A stretch of 64,000 nucleotides of DNA from Zeimonas arvi (GTDB taxonomy: Bacteria > Pseudomonadota > Gammaproteobacteria > Burkholderiales > Burkholderiaceae_E). The stretch covers positions 496,001 to 560,000 of the forward strand of contig NZ_VDUY01000002.1 in NCBI RefSeq assembly GCF_008039575.1, given 5' to 3'. The notes under the pieces are model-generated. The model was not told the origin of the DNA. It saw only the letters and a program-made list of their open reading frames with translations, and searched no databases. A program made the position numbers and the translations under genes. How positions within the stretch are numbered: position 1 is the first letter of the stretch; every line of letters starts with the position of its first letter. This document shows positions 1-64,000 of the stretch, in pieces.

Positions 1-831
1 CTCGAGCTGCTCGTCGGCCAGGCCGGCCTGGTCTGCTTCGGCCATGCCGCCTTCTTCGGCATCGGCGCCTACACGGTGACCCTGCTCACGCCGGCCAGCG
101 GCCCGGCCTCGCTGTGGCTCGTCGCCCCGGCGTCGCTGGCCGCGGCGGCGCTGTATGCGCTCGCCGTAGGCGCGCTCTCGCTGCGCACCCGCGGGGTCTA
201 CTTCATCATGATCACGCTGGCCTTCGCGCAGATGGCCTACTTCGTCTTCCACGACACGCCGCTCGGCGGCGGCAGCGATGGCATCTACCTGGACTTCCCG
301 CCCGATGCCTCGATCGGCGGCTGGCGGCCCTTCGACCTGGGTTCCGGCCACACGCTGTACTACGCGACGCTGGCATCGCTGGTCGGCGTCTTCGGCCTGC
401 TCGCCACCGTGCTGCGCAGCCGCTTCGGCCGCGCGCTCGCCGGGATCCGCGTGAACGAGCAGCGGATGCGCGCAACCGGGTTCCCGACCTACGGCTACAA
501 GCTGGCGGCCTTCGTGCTGTCGGCCACGCTCGCCGGGCTGGCCGGATTCCTGCACGCGCTGAAGGACGGCTACGTGAACCCCGAACTGCTCAGCTGGCAC
601 CACAGCGGCGCGGTGCTGCTGATGATCATCCTCGGCGGGCTGGGTCACTTGCGCGGCGCGATGCTCGGCGCGCTGGCCTTCACGATGCTGCAGGAGGCCT
701 TCCAGTCGGACGCCCTGCTCGGCGACTTCGCGCGCCACTGGCAGCTGCCGCTGGGCCTCACGATCATCGCCTTCGTCGCGTTGCTGCCGCGCGGCTTGAT
801 CGGCGCCACCTTGCGCGGAGCACGGCAGTGA
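1..831 (+). CDS. livM: Branched-chain-type ABC transporter permease LivM, 5' truncated by window
   Basis: This is the inner-membrane permease of a LivKHMGF-type ABC importer. The reading frame is open from the first base of the window, so the gene starts upstream; the visible part is 276 codons. The first residues (GQAGLVCFGHAAFFGIGAY) are the conserved LivM loop, and several hydrophobic segments follow, ending in LTIIAFVALLPRGLIG. Its stop overlaps the GTG of the following ATPase, so the two are translationally coupled. The neighbourhood (anaerobic aromatic genes) suggests an aromatic acid such as benzoate as substrate, but nothing in the permease itself proves that. Family assignment is secure; the substrate is inference. 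Confidence 0.9.
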   Translation, partial: LELLVGQAGLVCFGHAAFFGIGAYTVTLLTPASGPASLWLVAPASLAAAALYALAVGALSLRTRGVYFIMITLAFAQMAYFVFHDTPLGGGSDGIYLDFPPDASIGGWRPFDLGSGHTLYYATLASLVGVFGLLATVLRSRFGRALAGIRVNEQRMRATGFPTYGYKLAAFVLSATLAGLAGFLHALKDGYVNPELLSWHHSGAVLLMIILGGLGHLRGAMLGALAFTMLQEAFQSDALLGDFARHWQLPLGLTIIAFVALLPRGLIGATLRGARQ

Positions 832-1573
832 GCGGCGAGGTCCTGCTCGAGGCCGACCGCGTGTCGCTCAGCTTCGGGGGCCTGCGCGCGGTCGACGAGG
901 TGTCGCTCGCGCTCGAGCGCGGCATGCTGCACGCGGTGATCGGCACGAACGGCGCGGGCAAGTCCACGCTGATCAACCTGCTCTCGGGCGAGCTGCGCGC
1001 GAGCGCGGGCCGGGTGAGCCTGCGCGGCCAGGACGTGACTGCCTGGAGCCAGCCCCGGCGCGCCCGGGCCGGCCTGGGCCGCAGTTACCAGCGCAACACG
1101 ATCTTCCCGGAGTTCACGGTCTTCGAGAACTGCCGGCTCAGCGCGCAGGCGCGCCGGCCCCGTCCGTGGGACTGGCTCACGCCCGCCGCGAGCTGCCCGT
1201 TCGCGGGCGGCGCAGCCACCCGAGCGATCGGCATGGCCGGGCTCGACGAGGTCGCCGGGCGACCGGCCGGCACGCTGTCGCACGGCCAGAAACGGCAGCT
1301 CGAGATCGCGATGTGCCTGGCCACCGACCCGCAGGTCCTGCTGCTCGACGAGCCGCTCGCCGGCATGGGCGCCGAGGAGACCGAGCGGATGCTCACGCTC
1401 CTGCGCGAGCTCGTGCCGGGCCACGCGATCATGCTCGTGGAGCACGACATGGATGCGGTGTTCCGGGTCGCCGACCGGATCACCGTGATGGTCAACGGCC
1501 GGGTGATCGCCAGCGACGCGCCGGATGCGGTGCGCGCCAATCCGGAGGTTCAACTCGCCTATCTCGGACACGA

Positions 1574-1577
<4 letters not shown>
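828..1577 (+). CDS. livG: ABC transporter ATP-binding protein LivG
   Basis: Cytoplasmic ATPase of the first branched-chain-type importer, 249 residues, the usual LivG length. Walker A is GTNGAGKST, the signature is LSHGQKRQLEIA, Walker B is VLLLDEPLAGM, and the switch His is in MLVEHDMDAVF. The Walker A variant GTNGAGKS has Thr where Pro is more common. I chose the GTG at 828 because it overlaps the livM stop and because the protein then begins directly at the first beta strand (SGEVLLEADRVSLSFGG). The end overlaps livF by ATGA. It pairs with livF in one heterodimeric ATPase. Confidence 0.9.
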
Positions 1578-2287
<710 letters not shown>

Positions 2288-2713
2288 GGCGGCCGCGGCG
2301 GCGGACAGCCTGAGCATCGTCGAGATGGAGATCGATCCCAGGATCGCCTTCGCGTGCTCGTCGATCTCGGCCAGCACGCCGCCCAGGGCCGCGCCGACGG
2401 GGGTCAGGTCGCCCTGCTCGCGACGCTCGGCGGACGGCGCCGCGAAGTCCTCGAACAACTGGATCACGTCGAGCAGGGTGAGCCGCCGCGCGTTGCCGGT
2501 GAAGCGGTAGCCGCCGCCCACGCCCCTTACCGACTCCACGATTCCCGAGCGGGCGAGTTCGGACAGCACCTTGGCCAGGTGGTGCGGCGAGACCCCGTAC
2601 TTCTCGGCGATCTCGGCCGCGGGAATGTGGCGATCAGGAGCCGCCGCGAACTCGATGACGCTGTAGAGCGCCAGCGAGGTGTTCTTCTGCAGCCTCATCG
2701 TGCGGTCCGGCGC

Positions 2714-3205
2714 TCAGTCATCGAGGTCCATCTCGAGCGGGATGAACGGTCCGGTCCGCATGCCCTGGCTGCGGAAGAAGGAAAGGATCAGCACGTTGTC
2801 CCGGGAGAGCATCGTGCGCAGCTTGCGCACGCCCGAGGCACGCAGGCCCTCGCAAAGCACGTCCAGCATGCGGGACGCGACGCCGCGCTGGCGGTACTCG
2901 GGCTGCACGTCGATCGCGAACACCCATCCGCAGGGCGGCGCGCCGAACTCCCAGTCTCGGACCTCGCCGATGACGAAGCCCACCACCTGCCCGTCGCACT
3001 CGGCCACCAGGAACTGCCGCTCCGGGCGGCTGCCGGCGCCGTAGCGGTGGAAGACAGAATGCCAGTAGTCGTCCTTCTCGATGCCGGTCACCGTCGCATC
3101 GATCCCGATCACCCGCTCGAGATCGGTGCGGCGCGCCTTGCGCACCGACACTTCCCCCGTCTTCCCGCGGGCCCTTCGATCCGTTCCCCCTGCCGACATC
3201 GCCAC
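2714..3205 (-). CDS. GNAT-family N-acetyltransferase (possible BadL-like)
   Basis: A single GNAT acetyltransferase domain of up to 163 residues. Strand 4 and the acetyl-CoA loop read VFAIDVQPEYRQRGVASRML; the last position of the usual Q/R-x-x-G-x-G/A motif is Ala. It ends near the Rrf2 gene (15-base gap), so the two are probably co-transcribed. A GNAT enzyme (BadL) acetylating aminobenzoates is linked to control of anaerobic benzoate genes in R. palustris, which makes a small-molecule signalling role possible here; the substrate cannot be read from sequence. The start is uncertain: ATG at 3205 has a weak AAGG ahead, while GTG codons at 3151 and 3145 follow a run of G and begin closer to the domain (VRKARRTDL). 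Confidence 0.75.
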   Translation of the reverse strand: MAMSAGGTDRRARGKTGEVSVRKARRTDLERVIGIDATVTGIEKDDYWHSVFHRYGAGSRPERQFLVAECDGQVVGFVIGEVRDWEFGAPPCGWVFAIDVQPEYRQRGVASRMLDVLCEGLRASGVRKLRTMLSRDNVLILSFFRSQGMRTGPFIPLEMDLDD

Positions 3206-3213
3206 CGTGGACC

Positions 3214-3227
3214 TTGATCAGGATCAA
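3214..3227 (+). promoter_or_regulatory. FNR/Anr-type box upstream of livK
   Basis: TTGATCAGGATCAA is a perfect match to the FNR consensus TTGAT-N4-ATCAA. With its centre (3220.5) placed at -41.5, the start point would be near 3262 and the -10 hexamer at 3250-3255, which reads CAGAAT. This is class II FNR geometry for rightward transcription into livK. The box lies only 9 bases from the GNAT ATG on the other strand, so it may also affect that gene. An FNR box implies induction when oxygen is low. Confidence 0.75.
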
Positions 3228-3236
3228 ATCAATAAT

Positions 3237-3255
3237 CGTATTATCGTACCAGAAT
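3237..3255 (+). promoter_or_regulatory. GTAT-N4-GTACC palindrome next to the livK -10
   Basis: CGTATTATCGTACC at 3237-3250 is an imperfect version of the GGTAT-N4-ATACC palindrome that also occurs before the hemerythrin gene and before bcrC. It is followed directly by AGAAT, so it abuts or overlaps the putative -10 (CAGAAT, 3250-3255) and would block RNA polymerase if occupied. Its centre is 23 bases from the centre of the FNR box. The 200-base stretch from here to livK holds the leader and RBS (CAGGAG) and no other gene that I can support. Confidence 0.55.
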
Positions 3256-3457
3256 GCGCCAAAAGACACTGGACGATCGGTGACCCACCTGGAGGCGATC
3301 ACCGACGCGGAGGATACCGGAACCACCCCGTCCGGACACGCATGCGAATGAGCTTGCGCGCGAAGGCCGGCGGGGCCGGTGACTGGATTCGGATCGAAGC
3401 TGTGCCACAGCGGCGGCCCCGCACCCGGAGCCGCCGAGAACGATCAGGAGACAACAC

Positions 3458-4624
3458 ATGCGTTCGTCTGGGAACTTCCGTATCGCCTTGCGCATCGCGG
3501 GCGCCGCCCTGTCCGCCACCCTGCTCGCCCCCGCGTCCGTCGTCGCCCAGGAGCCGATACGAGTCGGCGCCTTCCTGGCCGCGACCGGCCCCGCCTCGTT
3601 CCTCGGCGATCCCGAGCAGAAGACACTCGAGATGTACGTCGAACGACTCAACGCCGCGGGCGGCGTGCTGGGACGCAAGCTTCAGCTGTTCGCCTACGAC
3701 AGCGGCGGCGATGCCGAGAAGGCGCGCACCTTCACGAAACGCCTGATCGAGCAGGACAAGGTCGACGTGATCGTGGGCGGCTCGACCACCGGCGAGACGA
3801 TGGCCGCGGTGCCGCTGGTCGAGCAGGCGCAGGTGCCGTTCATCTCGCTGGCGGGCGCGGTGGTCATCATCGAGCCGGTCAAGAAGTGGGTCTTCAAGAC
3901 ACCGCACACCGACCGGATGGCCTGCGAGAAGATCTTCACCGACATGAACGCGCGCAAGCTGAGCAAGCTCGCACTGATCTCCGGCGCGGGCGGCTTCGAC
4001 CGCTCGCTGCGCGCGCAGTGCCTGGCCGTCGCGCCGAAGTTCGGCATCGAGATCGTCGCCGACGAGAGCTACGGCGCCGCGGACACCGACATGACGGCCC
4101 AGCTCACGAAGATCAAGAGCGTGCCCGGCGTGCAGGCGGTCATGAACTGCGGGTTCGGCCAGGGGCCTGCGATCGTCACCAGGAACTACCGCCAGATCGG
4201 CCTCACGCTGCCGCTCTACCAGTCGCACGGCGTGGCGTCCAAGGAGTACGTGAAGCTCTCCGGCGGCGCCGCCGAGGCCGTTCGGCTGCCGGCGGCCGCG
4301 CTGCTGGTCGGCCACCTGCTGGCCGACAACGATCCGCAGAAGTCCGTCGTGGTCGACTACAAGCGCGATTACGAGGAGCGCTTCAAGTCCGACGTCTCGA
4401 CCTTCGGCGGCCATGCCTACGACGGGCTGATGATCGCGATCGAGGCGATCAAGCGCGCCGGCAGCAGCGACCGCGCCAAGGTGCGCGACGAGATCGAGAA
4501 GACGAAGGGCTACGTCGGCACCGGCGGGGTGGTCAACATGTCGCCGACCGACCACATGGGCCTCGACCTCACCGCGTTCAGGATGCTCGAGATCCGCAAC
4601 GGCGACTGGGTGCTGGTTCAGTAG
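3458..4624 (+). CDS. livK: ABC transporter substrate-binding protein, LivK type
   Basis: Periplasmic binding protein of the second importer, 388 residues. A signal peptide is visible (basic RSSGNFRIALR, hydrophobic core, likely cleavage at VVAQ). The mature part starts EPIRVGAFLAATGPASFLGD and has the type I periplasmic fold pattern (VDVIVGGSTTGETMAAVPL, FGGHAYDGLMIAIEAI). This subfamily includes binding proteins for aromatic acids as well as amino acids. It is the first gene of a five-gene transporter operon that runs without break into the thioesterase and padBCD genes, so phenylacetate is the most sensible guess for its ligand. The ATG at 3458 follows CAGGAG at suitable distance. Confidence 0.9.
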   Translation: MRSSGNFRIALRIAGAALSATLLAPASVVAQEPIRVGAFLAATGPASFLGDPEQKTLEMYVERLNAAGGVLGRKLQLFAYDSGGDAEKARTFTKRLIEQDKVDVIVGGSTTGETMAAVPLVEQAQVPFISLAGAVVIIEPVKKWVFKTPHTDRMACEKIFTDMNARKLSKLALISGAGGFDRSLRAQCLAVAPKFGIEIVADESYGAADTDMTAQLTKIKSVPGVQAVMNCGFGQGPAIVTRNYRQIGLTLPLYQSHGVASKEYVKLSGGAAEAVRLPAAALLVGHLLADNDPQKSVVVDYKRDYEERFKSDVSTFGGHAYDGLMIAIEAIKRAGSSDRAKVRDEIEKTKGYVGTGGVVNMSPTDHMGLDLTAFRMLEIRNGDWVLVQ

Positions 4625-4656
4625 GCGCGAGACGGCTGGGCGCGCAGGAGCTGGTC

Positions 4657-5532
4657 GTGGGAGGACAATGGCTCCAGTTCGTCGCCGGCGGCCTGACCGC
4701 CGGCGCGATCTACGCCCTGGTCGCGCTCGGCTTCTCGATCATCTTCAACGCGAGCCGGGTGATCAACTTCGCCCAGGGCGAGTTCGTCATGATCGGCGGC
4801 ATGAGCGCCGTGTCGCTGGTCGCGGCCGGCGCGCCGATGCCGGTCGCCCTCGGCGGGGCGGTGCTGGTCGCCGCCGTCATCGGCCTGCTGCTCGAACGAC
4901 TCGCGGTCGGGCGCGCCCGCAATGCCGACGTGGTCACGCTCATCATCATCACGATCGGTGCGTCGATCTTCCTTCGCGGCCTGGCCCAGCTGGTCTGGGA
5001 CAAGCGGATCCACGCACTGGCGCCGCTGTCCGGCGATGTCCCGATCTCCTTCTTCGGCGCCACGATCCTGCCGCAGGGCCTCTGGGTGATCGGCGTCACC
5101 GTGGCGATCGTCGCCCTGCTCTCGTGGTTCTTCCGCCGGACCCTGCTCGGCAAGGCGATGCTGGCCACCGCACACAACCGCACCGCAGCGCAGCTGGTGG
5201 GCATCGACGTGCGCGCCGTCCTGTTCGCCAGCTTCGGTCTGGCCGCTGGACTCGGCGCGATCGCCGGCGTCCTCATCGCGCCGATCACCTTCACGTCCTA
5301 CGACGCCGGGATCATGCTCGGCCTGAAGGGCTTCGCCGCGGCGATCCTGGGCGGGCTGGGCAGCTTTCCCGGGGCGATCGCCGGCGGTCTGCTGCTCGGC
5401 CTTCTCGAGAGCCTGGGCGCCGGCTACCTGTCCTCGGCCTACAAGGACGTGATCGCCTTCGTGATCATCCTCGCAGTCCTCTTCGTCAGACCCGATGGGA
5501 TCCTTGGTGCAATCCGCAGCGAGCGCGTCTGA
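4657..5532 (+). CDS. livH: ABC transporter permease LivH
   Basis: Inner-membrane permease of the second importer, 291 residues, the usual LivH length. Motifs include GLTAGAIYALVALGFSIIFN, INFAQGEFVMIGG and the C-terminal GLGSFPGAIAGGLLLGLLE. I place the start at GTG 4657 because AGGAG at 4646-4650 lies 6 bases ahead of it and the first residues (VGGQWLQFVAGG) lead straight into the first membrane helix; the frame is open much further upstream but that part overlaps livK. It forms the translocation pore with LivM. The end overlaps the following gene by 38 bases. Confidence 0.9.
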   Translation: MGGQWLQFVAGGLTAGAIYALVALGFSIIFNASRVINFAQGEFVMIGGMSAVSLVAAGAPMPVALGGAVLVAAVIGLLLERLAVGRARNADVVTLIIITIGASIFLRGLAQLVWDKRIHALAPLSGDVPISFFGATILPQGLWVIGVTVAIVALLSWFFRRTLLGKAMLATAHNRTAAQLVGIDVRAVLFASFGLAAGLGAIAGVLIAPITFTSYDAGIMLGLKGFAAAILGGLGSFPGAIAGGLLLGLLESLGAGYLSSAYKDVIAFVIILAVLFVRPDGILGAIRSERV

Positions 5533-6493
5533 TCGCCGGCGCTCCGGCGCGCGCCTCTGGGCGTCGCCCCGCAGCCGCGGGCTCGCCGCGCTCGCACTGG
5601 TCGTCGCGCTGGCGCCGCTGGGGTTGGTCAACGACTACCTCTACGACATCGCGATCCTGGTCGGCCTGAACGCGATCGTCTGCGTGGGACTGAACCTGCT
5701 GATCGGCTATGCCGGCCAGATCAGCCTCGGCCACGCGGGCTTCTTCGGCCTCGGCGCCTACGGGTCCGCCCTGCTGTGCGCGCACTACGGCGTTCCGCCG
5801 CTCGCCGCGCTGGCGCTCGCCACGGCCGCCGTCAGCCTGCTCGCCTTCGCGGTCGGGCGCCCGATCCTGCGGCTCAAGGGCCACTACCTCGCGATGGCCA
5901 CGCTGGGGATGGGCGTCATCGTGTCGATCGTCCTGGCCAACGAGGACCGCGTCACCGGTGGGCCCGACGGCATGCCGGTGCCCCCGCTCACCGTGTTCGG
6001 CCACGCGCTGCAGGGCGAGCAGGCCTGGTACTGGCTGGTCGGCGCATGCCTGATCGTCGTCGTGTGGCTCGCCCTGAACCTGATCGATTCGCCTGCGGGC
6101 CGCGCCCTGCGCGCGCTGCACGGCTCCGAGGTCGCGGCCGAGGTGGTCGGGATCGACAGCGCGCGGCGCAAGCTCGAGGTCTTCGTGCTCTCGGCAGTGT
6201 TCGCAGCGCTGGCCGGCGGCCTGACGGCCTTCTACAGCGGCTTCGTCACGCCGGCCAAGGCCTCGTTCCTGCACTCGGTCGAGCTGGTCACCATGGTCGT
6301 CTTCGGCGGCATGGCGTCGACCTTCGGCGCGGTGGTGGGCGCCGCGGTGCTGACCATCCTTCCGCAGGCGCTCACCGTGGTCAAGGAATACGAGATGGTC
6401 GTGCTGGGCGCGGTGATGATGGCCACGATGATCTTCTTCCCGCGCGGCGCGGTCCCCACCATCGAGGCCTGGCTTCGACGGAGGCGTCCATGA
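5495..6493 (+). CDS. livM: ABC transporter permease LivM
   Basis: Second permease of the importer, up to 332 residues. The conserved loop GYAGQISLGHAGFFGLGAYG is present, as is the C-terminal PQALTVVKEYEMVVLGAVMM segment and FFPRG. The first 30 residues are polar and basic (SDRRRSGARLWASPRSRG), a short cytoplasmic tail. ATG 5495 overlaps livH by 38 bases; TTG 5504 and GTG 5507 are alternative starts in the same frame. The end overlaps livG by ATGA. The protein is a paralogue of the truncated permease at the start of the window. Confidence 0.88.
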   Translation: MGSLVQSAASASDRRRSGARLWASPRSRGLAALALVVALAPLGLVNDYLYDIAILVGLNAIVCVGLNLLIGYAGQISLGHAGFFGLGAYGSALLCAHYGVPPLAALALATAAVSLLAFAVGRPILRLKGHYLAMATLGMGVIVSIVLANEDRVTGGPDGMPVPPLTVFGHALQGEQAWYWLVGACLIVVVWLALNLIDSPAGRALRALHGSEVAAEVVGIDSARRKLEVFVLSAVFAALAGGLTAFYSGFVTPAKASFLHSVELVTMVVFGGMASTFGAVVGAAVLTILPQALTVVKEYEMVVLGAVMMATMIFFPRGAVPTIEAWLRRRRP

Positions 6494-7278
6494 GCGGGCT
6501 GCAGGCGAGCGGGCTGTCGCGCGTGTTCGGCGGCATCCACGCGGTGCAGGACCTGAGCTTCGCGGTCCCTCACGGGATCGTGCAGTCGATCATCGGTCCG
6601 AACGGGGCCGGCAAGACCACCCTGCTCAATCTGCTGACCGGCATCTACCGGCCGAGTTCCGGCGCGATCGCGCTCGACGGCCGGACGCTGTCCGGCCTTC
6701 CGACGCATCGCTTCGCGGCGGCGGGCATCGGCCGCACCTTCCAGAACCTCCAGGTCTTCTTCAACATGAGCGCGCTCGAGAATGTCATGACCGGGCGCCA
6801 CCTGCACGAACGTTGCGGCCTGCTGGGCAATCTCGTGCGCACGCCCGCCCGGCGCCGCGACGAGCAGGCGTGCCGCGCCCTCGCGCGCGAACTGCTCGAG
6901 TTCGTCGGGCTCGCGGCCTATGCCGACGCCAACGCCGATGCGATGCCCTACGGCGCGCTGAAGCGGCTCGAGATCGCGCGCGCGCTGGCCGGCGAGCCGC
7001 GCATCCTGCTGCTCGACGAGCCGGCGGCCGGCCTGAATCCGACCGAGTCCGCCGAGATCGCCGGGCTGATACGCCGCCTGTGCCGCAACGGGACGACGAT
7101 CGTCCTCGTCGAGCACAACATGAAGCTGGTGATGGGCGTGTCCGACCGCATCCTGGTGCTCGACCATGGCCGCGTGCTCAGCGAGGGCGACGCCGACCGG
7201 GTGTCGCGCGATCCGCGCGTCATCGAGGCCTATCTCGGCTCAGTCGAAGCGACGGAGGCGCCCCATGCTCGAGGTTGA
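6490..7278 (+). CDS. livG: ABC transporter ATP-binding protein LivG
   Basis: ATPase of the second importer, 262 residues. Walker A is GPNGAGKTT, the Q loop follows in GIGRTFQNLQVF, and Walker B is ILLLDEPAAGLNP with VLVEHNMKLVM as switch. The signature region reads MPYGALKRLEIARAL, with YGALKR in place of the common YGQQRR; this variant is frequent in LivG proteins. The start overlaps the livM stop by ATGA. It works with LivF as the nucleotide-binding pair. Confidence 0.9.
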   Translation: MSGLQASGLSRVFGGIHAVQDLSFAVPHGIVQSIIGPNGAGKTTLLNLLTGIYRPSSGAIALDGRTLSGLPTHRFAAAGIGRTFQNLQVFFNMSALENVMTGRHLHERCGLLGNLVRTPARRRDEQACRALARELLEFVGLAAYADANADAMPYGALKRLEIARALAGEPRILLLDEPAAGLNPTESAEIAGLIRRLCRNGTTIVLVEHNMKLVMGVSDRILVLDHGRVLSEGDADRVSRDPRVIEAYLGSVEATEAPHARG

Positions 7279-7966
7279 GGCCCTGAGCAGCCGCTACGGG
7301 CGGATCACCGCCCTTCACGAGGTCAGCCTTCGCGTGGACGGCGGCGAGCTGGTGGCGCTGGTCGGCGCCAACGGGGCCGGCAAGTCCACGCTGCTGCGCG
7401 CACTCTCCGGGGTCCAGCCGGTCTCGGGCGGCAGCATCCGCTTCGAGGGCAGCGACGTCACCCGGCGTTCACCGCGCTCCCGGGTGCAGATGGGCATCGT
7501 GCAGGTGCCGGAAGGTCGCCAGGTGTTCACGCCGCTCAGCGTGGAAGACAACCTGCGCCTGGGCGCCTTCGTGCGCCCGCCGGGCGAGGCCGAGGAGAGC
7601 CTGGCGCGGGTCTACGGGCTGTTCCCGATCCTGGCCGGGAAGCGGCGCGAGGCGGCCGGCACGCTGTCGGGCGGCCAGCAGCAGATGCTCGCGATCGGCC
7701 GCGCGCTGATGGCCCGCCCCCGCCTGCTGCTGCTGGACGAGCCGAGCATGGGCCTCGCCCCGCGGCTGGTCGCCGAGATCTTCGCGACGATCCGCGCGCT
7801 GCGCGAGGCCGCCACGACCATCCTGCTGGTCGACCAGAACGCCCGCGCCGCCCTGTCGATCGCCGACCGCGCCTACGTGCTCGAGGTCGGGCGGGTGGCG
7901 CTGGCCGGCCGCGGCAGCGAGCTGCTCGACGACGACGCGGTCCGCCAGGCCTATCTCGGGCTCTGA
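7265..7966 (+). CDS. livF: ABC transporter ATP-binding protein LivF
   Basis: Last transporter gene of the second set, 233 residues. Walker A GANGAGKST, signature LSGGQQQMLAIGRAL, Walker B LLLLDEPSMGLAP, switch LLVDQNARAAL. The ATG at 7265 lies 14 bases inside livG, and the protein then begins MLEVEALSSRYG, the normal LivF start. A 39-base gap with GGAGGAGAG follows before the thioesterase gene, so transcription is likely to continue into the phenylacetate genes. Confidence 0.9.
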   Translation: MLEVEALSSRYGRITALHEVSLRVDGGELVALVGANGAGKSTLLRALSGVQPVSGGSIRFEGSDVTRRSPRSRVQMGIVQVPEGRQVFTPLSVEDNLRLGAFVRPPGEAEESLARVYGLFPILAGKRREAAGTLSGGQQQMLAIGRALMARPRLLLLDEPSMGLAPRLVAEIFATIRALREAATTILLVDQNARAALSIADRAYVLEVGRVALAGRGSELLDDDAVRQAYLGL

Positions 7967-8005
7967 GCGACCAGGACACCCCACCGACCCACGGAGGAGA
8001 GAACG

Positions 8006-8410
8006 ATGAAACCCTCGCTGGCGAAAGGCGCAGCCCGCACGGTGAAGCTCACCGTCGACCGCGGCCGCACGATCGACTTCATGGGCGAGGCGGCCCGCGT
8101 GTACGCCACGCCGATGCTCGTGCTCGACCTCGAGGTGGCCTGCCGCGAACTGCTCCTCGAGCACCTCGACGCGGGCGAGGACTCGGTGGGCACCCGCGTC
8201 GAGCTCGATCACCTGGCGGCCACGCTGCTCGGCATGACGGTCGAGCTGACGGTGACGATCGCCTCGATCGATGGCCGGTCGGTGGCGTTCGAGTTCACCG
8301 GCAGCGACGGCATCGACACGATCTGCCGAGGCCGTCACCACCGCTTCGTGGTGGACGTGGCCAAGACCGCCGAGCGGCTCGCGGCCAAGGCCAGGAAGGC
8401 CGGGCTATGA
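8006..8410 (+). CDS. FlK-like hotdog-fold acyl-CoA thioesterase
   Basis: A 134-residue hotdog-fold protein resembling fluoroacetyl-CoA thioesterase FlK. The three catalytic residues of FlK (Thr42, Glu50, His76) have counterparts here at Thr35, Glu43 and His69, with exactly the same 8- and 26-residue spacings (ATPMLVLDLE, LDHLAAT). The gene follows livF by 39 bases and overlaps padB by ATGA, so it belongs to the phenylacetyl-CoA oxidation operon. A plausible job is hydrolysis of phenylglyoxylyl-CoA or recovery of CoA from dead-end thioesters; that is inference from position. A strong GGAGGAG precedes the ATG. Confidence 0.78.
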   Translation: MKPSLAKGAARTVKLTVDRGRTIDFMGEAARVYATPMLVLDLEVACRELLLEHLDAGEDSVGTRVELDHLAATLLGMTVELTVTIASIDGRSVAFEFTGSDGIDTICRGRHHRFVVDVAKTAERLAAKARKAGL

Positions 8411-11196
8411 ACGCGCCAGGTCCGGCCGTGAAGGAAGCCGCCGCGGTCGGCGGGGCTGCGGGTGCCGGAGCGGCCGCCGCGCTCGCCGGCGAGCGGAAGG
8501 TGCCCACCTACTGCTACCAGTGCGTGGCCGGTCCGGACCTGCTGACCGTCAAGGTCGTCGACGGCGTGGCCACCGAGGTCGAGCCGAACTTCTGCGCCGA
8601 GGCGATCCACCCCGGCGGCGGCAAGGTCTGCGTCAAGGCCTTCGGGCTCGTCCAGAAGACCTACAACCCGAACCGGGTGCTCAGCCCGATGCGCCGCACG
8701 AACCCGAAGAAGGGCCGCGACGAGGACCCCGGCTTCGTGCCGATCAGCTGGGACGAGGCGCTCGACACGATCGCCGAGCGGCTGAAGCGCATCCGCGAAA
8801 CCGGGCTGACCGACGACTCGGGCTATCCCAGGCTGGCGGCGAGCTTCGGCGGCGGCGGCACGCCGCAGTCCTACATGGGCACCTTCCCCGCCTTCCTGGC
8901 GGCGTGGGGCCCGGTCGACATGGGCTTCGGCTCCGGCCAGGGCGTCAAGTGCTATCACTCCGAGCACCTGTACGGCGAGTTCTGGCACCGCGCCTTCATC
9001 GTCTCGGCGGACACGCCGCTGTGCAACTACCTGATCTCCTGCGGCTCCAACATCGAGGCGTCCGGCGGCGTGGTCGGCATCTGGCGCCACGCCAACGCCC
9101 GCATCCGCGGAATGAAGCGCGTGCAGGTCGAGCCGCACCTGTCGGTCACCGGCGCCTGCTCCGCGCGCTGGGTGCCCATCCGCCCCAAGACCGACGCCGC
9201 CTTCCTGTACGCGCTGATCCACGTGCTGCTGCACGAATCCGCGCGCGATCGGCTCGACCTGGACTTCCTCGCGGCGCGCACCGGCTCGGCCTACCTGGTC
9301 GGGCCGCACGGCTACTATCTTCGCGACCGCCGCAGCGGCAAGCCGCTGGTGCGCGACCTCGCGAGCGGCGCCGTGGTGCCGCACGACACGCCGGGACTGC
9401 GCGAGGACCTCGATGCGTCGGTCACCGTCGACGCGATCGAGGCCGGCGCCGATGGCGAGGTGCTGGCCGAGGGCCCGCTGGCCGGCGAGACCGCCTTTCG
9501 CAAGCTGGTCGCGCACATGGCGCCCTACACGCCCGAGTGGGCCGCCGGGGTCTGCGACGTGCCCGCCGCGGACATCCGGCGCATCGCCGGCGAGTACCTG
9601 GATCACGCCTGCGTGGGCCAGACGATCGAGATCGACGGCCGCGAGCTGCCTTTCCGGCCGGTCGCGGTCACCCTCGGCAAGACCGTCAACAACGGCTGGG
9701 GCGGGTTCGAGTGCTGCTGGGCGCGCACCATGCTCGCCGTGCTGGTCGGCGCGCTCGAGGTTCCCGGCGGCACGATCGGCACCACGGTGCGGCTGGCGCG
9801 CCCGATGGCCCAGCGACTGGACAGCGCGAAGCCCGGGCCCGACGGGTTCATGGACTACCCGCTCAATCCGACCGATCGCGAGCACTGGTCGGCGCGCCCG
9901 AACATCCGCAACGCCTACCGGACCATGGTGCCCCTGGCCGGCAACGGCGCCTGGAGCCAGGCGCTGGGTCCCACCCACTTCTCGTGGATGTTCCTCGACG
10001 GAACGCCCGAGGGTCTCCCCGAGGTCACCTTCCCGGACGTCTGGTTCGTGTACCGCACCAACCCGGCGATCTCGTTCTGGGACACGCACGCGCTGGCCGA
10101 CAAGATGGCCCGCTTCCCCTTCGTGGTCTGCTTCGCCTACACGCGCGACGAGACCAACCACTTTGCCGACATCCTGCTGCCCGATGCCACGGACCTGGAG
10201 AGCCTGCAGCTGATCCGCGTCGGCGGGACCAAGTACGTCGAGCAGTTCTGGGACCACGAAGGCTATGCACTACGACAGCCTGCGATCGAGGCGCGCGGCG
10301 AGGCCCGGGACTTCACCGACATCGCGACCGAGCTGGCGCGGCGCACCGGGCTGAACGACCGCTACGTCGCGTCGATCAACAAGGGCGCCGCCGGCGTGCC
10401 GCTCAAGGGCGAGCACCACGACTTCTCGCTCGACCCGGGCGAGGTGCACGACCGCGAGCGGATCTGGGACGCGGTCTGCCGCGCCGCGAGCAGCGAGCTC
10501 TCCGACGGCGCGCACGCCCACGGGCTCGACTGGTGGCGCGAGCACGGGTTCGCCACCCGGCCGTTTCCCCGCTCCGACTGGTACCTGTACCCGACGATGG
10601 TCGAGCGCGGCCTGCGCTTCGAGCTTCCGTACCAGGAGCGCCTGAAACGGGTCGGCGAGGAACTCGGCCGGCGCCTGCACGAGAAGGGCATGCACTGGTG
10701 GGACCGGCAGATGGCCGAGTACCAGGCGCTGCCGGTGTGGAAGGACTTCCCGGGGATCTGGGAGGCCGCGATCCCGGCCGCCGGCGGCAAGGCCGGGGAC
10801 TACCCGTTCTGGCTGCTGACCGCGCGCAGCATGCAATACGCCTGGGGCGGCAACGTGGGCGTGCAGATGATCCGCGAGGTGGCCGACAACATCGCGGGCC
10901 ACCGCGGCGTGATCGTCAACGCCGGTACCGCCGAGCGGCTCGGCATCGCCGAGGGCGACGAGGTCGAGATCGCGACGCCGGCGCGAAGCGTGCGCGGCCG
11001 CGCGGTGCTCAGGCAGGGGATCCGGCCGGACACGCTGCTGCTGATCGGGCAGTTCGAGCACTGGGCCACGCCCTTCGCCAAGGACTTCGGCGTGCCCAGC
11101 CTGAACACGCTCGCGCCGATGTCGCTGGAACTGACCGACGCCACCGGTTCCAGCGCCGACATCGTGCGCGTCAGCCTCGGGAGGGCCGGCCGATGA
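8407..11196 (+). CDS. padB: Phenylacetyl-CoA:acceptor oxidoreductase, molybdopterin subunit
   Basis: Catalytic subunit of the membrane-associated molybdenum enzyme that oxidises phenylacetyl-CoA to phenylglyoxylate. At 929 residues it is a large DMSO-reductase-family protein. Cys36, Cys39, Cys63 and Cys75 (YCYQC, NFC, KVC) should hold the N-terminal [4Fe-4S] cluster, and Cys182 in GVKCYHSEHLYGE is a candidate Mo ligand. C-terminal molybdopterin-binding features include AVCFAYTRDETNHFAD-like text (VVCFAYTRDETNHFADILLP). There is no clear twin-arginine leader; the first 30 residues are Ala/Gly-rich. Neighbours padC and padD encode the Fe-S and membrane subunits with ATGA overlaps, which supports the assignment over other family members. 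Confidence 0.85.
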   Translation: MNAPGPAVKEAAAVGGAAGAGAAAALAGERKVPTYCYQCVAGPDLLTVKVVDGVATEVEPNFCAEAIHPGGGKVCVKAFGLVQKTYNPNRVLSPMRRTNPKKGRDEDPGFVPISWDEALDTIAERLKRIRETGLTDDSGYPRLAASFGGGGTPQSYMGTFPAFLAAWGPVDMGFGSGQGVKCYHSEHLYGEFWHRAFIVSADTPLCNYLISCGSNIEASGGVVGIWRHANARIRGMKRVQVEPHLSVTGACSARWVPIRPKTDAAFLYALIHVLLHESARDRLDLDFLAARTGSAYLVGPHGYYLRDRRSGKPLVRDLASGAVVPHDTPGLREDLDASVTVDAIEAGADGEVLAEGPLAGETAFRKLVAHMAPYTPEWAAGVCDVPAADIRRIAGEYLDHACVGQTIEIDGRELPFRPVAVTLGKTVNNGWGGFECCWARTMLAVLVGALEVPGGTIGTTVRLARPMAQRLDSAKPGPDGFMDYPLNPTDREHWSARPNIRNAYRTMVPLAGNGAWSQALGPTHFSWMFLDGTPEGLPEVTFPDVWFVYRTNPAISFWDTHALADKMARFPFVVCFAYTRDETNHFADILLPDATDLESLQLIRVGGTKYVEQFWDHEGYALRQPAIEARGEARDFTDIATELARRTGLNDRYVASINKGAAGVPLKGEHHDFSLDPGEVHDRERIWDAVCRAASSELSDGAHAHGLDWWREHGFATRPFPRSDWYLYPTMVERGLRFELPYQERLKRVGEELGRRLHEKGMHWWDRQMAEYQALPVWKDFPGIWEAAIPAAGGKAGDYPFWLLTARSMQYAWGGNVGVQMIREVADNIAGHRGVIVNAGTAERLGIAEGDEVEIATPARSVRGRAVLRQGIRPDTLLLIGQFEHWATPFAKDFGVPSLNTLAPMSLELTDATGSSADIVRVSLGRAGR

Positions 11197-11843
11197 CCCG
11201 CTGGGCAATGGTCGCCGACCTGCGACGCTGCGTAGGCTGCCAGACCTGCACGGCGGCGTGCCGCCATGCCAATGCCACGCCCCCGGGCGTGCAGTGGCGG
11301 CGGGTGCTCGACATGGAGTTCGGCGAATACCCGAACGTGCGGCGGGCATTCGTGCCGACCGGCTGCCAGCACTGCGACGACCCGCCGTGCATGGAGGTCT
11401 GCCCGACCACGGCCACGAAGAAGCGCGCCGACGGCATCGTCACCATCGACTACGACCTCTGCATCGGCTGCGCGTACTGCGCCGTCGCATGCCCCTACCA
11501 GGCCCGCTACAAGACCGACCGCGCGACCTTCGCCTACGGCAAGCCCACCGAGCAGGAGTCGGCCCGCCACGACGACGCCCGGCTCGCGGTGGCCACGAAG
11601 TGCACCTTCTGCGTCGACCGCATCGACGACGGACTCGCGAAGGGGCTGCAGCCCGGCGTCGATCCCGAGGCGACGCCGGCCTGCGTGAACGCCTGCATCG
11701 CTAAGGCGCTCGCCTTCGGCAACCTCGACGATCCGGACAGCGAGGTGTCGCGCCTGCTGGCGGAGAACCGCAGCTTCCGGATGCACGAGGAGCTGGGCAC
11801 CGGGCCCGGCTTCCACTACCTGTGGGACAAGGCGGACGAATGA
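11193..11843 (+). CDS. padC: Phenylacetyl-CoA:acceptor oxidoreductase, Fe-S subunit
   Basis: A 216-residue DmsB/NrfC-type electron-transfer subunit. Four cysteine groups for [4Fe-4S] clusters can be read: CVGCQTCTAAC, CQHCDDPPCMEVC, CIGCAYCAVAC, and CTFC paired with ACVNAC. It passes electrons from the PadB molybdenum site to the membrane subunit. Start and stop overlap padB and padD by ATGA, as expected for stoichiometric subunits. Confidence 0.88.
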   Translation: MTRWAMVADLRRCVGCQTCTAACRHANATPPGVQWRRVLDMEFGEYPNVRRAFVPTGCQHCDDPPCMEVCPTTATKKRADGIVTIDYDLCIGCAYCAVACPYQARYKTDRATFAYGKPTEQESARHDDARLAVATKCTFCVDRIDDGLAKGLQPGVDPEATPACVNACIAKALAFGNLDDPDSEVSRLLAENRSFRMHEELGTGPGFHYLWDKADE

Positions 11844-12685
11844 GCTTCGGACCGAACCCCTGGCAACAGGCGCACTGGGACTGGCGAGCAGCCGGCAACT
11901 TCGTCTGCGGCGGCGCCGGCGCCGGGCTGCTGGTGTTCGCCGCGTTCGGCGGCGCCGGCGGCAGCGCGCGCGCCGCGCTGCTGCTGCTCGGCCTGGCGCT
12001 GGTCGGCGCGGGCCTGACCTGCGTCTGGCTCGAGATCGGCCGCCCGCTGCGCGCGCTGCACGTCTTCTTCAACCCGCGCACTTCGTGGATGAGCAGGGAG
12101 GCCGTCACCGCCGCCCTGCTCTTCCCGGCCGGGGTGGCCGGCGCGGCCGGCCTGGCGCCCGCTGCCTGGGCCACCGGCCTGCTCGCCCTCGCCTTCCTCT
12201 GGTGCCAGGCGCGGATCCTGCGCGCCGCGCGCGGCATTCCCGCCTGGCGGCAGCCCGGCATCGTGCCGTTGATCGTCGCGACCGGCCTGGCCGAAGGTTG
12301 CGGCCTGTACCTGATGCTTCGGCCGCTGCACGGCCACGGCGAACAGGTGCTGATGGCGGTGTTCGCCGGCCTGCTGGCCGCGCGCTGGGCAAACTGGGTC
12401 AGCTATCGTCGCCGGCTCGCTTCGTCGGCGGCCCGCCCGGCGCTCGCGGCGCTCGACCAGGCCGGGGACAGGTTGCAGCGGATCGGGACCTACCTGCCCT
12501 TCGCGCTCATCGCACCGGTCGGAATCGGACTGGCGGACGGCGCCGTCGGCCTCGCGCTGACCGTCGCGGCGGGCGCAGCCGCGGCATGGCCCGGAGCCGT
12601 CCTCAAGCACACGCTGATCACGCGCGCCGGCTTCAACCAGGGCTTCGCGCTCACGGCCATGCCTGTGCGCGGCGCGCGGCTCTGA
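11840..12685 (+). CDS. padD: Phenylacetyl-CoA:acceptor oxidoreductase, membrane subunit
   Basis: A 281-residue integral membrane protein of the DmsC/NrfD-like class with about eight hydrophobic segments. It begins SFGPNPWQQAHWDWRAAGNF, a typical start for this group, and continues with a Gly/Ala-rich first helix. It would anchor PadBC and hand electrons to quinone. Conserved aromatic/charged patches lie between helices (LEIGRPLRALHVFFNPRTSW). Its position directly behind padC decides the name; by sequence alone it is only a family member. Confidence 0.82.
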   Translation: MSFGPNPWQQAHWDWRAAGNFVCGGAGAGLLVFAAFGGAGGSARAALLLLGLALVGAGLTCVWLEIGRPLRALHVFFNPRTSWMSREAVTAALLFPAGVAGAAGLAPAAWATGLLALAFLWCQARILRAARGIPAWRQPGIVPLIVATGLAEGCGLYLMLRPLHGHGEQVLMAVFAGLLAARWANWVSYRRRLASSAARPALAALDQAGDRLQRIGTYLPFALIAPVGIGLADGAVGLALTVAAGAAAAWPGAVLKHTLITRAGFNQGFALTAMPVRGARL

Positions 12686-12716
12686 CCCCCCACCGGCACA
12701 CGCCACGGAGCCTGGA

Positions 12717-14069
12717 ATGGGAACGAGGATCTGGAATGCGACCGAACCGGGGGCGCCCCCCGCAAGCGCCCGATACCTGGACCCGGACACCGAGACGCTG
12801 TCCCGCGATGCGCTGGCTGCGCTGCAACTCGAGCGCCTGGCGGCCACGGTTCGCAACGCCTACGATCGCGTGCCGGTGCACCGGGCCCGGCTGGACGCCG
12901 CGGGCCTGCGACCGGAAGACATCCGCTCGCTCGACGACCTGGCCCGGCTGCCCTTCACCACGAAGGCGGACCTGCGCGAGAACTACCCCTTCGGCCTGTT
13001 CGCCCGCCCGGCCGGCGAGCTGTCCCGCCTGCACGCGTCCTCGGGGACCACCGGCAAGCCGACCGTCGTCGGCTACACCGGCGACGACCTCGGGCAGTGG
13101 GCCGGCGTGATGGCGCGCTCGATGCACGGGGGCGGCGTGCGCCGCGGCGACATCGTGCACAACGCCTACGGCTACGGCCTGTTCACCGGCGGCCTGGGCG
13201 CCCACTACGGCGCCGAGCGGCTGGGCGCCGTCGTCGTCCCGGCCTCGGGCGGCTCGACCGCGAGGCAGGTCGCGCTGATCATGGACTTCAAGGCGCGCGT
13301 GCTGTGTTCGACGCCCTCGTACGCACTGGCGATCGCCGAACTCGCCGAGCAGCAGGGCGTGGATCTCGCCCGCGACTCCGCGCTGGAGGTCGGGATGTTC
13401 GGCGCCGAACCCTGGAGCGATGCGATGCGCGCCGAGATCGAGGCCAGGCTGGGGCTGCGCGCAATCGACGTCTACGGCCTGTCGGAGATCATGGGACCGG
13501 GCGTGGCCTGCGAGTGCGAGGCCCAGGCCGGGCTGCACGGCTGGGAGGACCACTTCCTGTTCGAGGTCATCGACCCCGACACCGGGGCGCCGGTGCCCGA
13601 AGGCGAGCCCGGCGAGCTGGTCGTCACGACGCTGACCAGACAGGCGCTGCCGATGCTGCGCTACCGCACCCGCGACATCACCCGCATCACGACGGCGCGC
13701 TGCGACTGCGGGCGCACGCACCTGCGCATCCTGCGCGTCACCGGGCGCAACGACGACATGCTGATCATCCGAGGCGTCAACGTCTATCCGTCGCAGATCG
13801 AGGCCGTCCTGGTCGGCCTGGCGGGCACGGCGCCGCACTACCAGCTGGTGGTCGCGCGCGACGGCCGCCTCGACCGCGTGACCGTCGAGATCGAGGCCGC
13901 GCCTGGTGTCGCGCCCGGCGACTACGCCGCGATCGCCAGCCACGCGGCCAGGCAGATCAAGTCCACGCTGGGCGTGAGCAGCGAGATCGTGCTGAAGGCG
14001 CCGGGCGAGATTCCGAGATCCGAAGGCAAGGCGGTCCGGGTCCGCGACCTTCGACCCAGGGGAGGCTGA
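12717..14069 (+). CDS. Phenylacetate-CoA ligase
   Basis: A 450-residue adenylate-forming ligase of the PaaK/PadJ type. The ATP loop is LHASSGTTGKPTVVGYT, followed by YGYGLFTGGLGAHYGAERLG and the A5-like DVYGLSEIMGPGVACEC. The hinge motif is GRNDDMLIIRGVNVYPSQIE, and the C-terminal lysine motif is in IPRSEGKAVRV. It activates phenylacetate to the CoA thioester that PadBCD then oxidises. It lies 31 bases behind padD and 4 bases before hcrC, so it links the two operons. It corresponds to PadJ of Aromatoleum by context; an aromatic acid other than phenylacetate is possible. Confidence 0.85.
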   Translation: MGTRIWNATEPGAPPASARYLDPDTETLSRDALAALQLERLAATVRNAYDRVPVHRARLDAAGLRPEDIRSLDDLARLPFTTKADLRENYPFGLFARPAGELSRLHASSGTTGKPTVVGYTGDDLGQWAGVMARSMHGGGVRRGDIVHNAYGYGLFTGGLGAHYGAERLGAVVVPASGGSTARQVALIMDFKARVLCSTPSYALAIAELAEQQGVDLARDSALEVGMFGAEPWSDAMRAEIEARLGLRAIDVYGLSEIMGPGVACECEAQAGLHGWEDHFLFEVIDPDTGAPVPEGEPGELVVTTLTRQALPMLRYRTRDITRITTARCDCGRTHLRILRVTGRNDDMLIIRGVNVYPSQIEAVLVGLAGTAPHYQLVVARDGRLDRVTVEIEAAPGVAPGDYAAIASHAARQIKSTLGVSSEIVLKAPGEIPRSEGKAVRVRDLRPRGG

Positions 14070-14073
14070 TGCG

Positions 14074-14538
14074 ATGAGCAGAAGACTGCTGTCGATCGTG
14101 GTCAACGGCCGGCACCGCGAGGACGCGGTGGCCGACGAGGCGCTGCTGGTCGACTACCTGCGTGACAGCGCCGGCCTCACCGGCACCAAGCAGGGATGCG
14201 ACGGCGGGGAATGCGGGGCCTGCACAGTGCTGGTCGACGGGCTCCCCCGGCTCGCCTGCCTGACGCTCGCCGCGAGTTGCGCCGGCGCCCGGATCGAGAC
14301 GATCGAGGGGCTGGCGCAGGCCGGACGGATGAGCCGGCTGCAGCAGGCCTTCCACGAGCATCTGGGCACGCAGTGCGGATTCTGCACGCCGGGAATGATC
14401 ATGTCCGCCGAGGCGCTGCTGCGTCGCAATCCCGCGCCTTCCGAGGTCGAGATCCGCGAGGCGCTCTCCGGAAACCTGTGCCGCTGCACCGGTTACGTGA
14501 AGATCATCGAGTCGGTCAGGGCCGCAGCGGGAGCATGA
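14074..14538 (+). CDS. hcrC: 4-Hydroxybenzoyl-CoA reductase, [2Fe-2S] gamma subunit
   Basis: A 154-residue xanthine-oxidase-family small subunit. It carries the plant-ferredoxin-type [2Fe-2S] motif CDGGECGACTVLVDG with a following Cys, and the second cluster motif CGFCTPGMIMSAE with CRCTGY. It transfers electrons between ferredoxin and the molybdenum subunit. The gene order C-A-B with short gaps and the special FAD subunit identify the enzyme as 4-hydroxybenzoyl-CoA reductase, which removes the phenolic hydroxyl to give benzoyl-CoA. Confidence 0.88.
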   Translation: MSRRLLSIVVNGRHREDAVADEALLVDYLRDSAGLTGTKQGCDGGECGACTVLVDGLPRLACLTLAASCAGARIETIEGLAQAGRMSRLQQAFHEHLGTQCGFCTPGMIMSAEALLRRNPAPSEVEIREALSGNLCRCTGYVKIIESVRAAAGA

Positions 14539-14542
14539 AGCG

Positions 14543-16921
14543 ATGAACTGGAGCGATTCGCCGAAGCCGGAGATGGACGAGCGCGACGAGGCCGCGGCGG
14601 CCACCCGGCGCGAGCATGCGGTGGGCCGGCGCACGCCGCTGATCGACGGCATCGAGAAGGTGACCGGACGCGCGCGCTACACCGCCGACCTGCCCGTCGG
14701 CGACACGCTGGTCGGGCGGATCCTGCGCAGCCCGGTCGCGCACGGCCTGATCCGCGGCATCGACACACGCCGCGCGCTGGCGATTCCCGGCGTGCGGGCG
14801 ATCATTACCGGCGAGGACTTCGCGGCGCCCTACGGCGTGATCCCGATCGCTCAGAACGAGTGGCCGCTGGCGCGCGACAAGGTCCGCTACCGGGGCGAAC
14901 CCGTGGCCGCGGTGGCGGCGGTCGACGCCGCCACCGCGGACCGGGCCCTGGCCGCGATCGAACTCGACATCGCGCCGCTGCCGGCCTACTTCAGCGCCGG
15001 CGAAGCCCGCGCGCCCGACGCGGTGCTGCTGCACGAGCGCAAGCCGGGCAACATCGAGCGCAGTGTCGACCATTGCTTCGGCGACGTCGACGCCGGCTTC
15101 GAACAGGCCGACCTGGTGCGCGAGCACCGCTTCCACTACGCCGAGGTCTCGCACGGCCAGATCGAGCTCAACGCGGCGGTGGCCTGCTACGAGCCGGAAC
15201 GAAACCGTCTGACCTCGCAATCGGTGACCCAGGTCCCGTTCTACCTGCACCTGACGCTGGCGCGCTGCCTGGGGATGGACAGCTCGCAGATCCGCATCGT
15301 CAAGCCCTTCGTCGGCGGCGGCTTCGGCCACCGGGTCGAGCCGCTGAACTTCGAGATGGTCACCGCGGCGCTGGCGCGCGCCGCAGGCGGCACGGTCCGC
15401 ATCGAACAGTCCCGCGAGGACAGCTTCCTCACGCATCGCGCTCGTCCCGAGACCGACATCCGGCTGAAGATCGGCATGACGAAGGCCGGCGAGATCACCG
15501 CGGTCGACTGCGAGATCGTCCAGCGGGGCGGCGCCTACGCGGGCTACGGGCTGGTCACCATCCTGTACGCGGGCGCGCTGCTGCACGCGCTGTACCGGGT
15601 CGGGGCGGTTCGCTATCAAGGGTTCCGCGTGTACTCGAACACCCCGCCCTGCGGCGCGATGCGCGGCCACGGCGCGGTGGACGCGCGTCACGCCTTCGAG
15701 TCGCTGCTCGACATGATGGCCGCCGAGCTCGGCCTGGATCCGTTCGCGGTGCGCCGCGCGAACCTGATCGAGCCGCCCTGCCGAACGCTCAACGACCTGC
15801 AGGTGAACTCCTATGGCATTCCCGAATGCCTGGACCGGGTCGAGCAGGCGTCCGGCTGGCGCGTCAGGCGCGGCCGGCTGCCGCCCGGACGCGGCCTCGG
15901 CATGGCCTGTTCGCACTACGTGTCGGGCTCGGCCAAGCCGGTGCACTGGAGCGGCGAGCCGCATGCGGTGGTCAACCTGAAGCTCGACTTCGACGGCGGC
16001 ATCACGCTTCTGACCGGCGCCGCCGACATCGGCCAGGGCTCGTCGACCCTGCTCGCGCAGGTCGTCGCCGAGGTGCTCGAGCTGCCCCTGGCCCGGATCC
16101 GCGTGATCGCCGCCGACAGCGCGCTCACGCCGAAGGACAACGGCTCGTACTCGTCGCGAGTCTCCTTCATGGTGGGCAACGCCGCGCTGCGCGCCGCGCA
16201 GGCCCTGCGCCGGACGCTGGTCGAGGCCGCGGCGAAGGCGCTGGGCGCCACGGCCGACGAAATCGAGTGGGCGGGCGAGCACTGCCGCGTCGCCGGAACG
16301 GATCGCGGACTCGACTTCCACCGGATCGCCGAGGCGGCGCTGAGCGACAACGGGACGCTGACGGTCAAGGGAAGCTGGTCGACCCCGCCCGAGACCCAGG
16401 GCGGCAGCTTCCGCGGCGCGGCCGTCGGCTCGGCGGCCGGCTTCTCGTACGCCGCGCAGGTCGTCGAGGTGTCGGTCGACGAGGACACCGGCATGGTCAG
16501 GGTGGAGCGGGTCTGGGTGGCGCACGACTGCGGGCGCGCGATCAATCCGCTGGCCGCCGAGGGGCAGGTCCAGGGCGCCGTCTGGATGGGCATGGGCCAG
16601 GCGCTCTGCGAAGAGAACCAGTACCACGAGGGGCTGACGATGCGGCCGAACCTGCTGGACTACCGGATTCCCACGATCGCCGAGTCGCCGCCCATCGAGG
16701 TGATGCTGGTCGAGAGCATGGATCCGCTGGGGCCGTTCGGCGCCAAGGAGGCCAGCGAAGGCGCGCTGCACGGCTTCCCTCCGGCGCTGACGAACGCGAT
16801 CTTCGACGCGATCGGCGTGCGGCTCGACGAGTTGCCCGCCTCGCCCGACCGCGTCCTGGACGCGATCCAGGCGCGGCGCAGACGCGAGCGCCTCGAGGCC
16901 GCGCGAAGCGGGAAGCGCTGA
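14543..16921 (+). CDS. hcrA: 4-Hydroxybenzoyl-CoA reductase, molybdenum alpha subunit
   Basis: A 792-residue molybdopterin (xanthine oxidase family) subunit. Typical elements include PLIDGIEKVTGRARYTADL near residue 35, the FVGGGFGHRVEP loop, TPPCGAMRGHGAVDARHAFE, DIGQGSSTLLAQV and the catalytic glutamate Glu736 in GPFGAKEASEG. The protein is about 20 residues longer at the N terminus than needed for the fold; a later start is possible. It reductively dehydroxylates 4-hydroxybenzoyl-CoA, feeding the benzoyl-CoA reductase encoded nearby. Confidence 0.88.
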   Translation: MNWSDSPKPEMDERDEAAAATRREHAVGRRTPLIDGIEKVTGRARYTADLPVGDTLVGRILRSPVAHGLIRGIDTRRALAIPGVRAIITGEDFAAPYGVIPIAQNEWPLARDKVRYRGEPVAAVAAVDAATADRALAAIELDIAPLPAYFSAGEARAPDAVLLHERKPGNIERSVDHCFGDVDAGFEQADLVREHRFHYAEVSHGQIELNAAVACYEPERNRLTSQSVTQVPFYLHLTLARCLGMDSSQIRIVKPFVGGGFGHRVEPLNFEMVTAALARAAGGTVRIEQSREDSFLTHRARPETDIRLKIGMTKAGEITAVDCEIVQRGGAYAGYGLVTILYAGALLHALYRVGAVRYQGFRVYSNTPPCGAMRGHGAVDARHAFESLLDMMAAELGLDPFAVRRANLIEPPCRTLNDLQVNSYGIPECLDRVEQASGWRVRRGRLPPGRGLGMACSHYVSGSAKPVHWSGEPHAVVNLKLDFDGGITLLTGAADIGQGSSTLLAQVVAEVLELPLARIRVIAADSALTPKDNGSYSSRVSFMVGNAALRAAQALRRTLVEAAAKALGATADEIEWAGEHCRVAGTDRGLDFHRIAEAALSDNGTLTVKGSWSTPPETQGGSFRGAAVGSAAGFSYAAQVVEVSVDEDTGMVRVERVWVAHDCGRAINPLAAEGQVQGAVWMGMGQALCEENQYHEGLTMRPNLLDYRIPTIAESPPIEVMLVESMDPLGPFGAKEASEGALHGFPPALTNAIFDAIGVRLDELPASPDRVLDAIQARRRRERLEAARSGKR

Positions 16922-16923
16922 AC

Positions 16924-17937
16924 ATGGAAGCCCTGCACGCCTTCGACCTGCGGCGCCCGGCGAGCCTTGCCGAAGCCGCCGCGATCCTGGCCGGCGAACC
17001 CGGTGCACGTCTGCTCGCCGGCGGGACCGGGCTGCTGCCCAACCTGCGCCGCGGCATCGAGCGGCCGCCGGTGCTGGTCGACCTGGGCGGCCTGCCCGGG
17101 CTCGACGGCATCGAGGCCGGTCCCGACGCGCTGGTCCTCGGGGCCGGCGCGACCCTCGCGCGACTCGCCGCCCACCCCGACGTCGCGCGCGCGTGCCCGG
17201 CCGTCGCGCAGGCCGCCGCGGCGGTGGCCGCGCCCGCGCACCGGAGCGTGGCCACGCTGGGCGGCAATCTCTGTCTCGACACCCGCTGCGTGTACTACAA
17301 CCAGAGCGAGTGGTGGCGCGCGGCCAACGGCTACTGCCTGAAGCGCGGCGGCGACACCTGCCACGTGGCGCCGCAGGGCAGACGCTGCCACGCTGCCTAC
17401 TCCGGAGACCTGGCACCGGCGCTGCTGGTCCACGACGCCGAGGCGGATCTGGTCAGCGCGGCCGGCACGCGCCGCATGCCGCTCGCCGATCTGTTTCGCG
17501 ACGACGGCGCGGCGCACCTGACCCTCGGACCCGCGGAGATCCTCGCGCAGCTTCGCGTGCCGGCCGGCGCAGGCGCGCGGCGATCGGCCTACCGGAAGCT
17601 GACCACGCGCGGCGCGATCGACTTCCCCCTGGCCGGGGTGGCCTGCGCGGTCGAGCTCGACGACCGCGGCGTCCCGAGGCTGCTGCGGGTCGCGCTGACC
17701 GGCACCGACTCGCGGCCCTTCCTGCTCGAGGACACCGACGCCCTCGTCGGCCGCCCGGTCGACGAGGGCCTGCTCGCCGCGCTCGGCAAGCTCGTTCAGA
17801 AGCAGGTCGGCCCGATGCGAACCACGGTGACGCAGTCGAACTACCGCCGGCAGGTGGCCGCGGTCGCGGCCCGGCGCTTGCTCGCGGAGCTCGCCGGCGC
17901 GCACGTCGCCCGGCCCGCGTCCGGAGACCCGCGATGA
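16924..17937 (+). CDS. hcrB: 4-Hydroxybenzoyl-CoA reductase, FAD/[4Fe-4S] beta subunit
   Basis: A 337-residue FAD-binding subunit of the CO-dehydrogenase medium chain fold (RLLAGGTGLLPNLRRG and ATLGGNLCLDTRC). Within it is the extra loop that distinguishes this enzyme: Cys122, Cys138, Cys146 and Cys155, which coincide in number and position with the cysteines reported to bind an additional [4Fe-4S] cluster in the Thauera aromatica beta subunit. This loop lets the enzyme run in the reductive direction with low-potential ferredoxin. The 3' end overlaps the DUF2249 gene by ATGA. Confidence 0.9.
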   Translation: MEALHAFDLRRPASLAEAAAILAGEPGARLLAGGTGLLPNLRRGIERPPVLVDLGGLPGLDGIEAGPDALVLGAGATLARLAAHPDVARACPAVAQAAAAVAAPAHRSVATLGGNLCLDTRCVYYNQSEWWRAANGYCLKRGGDTCHVAPQGRRCHAAYSGDLAPALLVHDAEADLVSAAGTRRMPLADLFRDDGAAHLTLGPAEILAQLRVPAGAGARRSAYRKLTTRGAIDFPLAGVACAVELDDRGVPRLLRVALTGTDSRPFLLEDTDALVGRPVDEGLLAALGKLVQKQVGPMRTTVTQSNYRRQVAAVAARRLLAELAGAHVARPASGDPR

Positions 17938-18236
17938 GCGGCCCGATCCGGCCCGCCGCTCCCGCGGCCTGCGGCAGCGGCAACGCCGGTTCCGCCCGGC
18001 AGTGGCAGGACGCACAGGGTCGTCACATCGACGTGCGCGGACTGGCTCCGCCCGGCCCGCTGGTGGCGATCCTCGGGCTGGTCAGGTCGATCGGCGACGG
18101 CGGCCCGGTGATCGTCCATCACGACCGCGACCCGAAGATGCTCTACCCCGAGCTGGCCGAAATCGGCTGGGAGGCGGTCCGGATCGACGGCGAGCCCGGC
18201 GAGGTCCGGCTCAGGCTCGCGCCGGTCCCGGACTGA
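17934..18236 (+). CDS. DUF2249-domain protein
   Basis: A 100-residue small protein with the DUF2249 pattern (DVRGLAPPGPLVAILGLV, VIVHHDRDPKMLYPELAEIGW). DUF2249 proteins are found fused to or beside hemerythrins and NnrS-like proteins in denitrifiers; their biochemical role is not established, and they share the TusA-like fold. The ATG overlaps the hcrB stop, so it is translated with the aromatic reductase. Only three bases separate it from the next gene. Confidence 0.7.
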   Translation: MSGPIRPAAPAACGSGNAGSARQWQDAQGRHIDVRGLAPPGPLVAILGLVRSIGDGGPVIVHHDRDPKMLYPELAEIGWEAVRIDGEPGEVRLRLAPVPD

Positions 18237-18239
18237 CCG

Positions 18240-19589
18240 ATGGCCGGGCAGACGCCGGCGTCGCGCCGCCCGAAGCCCGCCGGCGCATTCGTCGCCGGCG
18301 CCGCCAGCCGGCTGCTGCCGGCGTCGGTGCCGCTGCGCTTCTTCGGCGCCGCCACCTTCTTCCACCTGCTCGCGTGGCTGGCGCTGCTCGCCGGCAGCGG
18401 CGAGGCCGCGCGATTCGCCGGAGGCCTCGGCTGGACGCTGGCCGCGCTGCACCTGGCCACGCTCGGCGTGCTTGCAATGACCGCGATCGGCGCGAGCCTG
18501 CAACTGCTGCCGGTGGCCACCCGCCAGCCGATCGGCGCGACGCGGCTGCCGGCGCTGCTGTGGTGGCTCTATGCGCCGGGCGTGGCCCTGCTCGCCGCGG
18601 GCATGGGCACCGGCAGGGTCGTGCTGCTCGCCACCGGCGCGACGGCGGTCGCGGGCGGACTGCTGGCCTTCGCCGCCCTGCTCGCCCGAAACCTGATCGG
18701 CGCCCGGGGCATGCCGGCAGTCGTCGCGCACGGCTGGGTCGCGCTGGCGGCGCTCGCCGCGACGCTGGTCACCGGCCTGTCCCTGGTCTCGGCCTACGCC
18801 GGCCTGCCTTCGCTCGACCGGGGGGCCGCGCTCGCGCTTCACGTGGCGCTGGCCGGCTACGGCTTCATGGGAATGCTCGCGCTCGGGCTCTCCTACATCC
18901 TGGTGCCGATGTTCGCCCTGGCGCCGGTGCCCGACACGCGGCCGGCGCTGATCTCCTGCGCGCTGGCGGCCGCGGCGCTGGGACTCGCGGCGGGGGCGGC
19001 GCTGGGCCTCGCGCCGGCGCTGGCCCGCGCGGGCGCGGCGCTGGCCGCGGCGGCCGCCGTCGCGGTCCACCTCGCGCTGATGCGGCGCGCGCTTCGGGAA
19101 GGCATGCGGCGCGAGCTCGGGCGCTCGTTCGCGCTGGTCCGGATCTCGTGGGCCTTGCTCGGCGCGAGCCTGACCGCCGGGCTCGCCGTCGCGCTCGACG
19201 TCCCGATCCCCGGCGCGCCGACCCTGTTCGGCTTGCTGCTGGTCGTCGGCTGGCTGCTCGGGTTCCTGTTCGGGATCCTGCAGCGGATCCTGCCATTCCT
19301 GGCGGCCATGCACAAGCCGGCCGGGGTCCGGGTGCCGCGCACGCCGTCGTCGCTGACCGACGACCGTCCGCTCGCCGTGCACTTCCACTGCCATCTCGCC
19401 GCACTGGCATTGCTGTGCGTGGCAGTCGTCGCCGACAACGCGACGCTCGTGTCGGTCGCCGCGGGCTTCGGTGCGCTCGGCGCCTGCGCTTTCGCGGCCT
19501 TCTTCGCGACGGTCGTCCACCGGATGCGCCGCCCGGCTCGCGCCTCGCGCCTTGACCCGGGTCAAGACGCCCATGCTCGACAGCCCTAG
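18240..19589 (+). CDS. NnrS-like polytopic membrane protein
   Basis: A 449-residue membrane protein with about twelve hydrophobic helices, resembling NnrS and heme-copper-oxidase-like subunit I relatives. Potential heme/metal-ligand histidines occur in helices (AATFFHLLAWLALL, LAALHLATLGVLAM, VHFHCHLAALALL). NnrS proteins are linked to nitric oxide metabolism in denitrifiers. The gene is co-translated with the DUF2249 gene at the end of the hcr operon. The last 40 bases contain an FNR-like box that serves the next operon. The exact function is unknown. Confidence 0.65.
   Translation: MAGQTPASRRPKPAGAFVAGAASRLLPASVPLRFFGAATFFHLLAWLALLAGSGEAARFAGGLGWTLAALHLATLGVLAMTAIGASLQLLPVATRQPIGATRLPALLWWLYAPGVALLAAGMGTGRVVLLATGATAVAGGLLAFAALLARNLIGARGMPAVVAHGWVALAALAATLVTGLSLVSAYAGLPSLDRGAALALHVALAGYGFMGMLALGLSYILVPMFALAPVPDTRPALISCALAAAALGLAAGAALGLAPALARAGAALAAAAAVAVHLALMRRALREGMRRELGRSFALVRISWALLGASLTAGLAVALDVPIPGAPTLFGLLLVVGWLLGFLFGILQRILPFLAAMHKPAGVRVPRTPSSLTDDRPLAVHFHCHLAALALLCVAVVADNATLVSVAAGFGALGACAFAAFFATVVHRMRRPARASRLDPGQDAHARQP
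19552..19565 (+). promoter_or_regulatory. FNR/Anr-type box upstream of the hemerythrin operon
   Basis: TTGACCCGGGTCAA is a fully symmetric FNR/Anr/Dnr-type box (TTGAC-N4-GTCAA). With its centre at 19558.5 taken as -41.5, the start point falls at about 19600 and the -10 window contains TAGAAT at 19587-19592, a good class II promoter. It lies inside the 3' end of the upstream NnrS-like gene. Confidence 0.7.
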
Positions 19590-19595
19590 AATTTC

Positions 19596-19609
19596 GGTAT
19601 CGCAATACC
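19596..19609 (+). promoter_or_regulatory. GGTAT-N4-ATACC palindrome at hemerythrin promoter
   Basis: GGTATCGCAATACC is a perfect inverted repeat that extends outward to TTCGGTAT/ATACCGAA. It covers the predicted start point (about -4 to +10 if TAGAAT is the -10), a position suited to repression. This is the best-formed copy of the motif shared with livK and bcrC. The hemerythrin ATG lies 16 bases downstream, leaving a leader of about 25 bases. Confidence 0.65.
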
Positions 19610-19624
19610 GAATTAGGACGGCGC

Positions 19625-20119
19625 ATGAACTTCCAGAGTCAGGTCGCCCACGCACTCGACGAGGAGCACCGCGTCAACCTGGACCTGCTCGGCAAGGTCG
19701 AGCAGGCCTTCGCCCGGATGCCGCGCAGCGGAGCGAGCCAGGATCCGGAGCTGGCGCGAGTGGCCGCCGGTTTCGCGCGCCACCTCGAGCACGACGTCGA
19801 TCGGCACTTCGACTTCGAGGAGCAGGTGCTCTTCCCGCGCCTGGCCGACGCCGGCGAAGGCGACATCGCGGAGCTGTTCGCCGAGGAGCACGCCGCGATA
19901 CGCGAAGCCGCCCGGGCGATGCTGCCCCTGGCGCTGGCCGCCGCCGCCGGCGAGCTGGACGACGCCGGCTGGCGCGAACTGAAGGTGGGCGCCCTCGAGA
20001 TCGTCGAGCGGCAGGTCGCGCACATCCAGAAGGAAACGATGGCCCTGTTGCCGGCGCTCGAGGACCTGCTCGACGAAGACACCGATCGCGAGCTCGCGTT
20101 CGCCTACGCGAGCGGCTGA
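19625..20119 (+). CDS. Hemerythrin HHE-domain protein
   Basis: A 164-residue four-helix hemerythrin-like protein. Candidate diiron ligands are in LDEEHRVNLDLL, FARHLEHDVDRHFDFEEQVL and LFAEEHAAIREA, giving the usual H..H-x3-E..H pattern. Such proteins bind oxygen or nitric oxide, or protect and repair Fe-S clusters. It is the first gene of a four-gene operon behind an FNR box and the shared palindrome. A role in shielding benzoyl-CoA reductase or 4-hydroxybenzoyl-CoA reductase from O2/NO is plausible from this control, but not shown. Confidence 0.8.
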   Translation: MNFQSQVAHALDEEHRVNLDLLGKVEQAFARMPRSGASQDPELARVAAGFARHLEHDVDRHFDFEEQVLFPRLADAGEGDIAELFAEEHAAIREAARAMLPLALAAAAGELDDAGWRELKVGALEIVERQVAHIQKETMALLPALEDLLDEDTDRELAFAYASG

Positions 20120-20151
20120 GCGGCCCGGCCTGCCCCGAGAGGAAGCTCCCG

Positions 20152-21219
20152 ATGGACAACGCAAGCGCATCGCTCGACACCTCAAGCCCCCTCGCCCGCG
20201 ACGATCTCGACGACGTCGTCGCGATCGACGCCGCCTGGGAAGGCCGCTCCCGGCGCGTGTACTTCGAGCGCCGGCTGGCGGCCGCACTGCGCGAGCCGGC
20301 GCTTCACGCCCAGTTCGCCGTCCGCGACGGCCGCGGACTCGCCGGCTACCTGCTCGCCCGGGTGCTCGAGGGCGAGTTCGGCCACCGCGACCGCAGCCTG
20401 CGCCTGGAGTCGATCGGCGTCCGGGCGGATGCACGAGGCCGCGGCGTGGGACGCGCGCTGTTCGAGGGCCTCGAAGCGTGGGCGGCCCGGCACGGCGTCG
20501 CCGAACTGCGCACGCAGGCGGCCTGGAACGCGCACCGCATGCTGACCTGGCTGGACGCGAGCGGATTCTCGCTGGCGCCGAGCCAGGTCGTCGAACGGGC
20601 GATTCCGGCCGGCGGCGAGGCCGCGGATGCGGAGCCCGCCGACGCGCTTCCCGCCGCGGTCGCTCAGGCAATGGAGGTTTCCGCGAGGGCCTCCGCGCGC
20701 GAGGCGGACTACAGCGGCGCGCAGTCGAACGACTTCGAGCGGCTGGCGCGCGACGCGGCCGACATCCGCTCGCTGTCGGTCGCCGACCTGCCGGACATCG
20801 CCCGCATCGACCGGGGAATCACCGGCCGGGACCGGCGCGCGTACATCGAGCGCAAGCTCGCCGAAACGCTGCGCGACTCCGCGCTGCGCGTTTCGCTCGG
20901 CGCGTGGCTGGACGGCGTGCTGGTGGGCTTCGCAATGGCGCGCGCGGACTTCGGGGACTTCGGCCGCCCCGAGCCGGTGGCGGTCCTCGACACGATCGGC
21001 GTCGACCCGGAGTACGCGCACCGCGGGGTCGGCCACGCCCTGCTCTCGCAGCTCTTCTTCAACCTGGCCGCGCTGCGCATCGAGCGCATCGAGACCCAGG
21101 CGGCGCCGCAGGACCTGTCACTGCTCGGCTTCCTGTACGACCTGGGATTCGCGCCGTCGCAACGGCTGGCCTTCGAGCGGCGCATCGCGCCGCCCGACCC
21201 CACGCGGGCGCGGCGATGA
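20152..21219 (+). CDS. Tandem GNAT acetyltransferase (two GNAT domains)
   Basis: A 355-residue protein with two GNAT domains, roughly residues 12-155 and 205-345, joined by an Ala/Glu-rich linker. Domain 1 has IGVRADARGRGVGRAL and domain 2 has IGVDPEYAHRGVGHALL as acetyl-CoA loops. Both start with the same pattern, ID-x4-G-x-x-R-R-x-Y (IDAAWEGRSRRVY, IDRGITGRDRRAY), and the single GNAT at 2714-3205 has a related one (IDATVTGIEKDDY). The three modules probably share ancestry. The substrate is unknown. The 3' end overlaps the DUF59 gene by ATGA; a 32-base gap follows the hemerythrin gene. Confidence 0.8.
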   Translation: MDNASASLDTSSPLARDDLDDVVAIDAAWEGRSRRVYFERRLAAALREPALHAQFAVRDGRGLAGYLLARVLEGEFGHRDRSLRLESIGVRADARGRGVGRALFEGLEAWAARHGVAELRTQAAWNAHRMLTWLDASGFSLAPSQVVERAIPAGGEAADAEPADALPAAVAQAMEVSARASAREADYSGAQSNDFERLARDAADIRSLSVADLPDIARIDRGITGRDRRAYIERKLAETLRDSALRVSLGAWLDGVLVGFAMARADFGDFGRPEPVAVLDTIGVDPEYAHRGVGHALLSQLFFNLAALRIERIETQAAPQDLSLLGFLYDLGFAPSQRLAFERRIAPPDPTRARR

Positions 21220-21527
21220 TCGGCCGGATGCCCGACGACGACGCGGTCCGCGAGGCGCTGCGCCAGGTCGACGACCCCGAGGCGGGGATGAACATCGTCG
21301 ACCTGGGGCTGGTCTACGGGGTCGATGTCGGCGACGACTGGGTGAAGGTCGAGATGACGATGACGACGGCCGCCTGCCCGATGGCCGACATGATCGTCGA
21401 AGCGGCGCGCAGCGCTGTGTCCGGGATCGTTCCCGACGACACCCGGATCGACATCGAGCTGGTCTGGGACCCGCCCTGGACGCCCGACCGCATGACCGGC
21501 ATCGCGCGCGAGCACTTCGGCTGGTAG
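21216..21527 (+). CDS. DUF59/MIP18-family Fe-S assembly-like protein
   Basis: A 103-residue DUF59 protein (VREALRQVDDPEAGMNIVDLGLVY, then MTMTTAACPMADMIVEAA). The Cys in TAACPMAD is the conserved one of the family. DUF59 proteins (PaaD, SufT, MIP18) help mature Fe-S or diiron enzymes. It closes a set in which hemerythrin, GNAT and this protein are probably co-transcribed; only 4 bases separate it from the next gene. A role in cluster repair for the oxygen-sensitive aromatic reductases is an inference. Confidence 0.82.
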   Translation: MIGRMPDDDAVREALRQVDDPEAGMNIVDLGLVYGVDVGDDWVKVEMTMTTAACPMADMIVEAARSAVSGIVPDDTRIDIELVWDPPWTPDRMTGIAREHFGW

Positions 21528-21531
21528 CCCC

Positions 21532-22719
21532 GTGGCGCAGCCACCTCCGACGCCGACCCGGCCGCCTCCCACGCAGGCCCGGCCACCCGCCCCGACCGTC
21601 CGGGCGCGCGGGGTCCCGGCCGCATGGCGGGCCCCCATGCTCGCGCTGGGCTTCGCGGCGCTGGTCGTCGGCGTCGGGGCCGGCCTGGCCCGGCTTGGCT
21701 GGGGGCTGCCGCCTGTCGCCGCACGGTCCGCGGCGCTGCACGGGCCGCTGATGATCTGCGGGTTCTTCGGCGTCGTGATCTCGCTCGAGCGCGCCGTCGC
21801 GATCGGGCGGCCCTGGGCCTACGCCGCCCCGCTGCTGGCCGGCGCCGGCAACCTGCTCGCGCTGGCCGGCAACGCCGGCGCGGCGGCCTGGCCCTACCTC
21901 GCGGCCGGCCTCCTGCTGATCGCTGCGTCGCTGGACGTGCTGCGCCGACAGCGGGAGCTGTTCACGCTCACGCTGGCCATCGCGGCGGCCTGCTGGCCGA
22001 TCGGCACGGCGCTGTGGGCCGCGGGCGCGGGCGTGCACGCGGCGGCGGGATGGTGGCTGGCCTTCCTGATCCTCACGATCGCTGGCGAGCGTCTGGAGCT
22101 GTCGCGGTTCATGCCGCCCTCGCGATCGGCCCGGCACGCGTTCGCCGCCATCCTCGCGCTGATCCTGGCCGCGCTCGCTGCGGGTGAGCAGCGCTGGGCC
22201 GGGGCGGCGCTGGGCGCGGGCCTGCTGTTCCTGTCGGCCTGGCTGCTGCGCCACGACATCGCGCGCCGCACCGTGCTCAAGACGGGGCTGACGCGCTTCA
22301 TCGCGGTCTGCCTGCTGTCGGGCTATCTCTGGCTGGCCATCGGCGGGGCCATCGTCGCCGCCGCGGGCGGGCTGGCGCCGGGCAGCCCGGCTTACGGCGC
22401 GGCGATGCACGCACTGGGGCTGGGCTTCGTCTTCTCGATGGTGTTCGGCCATGCGCCGATCATCTTCCCCGCGGTGCTGCGCGTGGAGGTGCCGTACCGG
22501 CGCTGGTTCTACCTGCCGCTCCTGCTGCTGCACGCCTCGCTCGCGCTGCGGCTGGCGGGCGAGGCATCCGGCGCCTTCGACTGGGTCCGCGCCGGCGGCA
22601 TGCTGAACGCGCTGGCGCTGGCCGGCTTCGTGGCCGGCACCGCTGCCGCGGTGGCACTCGGCGCGCGCCAGCGGCGCGCGGGCCGGGCGCCGCGGCCCGG
22701 CGGCGCCGGTCAGCCGTGA
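21532..22719 (+). CDS. NnrS-like membrane protein (second copy)
   Basis: A 395-residue protein with about twelve hydrophobic helices and a proline-rich cytoplasmic N terminus (PPPTPTRPPPTQARPPAP). Helix histidines in AALHGPLMICGFFGVV, AMHALGLGFVFSMVFGHAP resemble the metal-binding helices of NnrS-like proteins. It is the second such protein in the window, only loosely similar to the one at 18240. It starts with GTG 4 bases behind the DUF59 gene. Its 3' end overlaps the ferredoxin gene on the other strand by 10 bases. Confidence 0.6.
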   Translation: MAQPPPTPTRPPPTQARPPAPTVRARGVPAAWRAPMLALGFAALVVGVGAGLARLGWGLPPVAARSAALHGPLMICGFFGVVISLERAVAIGRPWAYAAPLLAGAGNLLALAGNAGAAAWPYLAAGLLLIAASLDVLRRQRELFTLTLAIAAACWPIGTALWAAGAGVHAAAGWWLAFLILTIAGERLELSRFMPPSRSARHAFAAILALILAALAAGEQRWAGAALGAGLLFLSAWLLRHDIARRTVLKTGLTRFIAVCLLSGYLWLAIGGAIVAAAGGLAPGSPAYGAAMHALGLGFVFSMVFGHAPIIFPAVLRVEVPYRRWFYLPLLLLHASLALRLAGEASGAFDWVRAGGMLNALALAGFVAGTAAAVALGARQRRAGRAPRPGGAGQP

Positions 22720-22955
22720 AGCGACTCGTACTTGGCCATCAGTTCTTCGGGCGTCTCACGGAAATCCGGGTGCGGCTCGATGCAGTCGGCCGGGCAGACC
22801 AGCATGCACTGGGGCTCGTCCTCCGCCCCCACGCATTCGGTGCAGCGCAGCGGGTCGATCACGTAGATCGGGTCGCCGACGCTGATCGCCTCGTTCGGGC
22901 ACACGGGCTTGCAGGCGTCGCAGGCCGTGCAGTTCTCGGTGATCGTCAGTGCCAT
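22710..22955 (-). CDS. fdx: 2[4Fe-4S] ferredoxin, electron donor to benzoyl-CoA reductase
   Basis: An 81-residue ferredoxin of the Allochromatium/YfhL type. Cluster I is CTACDACKPVC; cluster II is CTEC-x8-CMLVC with the longer loop (VGAEDEPQ) of this subclass, ending CPADC. Ferredoxins of this kind have very negative potentials and are the known donors of benzoyl-CoA reductase in Thauera. It is the last gene of the bcrCBAD-fdx operon and has a strong AAGGAGGAG. It should be reduced by KorAB encoded divergently. Confidence 0.92.
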   Translation of the reverse strand: MALTITENCTACDACKPVCPNEAISVGDPIYVIDPLRCTECVGAEDEPQCMLVCPADCIEPHPDFRETPEELMAKYESLHG

Positions 22956-22976
22956 GTCGCGCTCCTCCTTGTTCGT

Positions 22977-23813
22977 TCAAGCCGCCCGCGCCTGCAGCGC
23001 GGCCAGGCGGCCGTGCCGGTACGCGCCCCACAGCGCGGCGCCGATCGCGCCCGCATAGATCGAGTCCGGGTGGTTGGCGATCTCCACCGAGGTCTTCTCG
23101 TTGGCAATCTCTTCGCGAAGCGCCGCGACCAGGCCGGTGTCGAGCGCCAGCCCGCCGGTCATCAGCGCGGTGCCCTCCTTGATGCCGGTGACCTTCAGCA
23201 GCTTGATGATCCGCGAGGCCATCGACAGGTGGATGCCCTTCAGGATGTCGGCCGGCGCGATGCTCCGGGACACCATGTTGATCACGTCGGTCTCCGCCAG
23301 CACCGCGCAGATCGAGCTGACCTTCTCGGGGTTCTCCGACCGCTGGGACAGCGGGCCGATCTCCTCGACCGCCACGCCGAGATAGCGGGCGATGTTCTCG
23401 AGGAACTGCCCCGAGCCCGACGCGCACTGGCTGGTCATCTTGTAGGCGAGCACCTTGCCGCGCTCGTCGACATAGATCGCCCGGCCGTTCAGCGCACCGA
23501 TGTCGACCACCGCCCGCGCGCCCGGATGCAGAAAGACTCCCCCGCGCGCGTGCGTGGTCATCGAGTAGAAGTGCCCGGTCGCGAAAGACACGTTCTCGCC
23601 CTCGCCGGTGGTGGCGATGTAGTCCACGTCCGAGGCGTCCAGCCCGGCGTCGGCGAGCACCGCGTCGCGTCCCTCCTCGGCCAGCTGCATCGGGTCGCGG
23701 CGCCGGATCCGGTCGCAGCGCCTGGCGAGCCAGCTCTGCCTGTCTCCCTCGACCTCGAAGAGCACGCTCTTGACCGCGCCCGAGCCGATGTCGATTCCGA
23801 TCGTGTAGGTCAT
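22977..23813 (-). CDS. bcrD: Benzoyl-CoA reductase subunit D (ATPase delta)
   Basis: A 278-residue ASKHA-fold ATPase subunit of class I benzoyl-CoA reductase. The phosphate loop GIDIGSGAVKSVLFE, the cluster-binding segment SQCASGSGQFLENIARYLG and the GGLALDTGLV motif are those of the BcrA/D and HgdC activator family. With BcrA it forms the ATP-hydrolysing half that drives single electrons to the active site. The length matches BcrD of Thauera (about 280). It lies 26 bases behind bcrA. Confidence 0.92.
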   Translation of the reverse strand: MTYTIGIDIGSGAVKSVLFEVEGDRQSWLARRCDRIRRRDPMQLAEEGRDAVLADAGLDASDVDYIATTGEGENVSFATGHFYSMTTHARGGVFLHPGARAVVDIGALNGRAIYVDERGKVLAYKMTSQCASGSGQFLENIARYLGVAVEEIGPLSQRSENPEKVSSICAVLAETDVINMVSRSIAPADILKGIHLSMASRIIKLLKVTGIKEGTALMTGGLALDTGLVAALREEIANEKTSVEIANHPDSIYAGAIGAALWGAYRHGRLAALQARAA

Positions 23814-23839
23814 CGTCGTCTCCGTTGCCGACCGCGGGC

Positions 23840-25180
23840 TCAGGCCCGGGCCTCGGCCGTCTTGCCTTCTTCGACCACGGCCCGCCAGGCGAAGGTGGCC
23901 CCGCCCAGCGCGCCGGTGTAGATCGAGTCCGGGTCGATGTTCAGCGTCATTTCGCCGTAGTTCTCGAACACGAGCTCCTTGAGCGCCTTCACCGCAGCCT
24001 CGTTCTTGGCCACGCCGCCGGTGAAGGTGAACTCGTTTCGGATGCCGCCCGAGCGTGCCAGGATCGACATCGCCCGCAGGATGATCGAGCGGTGCAGGCC
24101 GGCCATGATGTCCTCGCGCTTGTCCCCGAGCGCCAGCCGGTCGCGCAGCTCGGCGCCGGCGAACACCGTGCAGGTCGAGTTGATCCGGACCGTCTTGGTC
24201 GACTTCATCGCGAGCGGGCCGAGCTCGTGCAGGCCCATGTTCATCTCGTCGGCGATGTACCCCAGGTAGCGCCCGCAGCCGGCCGCGCAGCGGTCGTTCA
24301 TCTGGAAGCTCTCCACGATGCCCTGCGGGTCGACCTGGATCGCCTTGGTGTCCTGGCCGCCGATGTCCAGCACCGTGGCGGTCTGCGGGTACATGACGTG
24401 GGCGCCCAGCCCGTGGCACAGGATCTCGGAGCGCACGTGCTCCTTCGAGAAGGGAAGCCGCGCGCGCCCGTAGCCGGTGCCGACCACGTAGGTCTCCTCC
24501 ATGTCGGTGTCCAGGATGCCCTTGACCGGCGCCTCGACCTGCGCGCGACGCCCCGCGGTTTCGGGCATCGCGGCGAAGGTGCGCTCGAGCGCGGCCAGCA
24601 GGTGGCGCCGGATCGATTCGGCGTACACGCGGTTCTCGACCTCGATGATCGACCGGTCGAAGAGGTTGAGCAGGTAGTCGTAGCGGATGCCCATCTCCTT
24701 CGCGACGCTCTCCCCGGCGGCCAGGTACTGGCTCCCGGCGATGTCGCGGAAGAAGTCCGACTTGCGCCGCGCGCCGGGCGCGAACATCGCGGGTGCCTCG
24801 GCCAGGATGCGCCGGAAGACCTCCTCGAGCGCTTCGCCGACCGCCCGGGTATCGTCGCCGAAGCGCGCGCTCGCCAGGCTGCGCTGGCAGGTCTCGGCGA
24901 GGTCGGCCAGCTGCTCCTGGTATTGCTCGGCGCGGAAGTCGCGCTCGAGCTGCGCCAGGAAGCCTTCGAGCTGCCCGTTCAGCGCCCCGCCCTGCGCGAG
25001 CGCCTGCCGGAACAGGTGGAAGCGCCCGTTGACCAGCGCCTCCTGCTTGGCGATCGCCGCCGCCGTGTCGTAGTTCGAGCGCGAGTTGGTGATCCCGCGG
25101 CCGATCACGTTCTGCCGCTCGTCGATGACGACCGCCTTGGTCGTCGTGGAGCCGAGGTCGATTCCGATGAAGCAGCGCAT
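23840..25180 (-). CDS. bcrA: Benzoyl-CoA reductase subunit A (ATPase alpha)
   Basis: A 446-residue ATPase subunit. The N terminus has [16 protein letters not shown]; the C-terminal half has [33 protein letters not shown] (cluster-ligand region) and [15 protein letters not shown]. Compared with BcrD it contains an insertion of about 150 residues in the middle, rich in Arg/Glu, as in Thauera BcrA. It forms the ATPase pair with BcrD around a bridging [4Fe-4S] cluster. bcrB ends 11 bases ahead. Confidence 0.92.
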
Positions 25181-25191
25181 GGGCGCCTCCC

Positions 25192-26505
25192 TCAGTGCGT
25201 GCCGAGCGCGGCGCTGCGCTTCTGGCGGACCATCTGGAAGTAGCTCTCCAGGCGGTTCTTGACGTTGGCCGCCGAGAAGTAGCGCGGGTCGACCAGGTCG
25301 GTCTCGATGAAGGCCGCAGGCTTGCCGGTGCGCTTCTCGACCTCGCGCAGGATCAGCAGCTGGCCGGCCGAGAAGCTGTTGCAGCTCTTGATCGAGTTGA
25401 TGAGCAACCCGTCTGCCTGGTACTCCTCGATGTAGCGGCAGATCATGTCCACGCGCGAGGGCAGGTTCAGGTTCGTGTAGCAGCCCAGGCAGTACTCGGC
25501 GAGCGACTCGAGCGGATGGTCGGGGTCGTGGCGGAAGCCGAAGTCGTACAGGCCGCCGACCTTCGCGTAGGTCGAGGACACCACCACGGCGCCCTCGTCG
25601 TAGAACATCTTCCAGAACTCGCGGAAGCTGGTCCAGTTGGGCGGGCCCTCGACGATCAGCCGGTACTTCTCCTCGCCCATCTCGCCGTCGGGCGTGACCG
25701 GCCCCTTGCCCAGGCGCACGCGCTCGTCGATCTCGGCGCGAAGCTGGCGGTAGTACTGGGTGGCCTCGGGCGTGCCGCGGAAGGCGGTGAAGATCGGGCC
25801 GATGTAGTAGACCGCCCCGAAGTAGCCGTCGATCGGCGAGGGGCGGTTCTTCGCCGACTGCAGCACCGCCACCAGGTCTTCCTCGGCCTTGGCCGACTCC
25901 TTCATGTACTGGCGCAGGCGGTCGATGTCGAACTTGACGCCCGAGATCCGCTCGAGCGTCGGGATCACGGTCTCCTTGAGCTGCCGCACCACGTAGTCGC
26001 GCATGTTCGGCGCGATCTTCCCCTCCCCCTGGTAGGGCACGTGCAGCATGATGGTCTCGCTGCCGTACTTGTGCCGGATCAGCTCGAACCACTTCATGAA
26101 GGTGAAGCAGCCGGTGTACGACAGCAGCAGCACGTCGGGCCGGGGCAGCGGCTCGCCGGTGGGGCCGATCTCGCCGCCCTGCATCATCCCGAGATCGGCC
26201 TTCACGTAGGTGCAGACGTCCTCGGACTGGCCCTCGCGCTCGGCGTCCATGATGAACTTGCCCGACTTCTTGCGCATGCCGTTCTGCAGCGCGTTGGTCT
26301 CGGGCAGGCTGCGCGCGAAGTCGAAGCACATCAGCAGCTCGTTGAGGTTGCCCGGGACGAAGGTGGCCGACACCTTGCGGTTCTCGGCGTGGGCCCGGGA
26401 GAGCTCGGCGTAGTTGCGGTTGATGAGCTCCTTCTGGAGCCACATCGCGTCTTCCTTCTGGACTTCCTGCTTCTTGCCCGAGGCGGGCATCGCGACGGTG
26501 CTCAT
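25192..26505 (-). CDS. bcrB: Benzoyl-CoA reductase subunit B (beta)
   Basis: A 437-residue HgdB-family subunit of the catalytic half that reduces the aromatic ring. Cysteines likely to bind [4Fe-4S] are in [30 protein letters not shown] and [15 protein letters not shown]. The sequence matches the Thauera-type B subunit in length and in the C-terminal segment [20 protein letters not shown]. The ATG overlaps the bcrC stop. With BcrC it binds benzoyl-CoA and the two active-site clusters. Confidence 0.92.
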
Positions 26506-27680
26506 GCTGCGCTCCAGAGTTTGATCGAGTCGGCGAAGGTCCCGGACTGCTCCCGGATCGGCGCCATCTGTCCCGTGTTCTCCGCGTACTTGAAGGCGGT
26601 GGACGGCACGCCGTGCTTGGCCAGGACGTCCTGCAGCATCGGGCGCTCGAGCAGGGCCGGGTCGCAGAAGGACGGCGCCGCGAACACCACGCCCTCGGCT
26701 GCCGCGTTCTTCACCTGCCTGAGCAGGTACTGGCCCTTGTCCTCGCGACGGGCGTCGTACTTGGCCGCAGTGGAAGCCGACCGGTGCAGGAAGGCCTTCG
26801 ACAGCTCCTCGAGCGGCTTGCCGTCGACAGGCACGTCGTCGAGCAGCCAGCGCGTGACCAGCATGAAGTCGTCGTCGACGATGTAGCAGCCGGAAAGCTC
26901 GATCGACTTGATCAGGCCGAGCGGCGGCTGCTCGCAGAACGAGCCGTTCATCACGATGCGGGCGTTGTCGCGCATCGGCCGGGGCACGGCGTCGGTCGCG
27001 GCGATGTACTCGCGCACGAGCCGCGTGTGTTCCTCCGGCGGCAGGACCATGCCCGCGCGCAGCACCAGGTACACCTCGGAGGTCGGCGCCTGCCAGGGCT
27101 TGGCCGCGCGGTAGGCGTAGAGCTCGCGCACGGCCGCCCGGTTGTCGTTGTAGACAGCGATCGAGGCGTTGAGCTCGGCGTCGGTGACCGGCGCGCCGCG
27201 CAGCTCGCCGAGGTCGCGCCGCAGGATCTCGAGCTCCTCGACGTAGAACCTGCCGCCCACCTCGTCCTGGTAGTTCTGCGGCACGTCGAAGTAGCGGACG
27301 TACTTGTCCTTGAACATCAGCTGCCACATGCCCGAGAGATTGCGGATCACGTCGCAGATCGACGGGAACAGCATCCCGTCGAGGCAGTCCAGCCGGCCGG
27401 TGAGGCCGAGCTCGATCGTCGAGCGGGGAATCCTGCAGATGTAGCTCTGGTAGTAGGCGTCGCCCTGGATCACTTCGAGCTGGTCGCCGCCCCCCAGGAT
27501 GCCCACCGGGAGCATCCCGGCGGCGTGCACCAGCTCCCGGGGCACGTACACCGGCATGTAGCCGATGGCCTTGCGCCCCGGCGCGGCGGCCTTCCACGCC
27601 TTCACCGCATTGAAATCGAGATCCTCGAACAGGGCCTGGCAGCGATCGACGATCTGCTGCGCGCTTCGCGGGTCGTTCAT
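26502..27680 (-). CDS. bcrC: Benzoyl-CoA reductase subunit C (gamma)
   Basis: A 392-residue HgdB-family subunit, first gene of bcrCBAD-fdx. Typical stretches are [20 protein letters not shown] and [19 protein letters not shown], with a cysteine in each cluster region ([33 protein letters not shown]). I chose ATG 27680 because GGGAG lies 8 bases ahead; ATG 27695 and 27794 are in frame but have no comparable RBS. Thauera BcrC is 386 residues, close to this length. The promoter lies about 130 bases upstream. Confidence 0.9.
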
Positions 27681-27811
27681 CGACGATGCTCCCATGATTT
27701 GCTCGCGTCCTGCGGCCGTGGCCGCTCGCCGCGTGTCTTCCTCCGTGCCTGACCGCCTTCGGCCGCCGGCGCCGGCCCTTTCGGTGTTGACCATCGGGGC
27801 TTGCCGTGATT

Positions 27812-27830
27812 ATTCTAGTATTGCGGTACC
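27812..27830 (-). promoter_or_regulatory. Palindromic operator abutting a TAGAAT -10 of bcrC
   Basis: On the minus strand the sequence reads GGTACCGCAATACT followed directly by AGAAT, so the palindrome (27817-27830) abuts or overlaps a TAGAAT hexamer at 27812-27817. The same layout, operator then AGAAT, is seen at livK. The inner part matches the hemerythrin site in CGCAATAC. Occupancy would block bcr transcription. The start point would be near 27805, about 125 bases before the bcrC ATG. Confidence 0.55.
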
Positions 27831-27880
27831 GAATTACGTATTTGTGGATCGGATGCTGACGCAAAGACCCGTCCCGGACC

Positions 27881-27894
27881 TTGATCTGCGTCAA
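27881..27894. promoter_or_regulatory. FNR/Anr-type box between bcrC and korA
   Basis: TTGATCTGCGTCAA matches the FNR consensus in both half-sites with one change (GTCAA). It lies in the 268-base divergent region. If the TAGAAT at 27812-27817 is the bcr -10, the box is centred near -82.5, a class I FNR position; for korA it lies about 61 bases before the ATG and a class II start would leave only about 20 bases of leader, with no convincing -10. It could serve both operons. The rest of the gap holds nothing else that I can identify. Confidence 0.65.
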
Positions 27895-27948
27895 ATCCGG
27901 AGGGGCATGCGCCGCGTCGCAACACGACCGCCCGGAGGAGGGCTACAG

Positions 27949-29739
27949 ATGGAAACCGCCTCGACGAAGGACCGACCGACGCCGCGACCGGAACCGACCC
28001 CGGGCGCGGCGCCACGGTCGACAGGCAGCCTGTCGATCGCCCTGGCAGGCAGCGGGGGAAGCGGCGTGATGACCGCCGGCAACCTGCTGCTCGACGCGGC
28101 TGCGCGCGCCGGCCTGTACGGCCTGATGGTCCGCACCAGCGGCCCTCAGATTCGCGGCGGCGAAGCCGCCGCCCTGCTCAGGCTCTCCGAAGCGCCCACC
28201 GAATCGCTCGACGACGCCTTCCACCTGCTGCTCGCGATCGACTGGCAGAACATCCATCGCTTCGCCGACGAGATCCCGATGCGGCCGGCCGGCCTGCTGC
28301 TGGGCGATGCCGACGAGGGCGAGCCGCCGGCGGTCTTCCTGGCCGGCGGGGCGCGCTTCGTCTCGCTGCCGCTCAAGAAGACTGCCAAGGCGATCCGCGG
28401 CGCCTGGACCAACATGCTCGCGCTCGGCGTGGCGGGTGCGCTGGCCGGCATCCCCCGCGACGCGCTCGAGGCCGCGGTGCGCGCCTCGTGGCGGCGCGAG
28501 GCCTCGGGGCTGGATGCGAACCTCGAGGCGCTGCGCGCCGGCATCGAAGCGGCGGATGCGATCGATCGCGAGCGCGTGCCGCGCATCGACGCAGGCGCGC
28601 ACGCGCGAAACGGTCGCTGGCTGCTCAGCGGGAACGAAGGCGCCGGGCTCGGCGCCCTGCGCGGCGGCATCCGGTTCGTGGCGGCCTACCCGATCACCCC
28701 CGCGACCGAGATGCTCGAATGGATGGCGCCTGCGCTGACGCGGATCGGCGGCACCCTGCTGCAGGCCGAGGACGAGCTGGCGTCGATCAACATGGCGATC
28801 GGCGCCTCCTTCGGCGGCGTGCCCTCGCTGACCGCCACCGCGGGTCCCGGGCTGTCGCTGATGGCCGAAGGCATCGGGCTTGCCGTCAGCGCGGAGGTGC
28901 CGGTCGTCATCGTCGACGTGATGCGCGGCGGGCCCTCCACCGGCATCCCCGCCAAGAGCGAGCAGAGCGACCTCTCCTTTGCCGTAGGTGGCCTGCACGG
29001 CGACGCCCCGCGCCTGGTCCTGGCCCCCACCTCGATCACCGACTGCGTGGCGACGACCCAGTGGGCGGTGACGCTCGCGGAAGCGACCCAGGCGCCGGCC
29101 ATCGTCCTGTCCGACCAGTTCATGGGGCAGTCGCGTGCGATCGTCGACCGGCCGGCCGATCCCGGCTTCGTCGCGCACCGCCTGGTGGCGCAGGCGGACG
29201 CTCCAGGCTTCAAGCGCTACCGCGACACCGAATCCGGCGTGTCGCCGATGGCGATCCCGGGCACGCCCGGCACGGTCTACACCGCGGACGGGCTCGAGAA
29301 GTCCGAGGCAGGCATTCCCAGCAGCCAGGCGCGCGACCACGCGATCCAGCTCGACAAGCGCGAGCGCAAGCTGCGCCGTCACGACTACGGTCGCTGGTGG
29401 GCCGATGTCGAAGGCGCCGGCGACGCGGCGATCCTCACCTTCGGCTCGGTGACCGGCGTGGCGCGCGAAGCCCTCGCCCGCCTCGCCGGGCAAGGCATGG
29501 CGCTGCGGCTCGTCGCGCTGCGCCTGCTCGCGCCGGCGCTGCCCGAGCGCCTCGCGCAGGCCCTGGAAGGCGTTTCCAGCGTCCTGGTGGTCGAACAGAA
29601 CCACTCCGCGCAGCTCTTTCGCTACCTCAGGGCGATGTACGACCTGCCGGGCAAGCCGGCGAGCTTCCATCGTCCCGGCCCCCTGCCGATCCGGCCCGGC
29701 GAGCTCGCCGACGCCATCCTCGAATGGAGAAACCGATGA
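27949..29739 (+). CDS. korA: 2-Oxoacid:ferredoxin oxidoreductase, fused gamma-alpha subunit
   Basis: A 596-residue protein with an N-terminal gamma domain (ALAGSGGSGVMTAGNLLLDA, RTSGPQIRGGEAAALLRLSE; about residues 25-210) fused to the alpha domain (FVAAYPITPATEMLEWMAPA onward). This two-subunit layout is that of KorAB from Thauera aromatica, which oxidises 2-oxoglutarate and reduces the ferredoxin feeding benzoyl-CoA reductase. GGAGGAG at 27934-27940 supports the ATG at 27949. It overlaps korB by ATGA. Pyruvate or another oxoacid is possible as substrate; position next to bcr favours the electron-supply role. Confidence 0.85.
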   Translation: METASTKDRPTPRPEPTPGAAPRSTGSLSIALAGSGGSGVMTAGNLLLDAAARAGLYGLMVRTSGPQIRGGEAAALLRLSEAPTESLDDAFHLLLAIDWQNIHRFADEIPMRPAGLLLGDADEGEPPAVFLAGGARFVSLPLKKTAKAIRGAWTNMLALGVAGALAGIPRDALEAAVRASWRREASGLDANLEALRAGIEAADAIDRERVPRIDAGAHARNGRWLLSGNEGAGLGALRGGIRFVAAYPITPATEMLEWMAPALTRIGGTLLQAEDELASINMAIGASFGGVPSLTATAGPGLSLMAEGIGLAVSAEVPVVIVDVMRGGPSTGIPAKSEQSDLSFAVGGLHGDAPRLVLAPTSITDCVATTQWAVTLAEATQAPAIVLSDQFMGQSRAIVDRPADPGFVAHRLVAQADAPGFKRYRDTESGVSPMAIPGTPGTVYTADGLEKSEAGIPSSQARDHAIQLDKRERKLRRHDYGRWWADVEGAGDAAILTFGSVTGVAREALARLAGQGMALRLVALRLLAPALPERLAQALEGVSSVLVVEQNHSAQLFRYLRAMYDLPGKPASFHRPGPLPIRPGELADAILEWRNR

Positions 29740-30590
29740 CCCCGCTCGCGACCGCCGAAGCCGCAGCGCCCTGCGCGCCGCTGACCGCCCAGGACTACAA
29801 GTCAGACTACAAGCCCATCTGGTGCCCGGGTTGCGGCGACTACACGGTGCTGTCGTCGGTCACCAAGGCCCTGGCCATGCTGCAGCTGCGGCCCGAGAAC
29901 GTGGCCGTGGTCTCGGGCATCGGCTGCTCTTCCCGCATACCGGCCTACACCGCCTGCTACGGCTTCCACGGCGTGCACGGCCGCTCCCTTGCCGCGGCGA
30001 CCGGGCTCAAGGTCGCCCGGCCCGACCTGACCGTGCTGGTGGCCAGCGGCGACGGGGACGGTTACTCGATCGGCGGCAACCACTTCCTGCACGCCTGCCG
30101 GCGCAACGTCGACCTCACCTACGTGGTGATGGACAACCACGTCTACGGCATGACCAAGGGCCAGCCCTCGCCGACGACCGAGCCCGACTGGGACTCGAAG
30201 CTGGCGCCCGGCGGCACCGGGCTGCGCAGCTTCCATCCGCTGGTCATCGCGCTGGCCTCGGGCGCGAACTTCGTCGCGCGCGCGTTCTCCGGCGACCCGA
30301 ACGGCACGGCCGACATCCTGGCGCAGGCGATCCGCCATCCCGGCTTCTCCTTCGTCGAGATCCTCAGCCCCTGCGTGACCTTCCGGCCGGAGCAGCGCGG
30401 CTGGAAGGAGCGCGTGCACGCCGCGCCGGTGGAGGCCACCGACGACCCGGCGCGCGCGGCCCGGCGGATCATGACCGACGACGGCTTCAACCTGGGCGTG
30501 CTCTACGCCGGCGACCGGCCGGCGTACCCGCCGCCGGCACGCGCGGCGAGCGCAACGGTGGCCGACCTCGAAACGGAGTTCGCGCCATGA
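29736..30590 (+). CDS. korB: 2-Oxoacid:ferredoxin oxidoreductase, beta subunit
   Basis: A 284-residue TPP-binding beta subunit. The cluster and TPP motifs are PIWCPGCGDYTVL, VSGIGCSSRIPAYTACYGFH, VASGDGDGYSIGGNHFLHA and MDNHVYGMTKGQPSPTT. The start at 29736 uses GGAG six bases upstream and overlaps the korA stop; ATG 29724 would add four residues. There is no fused ferredoxin domain, consistent with use of the separate Fdx. The end overlaps the rubrerythrin-like gene by ATGA. Confidence 0.87.
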   Translation: MTPLATAEAAAPCAPLTAQDYKSDYKPIWCPGCGDYTVLSSVTKALAMLQLRPENVAVVSGIGCSSRIPAYTACYGFHGVHGRSLAAATGLKVARPDLTVLVASGDGDGYSIGGNHFLHACRRNVDLTYVVMDNHVYGMTKGQPSPTTEPDWDSKLAPGGTGLRSFHPLVIALASGANFVARAFSGDPNGTADILAQAIRHPGFSFVEILSPCVTFRPEQRGWKERVHAAPVEATDDPARAARRIMTDDGFNLGVLYAGDRPAYPPPARAASATVADLETEFAP

Positions 30591-31108
30591 ATCCGAGCCG
30601 CCCCGTTCCGCCCGCCTCGCTCGACGCCCTGATGCGCCAGGCCTACACGATGGAAATCGATGCGCGCATGCGCTACACGGACCTGGCCGACGCGATGGAA
30701 ACCCACAACAACCGCGAGGTCGCGGCGCTGTTTCGCAAGATGGCCGAGGTGGAGGCGCGCCACGCGGCCCGGATCCTCACGCAGATGGGCTGGCCGGCGC
30801 CGCCGGCGCCCGAGCCGATCGCCTGGCACGGGTTCGAGGCGCCGGAAACGGTTCCGGTCGACGAGGTGCACTACCTGATGCGGCCCTGGCATGCGCTGGC
30901 GCTGGCGCTGGCCGGGGAAGAGCGCGCGGAGCGCTTCTTCGCGGCCATCGCCGACACCGCGGCCGACGACGCCATCCGGGCGGCCGCGATCGAACTGAGG
31001 GACGAGGAGCGCGAGCATGTCGCGCTGATCGCCCGCTGGATGGAGAAGGTGCCGAAGCCGCAGGCCGACTGGGCCGAAGACCCGGATCCGCCGCGCTACA
31101 CGGATTGA
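30587..31108 (+). CDS. Rubrerythrin-like ferritin-fold protein
   Basis: A 173-residue ferritin-like protein with two diiron helix pairs: EIDARMRYTDLADAMETHNN and KMAEVEARHAARIL in the first half, LAGEERAERFFAAIAD and LRDEEREHVALIARWM in the second. The Glu/Glu-x-x-His patterns are those of rubrerythrins, but the C-terminal rubredoxin domain is missing. Related proteins remove peroxide or protect strict anaerobic enzymes. Translational coupling to korB suggests it protects the oxygen-sensitive oxidoreductase or benzoyl-CoA reductase. Confidence 0.75.
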   Translation: MNPSRPVPPASLDALMRQAYTMEIDARMRYTDLADAMETHNNREVAALFRKMAEVEARHAARILTQMGWPAPPAPEPIAWHGFEAPETVPVDEVHYLMRPWHALALALAGEERAERFFAAIADTAADDAIRAAAIELRDEEREHVALIARWMEKVPKPQADWAEDPDPPRYTD

Positions 31109-31125
31109 CGGGCTTGACGCCCCGG

Positions 31126-31154
31126 CCGGTCGCGGCCACGATGGCCGCAACCGG
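31126..31154 (+). terminator. Hairpin behind the kor operon
   Basis: CCGGT-C-GCGGCC (31126-31137) pairs with GGCCGC-A-ACCGG (31143-31154) around a 5-base loop: 11 pairs with one internal mismatch. It lies 17 bases behind the rubrerythrin stop and ahead of the phasin gene. There is no T run, so it may be a pause or RNA-stability element rather than a strong terminator. Confidence 0.45.
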
Positions 31155-31233
31155 GCCGCGCGCATCGCCGCACGGCCAGGGATCCGAGTGCAACCCTTCC
31201 GCGCCTCGGCGCGGGGCAGATCAGGAGACCGCC

Positions 31234-31746
31234 ATGGCCAGCAAGCCCCCCGGAACCGAGCAATTCCAGAAGATGCAGCGCGAGGCGATCGACGCCTCGA
31301 GCGCGGCCGCTGCCAAGACCCTGGAAGGCTTCCAGAAGCTCGCCGCGCTGAACATGCAGACCGCCCGGACAGCGCTCGAGCAGTCCACCGAGCAGATCGA
31401 GGCGCTGCTGTCCGCGCGCGACGCGAAAACGCTGGCCGATCTGGTGACCAGCATGGCGAAGCTCTCCCCCGAGCAGTTCTCGGCCTATGCGAAGGCGGTC
31501 TACGCCATCTCCAGCGAGACCGGCACCGACATCGCGAGCATGGTCCAGAAACAGATCGCCGACAGCAACGCCAAGCTGGCCGCCGCGGTCGAGGCGCTCG
31601 CGAAGACCGCGCCCGCGGGCATGCCCAACGCCAACGACTTCATCACCCAGAGCATGAATGCTGCGAAGTCGGCCTACGAACAGATGCAGGCGGCCGCACA
31701 GCAGTTCGCGCAGTCGGCCGGCGCGGGCAAGGCCGGCAAGCGCTGA
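31234..31746 (+). CDS. phaP: Phasin family protein
   Basis: A 170-residue phasin that coats polyhydroxyalkanoate granules. The sequence is nearly all helix: EQFQKMQREAIDASSAAAAK, then QTARTALEQSTEQIEALLSA, VYAISSETGTDIASMVQKQI, with an Ala/Gly/Lys tail (AGAGKAGKR) as in betaproteobacterial PhaP. An RBS (CAGGAGA) precedes the ATG. It points to storage of acetyl-CoA from aromatic breakdown as polyhydroxybutyrate. It stands alone, probably with its own promoter in the 125-base gap. Confidence 0.85.
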   Translation: MASKPPGTEQFQKMQREAIDASSAAAAKTLEGFQKLAALNMQTARTALEQSTEQIEALLSARDAKTLADLVTSMAKLSPEQFSAYAKAVYAISSETGTDIASMVQKQIADSNAKLAAAVEALAKTAPAGMPNANDFITQSMNAAKSAYEQMQAAAQQFAQSAGAGKAGKR

Positions 31747-31792
31747 TCCGGACCGCCCGGGCGGAGCCGGAATCCCGGGCATCGAGGCTGCA

Positions 31793-32848
31793 TTGCGAGC
31801 CGGGCCACGCCGCGCGGCGCGCGAAAGAAGGCCGGCGCCCGGCGTTTCGCGCCCGCTCGCCGCGACGCTGTGCGCGGTCGCCCTCGGCCTGGCCGCCACC
31901 GGATGCGCGAGCGTCGGGCCTCGTGCGGCCGTCGAGCCTGCGTCGTCGCTTCCGAGCCTCGCGCCGACCGACGCCGCCCCGCAAGTCGGCGCGGCCGCCA
32001 CCGGCGCGACGGGCACTGCCGGCGCGGGCGCTGCGAGCGCGCCCCGCGCGGACGCCAGGCTCGATCGCCGCCGGCGGCTGCTGACCAACACCGTCATCGC
32101 CGGCGCCGGGATCGCGGTGCTCGCCTACGGCGGGAACAAGTGGTGGGGCGACGGCGTGAGCGGCGACTTCCGCACCCAGTACGAAGGATGGTTCGGGCGG
32201 GACACCCGCTACGGCGGCGCCGACAAGCTGGGCCACGCCTACTCGAACTACCTCGGCACCCGGTTGCTCACCTGGACCTTCGAGGGCCTCGGCCACGACC
32301 CGGAGCGGGCGCGCCGGCTGGCCTTCTACACCACGCTGGGCACCTTCACCGCGGTCGAGGTCATCGACGGCTTCGCGAAGGGCTGGGCCTTCAGCAAGGA
32401 AGACGCGCTGATGAACCTCGCCGGCGCCGGGATCGGCTACCTGTCGGACAAGCATCCGGGCTTCGACGACCTGGTGGACCTCAGGCTGCAGTACCGCCCC
32501 TCGACCACCGGAAGCACCAAGAGCGCCTGGGATCCGCTGGCCGACTACGGCGGACAGACCTGGATCCTCGCGATCAAGGGCAGCGGCATCGCGCGCCTGC
32601 GCAACCGCAAGCCGTGGCGATACCTCGAACTGGCCATCGGTTACAACGCCCGCGGCTTCGAGGATCCTGCCTTTCCCGAGGCGCGCAGCCGGCGGCTCTA
32701 CCTCGGCATCTCGCTGAACCTGTCGCGCCTCCTCGACGACACCGTGTTCCGCGAACGCCGCGACAGCCGCATCCGGCGAATCGTCAACGGCACGCTGGAG
32801 TTCGTGCAGGTGCCGGGGACGGCGGCCTACCACACGCACCGCTTCTGA
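31793..32848 (+). CDS. DUF2279-domain putative lipoprotein
   Basis: A protein of about 350 residues. The N terminus has a hydrophobic stretch ending LGLAATGCAS, a likely lipobox, then a low-complexity Ala/Gly/Thr spacer. The following domain (LTNTVIAGAGIAVLAYGGNK, GGADKLGHAYSNYLGTRLL, ALMNLAGAGIGYLSDKHPGF) fits DUF2279, a periplasmic family of unknown role. The start is not clear: the frame has no ATG close to the signal sequence, and TTG 31793 is my best guess. No operon partner is visible. Confidence 0.6.
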   Translation: MRAGPRRAARERRPAPGVSRPLAATLCAVALGLAATGCASVGPRAAVEPASSLPSLAPTDAAPQVGAAATGATGTAGAGAASAPRADARLDRRRRLLTNTVIAGAGIAVLAYGGNKWWGDGVSGDFRTQYEGWFGRDTRYGGADKLGHAYSNYLGTRLLTWTFEGLGHDPERARRLAFYTTLGTFTAVEVIDGFAKGWAFSKEDALMNLAGAGIGYLSDKHPGFDDLVDLRLQYRPSTTGSTKSAWDPLADYGGQTWILAIKGSGIARLRNRKPWRYLELAIGYNARGFEDPAFPEARSRRLYLGISLNLSRLLDDTVFRERRDSRIRRIVNGTLEFVQVPGTAAYHTHRF

Positions 32849-32927
32849 TCGCGCACGCCTCTCGCGGGGCGCGCCGCCCCCGAGCCCGCGGCAACTTCGG
32901 CAATCCGCGCCCGGCACGCTCCGCGTT

Positions 32928-32985
32928 GGTGCACTCGCCTCGCCCGGGCTTCCGATCGGAACCCCTCGCGAGCCTCGATGGTGCA
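32928..32985 (+). promoter_or_regulatory. Two NtrC-like half-sites upstream of the cyanate operon
   Basis: GGTGCA occurs at 32928-32933 and again at 32980-32985. NtrC sites have the form TGCACC-N5-GGTGCA; the left partner of the first copy (CGCTCC at 32917-32922) matches four of six positions, that of the second only three. They lie about 150 and 100 bases before the predicted sigma-54 start, the usual enhancer distance. The 250-base gap between the DUF2279 gene and the binding-protein gene contains these and the sigma-54 promoter only. Confidence 0.4.
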
Positions 32986-33049
32986 TCCGGGCGCCGCCGA
33001 GAGGATCCGGGCTCGGCGAGCCCCCCTGACGAGCGCCGGCTCAGCGCGC

Positions 33050-33065
33050 TGGCACGAATGCTGCA
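33050..33065 (+). promoter_or_regulatory. Sigma-54 promoter of the cyanate uptake/cyanase operon
   Basis: TGGCACGAATGCTGCA matches the -24/-12 consensus TGGCAC-N5-TTGCA with one change. The GG at 33051-33052 and GC at 33063-33064 are 12 bases apart, as required. Transcription would start near 33076, ahead of the RBS (GGAGG at about 33088) and ATG 33101. Sigma-54 control fits a nitrogen-scavenging operon. Confidence 0.7.
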
Positions 33066-33100
33066 TCGACTGCTGCAGACCCCTCACGGAGGCCAGCAGC

Positions 33101-34489
33101 ATGCCGATCTTCTCCAACCCCTTCGATTCCTCGATCCGACTCCGCTCGCGCTGCGACTGTGGCCGGCACGCCTCGCACGAGGCGCACGACGCGGAGGCGG
33201 CGGCCGCCGCGCGACTCGCCGAGACCTCTGCCTCGGACGACAGCCGCTACGAGCGTGTCGTCGAGCAGGCAGTGATGCGCGCGCTCTTTCCGGACGACGA
33301 AATGCGCCGCCGCTTCCTGAACGCGGTGGGCGCAGGCACCGCCGCCGCGGCGATCTCCACCTTCTTCCCGCTCGGCGCCGCCAAGGAAGCCTTCGCGCAG
33401 GGCGCCGGCAAGCTCGAGAAGACGAAGCTCACGGTCGGCTTCATCCCGATCACCTGCGCCACGCCGATCATCATGGCGCACCCGATGGGCTTCTACACGA
33501 AGCACGGTCTCGACGTCGAGGTGGTGAAGACCGCGGGCTGGGCGCTGATCCGCGACAAGACCCTGAACAAGGAGTACGACGCCGCGCACATGCTGTCGCC
33601 GATGCCCCTGGCGATCTCGCTCGGCGTAGGCTCGGCGGCCACGCCCTACACGATGCCCGTGGTCGAGAACATCAACGGCCAGGCGATCACCCTCTCGATG
33701 AAGCACAAGGGCAAGCGCGACCCGAGGCAGTGGAGGGGCTTTCGCTTCGGCGTGCCCTTCGACTACTCGATGCACGCCTACCTGCTGCGCTATTACGTGG
33801 CCGAGGCCGGGCTGGATCCCGACCAGGACATCCAGATCCGTTCGGTGCCGCCCCCCGAGATGGTGGCCAACCTGCGCGCCGACAACCTCGACGGTTTCCT
33901 CGGTCCCGATCCGTTCAACCAGCGGGCCGTCTACGACGGCGTGGGCTTCATCCACCTGCTGACCAAGGAGCTCTGGAACGGCCATCCCTGCTGCGCCTTC
34001 GCTGCCAGCCGCGAGTTCATGGACACCATGCCCAACACCTACACGGCGCTGCTCAAGGCCATCGTCGACGCGACGGCCTACGCGCACAAGCCGGAGAACC
34101 GCAAGGCGATCGCCGCGGCGATCGCGCCGGCGAGCTACCTGAACCAGCCGGTGACCGTGGTCGAGCAGGTGCTCACCGGCACGTATGCCGACGGCCTGGG
34201 CAACGTGAAGAAGGACCCGAGCCGGATCGACTTCGACCCCTTCCCCTGGCACTCGTTCGCGATCTGGATCCTCACGCAGATGAAGCGCTGGGGCCAGCTC
34301 AAGGGCAAGGTCGACTACCAGAAAGTGGCGAGCGAGGTCTTCCTGGCCACCGACGCGGCGCGGCTGATGAAGGAAGCCGGGTTGACGCCGCCAGCCATCA
34401 CCTCGAAGTCCTTTTCGGTCATGGGCAAGGCCTTCGACCCCGCGAAGCCCGACGACTACGTGAACAGCTTCGCGATCCGGAGGACCTGA
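33101..34489 (+). CDS. NrtA/CmpA-type ABC substrate-binding protein, probable cyanate uptake
   Basis: A 462-residue periplasmic binding protein of the nitrate/bicarbonate/cyanate group (KLTVGFIPITCATPIIMAHP, PFDYSMHAYLLRYYVAEAGL). A twin-arginine-like signal, MRRRFLNAVGAGTAAAAIS with cleavage near AFAQ, lies only at residues 68-100; before it is a hydrophilic extension with CDCGRHASHEAHD. The start at 33101 is supported by the RBS and the sigma-54 promoter; ATG 33302 would give a normal signal peptide start. The downstream cyanase gene makes cyanate the likely ligand. Confidence 0.82.
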   Translation: MPIFSNPFDSSIRLRSRCDCGRHASHEAHDAEAAAAARLAETSASDDSRYERVVEQAVMRALFPDDEMRRRFLNAVGAGTAAAAISTFFPLGAAKEAFAQGAGKLEKTKLTVGFIPITCATPIIMAHPMGFYTKHGLDVEVVKTAGWALIRDKTLNKEYDAAHMLSPMPLAISLGVGSAATPYTMPVVENINGQAITLSMKHKGKRDPRQWRGFRFGVPFDYSMHAYLLRYYVAEAGLDPDQDIQIRSVPPPEMVANLRADNLDGFLGPDPFNQRAVYDGVGFIHLLTKELWNGHPCCAFAASREFMDTMPNTYTALLKAIVDATAYAHKPENRKAIAAAIAPASYLNQPVTVVEQVLTGTYADGLGNVKKDPSRIDFDPFPWHSFAIWILTQMKRWGQLKGKVDYQKVASEVFLATDAARLMKEAGLTPPAITSKSFSVMGKAFDPAKPDDYVNSFAIRRT

Positions 34490-34492
34490 ACC

Positions 34493-35335
34493 ATGACGAC
34501 CTCGCCTCGCCTGCGCGCGCTGGCCCTGTCGGCGCTGCTCTTCGCGCTCTTCATCGCGATCTGGTCGCTGGCCACCGGCACCGGCAGCAGCGCCCGGACC
34601 GTTGACGACGAGTACGCGAAACTGGTCGGCGCCGCCGCGGCCAGCGGACAGCAGAGCGCCCTGCCCGGGCCGGCCGAAGTCGGCGCGAAGATCGTCGAGC
34701 ACCTGAAGCACCCGTTCTACGACGCCGGGCCGAACGACAAGGGCATCGGCCTTCAGCTCGCCTACTCGATCGGCCGGGTGCTGCTCGGATTCTCGCTGGC
34801 CGCGCTGGTGGCGATCCCGCTCGGCTTCCTGATCGGGATGTCCCCGCTGCTCTACCGGGCGCTCGACCCCTTCATCCAGGTGCTCAAGCCGATCTCGCCC
34901 CTGGCCTGGATGCCCCTCGCGCTGTTCACGCTGAAGGACTCGAACGTGTCGGCGGTCTTCGTGATCTTCATCTGCTCGATGTGGCCGATGCTGGTCAACA
35001 CCGCCTTCGGCATCGCGTCGGTGCGCCGCGACTGGTTGAACGTGGCCCGCACGCTCGAGGTGAGCCCGCTGCGCAAGGCCTTCACCGTGATCCTCCCGGC
35101 GGCGGCGCCCACGATCCTGACCGGCATGCGGATCTCGATCGGCATCGCCTGGCTGGTGATCGTGGCAGCCGAGATGCTGGTGGGCGGCACCGGCATCGGC
35201 TACTTCGTCTGGAACGAGTGGAACAACCTGTCGATCGCCAACATCGTCACCGGCATCCTGGTGATCGGGGTCGTCGGCATGATCCTCGACCAGCTGCTCG
35301 CGGGCCTCGCGAAGCTGGTCACCTACGTGGAGTGA
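34493..35335 (+). CDS. NrtB/SsuC-type ABC transporter permease
   Basis: A 280-residue inner-membrane permease. It has the binding-protein-dependent loop EVSPLRKAFTVILPAAAPTI and six hydrophobic helices, with the first at residues 8-27 and a periplasmic segment before the second. SFSLAALVAIPLGFLIGMSP-type text (FSLAALVAIPLGFLIGMSPL) is characteristic of the nitrate/taurine group. It forms the channel of the cyanate importer. The gene starts 3 bases behind the binding-protein stop. Confidence 0.88.
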   Translation: MTTSPRLRALALSALLFALFIAIWSLATGTGSSARTVDDEYAKLVGAAAASGQQSALPGPAEVGAKIVEHLKHPFYDAGPNDKGIGLQLAYSIGRVLLGFSLAALVAIPLGFLIGMSPLLYRALDPFIQVLKPISPLAWMPLALFTLKDSNVSAVFVIFICSMWPMLVNTAFGIASVRRDWLNVARTLEVSPLRKAFTVILPAAAPTILTGMRISIGIAWLVIVAAEMLVGGTGIGYFVWNEWNNLSIANIVTGILVIGVVGMILDQLLAGLAKLVTYVE

Positions 35336-35339
35336 AGCG

Positions 35340-36248
35340 ATGGCTTTCCTGGAGATTCAGGGCCTGAAGAAGGTCTTCCCCGGCACCGGCTCGCGCCCCG
35401 ACACCGTGGTGTTCGAAGAAGTGAGCTTCCAGATCGACAAGGGGCAGTTCGTCTGCATGATCGGCCACTCGGGCTGCGGCAAGACCACGATCCTCAACGC
35501 GCTGGCCGGGCTGGAGAAGCCCTCGGACGGCGTGATCGTGATGGACGGCCGCGAGGTGTCGGGCCCCAGCCTGGACCGCGGCGTCGTCTTCCAGAGCCAT
35601 GCGCTGATGCCCTGGCTGAGCGTGACGAGCAACGTGGCCTTCGGCGTGCGCTCGCGCTGGCCGCAGTGGTCGCGCGAGAAGGTCCGCGCGCACTGCCGCG
35701 AGTACATCGAGATGGTTGGCCTGTCCGGCGCCGAGGACAAGAAGCCGAGCGAGCTGTCGGGCGGCATGAAGCAGCGGGTCGGGATCGCGCGGGCCTTCGC
35801 GATCCGGCCCAAGATGCTGTTGCTCGACGAGCCCTTCGGCGCGCTCGACGCGCTGACCCGCGGCACGATCCAGGACGAGCTGGTGAAGATCGTGCGCGCC
35901 ACGCAGCAGACGGTGTTCATGATCACGCACGACGTGGACGAGGCCATCCTGCTGGCCGACCGGATCGTGCTGATGTCCAGCGGCCCGCGCGCGGTCATCG
36001 CCGAGATCGTCGAGAACACGATGTCGCGCGACCGCACCCGCGAATCGATGCACCATGACCCGCAGTACTACCGGATCCGCAACCACCTGATCGACTTCCT
36101 GGTCAAGCGCTCGCGTGCCTGCCAGGACCCGGCGGTGCGCACCGCGCACGACTCGAGGCGCCCGCCGGCCGTCAGGCCCGGTCTCGACGACGCGGCGGCC
36201 CCCGAGCCGATCGTCCAGGCGGCCGCGAGGGTCGCGAACCTGCGCTGA
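35340..36248 (+). CDS. NrtD/SsuB-type ABC transporter ATP-binding protein
   Basis: A 302-residue ATPase. Walker A is GHSGCGKTT, the Q loop VVFQSHALMPWL, signature LSGGMKQRVGIARAF, Walker B MLLLDEPFGALDA, switch MITHDVDEAILLAD. A C-terminal tail of about 45 residues (from RACQDPAVRTAHDSRRPP) extends past the ATPase core and is poorly structured. It powers the probable cyanate importer. Four bases separate it from the permease gene. Confidence 0.9.
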   Translation: MAFLEIQGLKKVFPGTGSRPDTVVFEEVSFQIDKGQFVCMIGHSGCGKTTILNALAGLEKPSDGVIVMDGREVSGPSLDRGVVFQSHALMPWLSVTSNVAFGVRSRWPQWSREKVRAHCREYIEMVGLSGAEDKKPSELSGGMKQRVGIARAFAIRPKMLLLDEPFGALDALTRGTIQDELVKIVRATQQTVFMITHDVDEAILLADRIVLMSSGPRAVIAEIVENTMSRDRTRESMHHDPQYYRIRNHLIDFLVKRSRACQDPAVRTAHDSRRPPAVRPGLDDAAAPEPIVQAAARVANLR

Positions 36249-36289
36249 ACTCCCCCGATCAACCCCACGACACAGAGGATGCGAACGCC

Positions 36290-36760
36290 ATGAAGAAGTC
36301 CGACGCCGCGATGCCGATGAAGCGCGAAGACGTCACCGACCTGATCCTGTTCCGCCGCGTGAAGCTCGGCGTCAAGTGGACCGACGTCGCGAAGAAGGTC
36401 GGCGAATCGAAGGAATGGGTCACCGCCGCCTGCATGGGGCAGATGCAGATGACGAAGAAGCAGGCCGAGGCGGTCGGCAAGCTCTTCGACCTGCCCGAGG
36501 ACGCGGTGCTGCTGCTGCAGACGGTGCCCTACAAGGGCTCGCTGCCCACCGCGGTGCCCACCGATCCGCTGATCTACCGCTGGTACGAGATCGTGAGCGT
36601 GTACGGCACCACGATCAAGGAACTGATCCACGAGGAGTTCGGCGACGGCATCATGAGCGCGATCGATTTCTCGATGGACATCGAGCGCCAGCCCGATCCG
36701 AAGGGCGACCGGGTCAAGGTCGTGCTGAGCGGCAAGTTCCTGCCGTACAGGACCTATTGA
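36290..36760 (+). CDS. cynS: Cyanase (cyanate hydratase)
   Basis: A 156-residue cyanase, which converts cyanate and bicarbonate to ammonia and CO2. The catalytic triad is present as Arg97, Glu100 and Ser123 (YRWYEIVSVYG, GIMSAIDF), one residue later than in E. coli (96, 99, 122). The N-terminal half is the POU-like helical domain (TDVAKKVGESKEWVTAACMG). The gene closes the transporter operon, 41 bases behind the ATPase gene, which identifies the operon as cyanate nitrogen scavenging. Confidence 0.95.
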   Translation: MKKSDAAMPMKREDVTDLILFRRVKLGVKWTDVAKKVGESKEWVTAACMGQMQMTKKQAEAVGKLFDLPEDAVLLLQTVPYKGSLPTAVPTDPLIYRWYEIVSVYGTTIKELIHEEFGDGIMSAIDFSMDIERQPDPKGDRVKVVLSGKFLPYRTY

Positions 36761-36761
36761 G

Positions 36762-36809
36762 CCACGAGCGCGCAGCGGCGCTCAACCCCACGAGCGCGCA
36801 GGCGCGCTC
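36762..36809. terminator. Duplicated hairpin between convergent cynS and ybjQ
   Basis: A unit of about 25 bases beginning CCACGAGCGCGCAG occurs twice in tandem. Each copy forms a hairpin: GAGCGC (36766-36771) with GCGCTC (36778-36783), and the perfect GAGCGCGC (36792-36799) with GCGCGCTC (36802-36809) around a 2-base loop. The second is followed by CCCCATTTTC on the plus strand. Its position between two convergent genes fits a bidirectional terminator; it reaches into the ybjQ stop codon. Confidence 0.6.
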
Positions 36810-37161
36810 ACCCCATTTTCACCGCGGTGCCGCTCACCGAGACCATCATCATCCCGTTGTTCTCGCCCAGCACCTCGTAGTCGAAGTCGATCCCGACCAC
36901 GCCGTCGGCGCCGAGCTCGCGCGCCGCGGCGATCATGTCGTCGAGCGCCGCGTCGCGCGCGCCGGACAGCGCGCGCTCGTAGCCGCCCGCCCGGCCGCCC
37001 ACGATGTCGCGCACCGAGGAGAACATGTCGCGGAAGATGTTCGCGCCGATGATCGCCTCGCCGTTGACCACGCCGAGATAGTTCTCGACGCGCGCGGCGT
37101 TGCCGTCGGGGATCACGGTGGCGAGGAAGAAGCTGTCGGCCTTCCTGGAGAACCAGCCCAT
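36808..37161 (-). CDS. YbjQ-family (UPF0145) protein
   Basis: A 117-residue protein of the YbjQ family, whose pentameric fold is known but whose function is not. It shows [20 protein letters not shown], then [20 protein letters not shown] and [18 protein letters not shown], all family signatures. ATG 37161 gives a full-length family member starting [12 protein letters not shown]. It is a single gene facing cynS, divergent from the DUF2007 gene. Confidence 0.85.
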
Positions 37162-37300
37162 TTCAGGCTCCCGATTCGTGTTGCGATGGCGGCACGATAC
37201 ACGGGCCACCCAGCGCGCGTAGCGGCTCTCGATCGTTGCAGTCCGCCTGCTTTCCCGTGCCCGATGGAATCCGCGGCCCGAGTCCATCATACTGGGCGCC

Positions 37301-37621
37301 ATGAAGCGCCTGATCTGCGCACCGAATCTCGTGCTCGCCACGATGTGGGCCGACCAGCTCACCGCGGCCGGCATGACCGCCACCGTGCAGCGAGCCTGGG
37401 CAGGAAGCATCAGCGGAGAGATCCCCCCGGATCAGGCGCTTCCGGAAGTCTGGGTCATGGATGACGACCGTCATGCCGAGGCCTTGAGCCTGTTGCACGA
37501 GCTGCGCAATCCGCCCTGGCGCCATTGGGCCTGCCGAAACTGCCTGGAACAGGTCGACGGGCCGTTCGAGCAATGCTGGAACTGCGGCGCGCCGCGGCCG
37601 GCGCCTCTTCGCGACGAATAG
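37301..37621 (+). CDS. DUF2007 / zinc-ribbon protein
   Basis: A 106-residue protein. Residues 1-70 fit DUF2007 ([39 protein letters not shown]), a small domain also called putative signal-transducing protein. The C terminus carries a zinc-ribbon knuckle pair, [10 protein letters not shown] and QCWNCGAPR, for one zinc ion. The function is unknown. The 139-base gap to ybjQ should contain both divergent promoters; I see no clear -10 there. Confidence 0.7.
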
Positions 37622-37638
37622 CCACGCTGCGGGAGATA

Positions 37639-37712
37639 TGGAGGCGGAGGTCGGAATCGAACCGGCGTAGACGGCTTTGCAGGCCGCTGCATGACCACTC
37701 TGCCACCCCGCC
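37639..37712 (-). tRNA. tRNA-Cys (GCA)
   Basis: The minus strand folds as a tRNA with acceptor stem GGCGGGG/CTCCGCC, anticodon loop CTGCAAA (anticodon GCA) on a CGGC/GCCG stem, T loop GGTTCGATTCC, and an encoded 3' CCA. It follows tRNA-Gly in the same direction, the usual order downstream of pgsA in Betaproteobacteria. The downstream 17 bases lead to the 3' end of the DUF2007 gene. Confidence 0.95.
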
Positions 37713-37783
37713 TGGGGCGCGGGCCGCCGACAGTTTCGGCGGACCCGGATGGATCCCTGGGGAAAGGAACCCGGAAAGACTCC

Positions 37784-37833
37784 GAAGCTCTTGAGCTTCT
37801 ACCCGGAAGCTCTTGAGCTTCTACCCGGAAGCT
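37784..37833. repeat. Tandem 22-bp repeat with hairpin, between two tRNA genes
   Basis: A 22-base unit that starts with GAAGCTCTTGAGCTTC is present twice head to tail (37784-37805, 37806-37827), followed by the first six bases of a third copy. Each unit contains the inverted repeat GAAGCTC/GAGCTTC around two bases, so the tRNA transcript would carry two small adjacent hairpins. They could act in RNA processing or simply be slippage products. Confidence 0.8.
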
Positions 37834-37844
37834 ATCGGGCTCCC

Positions 37845-37877
37845 GAAAGAAAAAGGGAAGCGATCAGGCTTCCCTTT
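37845..37877 (-). terminator. Rho-independent terminator-like hairpin behind tRNA-Gly
   Basis: On the minus strand AAGGGAAGC pairs with GCTTCCCTT around a 6-base loop, followed by TTTTTCTTTC. This is a textbook intrinsic terminator 7 bases behind the tRNA-Gly gene. It lies before tRNA-Cys, so either it is leaky or tRNA-Cys has its own promoter. Confidence 0.8.
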
Positions 37878-37883
37878 GGAAAC

Positions 37884-37959
37884 TGGAGCGGGAGACGAGT
37901 CTCGAACTCGCGACCTCAACCTTGGCAAGGTTGCGCTCTACCAACTGAGCTACTCCCGC
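37884..37959 (-). tRNA. tRNA-Gly (GCC)
   Basis: The minus strand gives a 76-base tRNA with acceptor GCGGGAG/CTCCCGC, D arm TAGCTCAGTTGGTAGAGC, anticodon stem-loop CCTTGCCAAGG (anticodon GCC), T loop GAGTTCGAGACTC and an encoded CCA. It lies about 100 bases ahead of the end of the DUF2202 gene, transcribed in the same direction. Confidence 0.96.
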
Positions 37960-38058
37960 ATCAACTGAGACCGCGATTATAGCGAAGCAAGAAAGCCTGT
38001 CAAATCGCCGCGCGTTTCCCGGCCGAAGCCTGCCACCTGGCCGCCCCCGACTCGCGAT

Positions 38059-38685
38059 TCAGCCGCAGGTCTCCATCGGCGAACCCACGATCGCGTCGAA
38101 CTCGGCCTGGGTGATGTACTTCGGGACATAGCTCCCCCCGGAGGCCGCCAGCTCCGGATAGTAGCTGCGCAGGTGGTTGCGCGAGCCGCACGACAGGCTC
38201 GTGTAGACGGAGATGATGTCGCCCCGCTCGACCACCGCGAGCCAGCTGGCGATGTCCTTGATGTCCAGCTCCTCGATCTGCACGCCCACCGTCAGGGCAT
38301 TGATGCGGCTCTGATTTCCGAAGGCGACCAGCTGGTCGTAGAGCTGCTGGAACTTCGGGTCGGTGAACACGCCGGGCGGGTTCGCGATGGCCGGGTCGAT
38401 CAGGTTGTACTTGTCGATCAGCGCCTTGACCGCGTCGGTGTGCGTCTGCTCGCTGCCTGCGATGTTCGCGAAGATCTGGTCGCGCCAGACTGCGTAGAGC
38501 GCCAGGTAGACGTCACGAGCGAGCTTTTCCTCCTCGCGCATGGCGTAGAGGCTGTCGAGCTCGTTGGCGCTCAGGTCCTCGAAGGACAGGCGGTCGTCGC
38601 TGCTGCTGCAGGCGGCGAGCACGCCGACCGCCAGGAGCACGACGCACAGTGCGCGCGCGGCTCGCGCGATTCGCTTTGCGGACAT
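38059..38685 (-). CDS. DUF2202-domain lipoprotein
   Basis: A 208-residue secreted protein. The leader (SAKRIARAARALCVVLLAVG) ends in the lipobox VLAACSSS, so it is probably membrane-anchored. The body is a ferritin-like DUF2202 domain: MREEEKLARDVYLALYAVWR, IAGSEQTHTDAVKALIDKYN, with several Glu/His pairs that could bind metal. The function is unknown. ATG 38685 is chosen over the in-frame 38721 for its GAGAGG RBS and because the signal peptide then starts correctly. An FNR-like box lies 63 bases upstream. Confidence 0.78.
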   Translation of the reverse strand: MSAKRIARAARALCVVLLAVGVLAACSSSDDRLSFEDLSANELDSLYAMREEEKLARDVYLALYAVWRDQIFANIAGSEQTHTDAVKALIDKYNLIDPAIANPPGVFTDPKFQQLYDQLVAFGNQSRINALTVGVQIEELDIKDIASWLAVVERGDIISVYTSLSCGSRNHLRSYYPELAASGGSYVPKYITQAEFDAIVGSPMETCG

Positions 38686-38747
38686 GACGGACCTCTCGTG
38701 AGAACTTTGGCCAACCCTCAATTTCGGCCCCTGGGGCGAGCCTTGCG

Positions 38748-38761
38748 TTGACCGGTGTCAA
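38748..38761 (-). promoter_or_regulatory. FNR/Anr-like box upstream of the DUF2202 gene
   Basis: TTGACCGGTGTCAA is symmetric in its half-sites (TTGAC-N4-GTCAA). Centred at 38754.5, it would place the minus-strand start near 38713 and a -10 at about 38720-38725 (GAAATT), a weak match. It lies in the 96-base gap between the DUF2202 gene and the end of pgsA, so the DUF2202 gene is the only sensible target. The GGTAT palindrome is absent here. Confidence 0.5.
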
Positions 38762-38781
38762 CCGCGGCACGGCCGTCTTCC

Positions 38782-39372
38782 CTAGGCCTCGCCGTCGGTC
38801 CTGCCGACGGCCGCCTTTCCGTCGCGCAGCACCGGCCACGCCTGGCGCAGGTAGTAGAGCATCGACCAGACCGTGAGGATCGCCGCGATCCAGACCAGCC
38901 AGGTGCCCAGGCTGCGCGAGTGCAGGCCGAGCACGCGCCCGTCGTAGAGCAGCAGCGGGATCGCCACCAGCTGGGACACGGTCTTCAGCTTGCCGATCGA
39001 ATGCACGGCCACGCTGGCGCGCGCGCCCATCTGGGCCATCCACTCGCGCAGCGCGGAGATGGTGAGCTCGCGGCCCACGATGATCGCCGCGACGATCGCA
39101 TCGACCCGGTTCAGGTCGACCAGCATGACCAGGGCCACGCAGACGATCAGCTTGTCGGCCACCGGATCGAGGAAGGCGCCGAAGGCCGAAGTCTGCCCCC
39201 AGCGCCGCGCCAGCCAGCCGTCGAGCCAGTCGGTGATGGCGGCGCCCACGAACAAGGCCGTGGCGATGGCGTTCTGCGCAACGACCGGCAGGGGCAGGAA
39301 AAACACGCCGACCAGGAGCGGGATGGCGACCACCCGGGCCCAGGTCAGCAGTGTCGGAAGGTTCGGTTGCAT
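38782..39372 (-). CDS. pgsA: CDP-diacylglycerol-glycerol-3-phosphate 3-phosphatidyltransferase
   Basis: A 196-residue membrane enzyme that makes phosphatidylglycerol phosphate from CDP-diacylglycerol. The CDP-alcohol phosphotransferase motif D-G-x2-A-R-x8-G-x3-D-x3-D is intact in DWLDGWLARRWGQTSAFGAF followed by LDPVADK. It starts MQPNLPTLLTWARVVAIP, the normal PgsA N terminus; the longer in-frame ATG at 39516 falls inside uvrC. Four to five hydrophobic helices follow. It lies 52 bases behind uvrC. Confidence 0.94.
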   Translation of the reverse strand: MQPNLPTLLTWARVVAIPLLVGVFFLPLPVVAQNAIATALFVGAAITDWLDGWLARRWGQTSAFGAFLDPVADKLIVCVALVMLVDLNRVDAIVAAIIVGRELTISALREWMAQMGARASVAVHSIGKLKTVSQLVAIPLLLYDGRVLGLHSRSLGTWLVWIAAILTVWSMLYYLRQAWPVLRDGKAAVGRTDGEA

Positions 39373-39424
39373 GGTCGGAAGGCCGCCCGGCCGCCCGACA
39401 GCGCCCGGCGCGGCATCGGCGCGC

Positions 39425-41476
39425 TCAGTGAAGTCGACGGTAGATCTCTTCGGCCAGGGACCGCGAAACACCTTCCACCGAGGCCAGATCGTCGACGCTA
39501 GCCGCCATGATGCCACGCAGGCCGCCGAAGCGCGCCAGCAGGCGCTGCCGGCGTTTCGGTCCGACGCCTTCGATCTCGTCGAGCCGCGACGCCTGTCTGG
39601 CCTTGGCGCGGCGGGCGCGCATGCCGGTGATGGCGAAACGGTGGGCCTCGTCGCGCACCTGGGCGACCAGCATCAGCGCGGCCGACTCGCGGCCCGGCAC
39701 CACGGCCTCGCGGCCGTCGGCGAACACCAGCGTCTCGAGGCCCACCCGCCTGCCCTCGCCCTTGGCCACGCCGACCAGCACGCCGGTGTCCAGGCCGAGC
39801 TCGTCGAAGACCTGCCGGGCCACCTCGACCTGCCCCTTGCCGCCGTCGATCAGGACGACGTCGGGCAGGCGGGCGGCCTTGCCGCGCGTGACGGACGCCT
39901 TCCGCGCGGCGGGCGCTTCCTGCGATTCGGCCGCGCCGGGTGTGTCCGGCGACGCCGGCGCCTCGAATCCCTCCGGCGCTTCCGGCGAGTCGGGTCCCTC
40001 GCGCGCCAGCGCCGCGTAGCGCCGGCTCAAGGCCTGGCGCATCGCCGCGTAGTCGTCGCCGGGCTCGATGCCCTCGATGTTGAAGCGCCGGTACTCGGCC
40101 GGCCGCATCGCGTGGTCCTGGTAGACGACGCACGAGGCCTGCGTGGCCTCGCCCATCGTGTGGCTGATGTCGAAGCACTCGATCCGCAGGCCGGCCAGGT
40201 CGCTGCCGTCGTCCAGGCCCAGCAGCTGCGCGAGCGCCCGGGTGCGGGCCTTCTGCGAGCCCTCTTCCGCCAGCGATCGCGCAAGCGCGAGCTCGGCGTT
40301 CTGGATCGCCAGCTCCAGCCACCGGCGCCGATGCCCCTGCGGCTGCCGGACCCAGGCCACCTGCCGACCGGCGCGCTGCTGCAGCAGCTCGAGCACGGCC
40401 GGGTCGGGTTTCGGGCCGTTCACGATCAGCACCGGCGGCACGAACACCCCGTCGTAGTGCTGGACCACGAAGGCCTCCAGCGCCTCGGCGAGCAGGTCCT
40501 CGGCGGGCGGCCCCTGCTCGCCGGAAGCCCCTTGCTCGCTGGAAGCCCCTTGCTCGCCCGAAGCCGCTTGCTCGCCTGCCCCCCCCTGCGCCTGCGGCGC
40601 GGCCAGCTGGCCACCGGCCGGGAAGAAGGCCTTGTCGCCCAGGTGCCGGCCGCCGCGCACCATGGCCAGGTTCACGCACAGCCGCCCGCCGCGGGCGACC
40701 GCCGCGACGATGTCGGCATCGGTGTCGCCGCCGGTCTCCATCGCCTGCTGGTGCATGACCTTGCCGAGCGCGCTCATCCGGTCGCGCAGCACCGCGGCCT
40801 CCTCGAAGCGCAGCGCTTCGGCCGCCGCGTGCATCCGGGCCTCGATCTCGCCGAGCACCTCGCCCTGGCTGCCGCCCAGGAAGCGCAGGGCCGCCGACAC
40901 GTCGGCCGCGTAGTCCTCCTTCGAGATCGCCCCCACGCAGGGCCCGCTGCAGCGCTCGATCTGGTACAGCAGGCAGGGACGCGAGCGGTTGGCGAACACG
41001 CTGTCCTCGCAGGTGCGCAGGCGGAACACCTTCTGCAGCACCTGGATGCTCTCCTTGACCGCCCACGCGCTCGGGAAGGGCCCGAAGTAGTGGCTGCGCC
41101 GGTCGACCGCGCCGCGGTAGTAGGCGATGCGCGGGAAGGCGTGGCCCGAGATCTTCAGGTAGGGATAGGACTTGTCGTCGCGAAACAGGATGTTGTAGCG
41201 CGGCGCCCCGGTCTTGATCAGGTTGTTCTCGAGCAGCAGCGCCTCGGCCTCGGACCCGGTGACCGTGATCTCGACGCGCTCGATCTTCTCGATCATCAGC
41301 GCGATGCGCGGCGAGTGCGGCCCCTTGTTGAAGTACGAGGAGACCCGCTTCTTCAGGTCGCGCGCCTTGCCGACGTAGAGCAGCGCGTCGTCGGCGCCGA
41401 TCATCCGGTACACGCCCGGCAGGCTCGGCAACTGCGCCAGGAACTGGCGCAGGTCGAAGGCAGGCTGCTCGGCCAT
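39425..41476 (-). CDS. uvrC: UvrABC system protein C
   Basis: A 683-residue excision nuclease subunit. The N-terminal GIY-YIG domain reads [20 protein letters not shown], the Cys-rich part [17 protein letters not shown], then the UVR helices ([15 protein letters not shown]), the RNase H-like domain ([28 protein letters not shown]) and the C-terminal HhH pair ([20 protein letters not shown]). It is about 70 residues longer than E. coli UvrC (610). The extra length lies in two linkers: a six-residue GEQGAS-type repeat (about residues 299-321) and a Pro/Glu/Ala-rich stretch before [10 protein letters not shown]. Confidence 0.96.
40512..40580. repeat. 18-bp tandem repeat inside uvrC
   Basis: Three full copies and a partial fourth of an 18-base unit (CCTTGCTCGCTGGAAGCC and variants) lie head to tail at 40512, 40530, 40548 and 40566. 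They encode the six-residue repeat [12 protein letters not shown] in a UvrC linker. The unit keeps the reading frame, so copy number could vary without breaking the gene. Confidence 0.85.
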
Positions 41477-42438
41477 CAGTCCCGGAACAGCGCCCCGAGC
41501 CGCTTGTCGAAGCCCTTCGGGCGGCTCCAGGGCAGGCGCGCGAGCAGCTCGTCGGCCAGGTCCGGGCGATTGCAGACCAGCACCATGTCGCAGCCGGCCT
41601 CGAAGGCCGCGCAGGCGCGCGCGACGATGTCGCCAGCCCCCGACGCCCCCTCCATCGTGAGGTCGTCGCTGAAGATCAGGCCCTTGAAGCCGAGCCGGCC
41701 GCGCAGGATCTCCTGCAGCCAGCGCTTCGAGAAACCGGCCGGCTTCTCGTCGACCTTCGGGTAGATCACGTGCGCCGGCATGACCGACAGCAGCGTGTCG
41801 CCCAGCCAGTGGTAGGGGGCGGCGTCGTCGGCCAGGATCGCGTCGAGCTCGCGCTCGTCGATGGGCAGCTCGAAGTGGGAGTCGCCGTGCGCGAAGCCGT
41901 GGCCGGGGAAGTGCTTGCCGCAGTTGCCCATGCCGCCAAGCAGCAGGCCGTGGTTCAGGCAGCGGGCCAGCATCGCCACCACCCGCGGGTCGGAGTGGAA
42001 GGCGCGGTCGCCGATCACGCTCGACGGCCCCCAGTCGAGGTCGAGCACCGGCGTGAAGCTCAGGTCCACGCCCACCGCTCGCAATTCCTCGCCGATGGTC
42101 CGGCCGATCTCGGTGGCGCGCCGGCAGGCGCCCAGCACGTCCTCGTCCCACTGGCGGCCGAGCTCGCGCATGGAGGGGATCCTGGTGAAACCCTTCAGGA
42201 AGCGCTGCACGCGCCCGCCTTCGTGGTCCACGCAGATCAGCAGCCGCGGCTTGCGCAGACGGCGAATCTCCTTGCACAGCTGCTTCAACTGCGCGCGCGA
42301 CTCGAAGTTGCGCGCGAAGATGATGACGCCGCCGACCAGCGGGTGCCGCAGCCGCAGGCGCTCGGCGTCGGTCAGCGCGGTGCCCTCGATGTCGACGATC
42401 ACCGGGCCGCGCGAAAGCTTGGAACTGGTCTTCGGCAC
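41476..42438 (-). CDS. nagZ: Beta-N-acetylhexosaminidase
   Basis: A 320-residue family 3 glycosidase that removes N-acetylglucosamine from cytoplasmic peptidoglycan fragments during recycling. The flexible catalytic loop [14 protein letters not shown] begins at residue 175, and the nucleophile Asp lies in [25 protein letters not shown] is also typical. It has no signal peptide, as expected. The stop overlaps the uvrC ATG by one base, and it follows acpS by 2 bases, so it is part of a long minus-strand operon. Confidence 0.95.
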
Positions 42439-42440
42439 GT

Positions 42441-42851
42441 TCAGGACTCCTGCTTGCGTTCGATGATCACGAAGGCGACCGCGCTGTCGACCTCGTCGGA
42501 CAGCGACACGTGGGCCACCAGCCCGCGCTCGCGCATGTAGTGGGCCAGCGCATTGCGCGGATGCGCCACCGGCTGGCCGCGGCGGTCGTTGAGCACCTGC
42601 AGCGACAGCAGCGTCATCGGCGCGCGCAGCCCCACGCCGAGCGCCTTGCCGTAGGCCTCCTTGGCGGCGAAGCGCTTGGCCAGGTAGCGCGCCGCGTAGG
42701 CCGGGCCGTGCTCGCCGCGGCCGTGCCGGCGCCGGTACTCGGCCAGCTCGTCCGGCCCCAGCACGCGGCGCGCGAAGCGCTCGCCGTAGCGCGCGAGCAG
42801 GTCGCGGATGCGCTCGACCAGGACGATGTCGGTGCCGATGCCGTGGATCAT
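42441..42851 (-). CDS. acpS: Holo-[acyl-carrier-protein] synthase
   Basis: A 136-residue phosphopantetheinyl transferase that activates AcpP. The family motifs [12 protein letters not shown] at the N terminus and [15 protein letters not shown] in the middle (metal-binding Asp and Glu) are intact. It has an inserted basic stretch ([15 protein letters not shown]) between them. The ATG overlaps the pdxJ stop by 4 bases. The order pdxJ-acpS is widely conserved. Confidence 0.95.
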
Positions 42852-43609
42852 TTCGCCGGGCCGGCGGCCGCCGCCTCGCGGATCAGCCGCTTCATTTCGC
42901 GCACCGCCTCGCGCATGCCGACGAACATCGCCCGCGAGACGATCGCGTGGCCGATGTGGAGCTCGCGCACACCGGCCAGCCGGGCCACCGCTTGCACGTT
43001 GAAGTAGTTCAGCGCGTGACCGGCATTGAAACGCATGCCGCAGGCCAGGATCGCCTCGCCGGCGGCGCGGATGCGCGCCAGCTCGGCCACAACCGGCGGG
43101 CTCTCGGCGTCGCGCCCGCGCGCGTGGAAGGCGTGCGCGTAGGGCCCGGTGTGGATCTCGCAGACGCGCGCGCCGATGCGCCTTGCGGCCTCGACCTGGG
43201 GCAGCTCCGCGTCGATGAACACGCTGGTGACGATGCCCGAATCGGCCAGTCGGGCCACGACCCCGCGCAGCCGACTCTCCTGCGACACGATGTCGAGACC
43301 GCCCTCGGTGGTGACCTCGTGGCGCCCCTCGGGCACCAGCATCGCCATCTCGGGCTTCAGAGCGCAGGCGATGCCGACCATTTCGTCGGTGGCCGCCATC
43401 TCCAGGTTCAGCTTGATGTGCGTGAGCTCGCGCAGCCGGCGCACGTCCTCGTCCTGGATGTGGCGGCGATCCTCGCGCAGGTGCACGGTGATGCCGTCGG
43501 CGCCGCCCAGGTGGGCTTCGACGGCGGCCCATACCGGGTCTGGCTCCCAGGTGCGGCGCGCCTGGCGCACGGTGGCCACGTGGTCGATGTTGACGCCGAG
43601 TTCGATCAT
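42848..43609 (-). CDS. pdxJ: Pyridoxine 5'-phosphate synthase
   Basis: A 253-residue TIM-barrel enzyme that condenses 1-deoxyxylulose 5-phosphate with 3-amino-2-oxopropyl phosphate to pyridoxine phosphate. Signatures: IELGVNIDHVATVRQAR at the start, GADGITVHLREDRRHIQDED, LNLEMAATDEM, and GHALNYFNVQAVA near the phosphate site. It begins 7 bases behind recO. The assignment is secure from the near-complete conservation of the active-site His, Glu and phosphate loop segments. Confidence 0.96.
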   Translation of the reverse strand: MIELGVNIDHVATVRQARRTWEPDPVWAAVEAHLGGADGITVHLREDRRHIQDEDVRRLRELTHIKLNLEMAATDEMVGIACALKPEMAMLVPEGRHEVTTEGGLDIVSQESRLRGVVARLADSGIVTSVFIDAELPQVEAARRIGARVCEIHTGPYAHAFHARGRDAESPPVVAELARIRAAGEAILACGMRFNAGHALNYFNVQAVARLAGVRELHIGHAIVSRAMFVGMREAVREMKRLIREAAAAGPAK

Positions 43610-43616
43610 GACGGTT

Positions 43617-44327
43617 TCAGAGCTTGTGCAGGTCGATCAGGATCTGCCGGGTGTTGAGCGGAGCGCCGTCCAGGTGATGGGCCAGAATGGCGCGCATCAG
43701 GTATTTTGCCTGCTGGCGGGCCGCCGCGCTGCCGAAGCGCCCGCCGGCCAGTTCGCGCAGGGTGCTGCCAGCCACCGCCGAGGCCTCGCCCGGCTCGGCC
43801 GCCACGAAGCCGCCGCCCGGGCTCCATCGGTAGAGCCCGCGATCGTCGATCGGCCGGTCGGCGGCGTCGCGCTCCAGGTCGGGGGCATAGCCGGTCTCGC
43901 GCAGCAGCAGCCACTCGAAGCGGCGCAGGGTCTCGTCGGCCGGTGCGCTGCCCTCGGAAAGCTCGCGCAACGCCTGCTCGTAGGCGTCGTAGAGCGCAGG
44001 GTGCGCGTCCTCGCGCGGCAGCAGCCGCATCAGCAGTTCGTTCAGGTAGAAGGCGCAGAGCAGCGCGTCGCCCTGCGGCGCCGGCAGCCCCCCGGTCCAC
44101 TCGGCCCCGGTCAGCGTGCGCAGCTCGCGCGCGCCAGCCCAGGTGGCCAGCAGCGGCTGGAACTGCAGCAGCACCGCGCGCAACGCCGAGCGCGGCCGCT
44201 TGGCGCCCTTGGCCACCGCAGCGATCCGGCCGTGCTCGCGGGTGAACAGGTCGACGACGAGGCTGGTTTCGCGGTACGGCGTCGAATGGAGCAGGAAGGC
44301 AGGCGCGCTGGTCCTACTCGTAGCCAT
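43617..44327 (-). CDS. recO: DNA repair protein RecO
   Basis: A 236-residue RecO. The N-terminal OB fold reads APAFLLHSTPYRETSLVVDL, FTREHGRIAAVAKGAKRPRS, and the helical C-terminal domain contains AFYLNELLMRLLPREDAHPA. It mediates RecA loading in the RecFOR pathway. The C-terminal zinc cysteines of some RecO proteins are absent, as in most Proteobacteria. The start overlaps the era end by 14 bases. Confidence 0.92.
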   Translation of the reverse strand: MATSRTSAPAFLLHSTPYRETSLVVDLFTREHGRIAAVAKGAKRPRSALRAVLLQFQPLLATWAGARELRTLTGAEWTGGLPAPQGDALLCAFYLNELLMRLLPREDAHPALYDAYEQALRELSEGSAPADETLRRFEWLLLRETGYAPDLERDAADRPIDDRGLYRWSPGGGFVAAEPGEASAVAGSTLRELAGGRFGSAAARQQAKYLMRAILAHHLDGAPLNTRQILIDLHKL

Positions 44328-45216
44328 AGGCCCGCAGGCTCTGCTCGGTGGCCGCCCAGCCCGACTTCACCTTGACGAACAATTCCAGGTAGACCTTGCA
44401 GCCAAAGAGCTTCTCCAGATCCTGGCGCGCCTCGGTGGCGATGCGCTTGATCCGCTCGCCGCCTGCGCCCAGCACGATCGGCTTCTGCCCTTCCCGCTCG
44501 ATCAGGATCGCCGCGTGGACGCGGCGCAGCTTCGGCAGTTCCTCGAACAGCTCGATCTCGACGGTGCTGTCGTAGGGCACCTCGTCGCCGAGCCGGCGGA
44601 AGAGCTTCTCGCGGATCAGTTCGGCGGCCAGGAAGCGCTCGCTGCGGTCGGTCAGCGAGTCGGGGTCGTACATCGGCGGCCCCTCGGGCAGGCGGGCCGC
44701 GCAAAGGTCGAGCAACAGCGGCACCTGGCGGCCGGTCTTCGCGCTGATCGGCACCACCTCGTCGAAGGCGCGGCAGGCGGTCGCCTTGTTCACCAGCTCG
44801 ATCAGACGAGCCTTCTCGGGCACCGCGTCGACCTTGTTGATGGCCAGCAGCACCGGCCGGTCGGCCGGCAGCAGCTTCGCGATGCGCTCGTCGGCCGGCG
44901 TCCAGCCGCGCGCATCGCAGACCAGCACGACCACGTCGGCGTCCTCGGCCACCTGCACCGCGGTGCGGTTGAGCACCCGGTTGAGCGCACCACCGCTTCG
45001 GGTCTGGTAGCCGGGGCTGTCGATGAACACCAGCTGCGCGTCCGGGCGGGTCACGATGCCGGCGATCCGGTGGCGGGTGGTCTGCGGCCGGTCGGAGGTG
45101 ATCGACAGCTTCTGGCCGACCATCCGGTTGAGCAGCGTGGACTTGCCGACGTTGGGACGGCCCACGATCGCGACATGGCCGCTGCGATGGACGACGGGCG
45201 TATCGGAATCGGTCAT
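44314..45216 (-). CDS. era: GTPase Era
   Basis: A 300-residue GTPase that acts in 16S rRNA maturation and 30S assembly. G1 is GRPNVGKST, G3 is IDSPGYQ (Ser for the common Thr in DTPG), G4 NKVD, and G5 SAKTG. The C-terminal KH domain contains VLGAGGERIKRIATEARQDL. It follows rnc by 15 bases and precedes recO, a conserved set. Nothing unusual apart from the DSPG variant. Confidence 0.95.
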   Translation of the reverse strand: MTDSDTPVVHRSGHVAIVGRPNVGKSTLLNRMVGQKLSITSDRPQTTRHRIAGIVTRPDAQLVFIDSPGYQTRSGGALNRVLNRTAVQVAEDADVVVLVCDARGWTPADERIAKLLPADRPVLLAINKVDAVPEKARLIELVNKATACRAFDEVVPISAKTGRQVPLLLDLCAARLPEGPPMYDPDSLTDRSERFLAAELIREKLFRRLGDEVPYDSTVEIELFEELPKLRRVHAAILIEREGQKPIVLGAGGERIKRIATEARQDLEKLFGCKVYLELFVKVKSGWAATEQSLRAYGYE

Positions 45217-45231
45217 GGGTGATGCGCGGGG

Positions 45232-45975
45232 TCAGGCCGCGGCTGGCGCGTCGCCCCGGACCGGCGCGTCGGCCCGGGCCCGCGACCGCTTGCGCTCGGG
45301 CGGCATCGCCGCCTGCGCCGCCTCGAGCGCGCGCCGGGCCGCGCCCTGCTCGGCCGCGCGCCGGCTGGCGCCGCTGCCCAGCACCCTGATCTGCAGCTTG
45401 GGGATCGCGCACTCGACCTCGAACATCTGGCTGTGCGCGGCGCCGTGCGTGGCCACCACCGAATAGACCGGCAGCGGCAGCTTGCGGCTCTGCAGCCACT
45501 CCTGCAGCAGCGTCTTGGCGTCCTTGCCCAGCGTGAGCGGGTCCACCGAGCGCAGCACCGGCTCGTAGAGCGCGACGATCGCCTTCTCGGCGGCGGGAAA
45601 GCCGGCGTCGAGGAAGATCGCGCCGAAGATGCCCTCGAGCGCGTCGGCCAGGATGGACGGCCGGCGATGCCCGCCGCTGCGCAGCTCGCCCTCGCCGAGC
45701 TGCAGGTGTTCGGACAGCCCGATGCGCTGGGCGATCTCGTAGAGCGCCTGCTGCTTGACCAGGTTGGAGCGCAGCCGCGACAGGTCGCCCTCGTCGAGAC
45801 GGCCGAAGTGGCGGTAGAGCATGGTGGCCACGACGCAGTTGAGCACCGAGTCGCCGAGGAACTCCAGCCGCTCGTTGTTCGGCTGGCCGAAGCTGCGGTG
45901 GGTCAGCGCCTGGCGCAGCAGCGCGGCATCGTCGAAGCGATGGCCGATGAGCTGCTGCAGCCGGTCGAGATCCAT
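45232..45975 (-). CDS. rnc: Ribonuclease III
   Basis: A 247-residue RNase III. The catalytic signature [20 protein letters not shown] is present, as is [16 protein letters not shown] with the second set of metal ligands. The double-stranded RNA-binding domain begins near residue 155 ([20 protein letters not shown]). A basic tail of about 25 residues ([15 protein letters not shown]) follows. It processes rRNA precursors; the DUF4845 gene precedes it in the lepA-lepB-rnc-era group. Confidence 0.96.
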
Positions 45976-46007
45976 TCGATGCGCTTGCCGGTGGGCGGCA
46001 GCCTCGC

Positions 46008-46451
46008 TCAGTGGCGGCTGCTGCCGTGATAGGCGATGACCAGCGATACCGGGCCGGCCAGCTCGATCCGCTTTTCGTAGGCGAAGGACACCACGGTGGC
46101 GCCATCGACCTTCTCGATGATCAGGTCACGACCGGAGATCGACTTGATGTCGTCGACCGCGGCGAAGCGGTCGAAGGCCACCTGGAGCTCGCGCGCGCTG
46201 GGTGCGCCGGAGGTGACCACCTTCTCCACCGCACCCTTGATCGCCATGTACTCGAGTGCCGAAGGCACCACCCGCATCGCGACCACCGCGATCGCGATGA
46301 CCACCGCCGCGACGAACAACAGGCCGATCAGCGAGAGACCCCGCTGGGCGCGCCGGAGCGCCGCTCGGGACGCGAGGCGGGCGGCGCCTGCCGCCGAAAC
46401 GGCCGTACGGGTTGCGACTGCCTTGCTTGCGACTGCCTTGCTTGCGCTCAT
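46008..46451 (-). CDS. DUF4845 membrane protein
   Basis: A 147-residue single-pass protein. Residues 38-62 form a pilin-like hydrophobic segment ([20 protein letters not shown]), and the rest fits DUF4845 ([39 protein letters not shown]). The function is unknown, but the gene sits between lepB and rnc in many Beta- and Gammaproteobacteria. The N terminus has a short internal duplication, [11 protein letters not shown]. It overlaps lepB by 4 bases. Confidence 0.85.
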
Positions 46452-47344
46452 TCGAAGCTTCCGATCCTGGAAAGGTCGCCGAAATTCATCCAGATGAAGA
46501 AGGCCCTGCCGACGATGTTGCCTTCCGGAACGAAGCCCCAGAATCGGCTGTCCAGGCTGTTCTCGCGGTTGTCGCCCATCACGAAGTAGTGGCCCTCGGG
46601 CACGGTGCAGGTGACGCCCCGGCTGTCATAGCGGCACTTCTCGAAATGGGGAAACCGCTCCATCGGCTGTATGAAAGGCGGTTTTTCCAAGTCTGTCAAT
46701 ATCTTATGGGAGGTTTCTCCCAATCGTTCTGAATACTGGGGCGCCAGGGTGAGACGCCGCCTGTCCTCGAACTCGCCGGCCCGTTCCAGCGGCACCGGCT
46801 GGCCGTTGATCGACAGGCGCTTGTCCTGGTAGGCCACCACGTCGCCCGGCAGCCCCACCACCCGCTTGATGTAGTCGACCGAGGGGTCGCTGGGGTAGCG
46901 GAAGACCATCACGTCGCCTCGCTCGGGCGCGCCCGTGTCCAGAATCTTGGTGTGGACCACCGGCAGACGAAGGCCGTAGCTGAACTTGTTCACCAGGATC
47001 AGGTCGCCGACGACCAGCGTGGGCAGCATCGACTCGGACGGGATCTTGAACGGTTCGGCCACGAAGGAGCGCAGGCCGAACACGAGCAGGATCACCGGGA
47101 AGAGCCCGGCCGTGTACTCCAGCCAGAGCGGCTGCCGCTCCATGCGGTCGCGCAGCGCCTCGCGCTCGGCGGCCACCGCCTGCTCGCCGCCCGAGGCGCG
47201 CAGGCCCGGCGCGGCGTCGCGGTCGAAGCCGGCCAGCGCGAGCTCGGCGGCGCGGGCGCGGCGCGGCCGGAACACGAGGCGATCGGCCACCCAGGCCGCG
47301 AAGGTGACGAGCAGGAGCAGGAAGAGCAGCAGCGCGAAGTTCAT
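46448..47344 (-). CDS. lepB: Signal peptidase I
   Basis: A 298-residue signal peptidase. The catalytic Ser is in FKIPSESMLPTLVVGDLILV and the Lys in GDVMVFRYPSDPSVDYIKRV; box E is GHYFVMGDNRENSLDSRFWG. Two N-terminal membrane segments are visible (LLLFLLLLVTFAAWVADRLV and TAGLFPVILLVFGLRSFVAE). It cleaves Sec signal peptides at the periplasmic face. A patch coding for RLGETSHKILTDLEKPPFIQ (about 46660-46740) is clearly richer in A/T than the rest. It lies 25 bases behind lepA. Confidence 0.95.
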   Translation of the reverse strand: MNFALLLFLLLLVTFAAWVADRLVFRPRRARAAELALAGFDRDAAPGLRASGGEQAVAAEREALRDRMERQPLWLEYTAGLFPVILLVFGLRSFVAEPFKIPSESMLPTLVVGDLILVNKFSYGLRLPVVHTKILDTGAPERGDVMVFRYPSDPSVDYIKRVVGLPGDVVAYQDKRLSINGQPVPLERAGEFEDRRRLTLAPQYSERLGETSHKILTDLEKPPFIQPMERFPHFEKCRYDSRGVTCTVPEGHYFVMGDNRENSLDSRFWGFVPEGNIVGRAFFIWMNFGDLSRIGSFE

Positions 47345-47369
47345 CGGTCGGGGTTCTCGAGGGATTCGG

Positions 47370-49175
<1,806 letters not shown>

Positions 49176-49276
49176 CGGGCCCTGCGAGGCGAAGGCTGCA
49201 AAACAGCGGGGACTGCAGAACGGCAGGCGCGCGGCCGCGAAACGCGGCCCCGCGCCCGGCACGGGACAAACCGGGG

Positions 49277-49285
49277 ATTTTAGCA
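49277..49285 (-). promoter_or_regulatory. Extended -10 promoter candidate for lepA
   Basis: The minus strand reads TGCTAAAAT, an extended -10 (TGn-TAAAAT) in the 136-base gap between the degP stop and lepA. The start point would be near 49270, leaving a leader of about 95 bases. A GC-rich inverted repeat (GCGGCC/GGCCGC, 49288-49305) lies just upstream and could end degP transcription. No -35 match is obvious. Confidence 0.4.
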
Positions 49286-49311
49286 GCGCGGCCGGCCCGG
49301 GCCGCTCCGCT

Positions 49312-50784
49312 TCATTCCGGACGGATCGGCACGAACTGCGCGTTGTCGCCGCGCCGCACCAGCAGCACCACGGTGCGGGAGCGGTCCAGCCCCTTGACCA
49401 GTTCGTTGAACTGGCTCGCTCCGGTCACCTCGGTGTTGTTCACCCCCAGCACGATGTCGCCGGCCCGCAGCCCGGCACGCGCCGCCGCGCCTTCCACGCC
49501 CTGCACCAGCGCGCCGCCCTTGATACGCAGTTGCGCGAGCCGGTCGGCCGGCACGTCGACGACCGCCAGGCCCAGCGCGTTCATCGCGGGCTGGGCCGGC
49601 GGCTGCGCGCCGCCCTGCCCCGGGCCGCCGGCGCGGGCCGTGACCTCGGGCTTGAGCTCGTCGACCGTGATGCTCAGGTCGCGCTGCTGGCCGCGGCGCC
49701 AGACCTGCAAGGTGACGCTGGTGCCGGGCCGGGTGCCGCCGACCAGGCGCGGCAGGTCGCTGGCTCGGTCGATCTGGCGGCCGTCGAAGCGCAGGATGAT
49801 GTCACCGACTTCGACGCCGGCCTTCTCGGCCGGGCCGCCGCGCTCGACGCTGCGCACCAGCGCGCCTGCCGCGCGCGGCAGGCCGAGCGGCTCGGCCACG
49901 TCGCGGGTGACCTCGGCGATGCCCACGCCGATCCGGCCGCGGATCACCCGGCCGGATTCGCGCAGCTGGTCGGCCACGCGCATCGCCTCGTCGATCGGGA
50001 TCGCGAAGGAGATGCCCATGAACCCGCCGGTCCGGCTGTAGATCTGCGAGTTGATGCCGACCACCTCGCCGGACATGTTCAGCAGCGGCCCGCCCGAGTT
50101 GCCCGGGTTCACCGCCACATCGGTCTGGATGAAGGGGAGGTAGTCGCCGGTGTCGCGGCTCTTGGCCGAGACGATGCCGGCGGTCACCGTGTTGTCGAGC
50201 CCGAAGGGCGAGCCGATCGCGATCACCCATTCGCCGACCCGCAGCTTCGTGGAATCGCCGACCTTGAGCGTGGGCAGGCGATCGGCCTCGATCTTGACCA
50301 GCGCCACGTCGGTGCGACGGTCCGAACCGATCACCTTGCCGCGCAGCTCGCGCTTGTCGGTGAGGGTCACGTAGATGTCGTCGGCGCCGTCGACCACGTG
50401 GTGGTTGGTCAGGATGTAGCCGTCCTGGGAGATGACGAAGCCGGAGCCCACGCCGCGCGGCACTTCCTGCCCCGGCCCGCGCTGGCCGTTGTTCGGTCCC
50501 TGCGGGTTCGGCTGGCCAGGCTGACGCGGCGGAAAGAAGCGGCGGAAGAACTCGAACAGCGGATCGTTCTCGTCCATGCCCTCGGGCAGCGGGAAGGGAA
50601 AGCCGGGCGGCGCGCCGGCGCGATCGCCATTGATGCGGGCCGTGGTCCGGATGTTCACCACGGCCGGGCCGGCCTTCTCGACCAGATCGGCGAAATCGGG
50701 CAGCTGCCGCGCCTGCGCCTGCGCGGCGGGAGCGAGGAACCAGCTCGCGCTCGCCATCGCGAGCGCCAGGATCAGCTTCTTCAT
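49312..50784 (-). CDS. Do-family periplasmic serine protease (DegP/MucD-like)
   Basis: A 490-residue periplasmic protease with a signal peptide ([20 protein letters not shown], cleavage near AQAQA). The catalytic triad is His129 (TNHHVVDG), Asp159 (RRTDVALVK) and Ser230 ([10 protein letters not shown]). Two PDZ domains follow (about residues 290-375 and 410-485), separated by a Gly/Pro/Ala-rich linker. It degrades misfolded envelope proteins. Unlike the usual betaproteobacterial arrangement, no rpoE-rseA-rseB genes precede it; upstream is a small membrane protein and fabF. Confidence 0.93.
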
Positions 50785-50928
50785 CGGTCTGTCGTTGTCC
50801 AGGGTTGAAGTGGCGCCGCAGCGGCGCAACGAAACGGTGTCGGTCCGCGGCGGCCGACCTTTCCGGCTCCGCGGCCCGCAATTCCCGAGCAGGTGCGAGC
50901 CAGGACGCCGGAATTCAAGTGCTGCCGA

Positions 50929-51390
50929 TCAGCCGGCCGCCTGCCGGCCGCGACGCAGCCAGGCCAGCCAGCTCACCAGCCTGCGCCAGGTTTCCTCGTC
51001 GTGGCCGGCGCGGCCGATCAGGATCTCGTGACGCCGCCCGGCGCCGCTCCGAAGCCGCAACCAGACCAGGTTCTCGCCGGCATGCCAGCGTTCGACGCCC
51101 ACCGCCACGAACTCGCCCGTTTCGCGGCCCGAATCGCCGCGCCAGGCCGGTCGCCCGTCCGCTGCAACCCGCAGGGTACCCCAGGAGAGCCCGAAACCGG
51201 CATGCCGCCAGCCCGCCCAGAGCATCAGGGCGCCGAGGCCCAGCAGGATCCATCCGTCCTCGCGGCCCCGGGAAAGCCAGGCGGCCAGCGCGAAGCCGGC
51301 CACGCCCAGGCCGATCACGGCCGCCCGCAGTGCGCGCACCGCCGGCGAGGGCGTCACCGGCACTTCGAAGCTCGCCGGGGCGTCGTTCAC
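50929..51390 (-). CDS. Small two-helix membrane protein, YgfX-like
   Basis: A 153-residue protein with two adjacent hydrophobic segments (AVIGLGVAGFALAAWLSRG and DGWILLGLGALMLWAGWRHA) followed by a soluble domain rich in Trp and Arg that ends HDEETWRRLVSWLAWLRRGR. This layout and ending resemble the YgfX (CptA-like) family, which is often encoded near fabF/rpoE in Betaproteobacteria, but I am not certain. It lies 34 bases behind fabF. The 144-base gap to degP shows no gene. Confidence 0.5.
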   Translation of the reverse strand: MNDAPASFEVPVTPSPAVRALRAAVIGLGVAGFALAAWLSRGREDGWILLGLGALMLWAGWRHAGFGLSWGTLRVAADGRPAWRGDSGRETGEFVAVGVERWHAGENLVWLRLRSGAGRRHEILIGRAGHDEETWRRLVSWLAWLRRGRQAAG

Positions 51391-51424
51391 CGTGAACGGA
51401 CCGGGTCGCGCACCGGCTCGGCGC

Positions 51425-52660
51425 TCACACCCGCTTGAGAACCAGCGTGCCGTTCGTGCCGCCGAAGCCGAACGAGTTCTTCATCGCATAGTCGATCTCG
51501 AGCTGCCGCGCTTCGTTGGCGCAGTAGTCCAGATCGCACTCCGGATCCTGGTTGAAGAGGTTGATGGTGGGCGGCGACACCTGGTGGTGGATCGCCAGCG
51601 CGGTGAAGACCGTTTCGATGCCGCCGGCCCCGCCGAGCAGGTGACCGGTCATCGACTTGGTGGAGTTCACCACCAGGTTGCGGGCGTTGTCGACGCCCAG
51701 CGCCGCCTTGATCGCCTCGGTCTCGTTCCTGTCGCCCAGCGGCGTGGACGTGCCGTGCGCGTTCAGGTAGTCGATCTGGTCGGTGCCGATCTTCGCGTCG
51801 CGCAGCGCATTGAGCATGCAGCGGCGCGGGCCGTCCATGTCGGGAGCGGTGATGTGGTGGGCGTCGGCACTCATCCCGAAACCGACGACCTCGGCGTAGA
51901 TCTTCGCGCCGCGGGCCTTCGCGTGCTCGTACTCCTCGAGCATCATCACGCCGGCGCCCTCGCCCAGCACGAAGCCGTCGCGGTCGCGGTCCCAGGGCCG
52001 GCTGGCCGTCTCGGGGTCGTCGTTGCGGGTCGACAGCGCTCGCGCCGCGCAAAAGCCGCCCAGGCCCAGCGGCGAGACGGTGCACTCGGCGCCCCCGGCC
52101 AGGATCGCGTCGGCGTCGCCGTACTGGATCAGCCGGGCCGCGTCGCCGATGCAGTGCAGCCCGGTGGTGCAGGCGCTGACCAGCGCGTAGTTCGGGCCCT
52201 TGAGCCCGTACATGATCGACATCTGCCCGGAGATCATGTTGATGATCGAACCGGGAACGAAGAACGGCGACAGGCGGCGCACGCCGCGGCTCTTCAGCTC
52301 GTCGTGGGTGTGCTCGATCAGCGGCAGGCCGCCGATGCCCGAGCCGATGATCACCCCGACGCGATCGGCGTTCGACTCGTCGACCTGCAGGCCGCTGTCG
52401 CGCAGCGCCTGCACGCCGGCGGCGATGCCGTAGTGCACGAAGGTGTCGAAGTGACGCGCCTCCTTCGGAGGCATGTACTCGGACACCTCGAAATCCTTGA
52501 CCACGCCCGCGATCTGCGTCGGGAAGGCCGATGCGTCGAACCGGGTGATCCGGGAGATGCCCGACTTCCCGGCCACCAGGTTCTGCCAGGCGGACTGGAC
52601 ATCGTTGCCGACCGGGGAGACGACTCCCAGGCCGGTGATCACGACTCGGCGTCGACTCAC
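51425..52660 (-). CDS. fabF: 3-Oxoacyl-ACP synthase II
   Basis: A 411-residue condensing enzyme that extends acyl-ACP with malonyl-ACP. The nucleophile Cys is in ALVSACTTGLHCIGD; the two active-site His residues are in YLNAHGTSTPLGDRNE and KSMTGHLLGGAGGIE. The end NSFGFGGTNGTLVLKRV is the usual FabF C terminus. It lies 93 bases behind acpP in the plsX-fabHDG-acpP-fabF cluster. No deviation from the family is seen. Confidence 0.96.
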   Translation of the reverse strand: MSRRRVVITGLGVVSPVGNDVQSAWQNLVAGKSGISRITRFDASAFPTQIAGVVKDFEVSEYMPPKEARHFDTFVHYGIAAGVQALRDSGLQVDESNADRVGVIIGSGIGGLPLIEHTHDELKSRGVRRLSPFFVPGSIINMISGQMSIMYGLKGPNYALVSACTTGLHCIGDAARLIQYGDADAILAGGAECTVSPLGLGGFCAARALSTRNDDPETASRPWDRDRDGFVLGEGAGVMMLEEYEHAKARGAKIYAEVVGFGMSADAHHITAPDMDGPRRCMLNALRDAKIGTDQIDYLNAHGTSTPLGDRNETEAIKAALGVDNARNLVVNSTKSMTGHLLGGAGGIETVFTALAIHHQVSPPTINLFNQDPECDLDYCANEARQLEIDYAMKNSFGFGGTNGTLVLKRV

Positions 52661-52753
52661 GTCATTGCTCCTGGCCAGATCGGGTTGAGGAACCGGAAAA
52701 TCGGGGGCGCGACCCGAGGGATCTCGGCGGTCGCGCGACGCTCTCGCGAGGCC

Positions 52754-52993
52754 TCAGGCCTTCGAGTGCGACTTCACGTAGTCGATCGCCTGCTGGACCG
52801 TGGTGATCTTCTCGGCTTCCTCGTCGGGGATCTCGGTCTCGAACTCGTCCTCGAGCGCCATCACCAGCTCGACGGTGTCGAGCGAGTCTGCGCCCAGATC
52901 GTCGACGAAGGACGACTCGTTCTTGATGTCGGCTTCGTTCACGCCGAGCTGCTCGGCGACGATCTTCTTGACGCGTTGTTCGATGTTTTCCAT
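52754..52993 (-). CDS. acpP: Acyl carrier protein
   Basis: A 79-residue ACP. The phosphopantetheine site is the Ser in [19 protein letters not shown]. The sequence is acidic and helical throughout, as expected. It carries growing acyl chains between the Fab enzymes; AcpS encoded elsewhere in the window modifies it. It has its own leader of about 65 bases and a likely -10 upstream in the gap from fabG. Confidence 0.97.
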
Positions 52994-53061
52994 TTCCTTG
53001 CTCCTTTGGCCGCGCGGTCACGAGCCTGTCTGTTCGGTTTCAGGCTCGCCGGCGCGGCGCG

Positions 53062-53069
53062 ATTGTATA
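53062..53069 (-). promoter_or_regulatory. -10 element candidate for acpP
   Basis: The minus strand reads TATACAAT within the 184-base gap between fabG and acpP, an AT-rich island in GC-rich DNA about 70 bases before the acpP ATG. ACP is needed in far larger amounts than the Fab enzymes, so a separate promoter is expected. The -35 is not clear. The rest of the gap shows no gene. Confidence 0.45.
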
Positions 53070-53177
53070 GCACTTCGGTCGGTCATTAGGCCGCTCGATG
53101 CGCCCCCGGGTGATCCTGGGCAACCGGAAAATCCCGGCAACCCGGATCGAACGCTCTCGATCTTCCGCGAACGTCCT

Positions 53178-53954
53178 TTATTCCATGTACATCCCGCCGT
53201 TTACGTGCAGCGTGACCCCGGTGACGTAACCGGCCTGCGGGCCCGCCAGGAAGGCGACCGCGTCGGCGATGTCCTCGGGCTGGCCGAGCCGGCCGGCCGG
53301 GATCTGCTGCAGCAGCGCGGTGGTCTGCTGCTCGTTCAGCGCGCGCGTCATGTCGGTGTCGATGAAGCCGGGCGCCACGCAGTTGACCGTGATGTTGCGG
53401 CTGCCGAGCTCGCGGGCCAGCGCCCGCGTCATGCCGGCCACGCCGGCCTTGGCCGCCGCATAGTTGGCCTGGCCGGGATTGCCGCTGGCGCCGACCACCG
53501 AGGTGATGTTCACGATGCGGCCATACTTGGCCTTCATCATCGCGCGCATGACCAGCCGCGACATCCGGAAGACGGCGCTCAGGTTGGTGTCGATGACCGA
53601 CTGCCATTCCTCGTCCTTCATCCGCATCGCGAGGTTGTCGCGCGTGATGCCAGCGTTGTTGACCAGGATGGCGACGGGGCCCTTTTCCTTCTGGAGGGCC
53701 TCGACCAGCGCTTCGCAGCGGGCGGCGTCGTTCACGTCCAGGGCCTCGCCGCGCCCGGCCACGCCGGCGGCAGCGAGCCCTTCGGAGATGGACGCGGCGC
53801 CGGCAGCGCTGGTGGCGGTGCCGATCACGAAGGCGCCACGGCCGCCCAGCTCGAGCGCGATCGCGCGGCCGATGCCGCGCGAGGCGCCGGTGACGAGGGC
53901 GATCTGGCCTTCCAGCGGGCGGCTTGCGTTCGGGGGGGGCGTCGAAACGTTCAT
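53178..53954 (-). CDS. fabG: 3-Oxoacyl-ACP reductase
   Basis: A 258-residue short-chain dehydrogenase that reduces 3-oxoacyl-ACP with NADPH. TGASRGIGRAIALELGGRGA is the cofactor loop, NNAGITRDNLAMRMKDEEWQ carries the Asn, and SVVGASGNPGQANYAAAKAG the Ser-Tyr-Lys triad. The C-terminal GYVTGVTLHVNGGMYME is typical FabG. The first 13 residues (NVSTPPPNASRPL) are an extension. It overlaps fabD by 4 bases. Confidence 0.95.
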   Translation of the reverse strand: MNVSTPPPNASRPLEGQIALVTGASRGIGRAIALELGGRGAFVIGTATSAAGAASISEGLAAAGVAGRGEALDVNDAARCEALVEALQKEKGPVAILVNNAGITRDNLAMRMKDEEWQSVIDTNLSAVFRMSRLVMRAMMKAKYGRIVNITSVVGASGNPGQANYAAAKAGVAGMTRALARELGSRNITVNCVAPGFIDTDMTRALNEQQTTALLQQIPAGRLGQPEDIADAVAFLAGPQAGYVTGVTLHVNGGMYME

Positions 53955-54889
53955 GCGAGTTCCTTGAGCGCGCTTTCGAGCGAGGCGGGATCGTGGACCG
54001 CCGAGACTGCCAGCGACTTGTCGATGCGCGACACCAGGCCGGCGAGGACCTTGCCGGGCCCGAACTCGATGACCCGGGTCACGCCCATGGCCTTGAGCTT
54101 CTGCACGACCTCGACCCAGCGTACCGCATGCGAAGCCTGCCTGACCAGCGCGTCGCGGATCCGGGCCGGATCGGTTTCGACGGCCACGTCGACATTGTTC
54201 ACCAGCTGGAAGGCCGGCGCGCGCAGCGCGATGCCGGTCAGCGCATCGGCCAGGCGGCGGCCGGCCGGCTCGAGCAGCGACGAATGGAAGGGCGCCGATA
54301 CCGGCAGCGGCAGCGCGCGCTTGGCGCCCAAGGCCTTGGCCCGTTCGCAGGCGCGATCGACTGCCGACTTGTGACCGGCGATCACCACCTGCGAAGGGGC
54401 GTTGAAGTTGACCGGCTCGACCACTTCGCCGGGCTGGCCTTCGACCGCCTCGCGGCAGGCCTGCGCCACCACGGCGTCGCCCAGGCCGAGGATGGCCGCC
54501 ATGCCGCCCTGACCGACCGGCACCGCCTCCTGCATGGCCTGCGCGCGCAGCCGCACCAGGCGCACCGCGTCGGCCGCATCCAGCGAACCGGCGGCGGCCA
54601 GCGCGGTGTACTCGCCCAGGCTGTGACCGGCCACCGCCTGGGGCTCAGGGCCGCCGGCCTCGCGCCAGGCCCGGTAGCAGGCCAGACCGGCGACCAGCAT
54701 TGCCGGCTGCGTGTTGACGGTGAGCGACAAGGCCTCGGCCGGCCCCTCGGCGATCAGCGTCGACAGCGGCTCGCCGAGCGCGGCGTCGGCCTCGGCCTGC
54801 AGCGCGCGCACCGCCGGCGACGCAGCGAAGCCGTCGAGCATGCCGACCGACTGGGAACCCTGGCCCGGGAAGACGAAGGCAAGCGTCAT
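53951..54889 (-). CDS. fabD: Malonyl-CoA-ACP transacylase
   Basis: A 312-residue transacylase that loads malonate onto ACP. FVFPGQGSQSVGMLDGF at the start, the nucleophile Ser in VAGHSLGEYTALAAAG, and the His of the dyad in VSAPFHSSLLEPAGRRLADAL are present. ATG 54889 gives the standard MTLAFVFPGQGSQ start; the open frame continues upstream without coding character. It lies 71 bases behind fabH. Confidence 0.95.
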   Translation of the reverse strand: MTLAFVFPGQGSQSVGMLDGFAASPAVRALQAEADAALGEPLSTLIAEGPAEALSLTVNTQPAMLVAGLACYRAWREAGGPEPQAVAGHSLGEYTALAAAGSLDAADAVRLVRLRAQAMQEAVPVGQGGMAAILGLGDAVVAQACREAVEGQPGEVVEPVNFNAPSQVVIAGHKSAVDRACERAKALGAKRALPLPVSAPFHSSLLEPAGRRLADALTGIALRAPAFQLVNNVDVAVETDPARIRDALVRQASHAVRWVEVVQKLKAMGVTRVIEFGPGKVLAGLVSRIDKSLAVSAVHDPASLESALKELA

Positions 54890-54960
54890 CGTGTTCTCGT
54901 GATGTGTCGTTGGTGTTCGTGCGCGTTCGCCGGAGCGCGCCGCCCGCGGGGGCGGCCGGA

Positions 54961-55941
54961 TCACATCCGGGCGAGCACCGCGCCCCAGGTGAAGCCGCCG
55001 CCCACGCCTTCCATCAGCACGTTCTGGCCCGGCCAGATGCGCCCGTCGCGGATCGCGACGTCGAGCGCGAGCGGCACCGATGCGGCCGAGGTGTTGGCAT
55101 GACGGTCGACCGTGACCACGACCTTGTCCGGGTCGAGACCCAGCTTGCGCGCGGTGGCGTGCAGGATGCGGACGTTGGCCTGGTGCGGGATCAGCCAGTC
55201 GATGTCGGCCAGCGTGAGGCCGGCGGCCTCGACCGTTTCGCGGGCGACCGAATCCAGCACCGAGACGGCCAGCTTGAAGACCGCCTGGCCGTCCATCGTG
55301 AGGAAGGGATGGCCGGTGATCGCGCCGCCGCTGACGTGGCCGGCCGTTCGCAGGATGTTCTCGTGGCGGCCGTCGGCGTGCAGCTTGCTGGCGACAATGC
55401 CGGGCTCTTCGGACGCCGCCAGCACCACCGCGCCGGCGCCGTCGCCGAAGAGCACGCAGGTGCCCCGGTCGGACCAGTCGAGGATGCGCGAGAAGACCTC
55501 GGCGCCGATCACCAGCGCGCGATTGGCGGCCCCGGTGCGGATCATGGAATCGGCCACCGACATCGCGTAGGCGAACCCGGTGCAGACCGCCTGCACGTCG
55601 AAGGCCGCGCCGCCGGGGGCGCCGATCGCCTTCTGCACCAGGCAGGCGGTGCTCGGGAACACCCAGTCGGGCGTGGACGTGGCGACGATGATCAGGTCGA
55701 TGTCGGCAGCCGGGATTCCGGCTGCGGCGATCGCCGCACGGGCGGCTTCGGTGGCCAGCTGGCTGCTGCCGACATGCGCTTCGGCCAGGTAGCGCTGGCG
55801 GATGCCGGTGCGCTCGACGATCCAGCTGTCGGAGGTCTCGATGCCGCGCTCGGCGAGCCGGCGAACGAGCTCTGCGTTGGTGACCGGCTGGCCGGGCAGG
55901 CAGCTGCCGGTGCCGACGATCTTCGCGTAGCGGGGTTTCAT
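54961..55941 (-). CDS. fabH: 3-Oxoacyl-ACP synthase III
   Basis: A 326-residue initiating condensing enzyme that joins acetyl-CoA and malonyl-ACP. The Cys is in [18 protein letters not shown], the His in [20 protein letters not shown] and the Asn in [19 protein letters not shown]. The C terminus is [13 protein letters not shown], fully typical. ATG 55941 ([15 protein letters not shown]) is preferred over 55959. It lies 18 bases behind plsX. Confidence 0.96.
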
Positions 55942-55959
55942 GGAGCGATGGGCCCCCAT

Positions 55960-57033
55960 TCAGTTCTGCCCGGCGGCCGCGACCGGATCGGGAAGCTGCG
56001 CGGACGGCCCGCCGGCGCGCATGCGCGCGAGCGTTTCTTCGATCCGCTGCAGCAGGCCGTTGCGCGCAGCATCGTAGCCGCGCTGCAGCGCAACTTCGAA
56101 GGCGTAGGCATCGGCCGAACCATGACTCTTGATGACGACGCCGCGCAGGCCGACCAGGCTGGCGCCGTTGTAGCGGCGATGGTCCAGGCGCTTGCGGAAG
56201 CGCCGCAGCACCGGATACGACAGCAGCGCCATCAGTCGGGTGAAGACGTGACGCTTGTATTCCTCGCGGATGAAGTCGCCGAGCATCTTCGCGAGGCCCT
56301 CGGAGGTCTTGAGCGCCACGTTGCCGACGAAGCCGTCGCAGACCACGACGTCGACCGTGCCCTCGTAGATGTCGTTGCCCTCGACATTGCCGCGGAAATT
56401 GAGCGTGCTGGCGCGCAGCAGCTCGGCCGCCTGCTTGACCGTGTCGTTGCCCTTGATCAGTTCTTCGCCGATGTTGAGCAGCCCCACCGTGGGCCGATCG
56501 GCGCCGCCCAGCGCGGACACCAGGGCCGAGCCCATGATGCCGAACTGCAGGTAGTGCTCGGGTTCGCAGTCGACGTTGGCGCCGAGGTCCAGCACCGTGG
56601 TGGTGCCGCCGGTGCGGTTGGGCATCTGGGTGGCGATCGCCGGCCGGTCGATCCCTTCGAGGGTCTTCAGCACGAAGCGCGAGACCGCCATCAGCGCGCC
56701 GGTGTTGCCGGCGCTCACGCAGACGTCCGCCTGGCCTTCGCGCAGCAGCCCAACGGCCACGCGCATCGACGAGTCGCGCTTGCCCCGCAGTGCAACCTGC
56801 AGCGAGTCGTCCATCTCGACGACCTCGGAGGCGTGGCGGATCTCGAGCCGGTTGCGCAGCGGCGACGAGGCCGGGGCGCCGGCTTCGATCAGCGCCTGCT
56901 CGATCCGGTCGGACATGCCCACCAGCAGGAGCCTTGCATCGGACGCGTGGCGCAGGAACGACAAGGCAGCCGGGATCGTGACCGGCAGGCCGTGGTCGCC
57001 CCCCATGCAGTCGATCGCGACGCGAACGCTCAT
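55960..57033 (-). CDS. plsX: Phosphate acyltransferase PlsX
   Basis: A 357-residue enzyme that converts acyl-ACP to acyl-phosphate for phospholipid synthesis. It starts [20 protein letters not shown] and contains [57 protein letters not shown] and [19 protein letters not shown], all signature stretches. It sits 44 bases behind rpmF, with which it is commonly co-transcribed. Confidence 0.96.
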
Positions 57034-57077
57034 CCGGCTCTCAGGCGATCCGGTCGGGCGACCCGGATGCGGAGGGC

Positions 57078-57260
57078 TTACTCGTCGGCCTTGGTCTTGA
57101 CGACCTTCTTGCCGCGGTAGAAGCCGTTCGGGCTCACGTGGTGACGCAGGTGAGCCTCGCCGGTGGTGGGCTCGACCGCGAGGGGGGGATTGCTGAGGAA
57201 GTCGTGAGCGCGATGCATGCCACGCTTGGAGGGCGACTTCTTGTTCTGCTGGACGGCCAT
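57078..57260 (-). CDS. rpmF: 50S ribosomal protein L32
   Basis: A 60-residue L32. The sequence [20 protein letters not shown] and the ending [20 protein letters not shown] are typical. The zinc-binding cysteines found in some L32 proteins are absent, as in other Betaproteobacteria. It is encoded between the DUF177 protein and plsX, a conserved order, and has a good promoter upstream. Confidence 0.97.
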
Positions 57261-57318
57261 GATAGGTCCCTGATCTGTACCGAGAAGAAGGTAATCTGTG
57301 GAAAAAGACTAATCTTCA

Positions 57319-57327
57319 ATTATATCA
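57319..57327 (-). promoter_or_regulatory. Extended -10 promoter for rpmF-plsX-fab
   Basis: The minus strand reads TGATATAAT, a perfect TATAAT with the TGn extension, inside an AT-rich island (57288-57335) of the 161-base gap between the DUF177 gene and rpmF. The start would be near 57312 and the leader about 50 bases. This is the clearest sigma-70 -10 in the window and should drive the ribosomal protein and fatty acid genes. Confidence 0.7.
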
Positions 57328-57421
57328 GCATATTGCGGCCCGAAGCGATGCGTGCGTGCAATCGCGGACAGCGCCCGGATCCGGGGCAAGCGCCTCCCCG
57401 CTCGATCGGCCTGGCTTCGCG

Positions 57422-57985
57422 TCAACGGTCCCGCTTCTTCAGCTCGGTCAGCGCCGCGAACGGATTGGCTCGCGCCTCGTCCTGAGACGGCACCGCGGCC
57501 TGGCCCGGGTCCGGATCGCCGGCCTCCACCGGCAGCGAGCAGTTTTCGTGCCGCGCGATCGGCGGGAGCGACATGATCGCCTCGTCTTCGATCAGCTCGC
57601 CGAGGTCGAAGCGCGCCCCGCCCACCAGGACGTCGAGCTCCGACTCCTCGGTGTCCTCGCGCGCCGCCTGCGCCTCGCTGCCCACCAGCCGGAAGCCCCG
57701 ATCGACGTGGACCGCCACCGACGCATCGCCCAGGCAGCGCACGCACTGCATCGCCACGCGGCCGTCGACGCCCAGATGCAGGAAGTCGTCGTGCCCGCCG
57801 TCGGCGCGCTGCCTGCGCTCGCCGCGGACCCGCCAGACGAGGCCCCCCTCGTCGCGGCTGAGCAGCGAGGCGAGCCGCTCCAGGCTGCGTACGGCGAAGC
57901 CGCCGTCGAGGGTGCGGCCGGTGCGGGCCAGCTCGCGACTGTCGACGATAAGCGGCAGGCGGTGCGTGTCCGAAGTGTTCTCCAT
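57422..57985 (-). CDS. yceD: DUF177 (YceD) family protein
   Basis: A 187-residue DUF177 protein, widely encoded ahead of rpmF and implicated in 23S rRNA or ribosome metabolism. The conserved Cys pair region reads AMQCVRCLGDASVAVHVDRG, with only one CVRC motif, and the acidic C-terminal motif is DLGELIEDEAIMSLPPIARH. It ends ANPFAALTELKKRDR, the standard C terminus (NPFAALAQLK). It is divergent from maf. Confidence 0.88.
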   Translation of the reverse strand: MENTSDTHRLPLIVDSRELARTGRTLDGGFAVRSLERLASLLSRDEGGLVWRVRGERRQRADGGHDDFLHLGVDGRVAMQCVRCLGDASVAVHVDRGFRLVGSEAQAAREDTEESELDVLVGGARFDLGELIEDEAIMSLPPIARHENCSLPVEAGDPDPGQAAVPSQDEARANPFAALTELKKRDR

Positions 57986-58033
57986 GCTTCAATGATAATG
58001 GGCGCGCTCCCTTTTTGGCCGCCCTTCCTCAGC

Positions 58034-58651
58034 ATGTCGACCCCGATGCCCGCATTGATCCTGGCCTCCACCTCGCCCTATCGCCGCGAACTGCTGGGAA
58101 GGCTCGGCCTGCCCTTCGAGACCGTGGCCCCGCAGGTGGACGAAACTCCCATCGCCGGCGAGACGCCCGCCGCCGCGGCGCGCCGCCTGGCGCGCGCCAA
58201 GGCCGAGGCGGTGGCGGCGGCGCTGCCCGCCGCCCGGGCGGACGCGCTCGTCATCGGCTCCGACCAGACCGCCACCCTCGACGGCAGGCGGATCATCGGC
58301 AAGCCGGGCGGCCACGAGCAGGCCCGGGCGCAGTTGCGGGCCGCATCGGGTCGCGAAATGGTCTTCCACACGGCGCTGGCGCTGCTGCGCCGCTCGGACG
58401 GTCTCGTCGACGAGCAGCTCGTGCAGACCCGGGTGCGCTTCCGCGAGCTGTCCGACACCGCCATCGAGGCCTACCTGACGGCCGAGCGCCCCTACGACTG
58501 CGCCGGTTCGGCGAAGGCCGAGGGGCTCGGCATCGCCCTGCTCGCGTCGCTGGACGGGCCCGACCCGACCGCGCTGATCGGACTGCCGCTCATCGCGCTG
58601 ACCGGCGCCTTGTGCCGGGCCGGCCTGCCCCCGATCGGCGGCCTGCGATGA
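58034..58651 (+). CDS. maf: Maf-family nucleotide pyrophosphatase
   Basis: A 205-residue Maf/YceF-like nucleotide pyrophosphatase. It starts PALILASTSPYRRELLGRLG and contains VIGSDQTATLDGRRIIGKPG, followed by RELSDTAIEAYLTAERPYDC and AGSAKAEGLGIALLASLDGP. These residues match the YceF (m7GTP pyrophosphatase) branch rather than dTTP/UTP Maf. ATG 58034 is chosen; 58046 and 57998 are alternatives. It overlaps the next gene by ATGA. Confidence 0.9.
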   Translation: MSTPMPALILASTSPYRRELLGRLGLPFETVAPQVDETPIAGETPAAAARRLARAKAEAVAAALPAARADALVIGSDQTATLDGRRIIGKPGGHEQARAQLRAASGREMVFHTALALLRRSDGLVDEQLVQTRVRFRELSDTAIEAYLTAERPYDCAGSAKAEGLGIALLASLDGPDPTALIGLPLIALTGALCRAGLPPIGGLR

Positions 58652-59472
58652 GCAGCGCCGCGCGCCCCGGGCGCCTTTTCCTGATCCCCACGCCGCTGGG
58701 CGCCGCGAGCGAGCCCCAGGGGGTGCTGCCGGCCGACACGCTGGCCGCGGTGGCGAGGCTGGACTGCTTCGTGGTCGAGAACGCGAAGACCGCGCGCGCC
58801 TTCCTGAAGGCGGCAGGCACCGACAAGCCGCTGCAGGCGCTCGAGATGGCGGAGCTCAGCGAGCACACGCCGGCCGCGGCGATCCCGGGCCTGCTGGCCC
58901 CGCTCCTGGCCGGCCGCGACCTGGGCCTGCTCTCCGAAGCCGGCTGCCCGGCGGTCGCCGACCCCGGCGCCGCCCTGGTCGCAGCCGCCCACGAGGCCGG
59001 CATCGAGGTGGTGCCGCTGGTCGGGCCGAGCTCGCTGCTGCTCGCCCTGATGGCCTCCGGCCTGAACGGGCAGCGATTTGCCTTCGCCGGCTACCTGCCC
59101 GCGCAACCGGGCGGCCGCGTCGCACGGCTGCGCGAGCTCGAGCGCCGGTCGGGGGACGGCGACGAAACGGTCCTGTGGATCGAGACGCCGTATCGCAACC
59201 GGCAGGTCTTCGAGGCCGCGCTGGCGGTGCTTTCGCCGGAGACGCGGCTCACCGTGGCGTCGCAGCTCACGCTCGGCGAGCAGGCGGTAGCCACCCGCCG
59301 GGTCCAGGATTGGCGCACGGCGCCGCCCGAGCTCCCGCGCGAGCCGACGGTTTTCGCGATGCTTGCCCCGCCGGGCACGGGTCCGCGACGGACGCCCGGA
59401 CGCGCCGTCAGCGAAGCGACCAGCCCGACGCCTCGACGCCCAGCACCCGGGCGAGGGTCTCGCCGGCGCTAG
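58648..59472 (+). CDS. RsmI-like SAM-dependent methyltransferase (tetrapyrrole methylase fold)
   Basis: A 274-residue protein of the tetrapyrrole methylase fold, related to 16S rRNA methyltransferase RsmI but shorter and divergent. Similar segments: GRLFLIPTPLGAASEPQGVL, LGLLSEAGCPAVADPGAALV, VVPLVGPSSLLLALMASGLN and FAFAGYLPAQPGGR. RsmI itself has SDAGTP at the second position. The target is not known. The last 22 codons are low-complexity (PRRTPGRAVSEATSPTPRRP) and overlap the end of sppA on the other strand by 65 bases. Confidence 0.75.
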   Translation: MSSAARPGRLFLIPTPLGAASEPQGVLPADTLAAVARLDCFVVENAKTARAFLKAAGTDKPLQALEMAELSEHTPAAAIPGLLAPLLAGRDLGLLSEAGCPAVADPGAALVAAAHEAGIEVVPLVGPSSLLLALMASGLNGQRFAFAGYLPAQPGGRVARLRELERRSGDGDETVLWIETPYRNRQVFEAALAVLSPETRLTVASQLTLGEQAVATRRVQDWRTAPPELPREPTVFAMLAPPGTGPRRTPGRAVSEATSPTPRRPAPGRGSRRR

Positions 59473-60430
59473 CGCCGACCCGCCTGGCCAGCTTCTCGGC
59501 CAGGTTCTGGCGCGGCGAGAAGTCGACGATGTCCTCGGCCTTGATCACGTCGCGCGCGACCGATGCGACCGAACCCAGGCCGTCGGCCAGCCCCAGTTCC
59601 ACGCTGCGCTCGCCGGTCCAGACGAGCCCGCTGAAGAGGTCCGGATCGTCGGCGAGCCGGTCCGCCCGACCCTCGCGCACATTGGCGATGAACTGGGCGT
59701 GGACCTGATCGAGCATCCGCTGCGCGTGCGCGCGCTGCGCTTCGGAAACCGGCGAGAAGCTGTCCAGGAAACCCTTCTTGTCGCCCGCCGTGAGCAGCCG
59801 GCGCTCGACGCCGACCTTGTCCATGGCGTCGACGAACCCGAAGCCGCCCATCAGCACGCCGATGGAACCCACCAGGCTGGCCTTGTCCACGTAGATCCGG
59901 TCGGCGGCCGCCGCCACGTAGTAGCCGCCCGACGCGCCGACCTCCTCGATGACCGCGTACAGCGGCGTGTCCGCATGCTTGGTGCGCAGCCTGCGGATCT
60001 CGTCGAAGATCAGGCCCGACTGCACCGGGCTGCCGCCCGGGCTGTTGATGCGCAGCACCACGCCGGCCGTCTTGCCGTCCTCGAAGGCCGCCTGCAGGGC
60101 CGGCAGGATCTTGTCGGCCGAATTCTCGCCGTCGGCGTCGATCACGCCGTCGACGTCGATGAGCGCGGTGTGCCGGGTCGCGGTCTTGACCACGTCGCCT
60201 GCGAACCATCCGCCGAAGGCCAGCAGCACCACGCTGATCCAGGCCAGGGTGAGCAGCCGCATGAAGATGGTCCAGCGACGCGCGCGCTTGCGCTCGGCCA
60301 GCGTCTCCAGGACCAGCTTCTCGAGCACGCCGCGCTCCCAGGCCTGCTCGGCGTCGGCGCGCGCGCGGCGCGCGCTCGCTGCGGACGGGTCGTTGTCGGC
60401 GGGATCGTCGAAATCGTAGGGCTTGCTCAT
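59408..60430 (-). CDS. sppA: Signal peptide peptidase SppA, short type
   Basis: A 340-residue SppA of the short class. One membrane segment (TIFMRLLTLAWISVVLLAFG, about residues 50-70) anchors it; the catalytic core has INSPGGSPVQSGLIFDEI, EEVGASGGYYVAAAADRIYV and the Ser in ASLVGSIGVLMGGFGF. The Lys of the Ser-Lys dyad lies downstream. The N-terminal 45 residues are polar and cytoplasmic. It degrades leftover signal peptides. It is followed by the convergent methyltransferase gene, with a 65-base overlap at the 3' ends. Confidence 0.9.
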   Translation of the reverse strand: MSKPYDFDDPADNDPSAASARRARADAEQAWERGVLEKLVLETLAERKRARRWTIFMRLLTLAWISVVLLAFGGWFAGDVVKTATRHTALIDVDGVIDADGENSADKILPALQAAFEDGKTAGVVLRINSPGGSPVQSGLIFDEIRRLRTKHADTPLYAVIEEVGASGGYYVAAAADRIYVDKASLVGSIGVLMGGFGFVDAMDKVGVERRLLTAGDKKGFLDSFSPVSEAQRAHAQRMLDQVHAQFIANVREGRADRLADDPDLFSGLVWTGERSVELGLADGLGSVASVARDVIKAEDIVDFSPRQNLAEKLARRVGASAGETLARVLGVEASGWSLR

Positions 60431-60440
60431 CGTTCGCTCG

Positions 60441-60875
60441 TCAGCTGCTTCGGCCTTGCGGGCCCGGATCGGCCCAGATGATGCCATCGCGCTCGCATAC
60501 CGTTACCGGCTCGAGGGCCTTGCCGCGACAGGGTCCGCCGACGCAACGGCCGGTGTCGGGCTCGTAGGTGGCGCCGTGGGTGGCGCAGATCAGCAGCAGG
60601 CCGCTCTCGTCGAAGAACTTGCCCGGCATCCAGTCGAGCTCGACCGGCACGTGCGCGCAGCGGTTCAGCCACGCGTGCACACGGCCATCGTAGCGCACCG
60701 CGAAGGCCTGCGGCGCGGGCGACCCGGCGCGCGAAGCAGGCAGCTCGAAGCGCACGCCATCGCCGCCTTCGGCGAGCGCTTCGCTCGCGCAGACGCGGAT
60801 CCAGCCCTCGAGGGGCGCATCGCGTTCGCCGGACGCCCTCGGCAGCGCCGACGCTCCGGAGTCGAGGTCCGCCAT
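60441..60875 (-). CDS. Rieske [2Fe-2S] protein
   Basis: A 144-residue soluble Rieske ferredoxin-like protein. The cluster motif is C-x-H-x16-C-x2-H: NRCAHVPVELDW followed by LLICATHGATYEPDTGRCVG. It resembles the small Rieske proteins of ring-hydroxylating systems, but stands in the gph-sppA context found across Betaproteobacteria where no dioxygenase is near; its partner is unknown. It lies 5 bases behind gph. Confidence 0.85.
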   Translation of the reverse strand: MADLDSGASALPRASGERDAPLEGWIRVCASEALAEGGDGVRFELPASRAGSPAPQAFAVRYDGRVHAWLNRCAHVPVELDWMPGKFFDESGLLLICATHGATYEPDTGRCVGGPCRGKALEPVTVCERDGIIWADPGPQGRSS

Positions 60876-60880
60876 CGGGC

Positions 60881-61543
60881 TCACCGTATCCAGCCGAGCA
60901 GCACGTCGCGCAGCTCGGCCACCGAATCGACGACAGCGAGCGCGGGCTCGCGCACCAGCTCCTCGCGCGGGTGGGCGCCGTAGGTCACCGCCACCGCATC
61001 GGAGCCCGCCGCGCGGGCCATCCCCAGGTCGTGCGTGGTGTCGCCGATCATCAACGCCTCGGCGGCCTCCAGGCCGAGCTCCTCGCAGATGTCGCGCAGC
61101 ATCCACGGATCCGGCTTCGGGATGCCCTCGTCCGCGCAGCGAGTGGTGAGGAAGCGGCCGGTCCAGCCCATCTGGTCCAGCGCCCGGTTCAGCCCGGCCC
61201 GCGACTTGCCGGTCGCGACCGCCAGCCAGGCGCCCGCGCCGGCCAGCTCGTCCAGCAGGGCCGGCACGCCCTGGAAGGCCTCGAGGGCGGCGTCTTCCTT
61301 CAGGTAGTGGTAGCGGTAGCGCTGTACGTACAGGGGCATCTGCTCGCGCGCGATCGACGGCACCGCGCGATGGATCGCGTCGAGCAGCCCCAGCCCGATC
61401 ACGTGCGAGGCCTGCTCGCGACTGGGCACCGGCAGCCCGAGGTCGGCGGCCGAGGCGCGGATCGCATGGACGATCGCGGCGGTGGAGTCGACCAGCGTGC
61501 CGTCCCAGTCGAAGACCACGAGACGATAGCGTCGAGAGGGCAT
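60881..61543 (-). CDS. HAD-family hydrolase, phosphoglycolate phosphatase-like
   Basis: A 220-residue HAD phosphatase. Motif I is VVFDWDGTLVDSTAA, motif II is AVATGKSRAGLNRAL, motif III Lys is in GIPKPDPWML, and motif IV is ALMIGDTTHDLGMARAAG. It fits the Gph group of phosphatases. The ATG is 4 bases ahead of rluC's end, so the two are probably co-transcribed. The substrate cannot be told from sequence. Confidence 0.88.
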   Translation of the reverse strand: MPSRRYRLVVFDWDGTLVDSTAAIVHAIRASAADLGLPVPSREQASHVIGLGLLDAIHRAVPSIAREQMPLYVQRYRYHYLKEDAALEAFQGVPALLDELAGAGAWLAVATGKSRAGLNRALDQMGWTGRFLTTRCADEGIPKPDPWMLRDICEELGLEAAEALMIGDTTHDLGMARAAGSDAVAVTYGAHPREELVREPALAVVDSVAELRDVLLGWIR

Positions 61544-61547
61544 GAGT

Positions 61548-62594
61548 TCAGCGTTCCATTTCGGGCAGGGAATCGACTCCGCCCGCATTGAGCATCTCGG
61601 AGAAGCTCTCGGGCATTGGCGCCGTGAGCGTGAGCGGGCGGCCGGATTCCGGGTGGCGCAGCGACAGCGACGCGGCATGAAGATACATGCGCCGAAAGCC
61701 CTGCGCGGCCAGCGCCCGGTTGAGGCGATAGTCGCCGTACTTGTCGTCGCCCGCGATCGGATAGCCGGCGTGGCTCAGGTGCACGCGGATCTGGTGGGTC
61801 CGGCCGGTCTCGATCGTGGCCTCGACCAGCGTGAAGTCGCCCAGGCCCGCAAGCGTGAAGCGCGCGAGTCCACGCACCCGGGTGATCGCGTCCTGCCCTT
61901 CGGCGTGGACCGCCACCCGGCGGTCGCCGCCTGGCGCGGGCATCCGCCGCAGCGGCGCATCCAGGGTCTTGCTGCGCAGCGGCCAGCTGCCCGAAACGAT
62001 CGCCAGGTAGCGCTTGGTCGGCGAGCGCTCGCGCCACTGCGCCTGCAGCGCCAGCAGCGCGGCCCGCCGGCGGGCGATCACCAGCACCCCCGAGGTCTCC
62101 CGGTCGATCCGATGGGCGAGCTCCAGGAAGCGTTCCTCGGGGCGCGCGGCGCGCAGCCGCTCGATGACGCCGCTCGACACGCCGCTGCCGCCGTGCACCG
62201 CCACCGCCTCGGGCTTGTCGATGACCAGCATCCAGTTGTCTTCGTGGAGGACCGGCAGGCGCCTGGCGAGCGCGGCGCGCGTCCGCAGCGCCTGGCCGGG
62301 CCCGGCGGCATCCGGTTCCTCGGGCGGGACTGAGGCAGGCGCCGCGACCCGGACCGGGGGAATCCTGACGAGGTCGCCAGTTTCCAGACGGTAATCGGCG
62401 CCTCGGCGCCCGCCGTTGACGCGCAGCTGCCCGCTGCGGATCAGCCGGTAGACGTGGCTCTTGGGGACGCCCTTGCACTGGCCGACGACGAAATTGTCCA
62501 GTCGCTGGCCGGCGCGATCGGCGTCGATTTCCACGATCCTGACGGCAGGCGCGGGCCCGCCGGGCCGGTCCGCCCTTTTCCTGGGGCTGTCCAC
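61548..62594 (-). CDS. rluC: 23S rRNA pseudouridine synthase RluC
   Basis: A 348-residue RluA-family enzyme. The N-terminal S4 domain contains RLDNFVVGQCKGVPKSHVYR; the catalytic Asp is in LAHRIDRETSGVLVIARRRA, followed by ETGRTHQIRVHLSHAGYPIAGD. It modifies U955, U2504 and U2580 of 23S rRNA in E. coli. GTG 62594 gives a start of VDSPRKRADRPGGP; no ATG is near. It is divergent from rne, the standard arrangement. Confidence 0.92.
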   Translation of the reverse strand: MDSPRKRADRPGGPAPAVRIVEIDADRAGQRLDNFVVGQCKGVPKSHVYRLIRSGQLRVNGGRRGADYRLETGDLVRIPPVRVAAPASVPPEEPDAAGPGQALRTRAALARRLPVLHEDNWMLVIDKPEAVAVHGGSGVSSGVIERLRAARPEERFLELAHRIDRETSGVLVIARRRAALLALQAQWRERSPTKRYLAIVSGSWPLRSKTLDAPLRRMPAPGGDRRVAVHAEGQDAITRVRGLARFTLAGLGDFTLVEATIETGRTHQIRVHLSHAGYPIAGDDKYGDYRLNRALAAQGFRRMYLHAASLSLRHPESGRPLTLTAPMPESFSEMLNAGGVDSLPEMER

Positions 62595-63195
62595 GTTGGT
62601 ATACTCGCAAGGTCGTGCGCGATCCGGGTCTTCCGGAACCGCGCCGTCGAGCCGGTCTTCCGCTTCCGGCGCCCTGTCCAGGCCCGCTTCAGCGTCCTGT
62701 CTTTCGGCGTCCGGCTGTCCGGGCTTGCCGATCGCCGCCGTGGGCGCAGTTCCTACGCACCGGGGGTTCTCCAGGTCCGGACCGAAACGGTCCCGGCTCA
62801 ACGAGCGGATTGTACCGGTCGAATGCCGGCACGAGCGGCACCCCACGGGTCGCGGACACGACGGAACGAACATGAAACCGCGGTTCCCCTGCCCCACCCC
62901 GGGCGAGGAACGCGGGACGATGCGGAATATCCAGAAAAGAGAGCAGCGGGCGCCGGCCACAACCGCCGACGCCCCGACCAGTACGGTTCCCGAACCCTTG
63001 TCTGCGCACCCCACGTCCGACGATCCCGGGTCATGCCCGGCGTTTTCCGGCGCGCGCTCACCGGTGGATTGCCGGCGCGTGTAGCGCCGGTTCGCTCGCG
63101 GCCGACCTGAGCATCCTCTTTCGCTGCTTCCGTTCGCATCGGCCCGCTGGCCGAAGCGCGCCGCCACGCAACTGGCGCGCAACGGAGTCATTTGC
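62595..63195. other. 601-base intergenic region: long rne leader
   Basis: The divergent region between rluC and rne has no gene that I can support. TATACT at 62600-62605, preceded by TTGG, could be an extended -10 for rne, giving a leader of about 585 bases; on the minus strand the same spot would overlap the rluC start. Long structured rne leaders mediate autoregulation in E. coli. Several GC-rich inverted repeats are present (for example GCCGGCGCG near 63072 facing CGCCGG near 63085). Confidence 0.45.
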
Positions 63196-64000
63196 ATGAA
63201 GCGAATGCTGTTCAATGCCACGCACTCGGAAGAGCTGCGCGTGGCCATCGTCGACGGCCAGAAGCTGATCGACATCGACATCGAGTCCGCGGGCCGCGAG
63301 TCCCGCAAGAGCAACATCTACAAGGGGGTCATCACCCGCGTCGAGCCCAGTCTCGAGGCCTGCTTCGTCAACTACGGCGAAGAACGCCACGGCTTCCTGC
63401 CGTTCAAGGAGATATCGAAGGCCTTCTTCAAGGCCGGCGTCGACGCGTCGAAGGCGCGCATCCAGGACGCGATCTCCGAAGGCATGGAGGTCATCGTCCA
63501 GGTCGACAAGGAAGAGCGCGGCAACAAGGGCGCCGCGCTGACCACCTACATCTCGCTGGCCGGGCGCTACCTGGTCCTGATGCCGAACAATCCGCGCGGC
63601 GGCGGCGTTTCGCGCCGCGTCGAGGGCGAGGACCGGCAAGAGCTGCGCGAGACCATGGACAAGCTGCAGCACCCCTCCGGCATGAGCCTGATCGCCCGCA
63701 CCGCGGGCATCGGTCGCACTGCCGAGGAACTGCAGTGGGACCTGAACTACCTGCTGCAACTGTGGACCGCGATCGAGCAGGCGGCAGGCTCCGCGCCGGG
63801 TCCCTTCCTGATCTACCAGGAATCCAGCCTGGTCATCCGCGCGATCCGCGACTACTTCTCGCCCGACATCGGCGAGGTCCTGATCGACACCGACGACATC
63901 TACGAACAGGCCCGGCAGTTCATGGTCCACGTGATGCCGGACATGGTCAGCCGGGTCAAGCGCTACCGCGACGACACGCCGCTGTTCTCGCGCTTCCAGA
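63196..64000 (+). CDS. rne: Ribonuclease E, 3' end beyond the window
   Basis: The first 268 codons of RNase E. It starts [20 protein letters not shown], and the S1 domain follows ([38 protein letters not shown]) with an extended insertion as in RNase E, then the 5' sensor region ([39 protein letters not shown]). The catalytic domain continues outside. It initiates mRNA decay and processes rRNA/tRNA. It is divergent from rluC. Confidence 0.95.

Follow-up and report, generated by a model that had tools for sequence, protein, structure and literature searches.

A candidate BadM-type Rrf2 operator beside FNR boxes at the promoters of an anaerobic aromatic island in Zeimonas arvi

When aromatic compounds are broken down without oxygen, the central step is the reduction of benzoyl-CoA. 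In the window analyzed here, a 64,000-nucleotide stretch of the Zeimonas arvi genome, profile searches revealed an anaerobic aromatic island with bcr, kor and hcr genes, a liv transporter, a ligase, a hemerythrin gene and a GNAT-Rrf2 pair. A palindrome at the livK, hemerythrin and bcrC promoters of this island is very probably an operator for the BadM-type Rrf2 repressor whose gene lies at 2240-2698, and together with FNR it would make these genes dependent on both anoxia and substrate. The model is based on sequence, conservation, position and co-occurrence; binding, repression, ligand, oxygen response and operon extents are the parts of it that we infer.

The GNAT-Rrf2 pair (3205-2240, minus strand) is divergent from livK, with which the genes at 5495..16921 probably form one unit; within this run we take the Mo oxidoreductase to be padB-like, and the AMP-binding CoA ligase is presumably PaaK-like (Table 1). 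The gene names korA and korB were assigned in this analysis. The proteins encoded at 18240-19589 and 21532-22719, which flank the hemerythrin region, had no Pfam match at 1e-5, and relatives of them were observed at 17/80 and 18/80 named bcrC loci, respectively.

Table 1. Genes and predicted regulatory features of the island (window coordinates; operator centers relative to predicted starts).
Feature	Position	Strand	Evidence or remark
Rrf2-family winged-helix regulator, BadM-type candidate repressor	2240..2698	-	TIGR00738 5.5e-28 (above cut-off), PF02082; 0 Cys
GNAT acetyltransferase, BadL-like, in tandem with Rrf2 gene	2714..3205	-	PF00583
FNR box of livK, TTGATCAGGATCAA	3214..3227	+	
Operator of livK, ATAATCGTATTATCGTACCAGAAT	3232..3255	+	1 mismatch; center ~-18.5
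Predicted -10 of livK, CAGAAT	3250..3255	+	class II FNR distance; overlaps operator arm
livK-type substrate-binding protein	3458..4624	+	profile search; heads plus-strand run
liv permease and ATPase genes, FlK-type thioesterase, Mo oxidoreductase, AMP-binding CoA ligase, hcrC, hcrA	5495..16921	+	profile searches
Mo oxidoreductase product	8407-11196		
4-hydroxybenzoyl-CoA reductase, hcrC/hcrA	14074-16921		
FNR box of hemerythrin gene, TTGACCCGGGTCAA	19552..19565	+	
Predicted -10 of hemerythrin gene, TAGAAT	19587..19592	+	one base short of class II distance
Operator of hemerythrin gene, ATTTCGGTATCGCAATACCGAATT	19591..19614	+	0 mismatches; center ~+2.5
Hemerythrin-domain protein	19625..20119	+	PF01814 7e-15
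bcrD (start approximate)	22977..23810	-	TIGR02261 1e-132
bcrA (start approximate)	23840..25180	-	TIGR02259 8e-212
bcrB (start approximate)	25192..26466	-	TIGR02260 2e-232
bcrC, benzoyl-CoA reductase subunit C (start 27698 or 27681)	26502..27698	-	TIGR02263 2e-195
Operator of bcrC, AATTCGGTACCGCAATACTAGAAT	27812..27835	-	1 mismatch; AGAAT is its outer arm; center ~+22.5
Second, overlapping operator copy of bcrC	27820..27843	-	2 mismatches; center ~+14.5
Predicted -10 of bcrC, CAGCAT	27853..27858	-	class II distance; predicted start ~27846
FNR box of bcr operon, TTGACGCAGATCAA (minus-strand reading)	27881..27894	-	
korA, 2-oxoacid:acceptor oxidoreductase alpha subunit	27949..29739	+	TIGR03710 4e-159; divergent from bcrC
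korB, thiamine-pyrophosphate enzyme, probably beta subunit	29736..30590	+	PF02775 4e-29

Operator element and promoter geometry

The palindrome reads GTATTATCGTACC at 3238-3250 before livK, GGTATCGCAATACC at 19596-19609 before the hemerythrin gene and GGTACCGCAATACT on the minus strand at 27830-27817 before bcrC, and these sites, as well as the accompanying FNR boxes, lie where the initial annotation had placed them. The annotation had also proposed GGTAT-N4-ATACC as the shared unit; with up to 2 mismatches this short form gave 5 matches in the window vs. 3.08 expected, a number reached by 20/100 shuffles and thus not significant, and since the count is within chance the short palindrome was dropped as the unit. 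What stands above chance is a longer element of ~24-26 bp, AWWNNGGTAY-N4-RTACCNNWWT, present at all three promoters and of which the short palindrome is the core, with two opposed GGTAY half-sites 4 bp apart, A/T-rich outer arms, and TA steps every 8 bp along ~26 bp. Among 99 centered sites in relatives, the outer left A was found in 91 and the outer right T in 90.

The long form AWWNNGGTAYNNNNRTACCNNWWT was compiled from the relatives and the window, and with up to 2 mismatches it gave 4 matches in the window (two of them overlapping at bcrC) vs. 0.01 expected. Across the 3.83-Mb genome it gave 5 matches (reversed control, 2), comprising the four at the three promoters of the window and one on another contig (C13), which from its letters we take to be 23S rRNA; the palindrome is therefore rare at unrelated genes of this genome, as the initial annotation required of a true operator. 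A chance likeness of the three promoters would agree with the count of the short form in the window, but it is scarcely credible given the number of long-form matches and the recurrence of the element at orthologous promoters of another class.

The window holds 5 FNR boxes at up to 1 mismatch (vs. 1.10 expected), a number that none of 100 shuffles reached, and the genome holds 12 exact boxes (control, 2). The pattern GTAY-N4-RTAC was found 14 times in the genome (reversed control, 28), and three of its matches pair with three exact FNR boxes within 65 bp, at precisely these promoters. Furthermore, in 80 named bcrC loci (1.27 Mb, with record titles mostly of Burkholderiales or Betaproteobacteria and a few less exact), which hold 144 FNR boxes at up to 1 mismatch, 52 of the 88 GTAY-N4-RTAC matches had an FNR box within 110 bp. 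It is because of the pairing in the genome, the pairing in the named loci and the longer element in relatives that we regard the element as above chance. A fourth exact FNR box, TTGACCGGTGTCAA, was observed in the window at 38748-38761, between a pgsA-like gene and the gene 38059-38721, with no operator near it.

At class II distance, the center of the FNR box stands at -41.5 and the -10 lies 29.5 bp from it, a spacing that is exact for the predicted starts of livK and bcrC and off by one base for that of the hemerythrin gene. The A2/T6 signature of a -10 was present at this distance in 74% of 65 FNR-operator pairs, which are distinct but related, and at 20 other offsets in at most 20%. AGAAT does directly follow the palindrome at livK and bcrC, as had been reported, and the proposal that it serves as the -10 fits livK, where it falls at class II distance (3250-3255). 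At bcrC such a role is improbable, since the class II position is 27853-27858, where CAGCAT appears to be the better-placed, though weak, hexamer; AGAAT is there a symmetric outer arm downstream of the predicted start. Two relatives (L040 and L050) read GATAAT and CATAAT where bcrC has CAGCAT, and at livK and the hemerythrin gene the AGAAT letters double as -10 and operator arm.

The distance from operator center to FNR center is 23 bp at livK, 44 bp at the hemerythrin gene (41-44 in relatives) and mostly 52-64 bp at the heads of bcr operons, where operator centers lie mostly at +10 to +22 of the predicted starts; the two overlapping copies at bcrC are shifted by 8 bp. These positions, in the spacer, over the start and in the early transcribed region, would suit a polymerase-blocking repressor at all three promoters. 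IscR, on the other side, can act as both activator and repressor, and activators rarely work from sites over or downstream of the start. A reading in which the Rrf2 protein binds the palindrome and activates, or alternates between both roles, would be compatible with the livK site, which is upstream of the predicted start and between FNR and the -10; however, the hemerythrin and bcr sites cover the predicted start or lie downstream of it, and R. palustris BadM acts by repression (PMC6191541), and we deem activation very unlikely.

Conservation of the site and its link to the Rrf2 gene

A matrix was built from 146 distinct Burkholderiales-type sites and applied to the 80 named loci and the window, an in-sample set on whose loci it had been trained. 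In this set it matched 58/58 korA/bcr promoters (window included), 5/5 livK/GNAT promoters (with one shared gap), only 14/23 hemerythrin promoters, and 10/75 regions upstream of bcrC, which is usually not the first gene of its operon. In 1.34 Mb, 145 of the 149 matches above 18 bits were inside these upstream windows (overlapping copies counted), and one shuffled copy of the 1.34 Mb gave 0; random 560-bp windows, which may include real sites, contained a match in 37/1160 cases in the korA run. Some of the named loci are contigs of genomes that were also searched whole, and the respective counts are not independent.

Conservation extended to another class, i.e., to same-phylum genomes in the class of G264. 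In all 15 bcrC genomes of this class, the korA/bcr or bcrC promoter had a site that outscored the best of 30 shuffles; these genomes were outside the training set, 2 of them (G264 and G305) being found by bcrC among 398 phylum genomes and 13 being picked for their Rrf2 gene. Moreover, two loci (L256 and L258) carried a site before the hemerythrin gene as well, and the former had a further site between GNAT-Rrf2 and hcrA, repeating the set of the window. The palindrome is thus kept at orthologous bcr promoters, another point on which the initial annotation had made its proposal depend. The FNR box that had been described beside it is present at the three window promoters, but the palindrome can also stand without it: only 2/15 korA/bcr promoters of the other class had one within 110 bp (up to 1 mismatch), and the notion of FNR box and palindrome as a fixed pair was rejected. 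Since FNR boxes are mostly absent there, the operator looks like the constant and the FNR pairing like a lineage feature.

Tandem overlapping sites were seen at 51/58 korA/bcr promoters vs. 3/14 site-bearing hemerythrin promoters (Fisher 3e-6), a count that, depending on a score threshold, a self-similar motif and related sequences, is only indicative. These 8-bp-shifted copies favor protein-DNA contacts over an RNA-level role of the palindrome as attenuator or leader hairpin. Such a role would find room at the hemerythrin gene and bcr, where the palindromes are in or near the predicted leader, but the livK palindrome lies upstream of the predicted start, and we assign this explanation next to no probability.

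The identity of the binding protein was approached by co-occurrence. In a family sample of 74 genomes (Rrf2 at E up to 1e-25, bcrC at E below 1e-200), the Rrf2 gene was found in 24 and bcrC in 20, and 20/20 bcrC genomes had the Rrf2 gene (Fisher 2e-14); a further genome, in which the BcrC-like match reached only 38%, was left out of the bcrC count. The operator with up to 1 mismatch was present in 24/24 genomes with the Rrf2 gene vs. 9/50 genomes lacking it (Fisher 2e-12), and the reversed control pattern matched in 11/74. In one genome (G004) the sole operator match is far from the Rrf2 gene and the control also matches; the operator match may be due to chance. A genome of the same genus (G064), which has neither Rrf2 gene nor bcrC, showed no operator at 1 mismatch, and 3 matches at 2 mismatches along with 3 of the control.

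A GNAT gene adjoined the Rrf2 gene in 24/24 family loci and in 22/23 loci of the other class, where Rrf2 (E up to 1e-22) was detected in 22/385 genomes, the 23 loci being those of these genomes plus that of G305. The best matrix match beat 30 shuffles at 17/23 of these loci, 14 times just upstream of the GNAT gene that precedes Rrf2; the three other positives were before livK, at the 5' end of GNAT, and between GNAT and Rrf2, the last being weak (9.3 bits vs. 7.1). No site above 30 shuffles was found at 6/23 loci, yet five of the genomes concerned (G264, G579, G634, G721 and G792) had a site at the korA/bcr or bcrC promoter, the sixth being G671. With bcrC at E 1e-100 in 15/23 Rrf2-positive genomes, 7 of the 8 that lack it had the site just upstream of GNAT-Rrf2, and for that reason the site appears to follow the Rrf2 gene and not only bcr. 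Among the genomes searched there was no bcrC-positive, Rrf2-negative genome to separate both factors. The plain pattern was unspecific in the other class, with matches in 195/385 genomes (19/22 with Rrf2 vs. 176/363 without).

Fe-S regulators of the Rrf2 family (IscR, NsrR and RirA) have three cluster-binding cysteines. This cluster site was absent from the window Rrf2 protein (0 Cys) and from all 52 Rrf2 sequences compared, whose first 135 residues had no Cys in 36, one in 14 and two in 2; HLAKV, which we take to be the recognition helix of Rrf2, was present in 49/52.

Comparison with known regulators and proposed mechanism

NsrR, IscR and RirA share the Rrf2 family with the window protein, which differs in lacking their three-cysteine site; all three were among its named matches in curated families, below the curated cut-offs, and NsrR and IscR were also among its PDB matches. 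That a different regulator encoded elsewhere binds the palindrome, either a TetR-type protein like MbdR or an Fe-S regulator of the NsrR/IscR type, is unlikely, even though NsrR is an Rrf2 protein, the regulon described here includes a hemerythrin, and MbdR of Azoarcus likewise represses an anaerobic aromatic pathway from an operator with ATAC and GTAT halves (PMC4424350). The MbdR operator, ATAC-N10-GTAT (PMC4424350), has 14 bp from TA to TA, in contrast to 8 and 16 in the window sites, and MbdR belongs to the TetR family and has 3-methylbenzoyl-CoA as its ligand. The MbdR form was not found at the sites under study, which are GTAY-N4-RTAC with 8-bp TA phasing. Similarly, the NsrR consensus, gATGyAT-N5-ATrCATc, is unlike the window operator (PMC1274295). 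On spacing, consensus, the missing Cys triad of the Rrf2 orthologues and the tracking of the Rrf2 gene in genomes without bcrC, NsrR, IscR and MbdR were rejected as the binder.

The preferred candidate remains the BadM-type protein of the island; that an aromatic-responsive repressor, with this Rrf2 protein as candidate, acts at the palindrome besides FNR had been the suggestion of the initial annotation, and it is favored by the comparative evidence. The badDEFGAB genes of R. palustris are repressed by the Rrf2 protein BadM and activated by AadR of the Crp family; the GNAT protein BadL, whose gene is clustered with badM, makes acetamidobenzoates, which at 10 mM weaken BadM binding (PMC6191541). 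In that species, the locus tags of badM, badL and two ABC transporter genes of the hba set follow directly on one another (rpa0663-0666), and the levels of badL and badM go up on 4-hydroxybenzoate (PMC6974649). The window is alike in that a putative Rrf2 repressor is paired with a GNAT protein beside ABC-transporter genes (PMC6191541, PMC6974649), and in that benzoyl-CoA reductase genes would also be under a Crp/FNR-type activator (PMC6191541). Unlike R. palustris BadM, the window system is in Burkholderiales; a 2024 survey, in its available portions, gives BadM in Alphaproteobacteria contexts only (PMC10803450). Furthermore, the window operator, defined here by comparison, also marks the hemerythrin, korA/bcr and livK promoters, with FNR at class II distance.

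The bzd PN promoter of Azoarcus follows the same logic, with an FNR-type activator, AcpR, at -41.5 and the repressor BzdR over -10/+1 (PMC6678401). BzdR differs, however, in joining an XRE-type DNA-binding domain to a shikimate-kinase-like domain (PMC6449761), in binding TGCA repeats and in responding to benzoyl-CoA (PMC6678401). In the available portions of its text, a survey of betaproteobacterial regulons does not mention Rrf2 and detected no BzdR/BoxR sites upstream of the bcr operon of Thauera (PMC6449761).

In the proposed mechanism, FNR at -41.5 would recruit RNA polymerase without oxygen (class II activation), and the Rrf2 repressor would block polymerase until an aromatic signal removes it, from a site that separates FNR from the start at livK, covers the start at the hemerythrin gene and lies just downstream of the start at bcr. 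Going by the R. palustris homologue only, this signal would probably be an acetylated aminobenzoate from the neighboring BadL-like GNAT, and the badL-badM pair would adjoin an operator of its own. Transport (liv), ring reduction (bcr and hcr) and hemerythrin would thereby come jointly under the control of anoxia and substrate, and the divergent ketoacid oxidoreductase may be under the same control.

An Agrobacterium tumefaciens plasmid (NZ_CP123840.1, L262) was observed to carry a GNAT gene, an Rrf2 gene, a branched-chain-type transporter and a gene of the benzoate-CoA ligase family, next to the genes for a molybdenum hydroxylase of three subunits; weak operators precede GNAT (23.2 bits, without shuffle control) and the transporter (14.1 bits). 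BcrC had no match in plasmids at 1e-80.

Wider regulon and biological meaning

The wider regulon was explored in 16 chosen stretches of relatives, with genes mostly named by eye from their letters. Sites were found before a second reductase-like gene with 39% identity to BcrC (L266), before Mo oxidoreductases like the 8407-11196 product of the window (L270 and L278, named by eye), before hemerythrin and GNAT-like genes (L272 and L274, named by eye) and before korA (L277, named by eye). Four stretches (L265, L268, L271 and L276) had sites at ilvD/bfd- or nitrate reductase-like genes, whose fit to the regulon is doubtful, and six (L263, L264, L267, L269, L273 and L275) had sites before further genes.

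In three of these stretches, of the same genus (L265, L268 and L271), a related site, GGTATCGCAATGCC / GGCATTGCGATACC, lies between ilvD-like and bfd-like genes, with the version GGTATCGGAATGCG in the last one. This site may belong to another regulator, and the genome of the window has no match of the ilvD/bfd type at 2 mismatches. At another locus (L201, of G791), the Rrf2 match contains one in-frame TGA, while the GNAT gene is still present, as is an operator of 31.9 bits. In G264 (L166, 13001-15564), an Rrf2 gene, a hemerythrin gene and three GNAT-like genes form one minus-strand run preceded by a 26-bit site.

BadM function has been described for R. palustris (PMC6191541). The operator can be used as a search pattern in two classes, which would turn a regulator known from one species into a regulon readable from genomes, and it points to the operons that would require anoxia together with an aromatic signal, in a set now extended by the hemerythrin gene, the ketoacid oxidoreductase promoter and the transporter.

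As a tentative extension, which we find possible and less likely true than false, the 8-bp phasing of the operator would allow one or two interlocked BadM-type dimers to bind, a single one at livK and hemerythrin and a double one at bcr/korA, with a staged release and a two-class regulon guarded by hemerythrin. If this were true, an aminobenzoate-type signal could free transport and oxygen defense first, and the costly, oxygen-sensitive ring reductase would be released last; the BadM regulon would then be common to two proteobacterial classes, with hemerythrin as its built-in guard.
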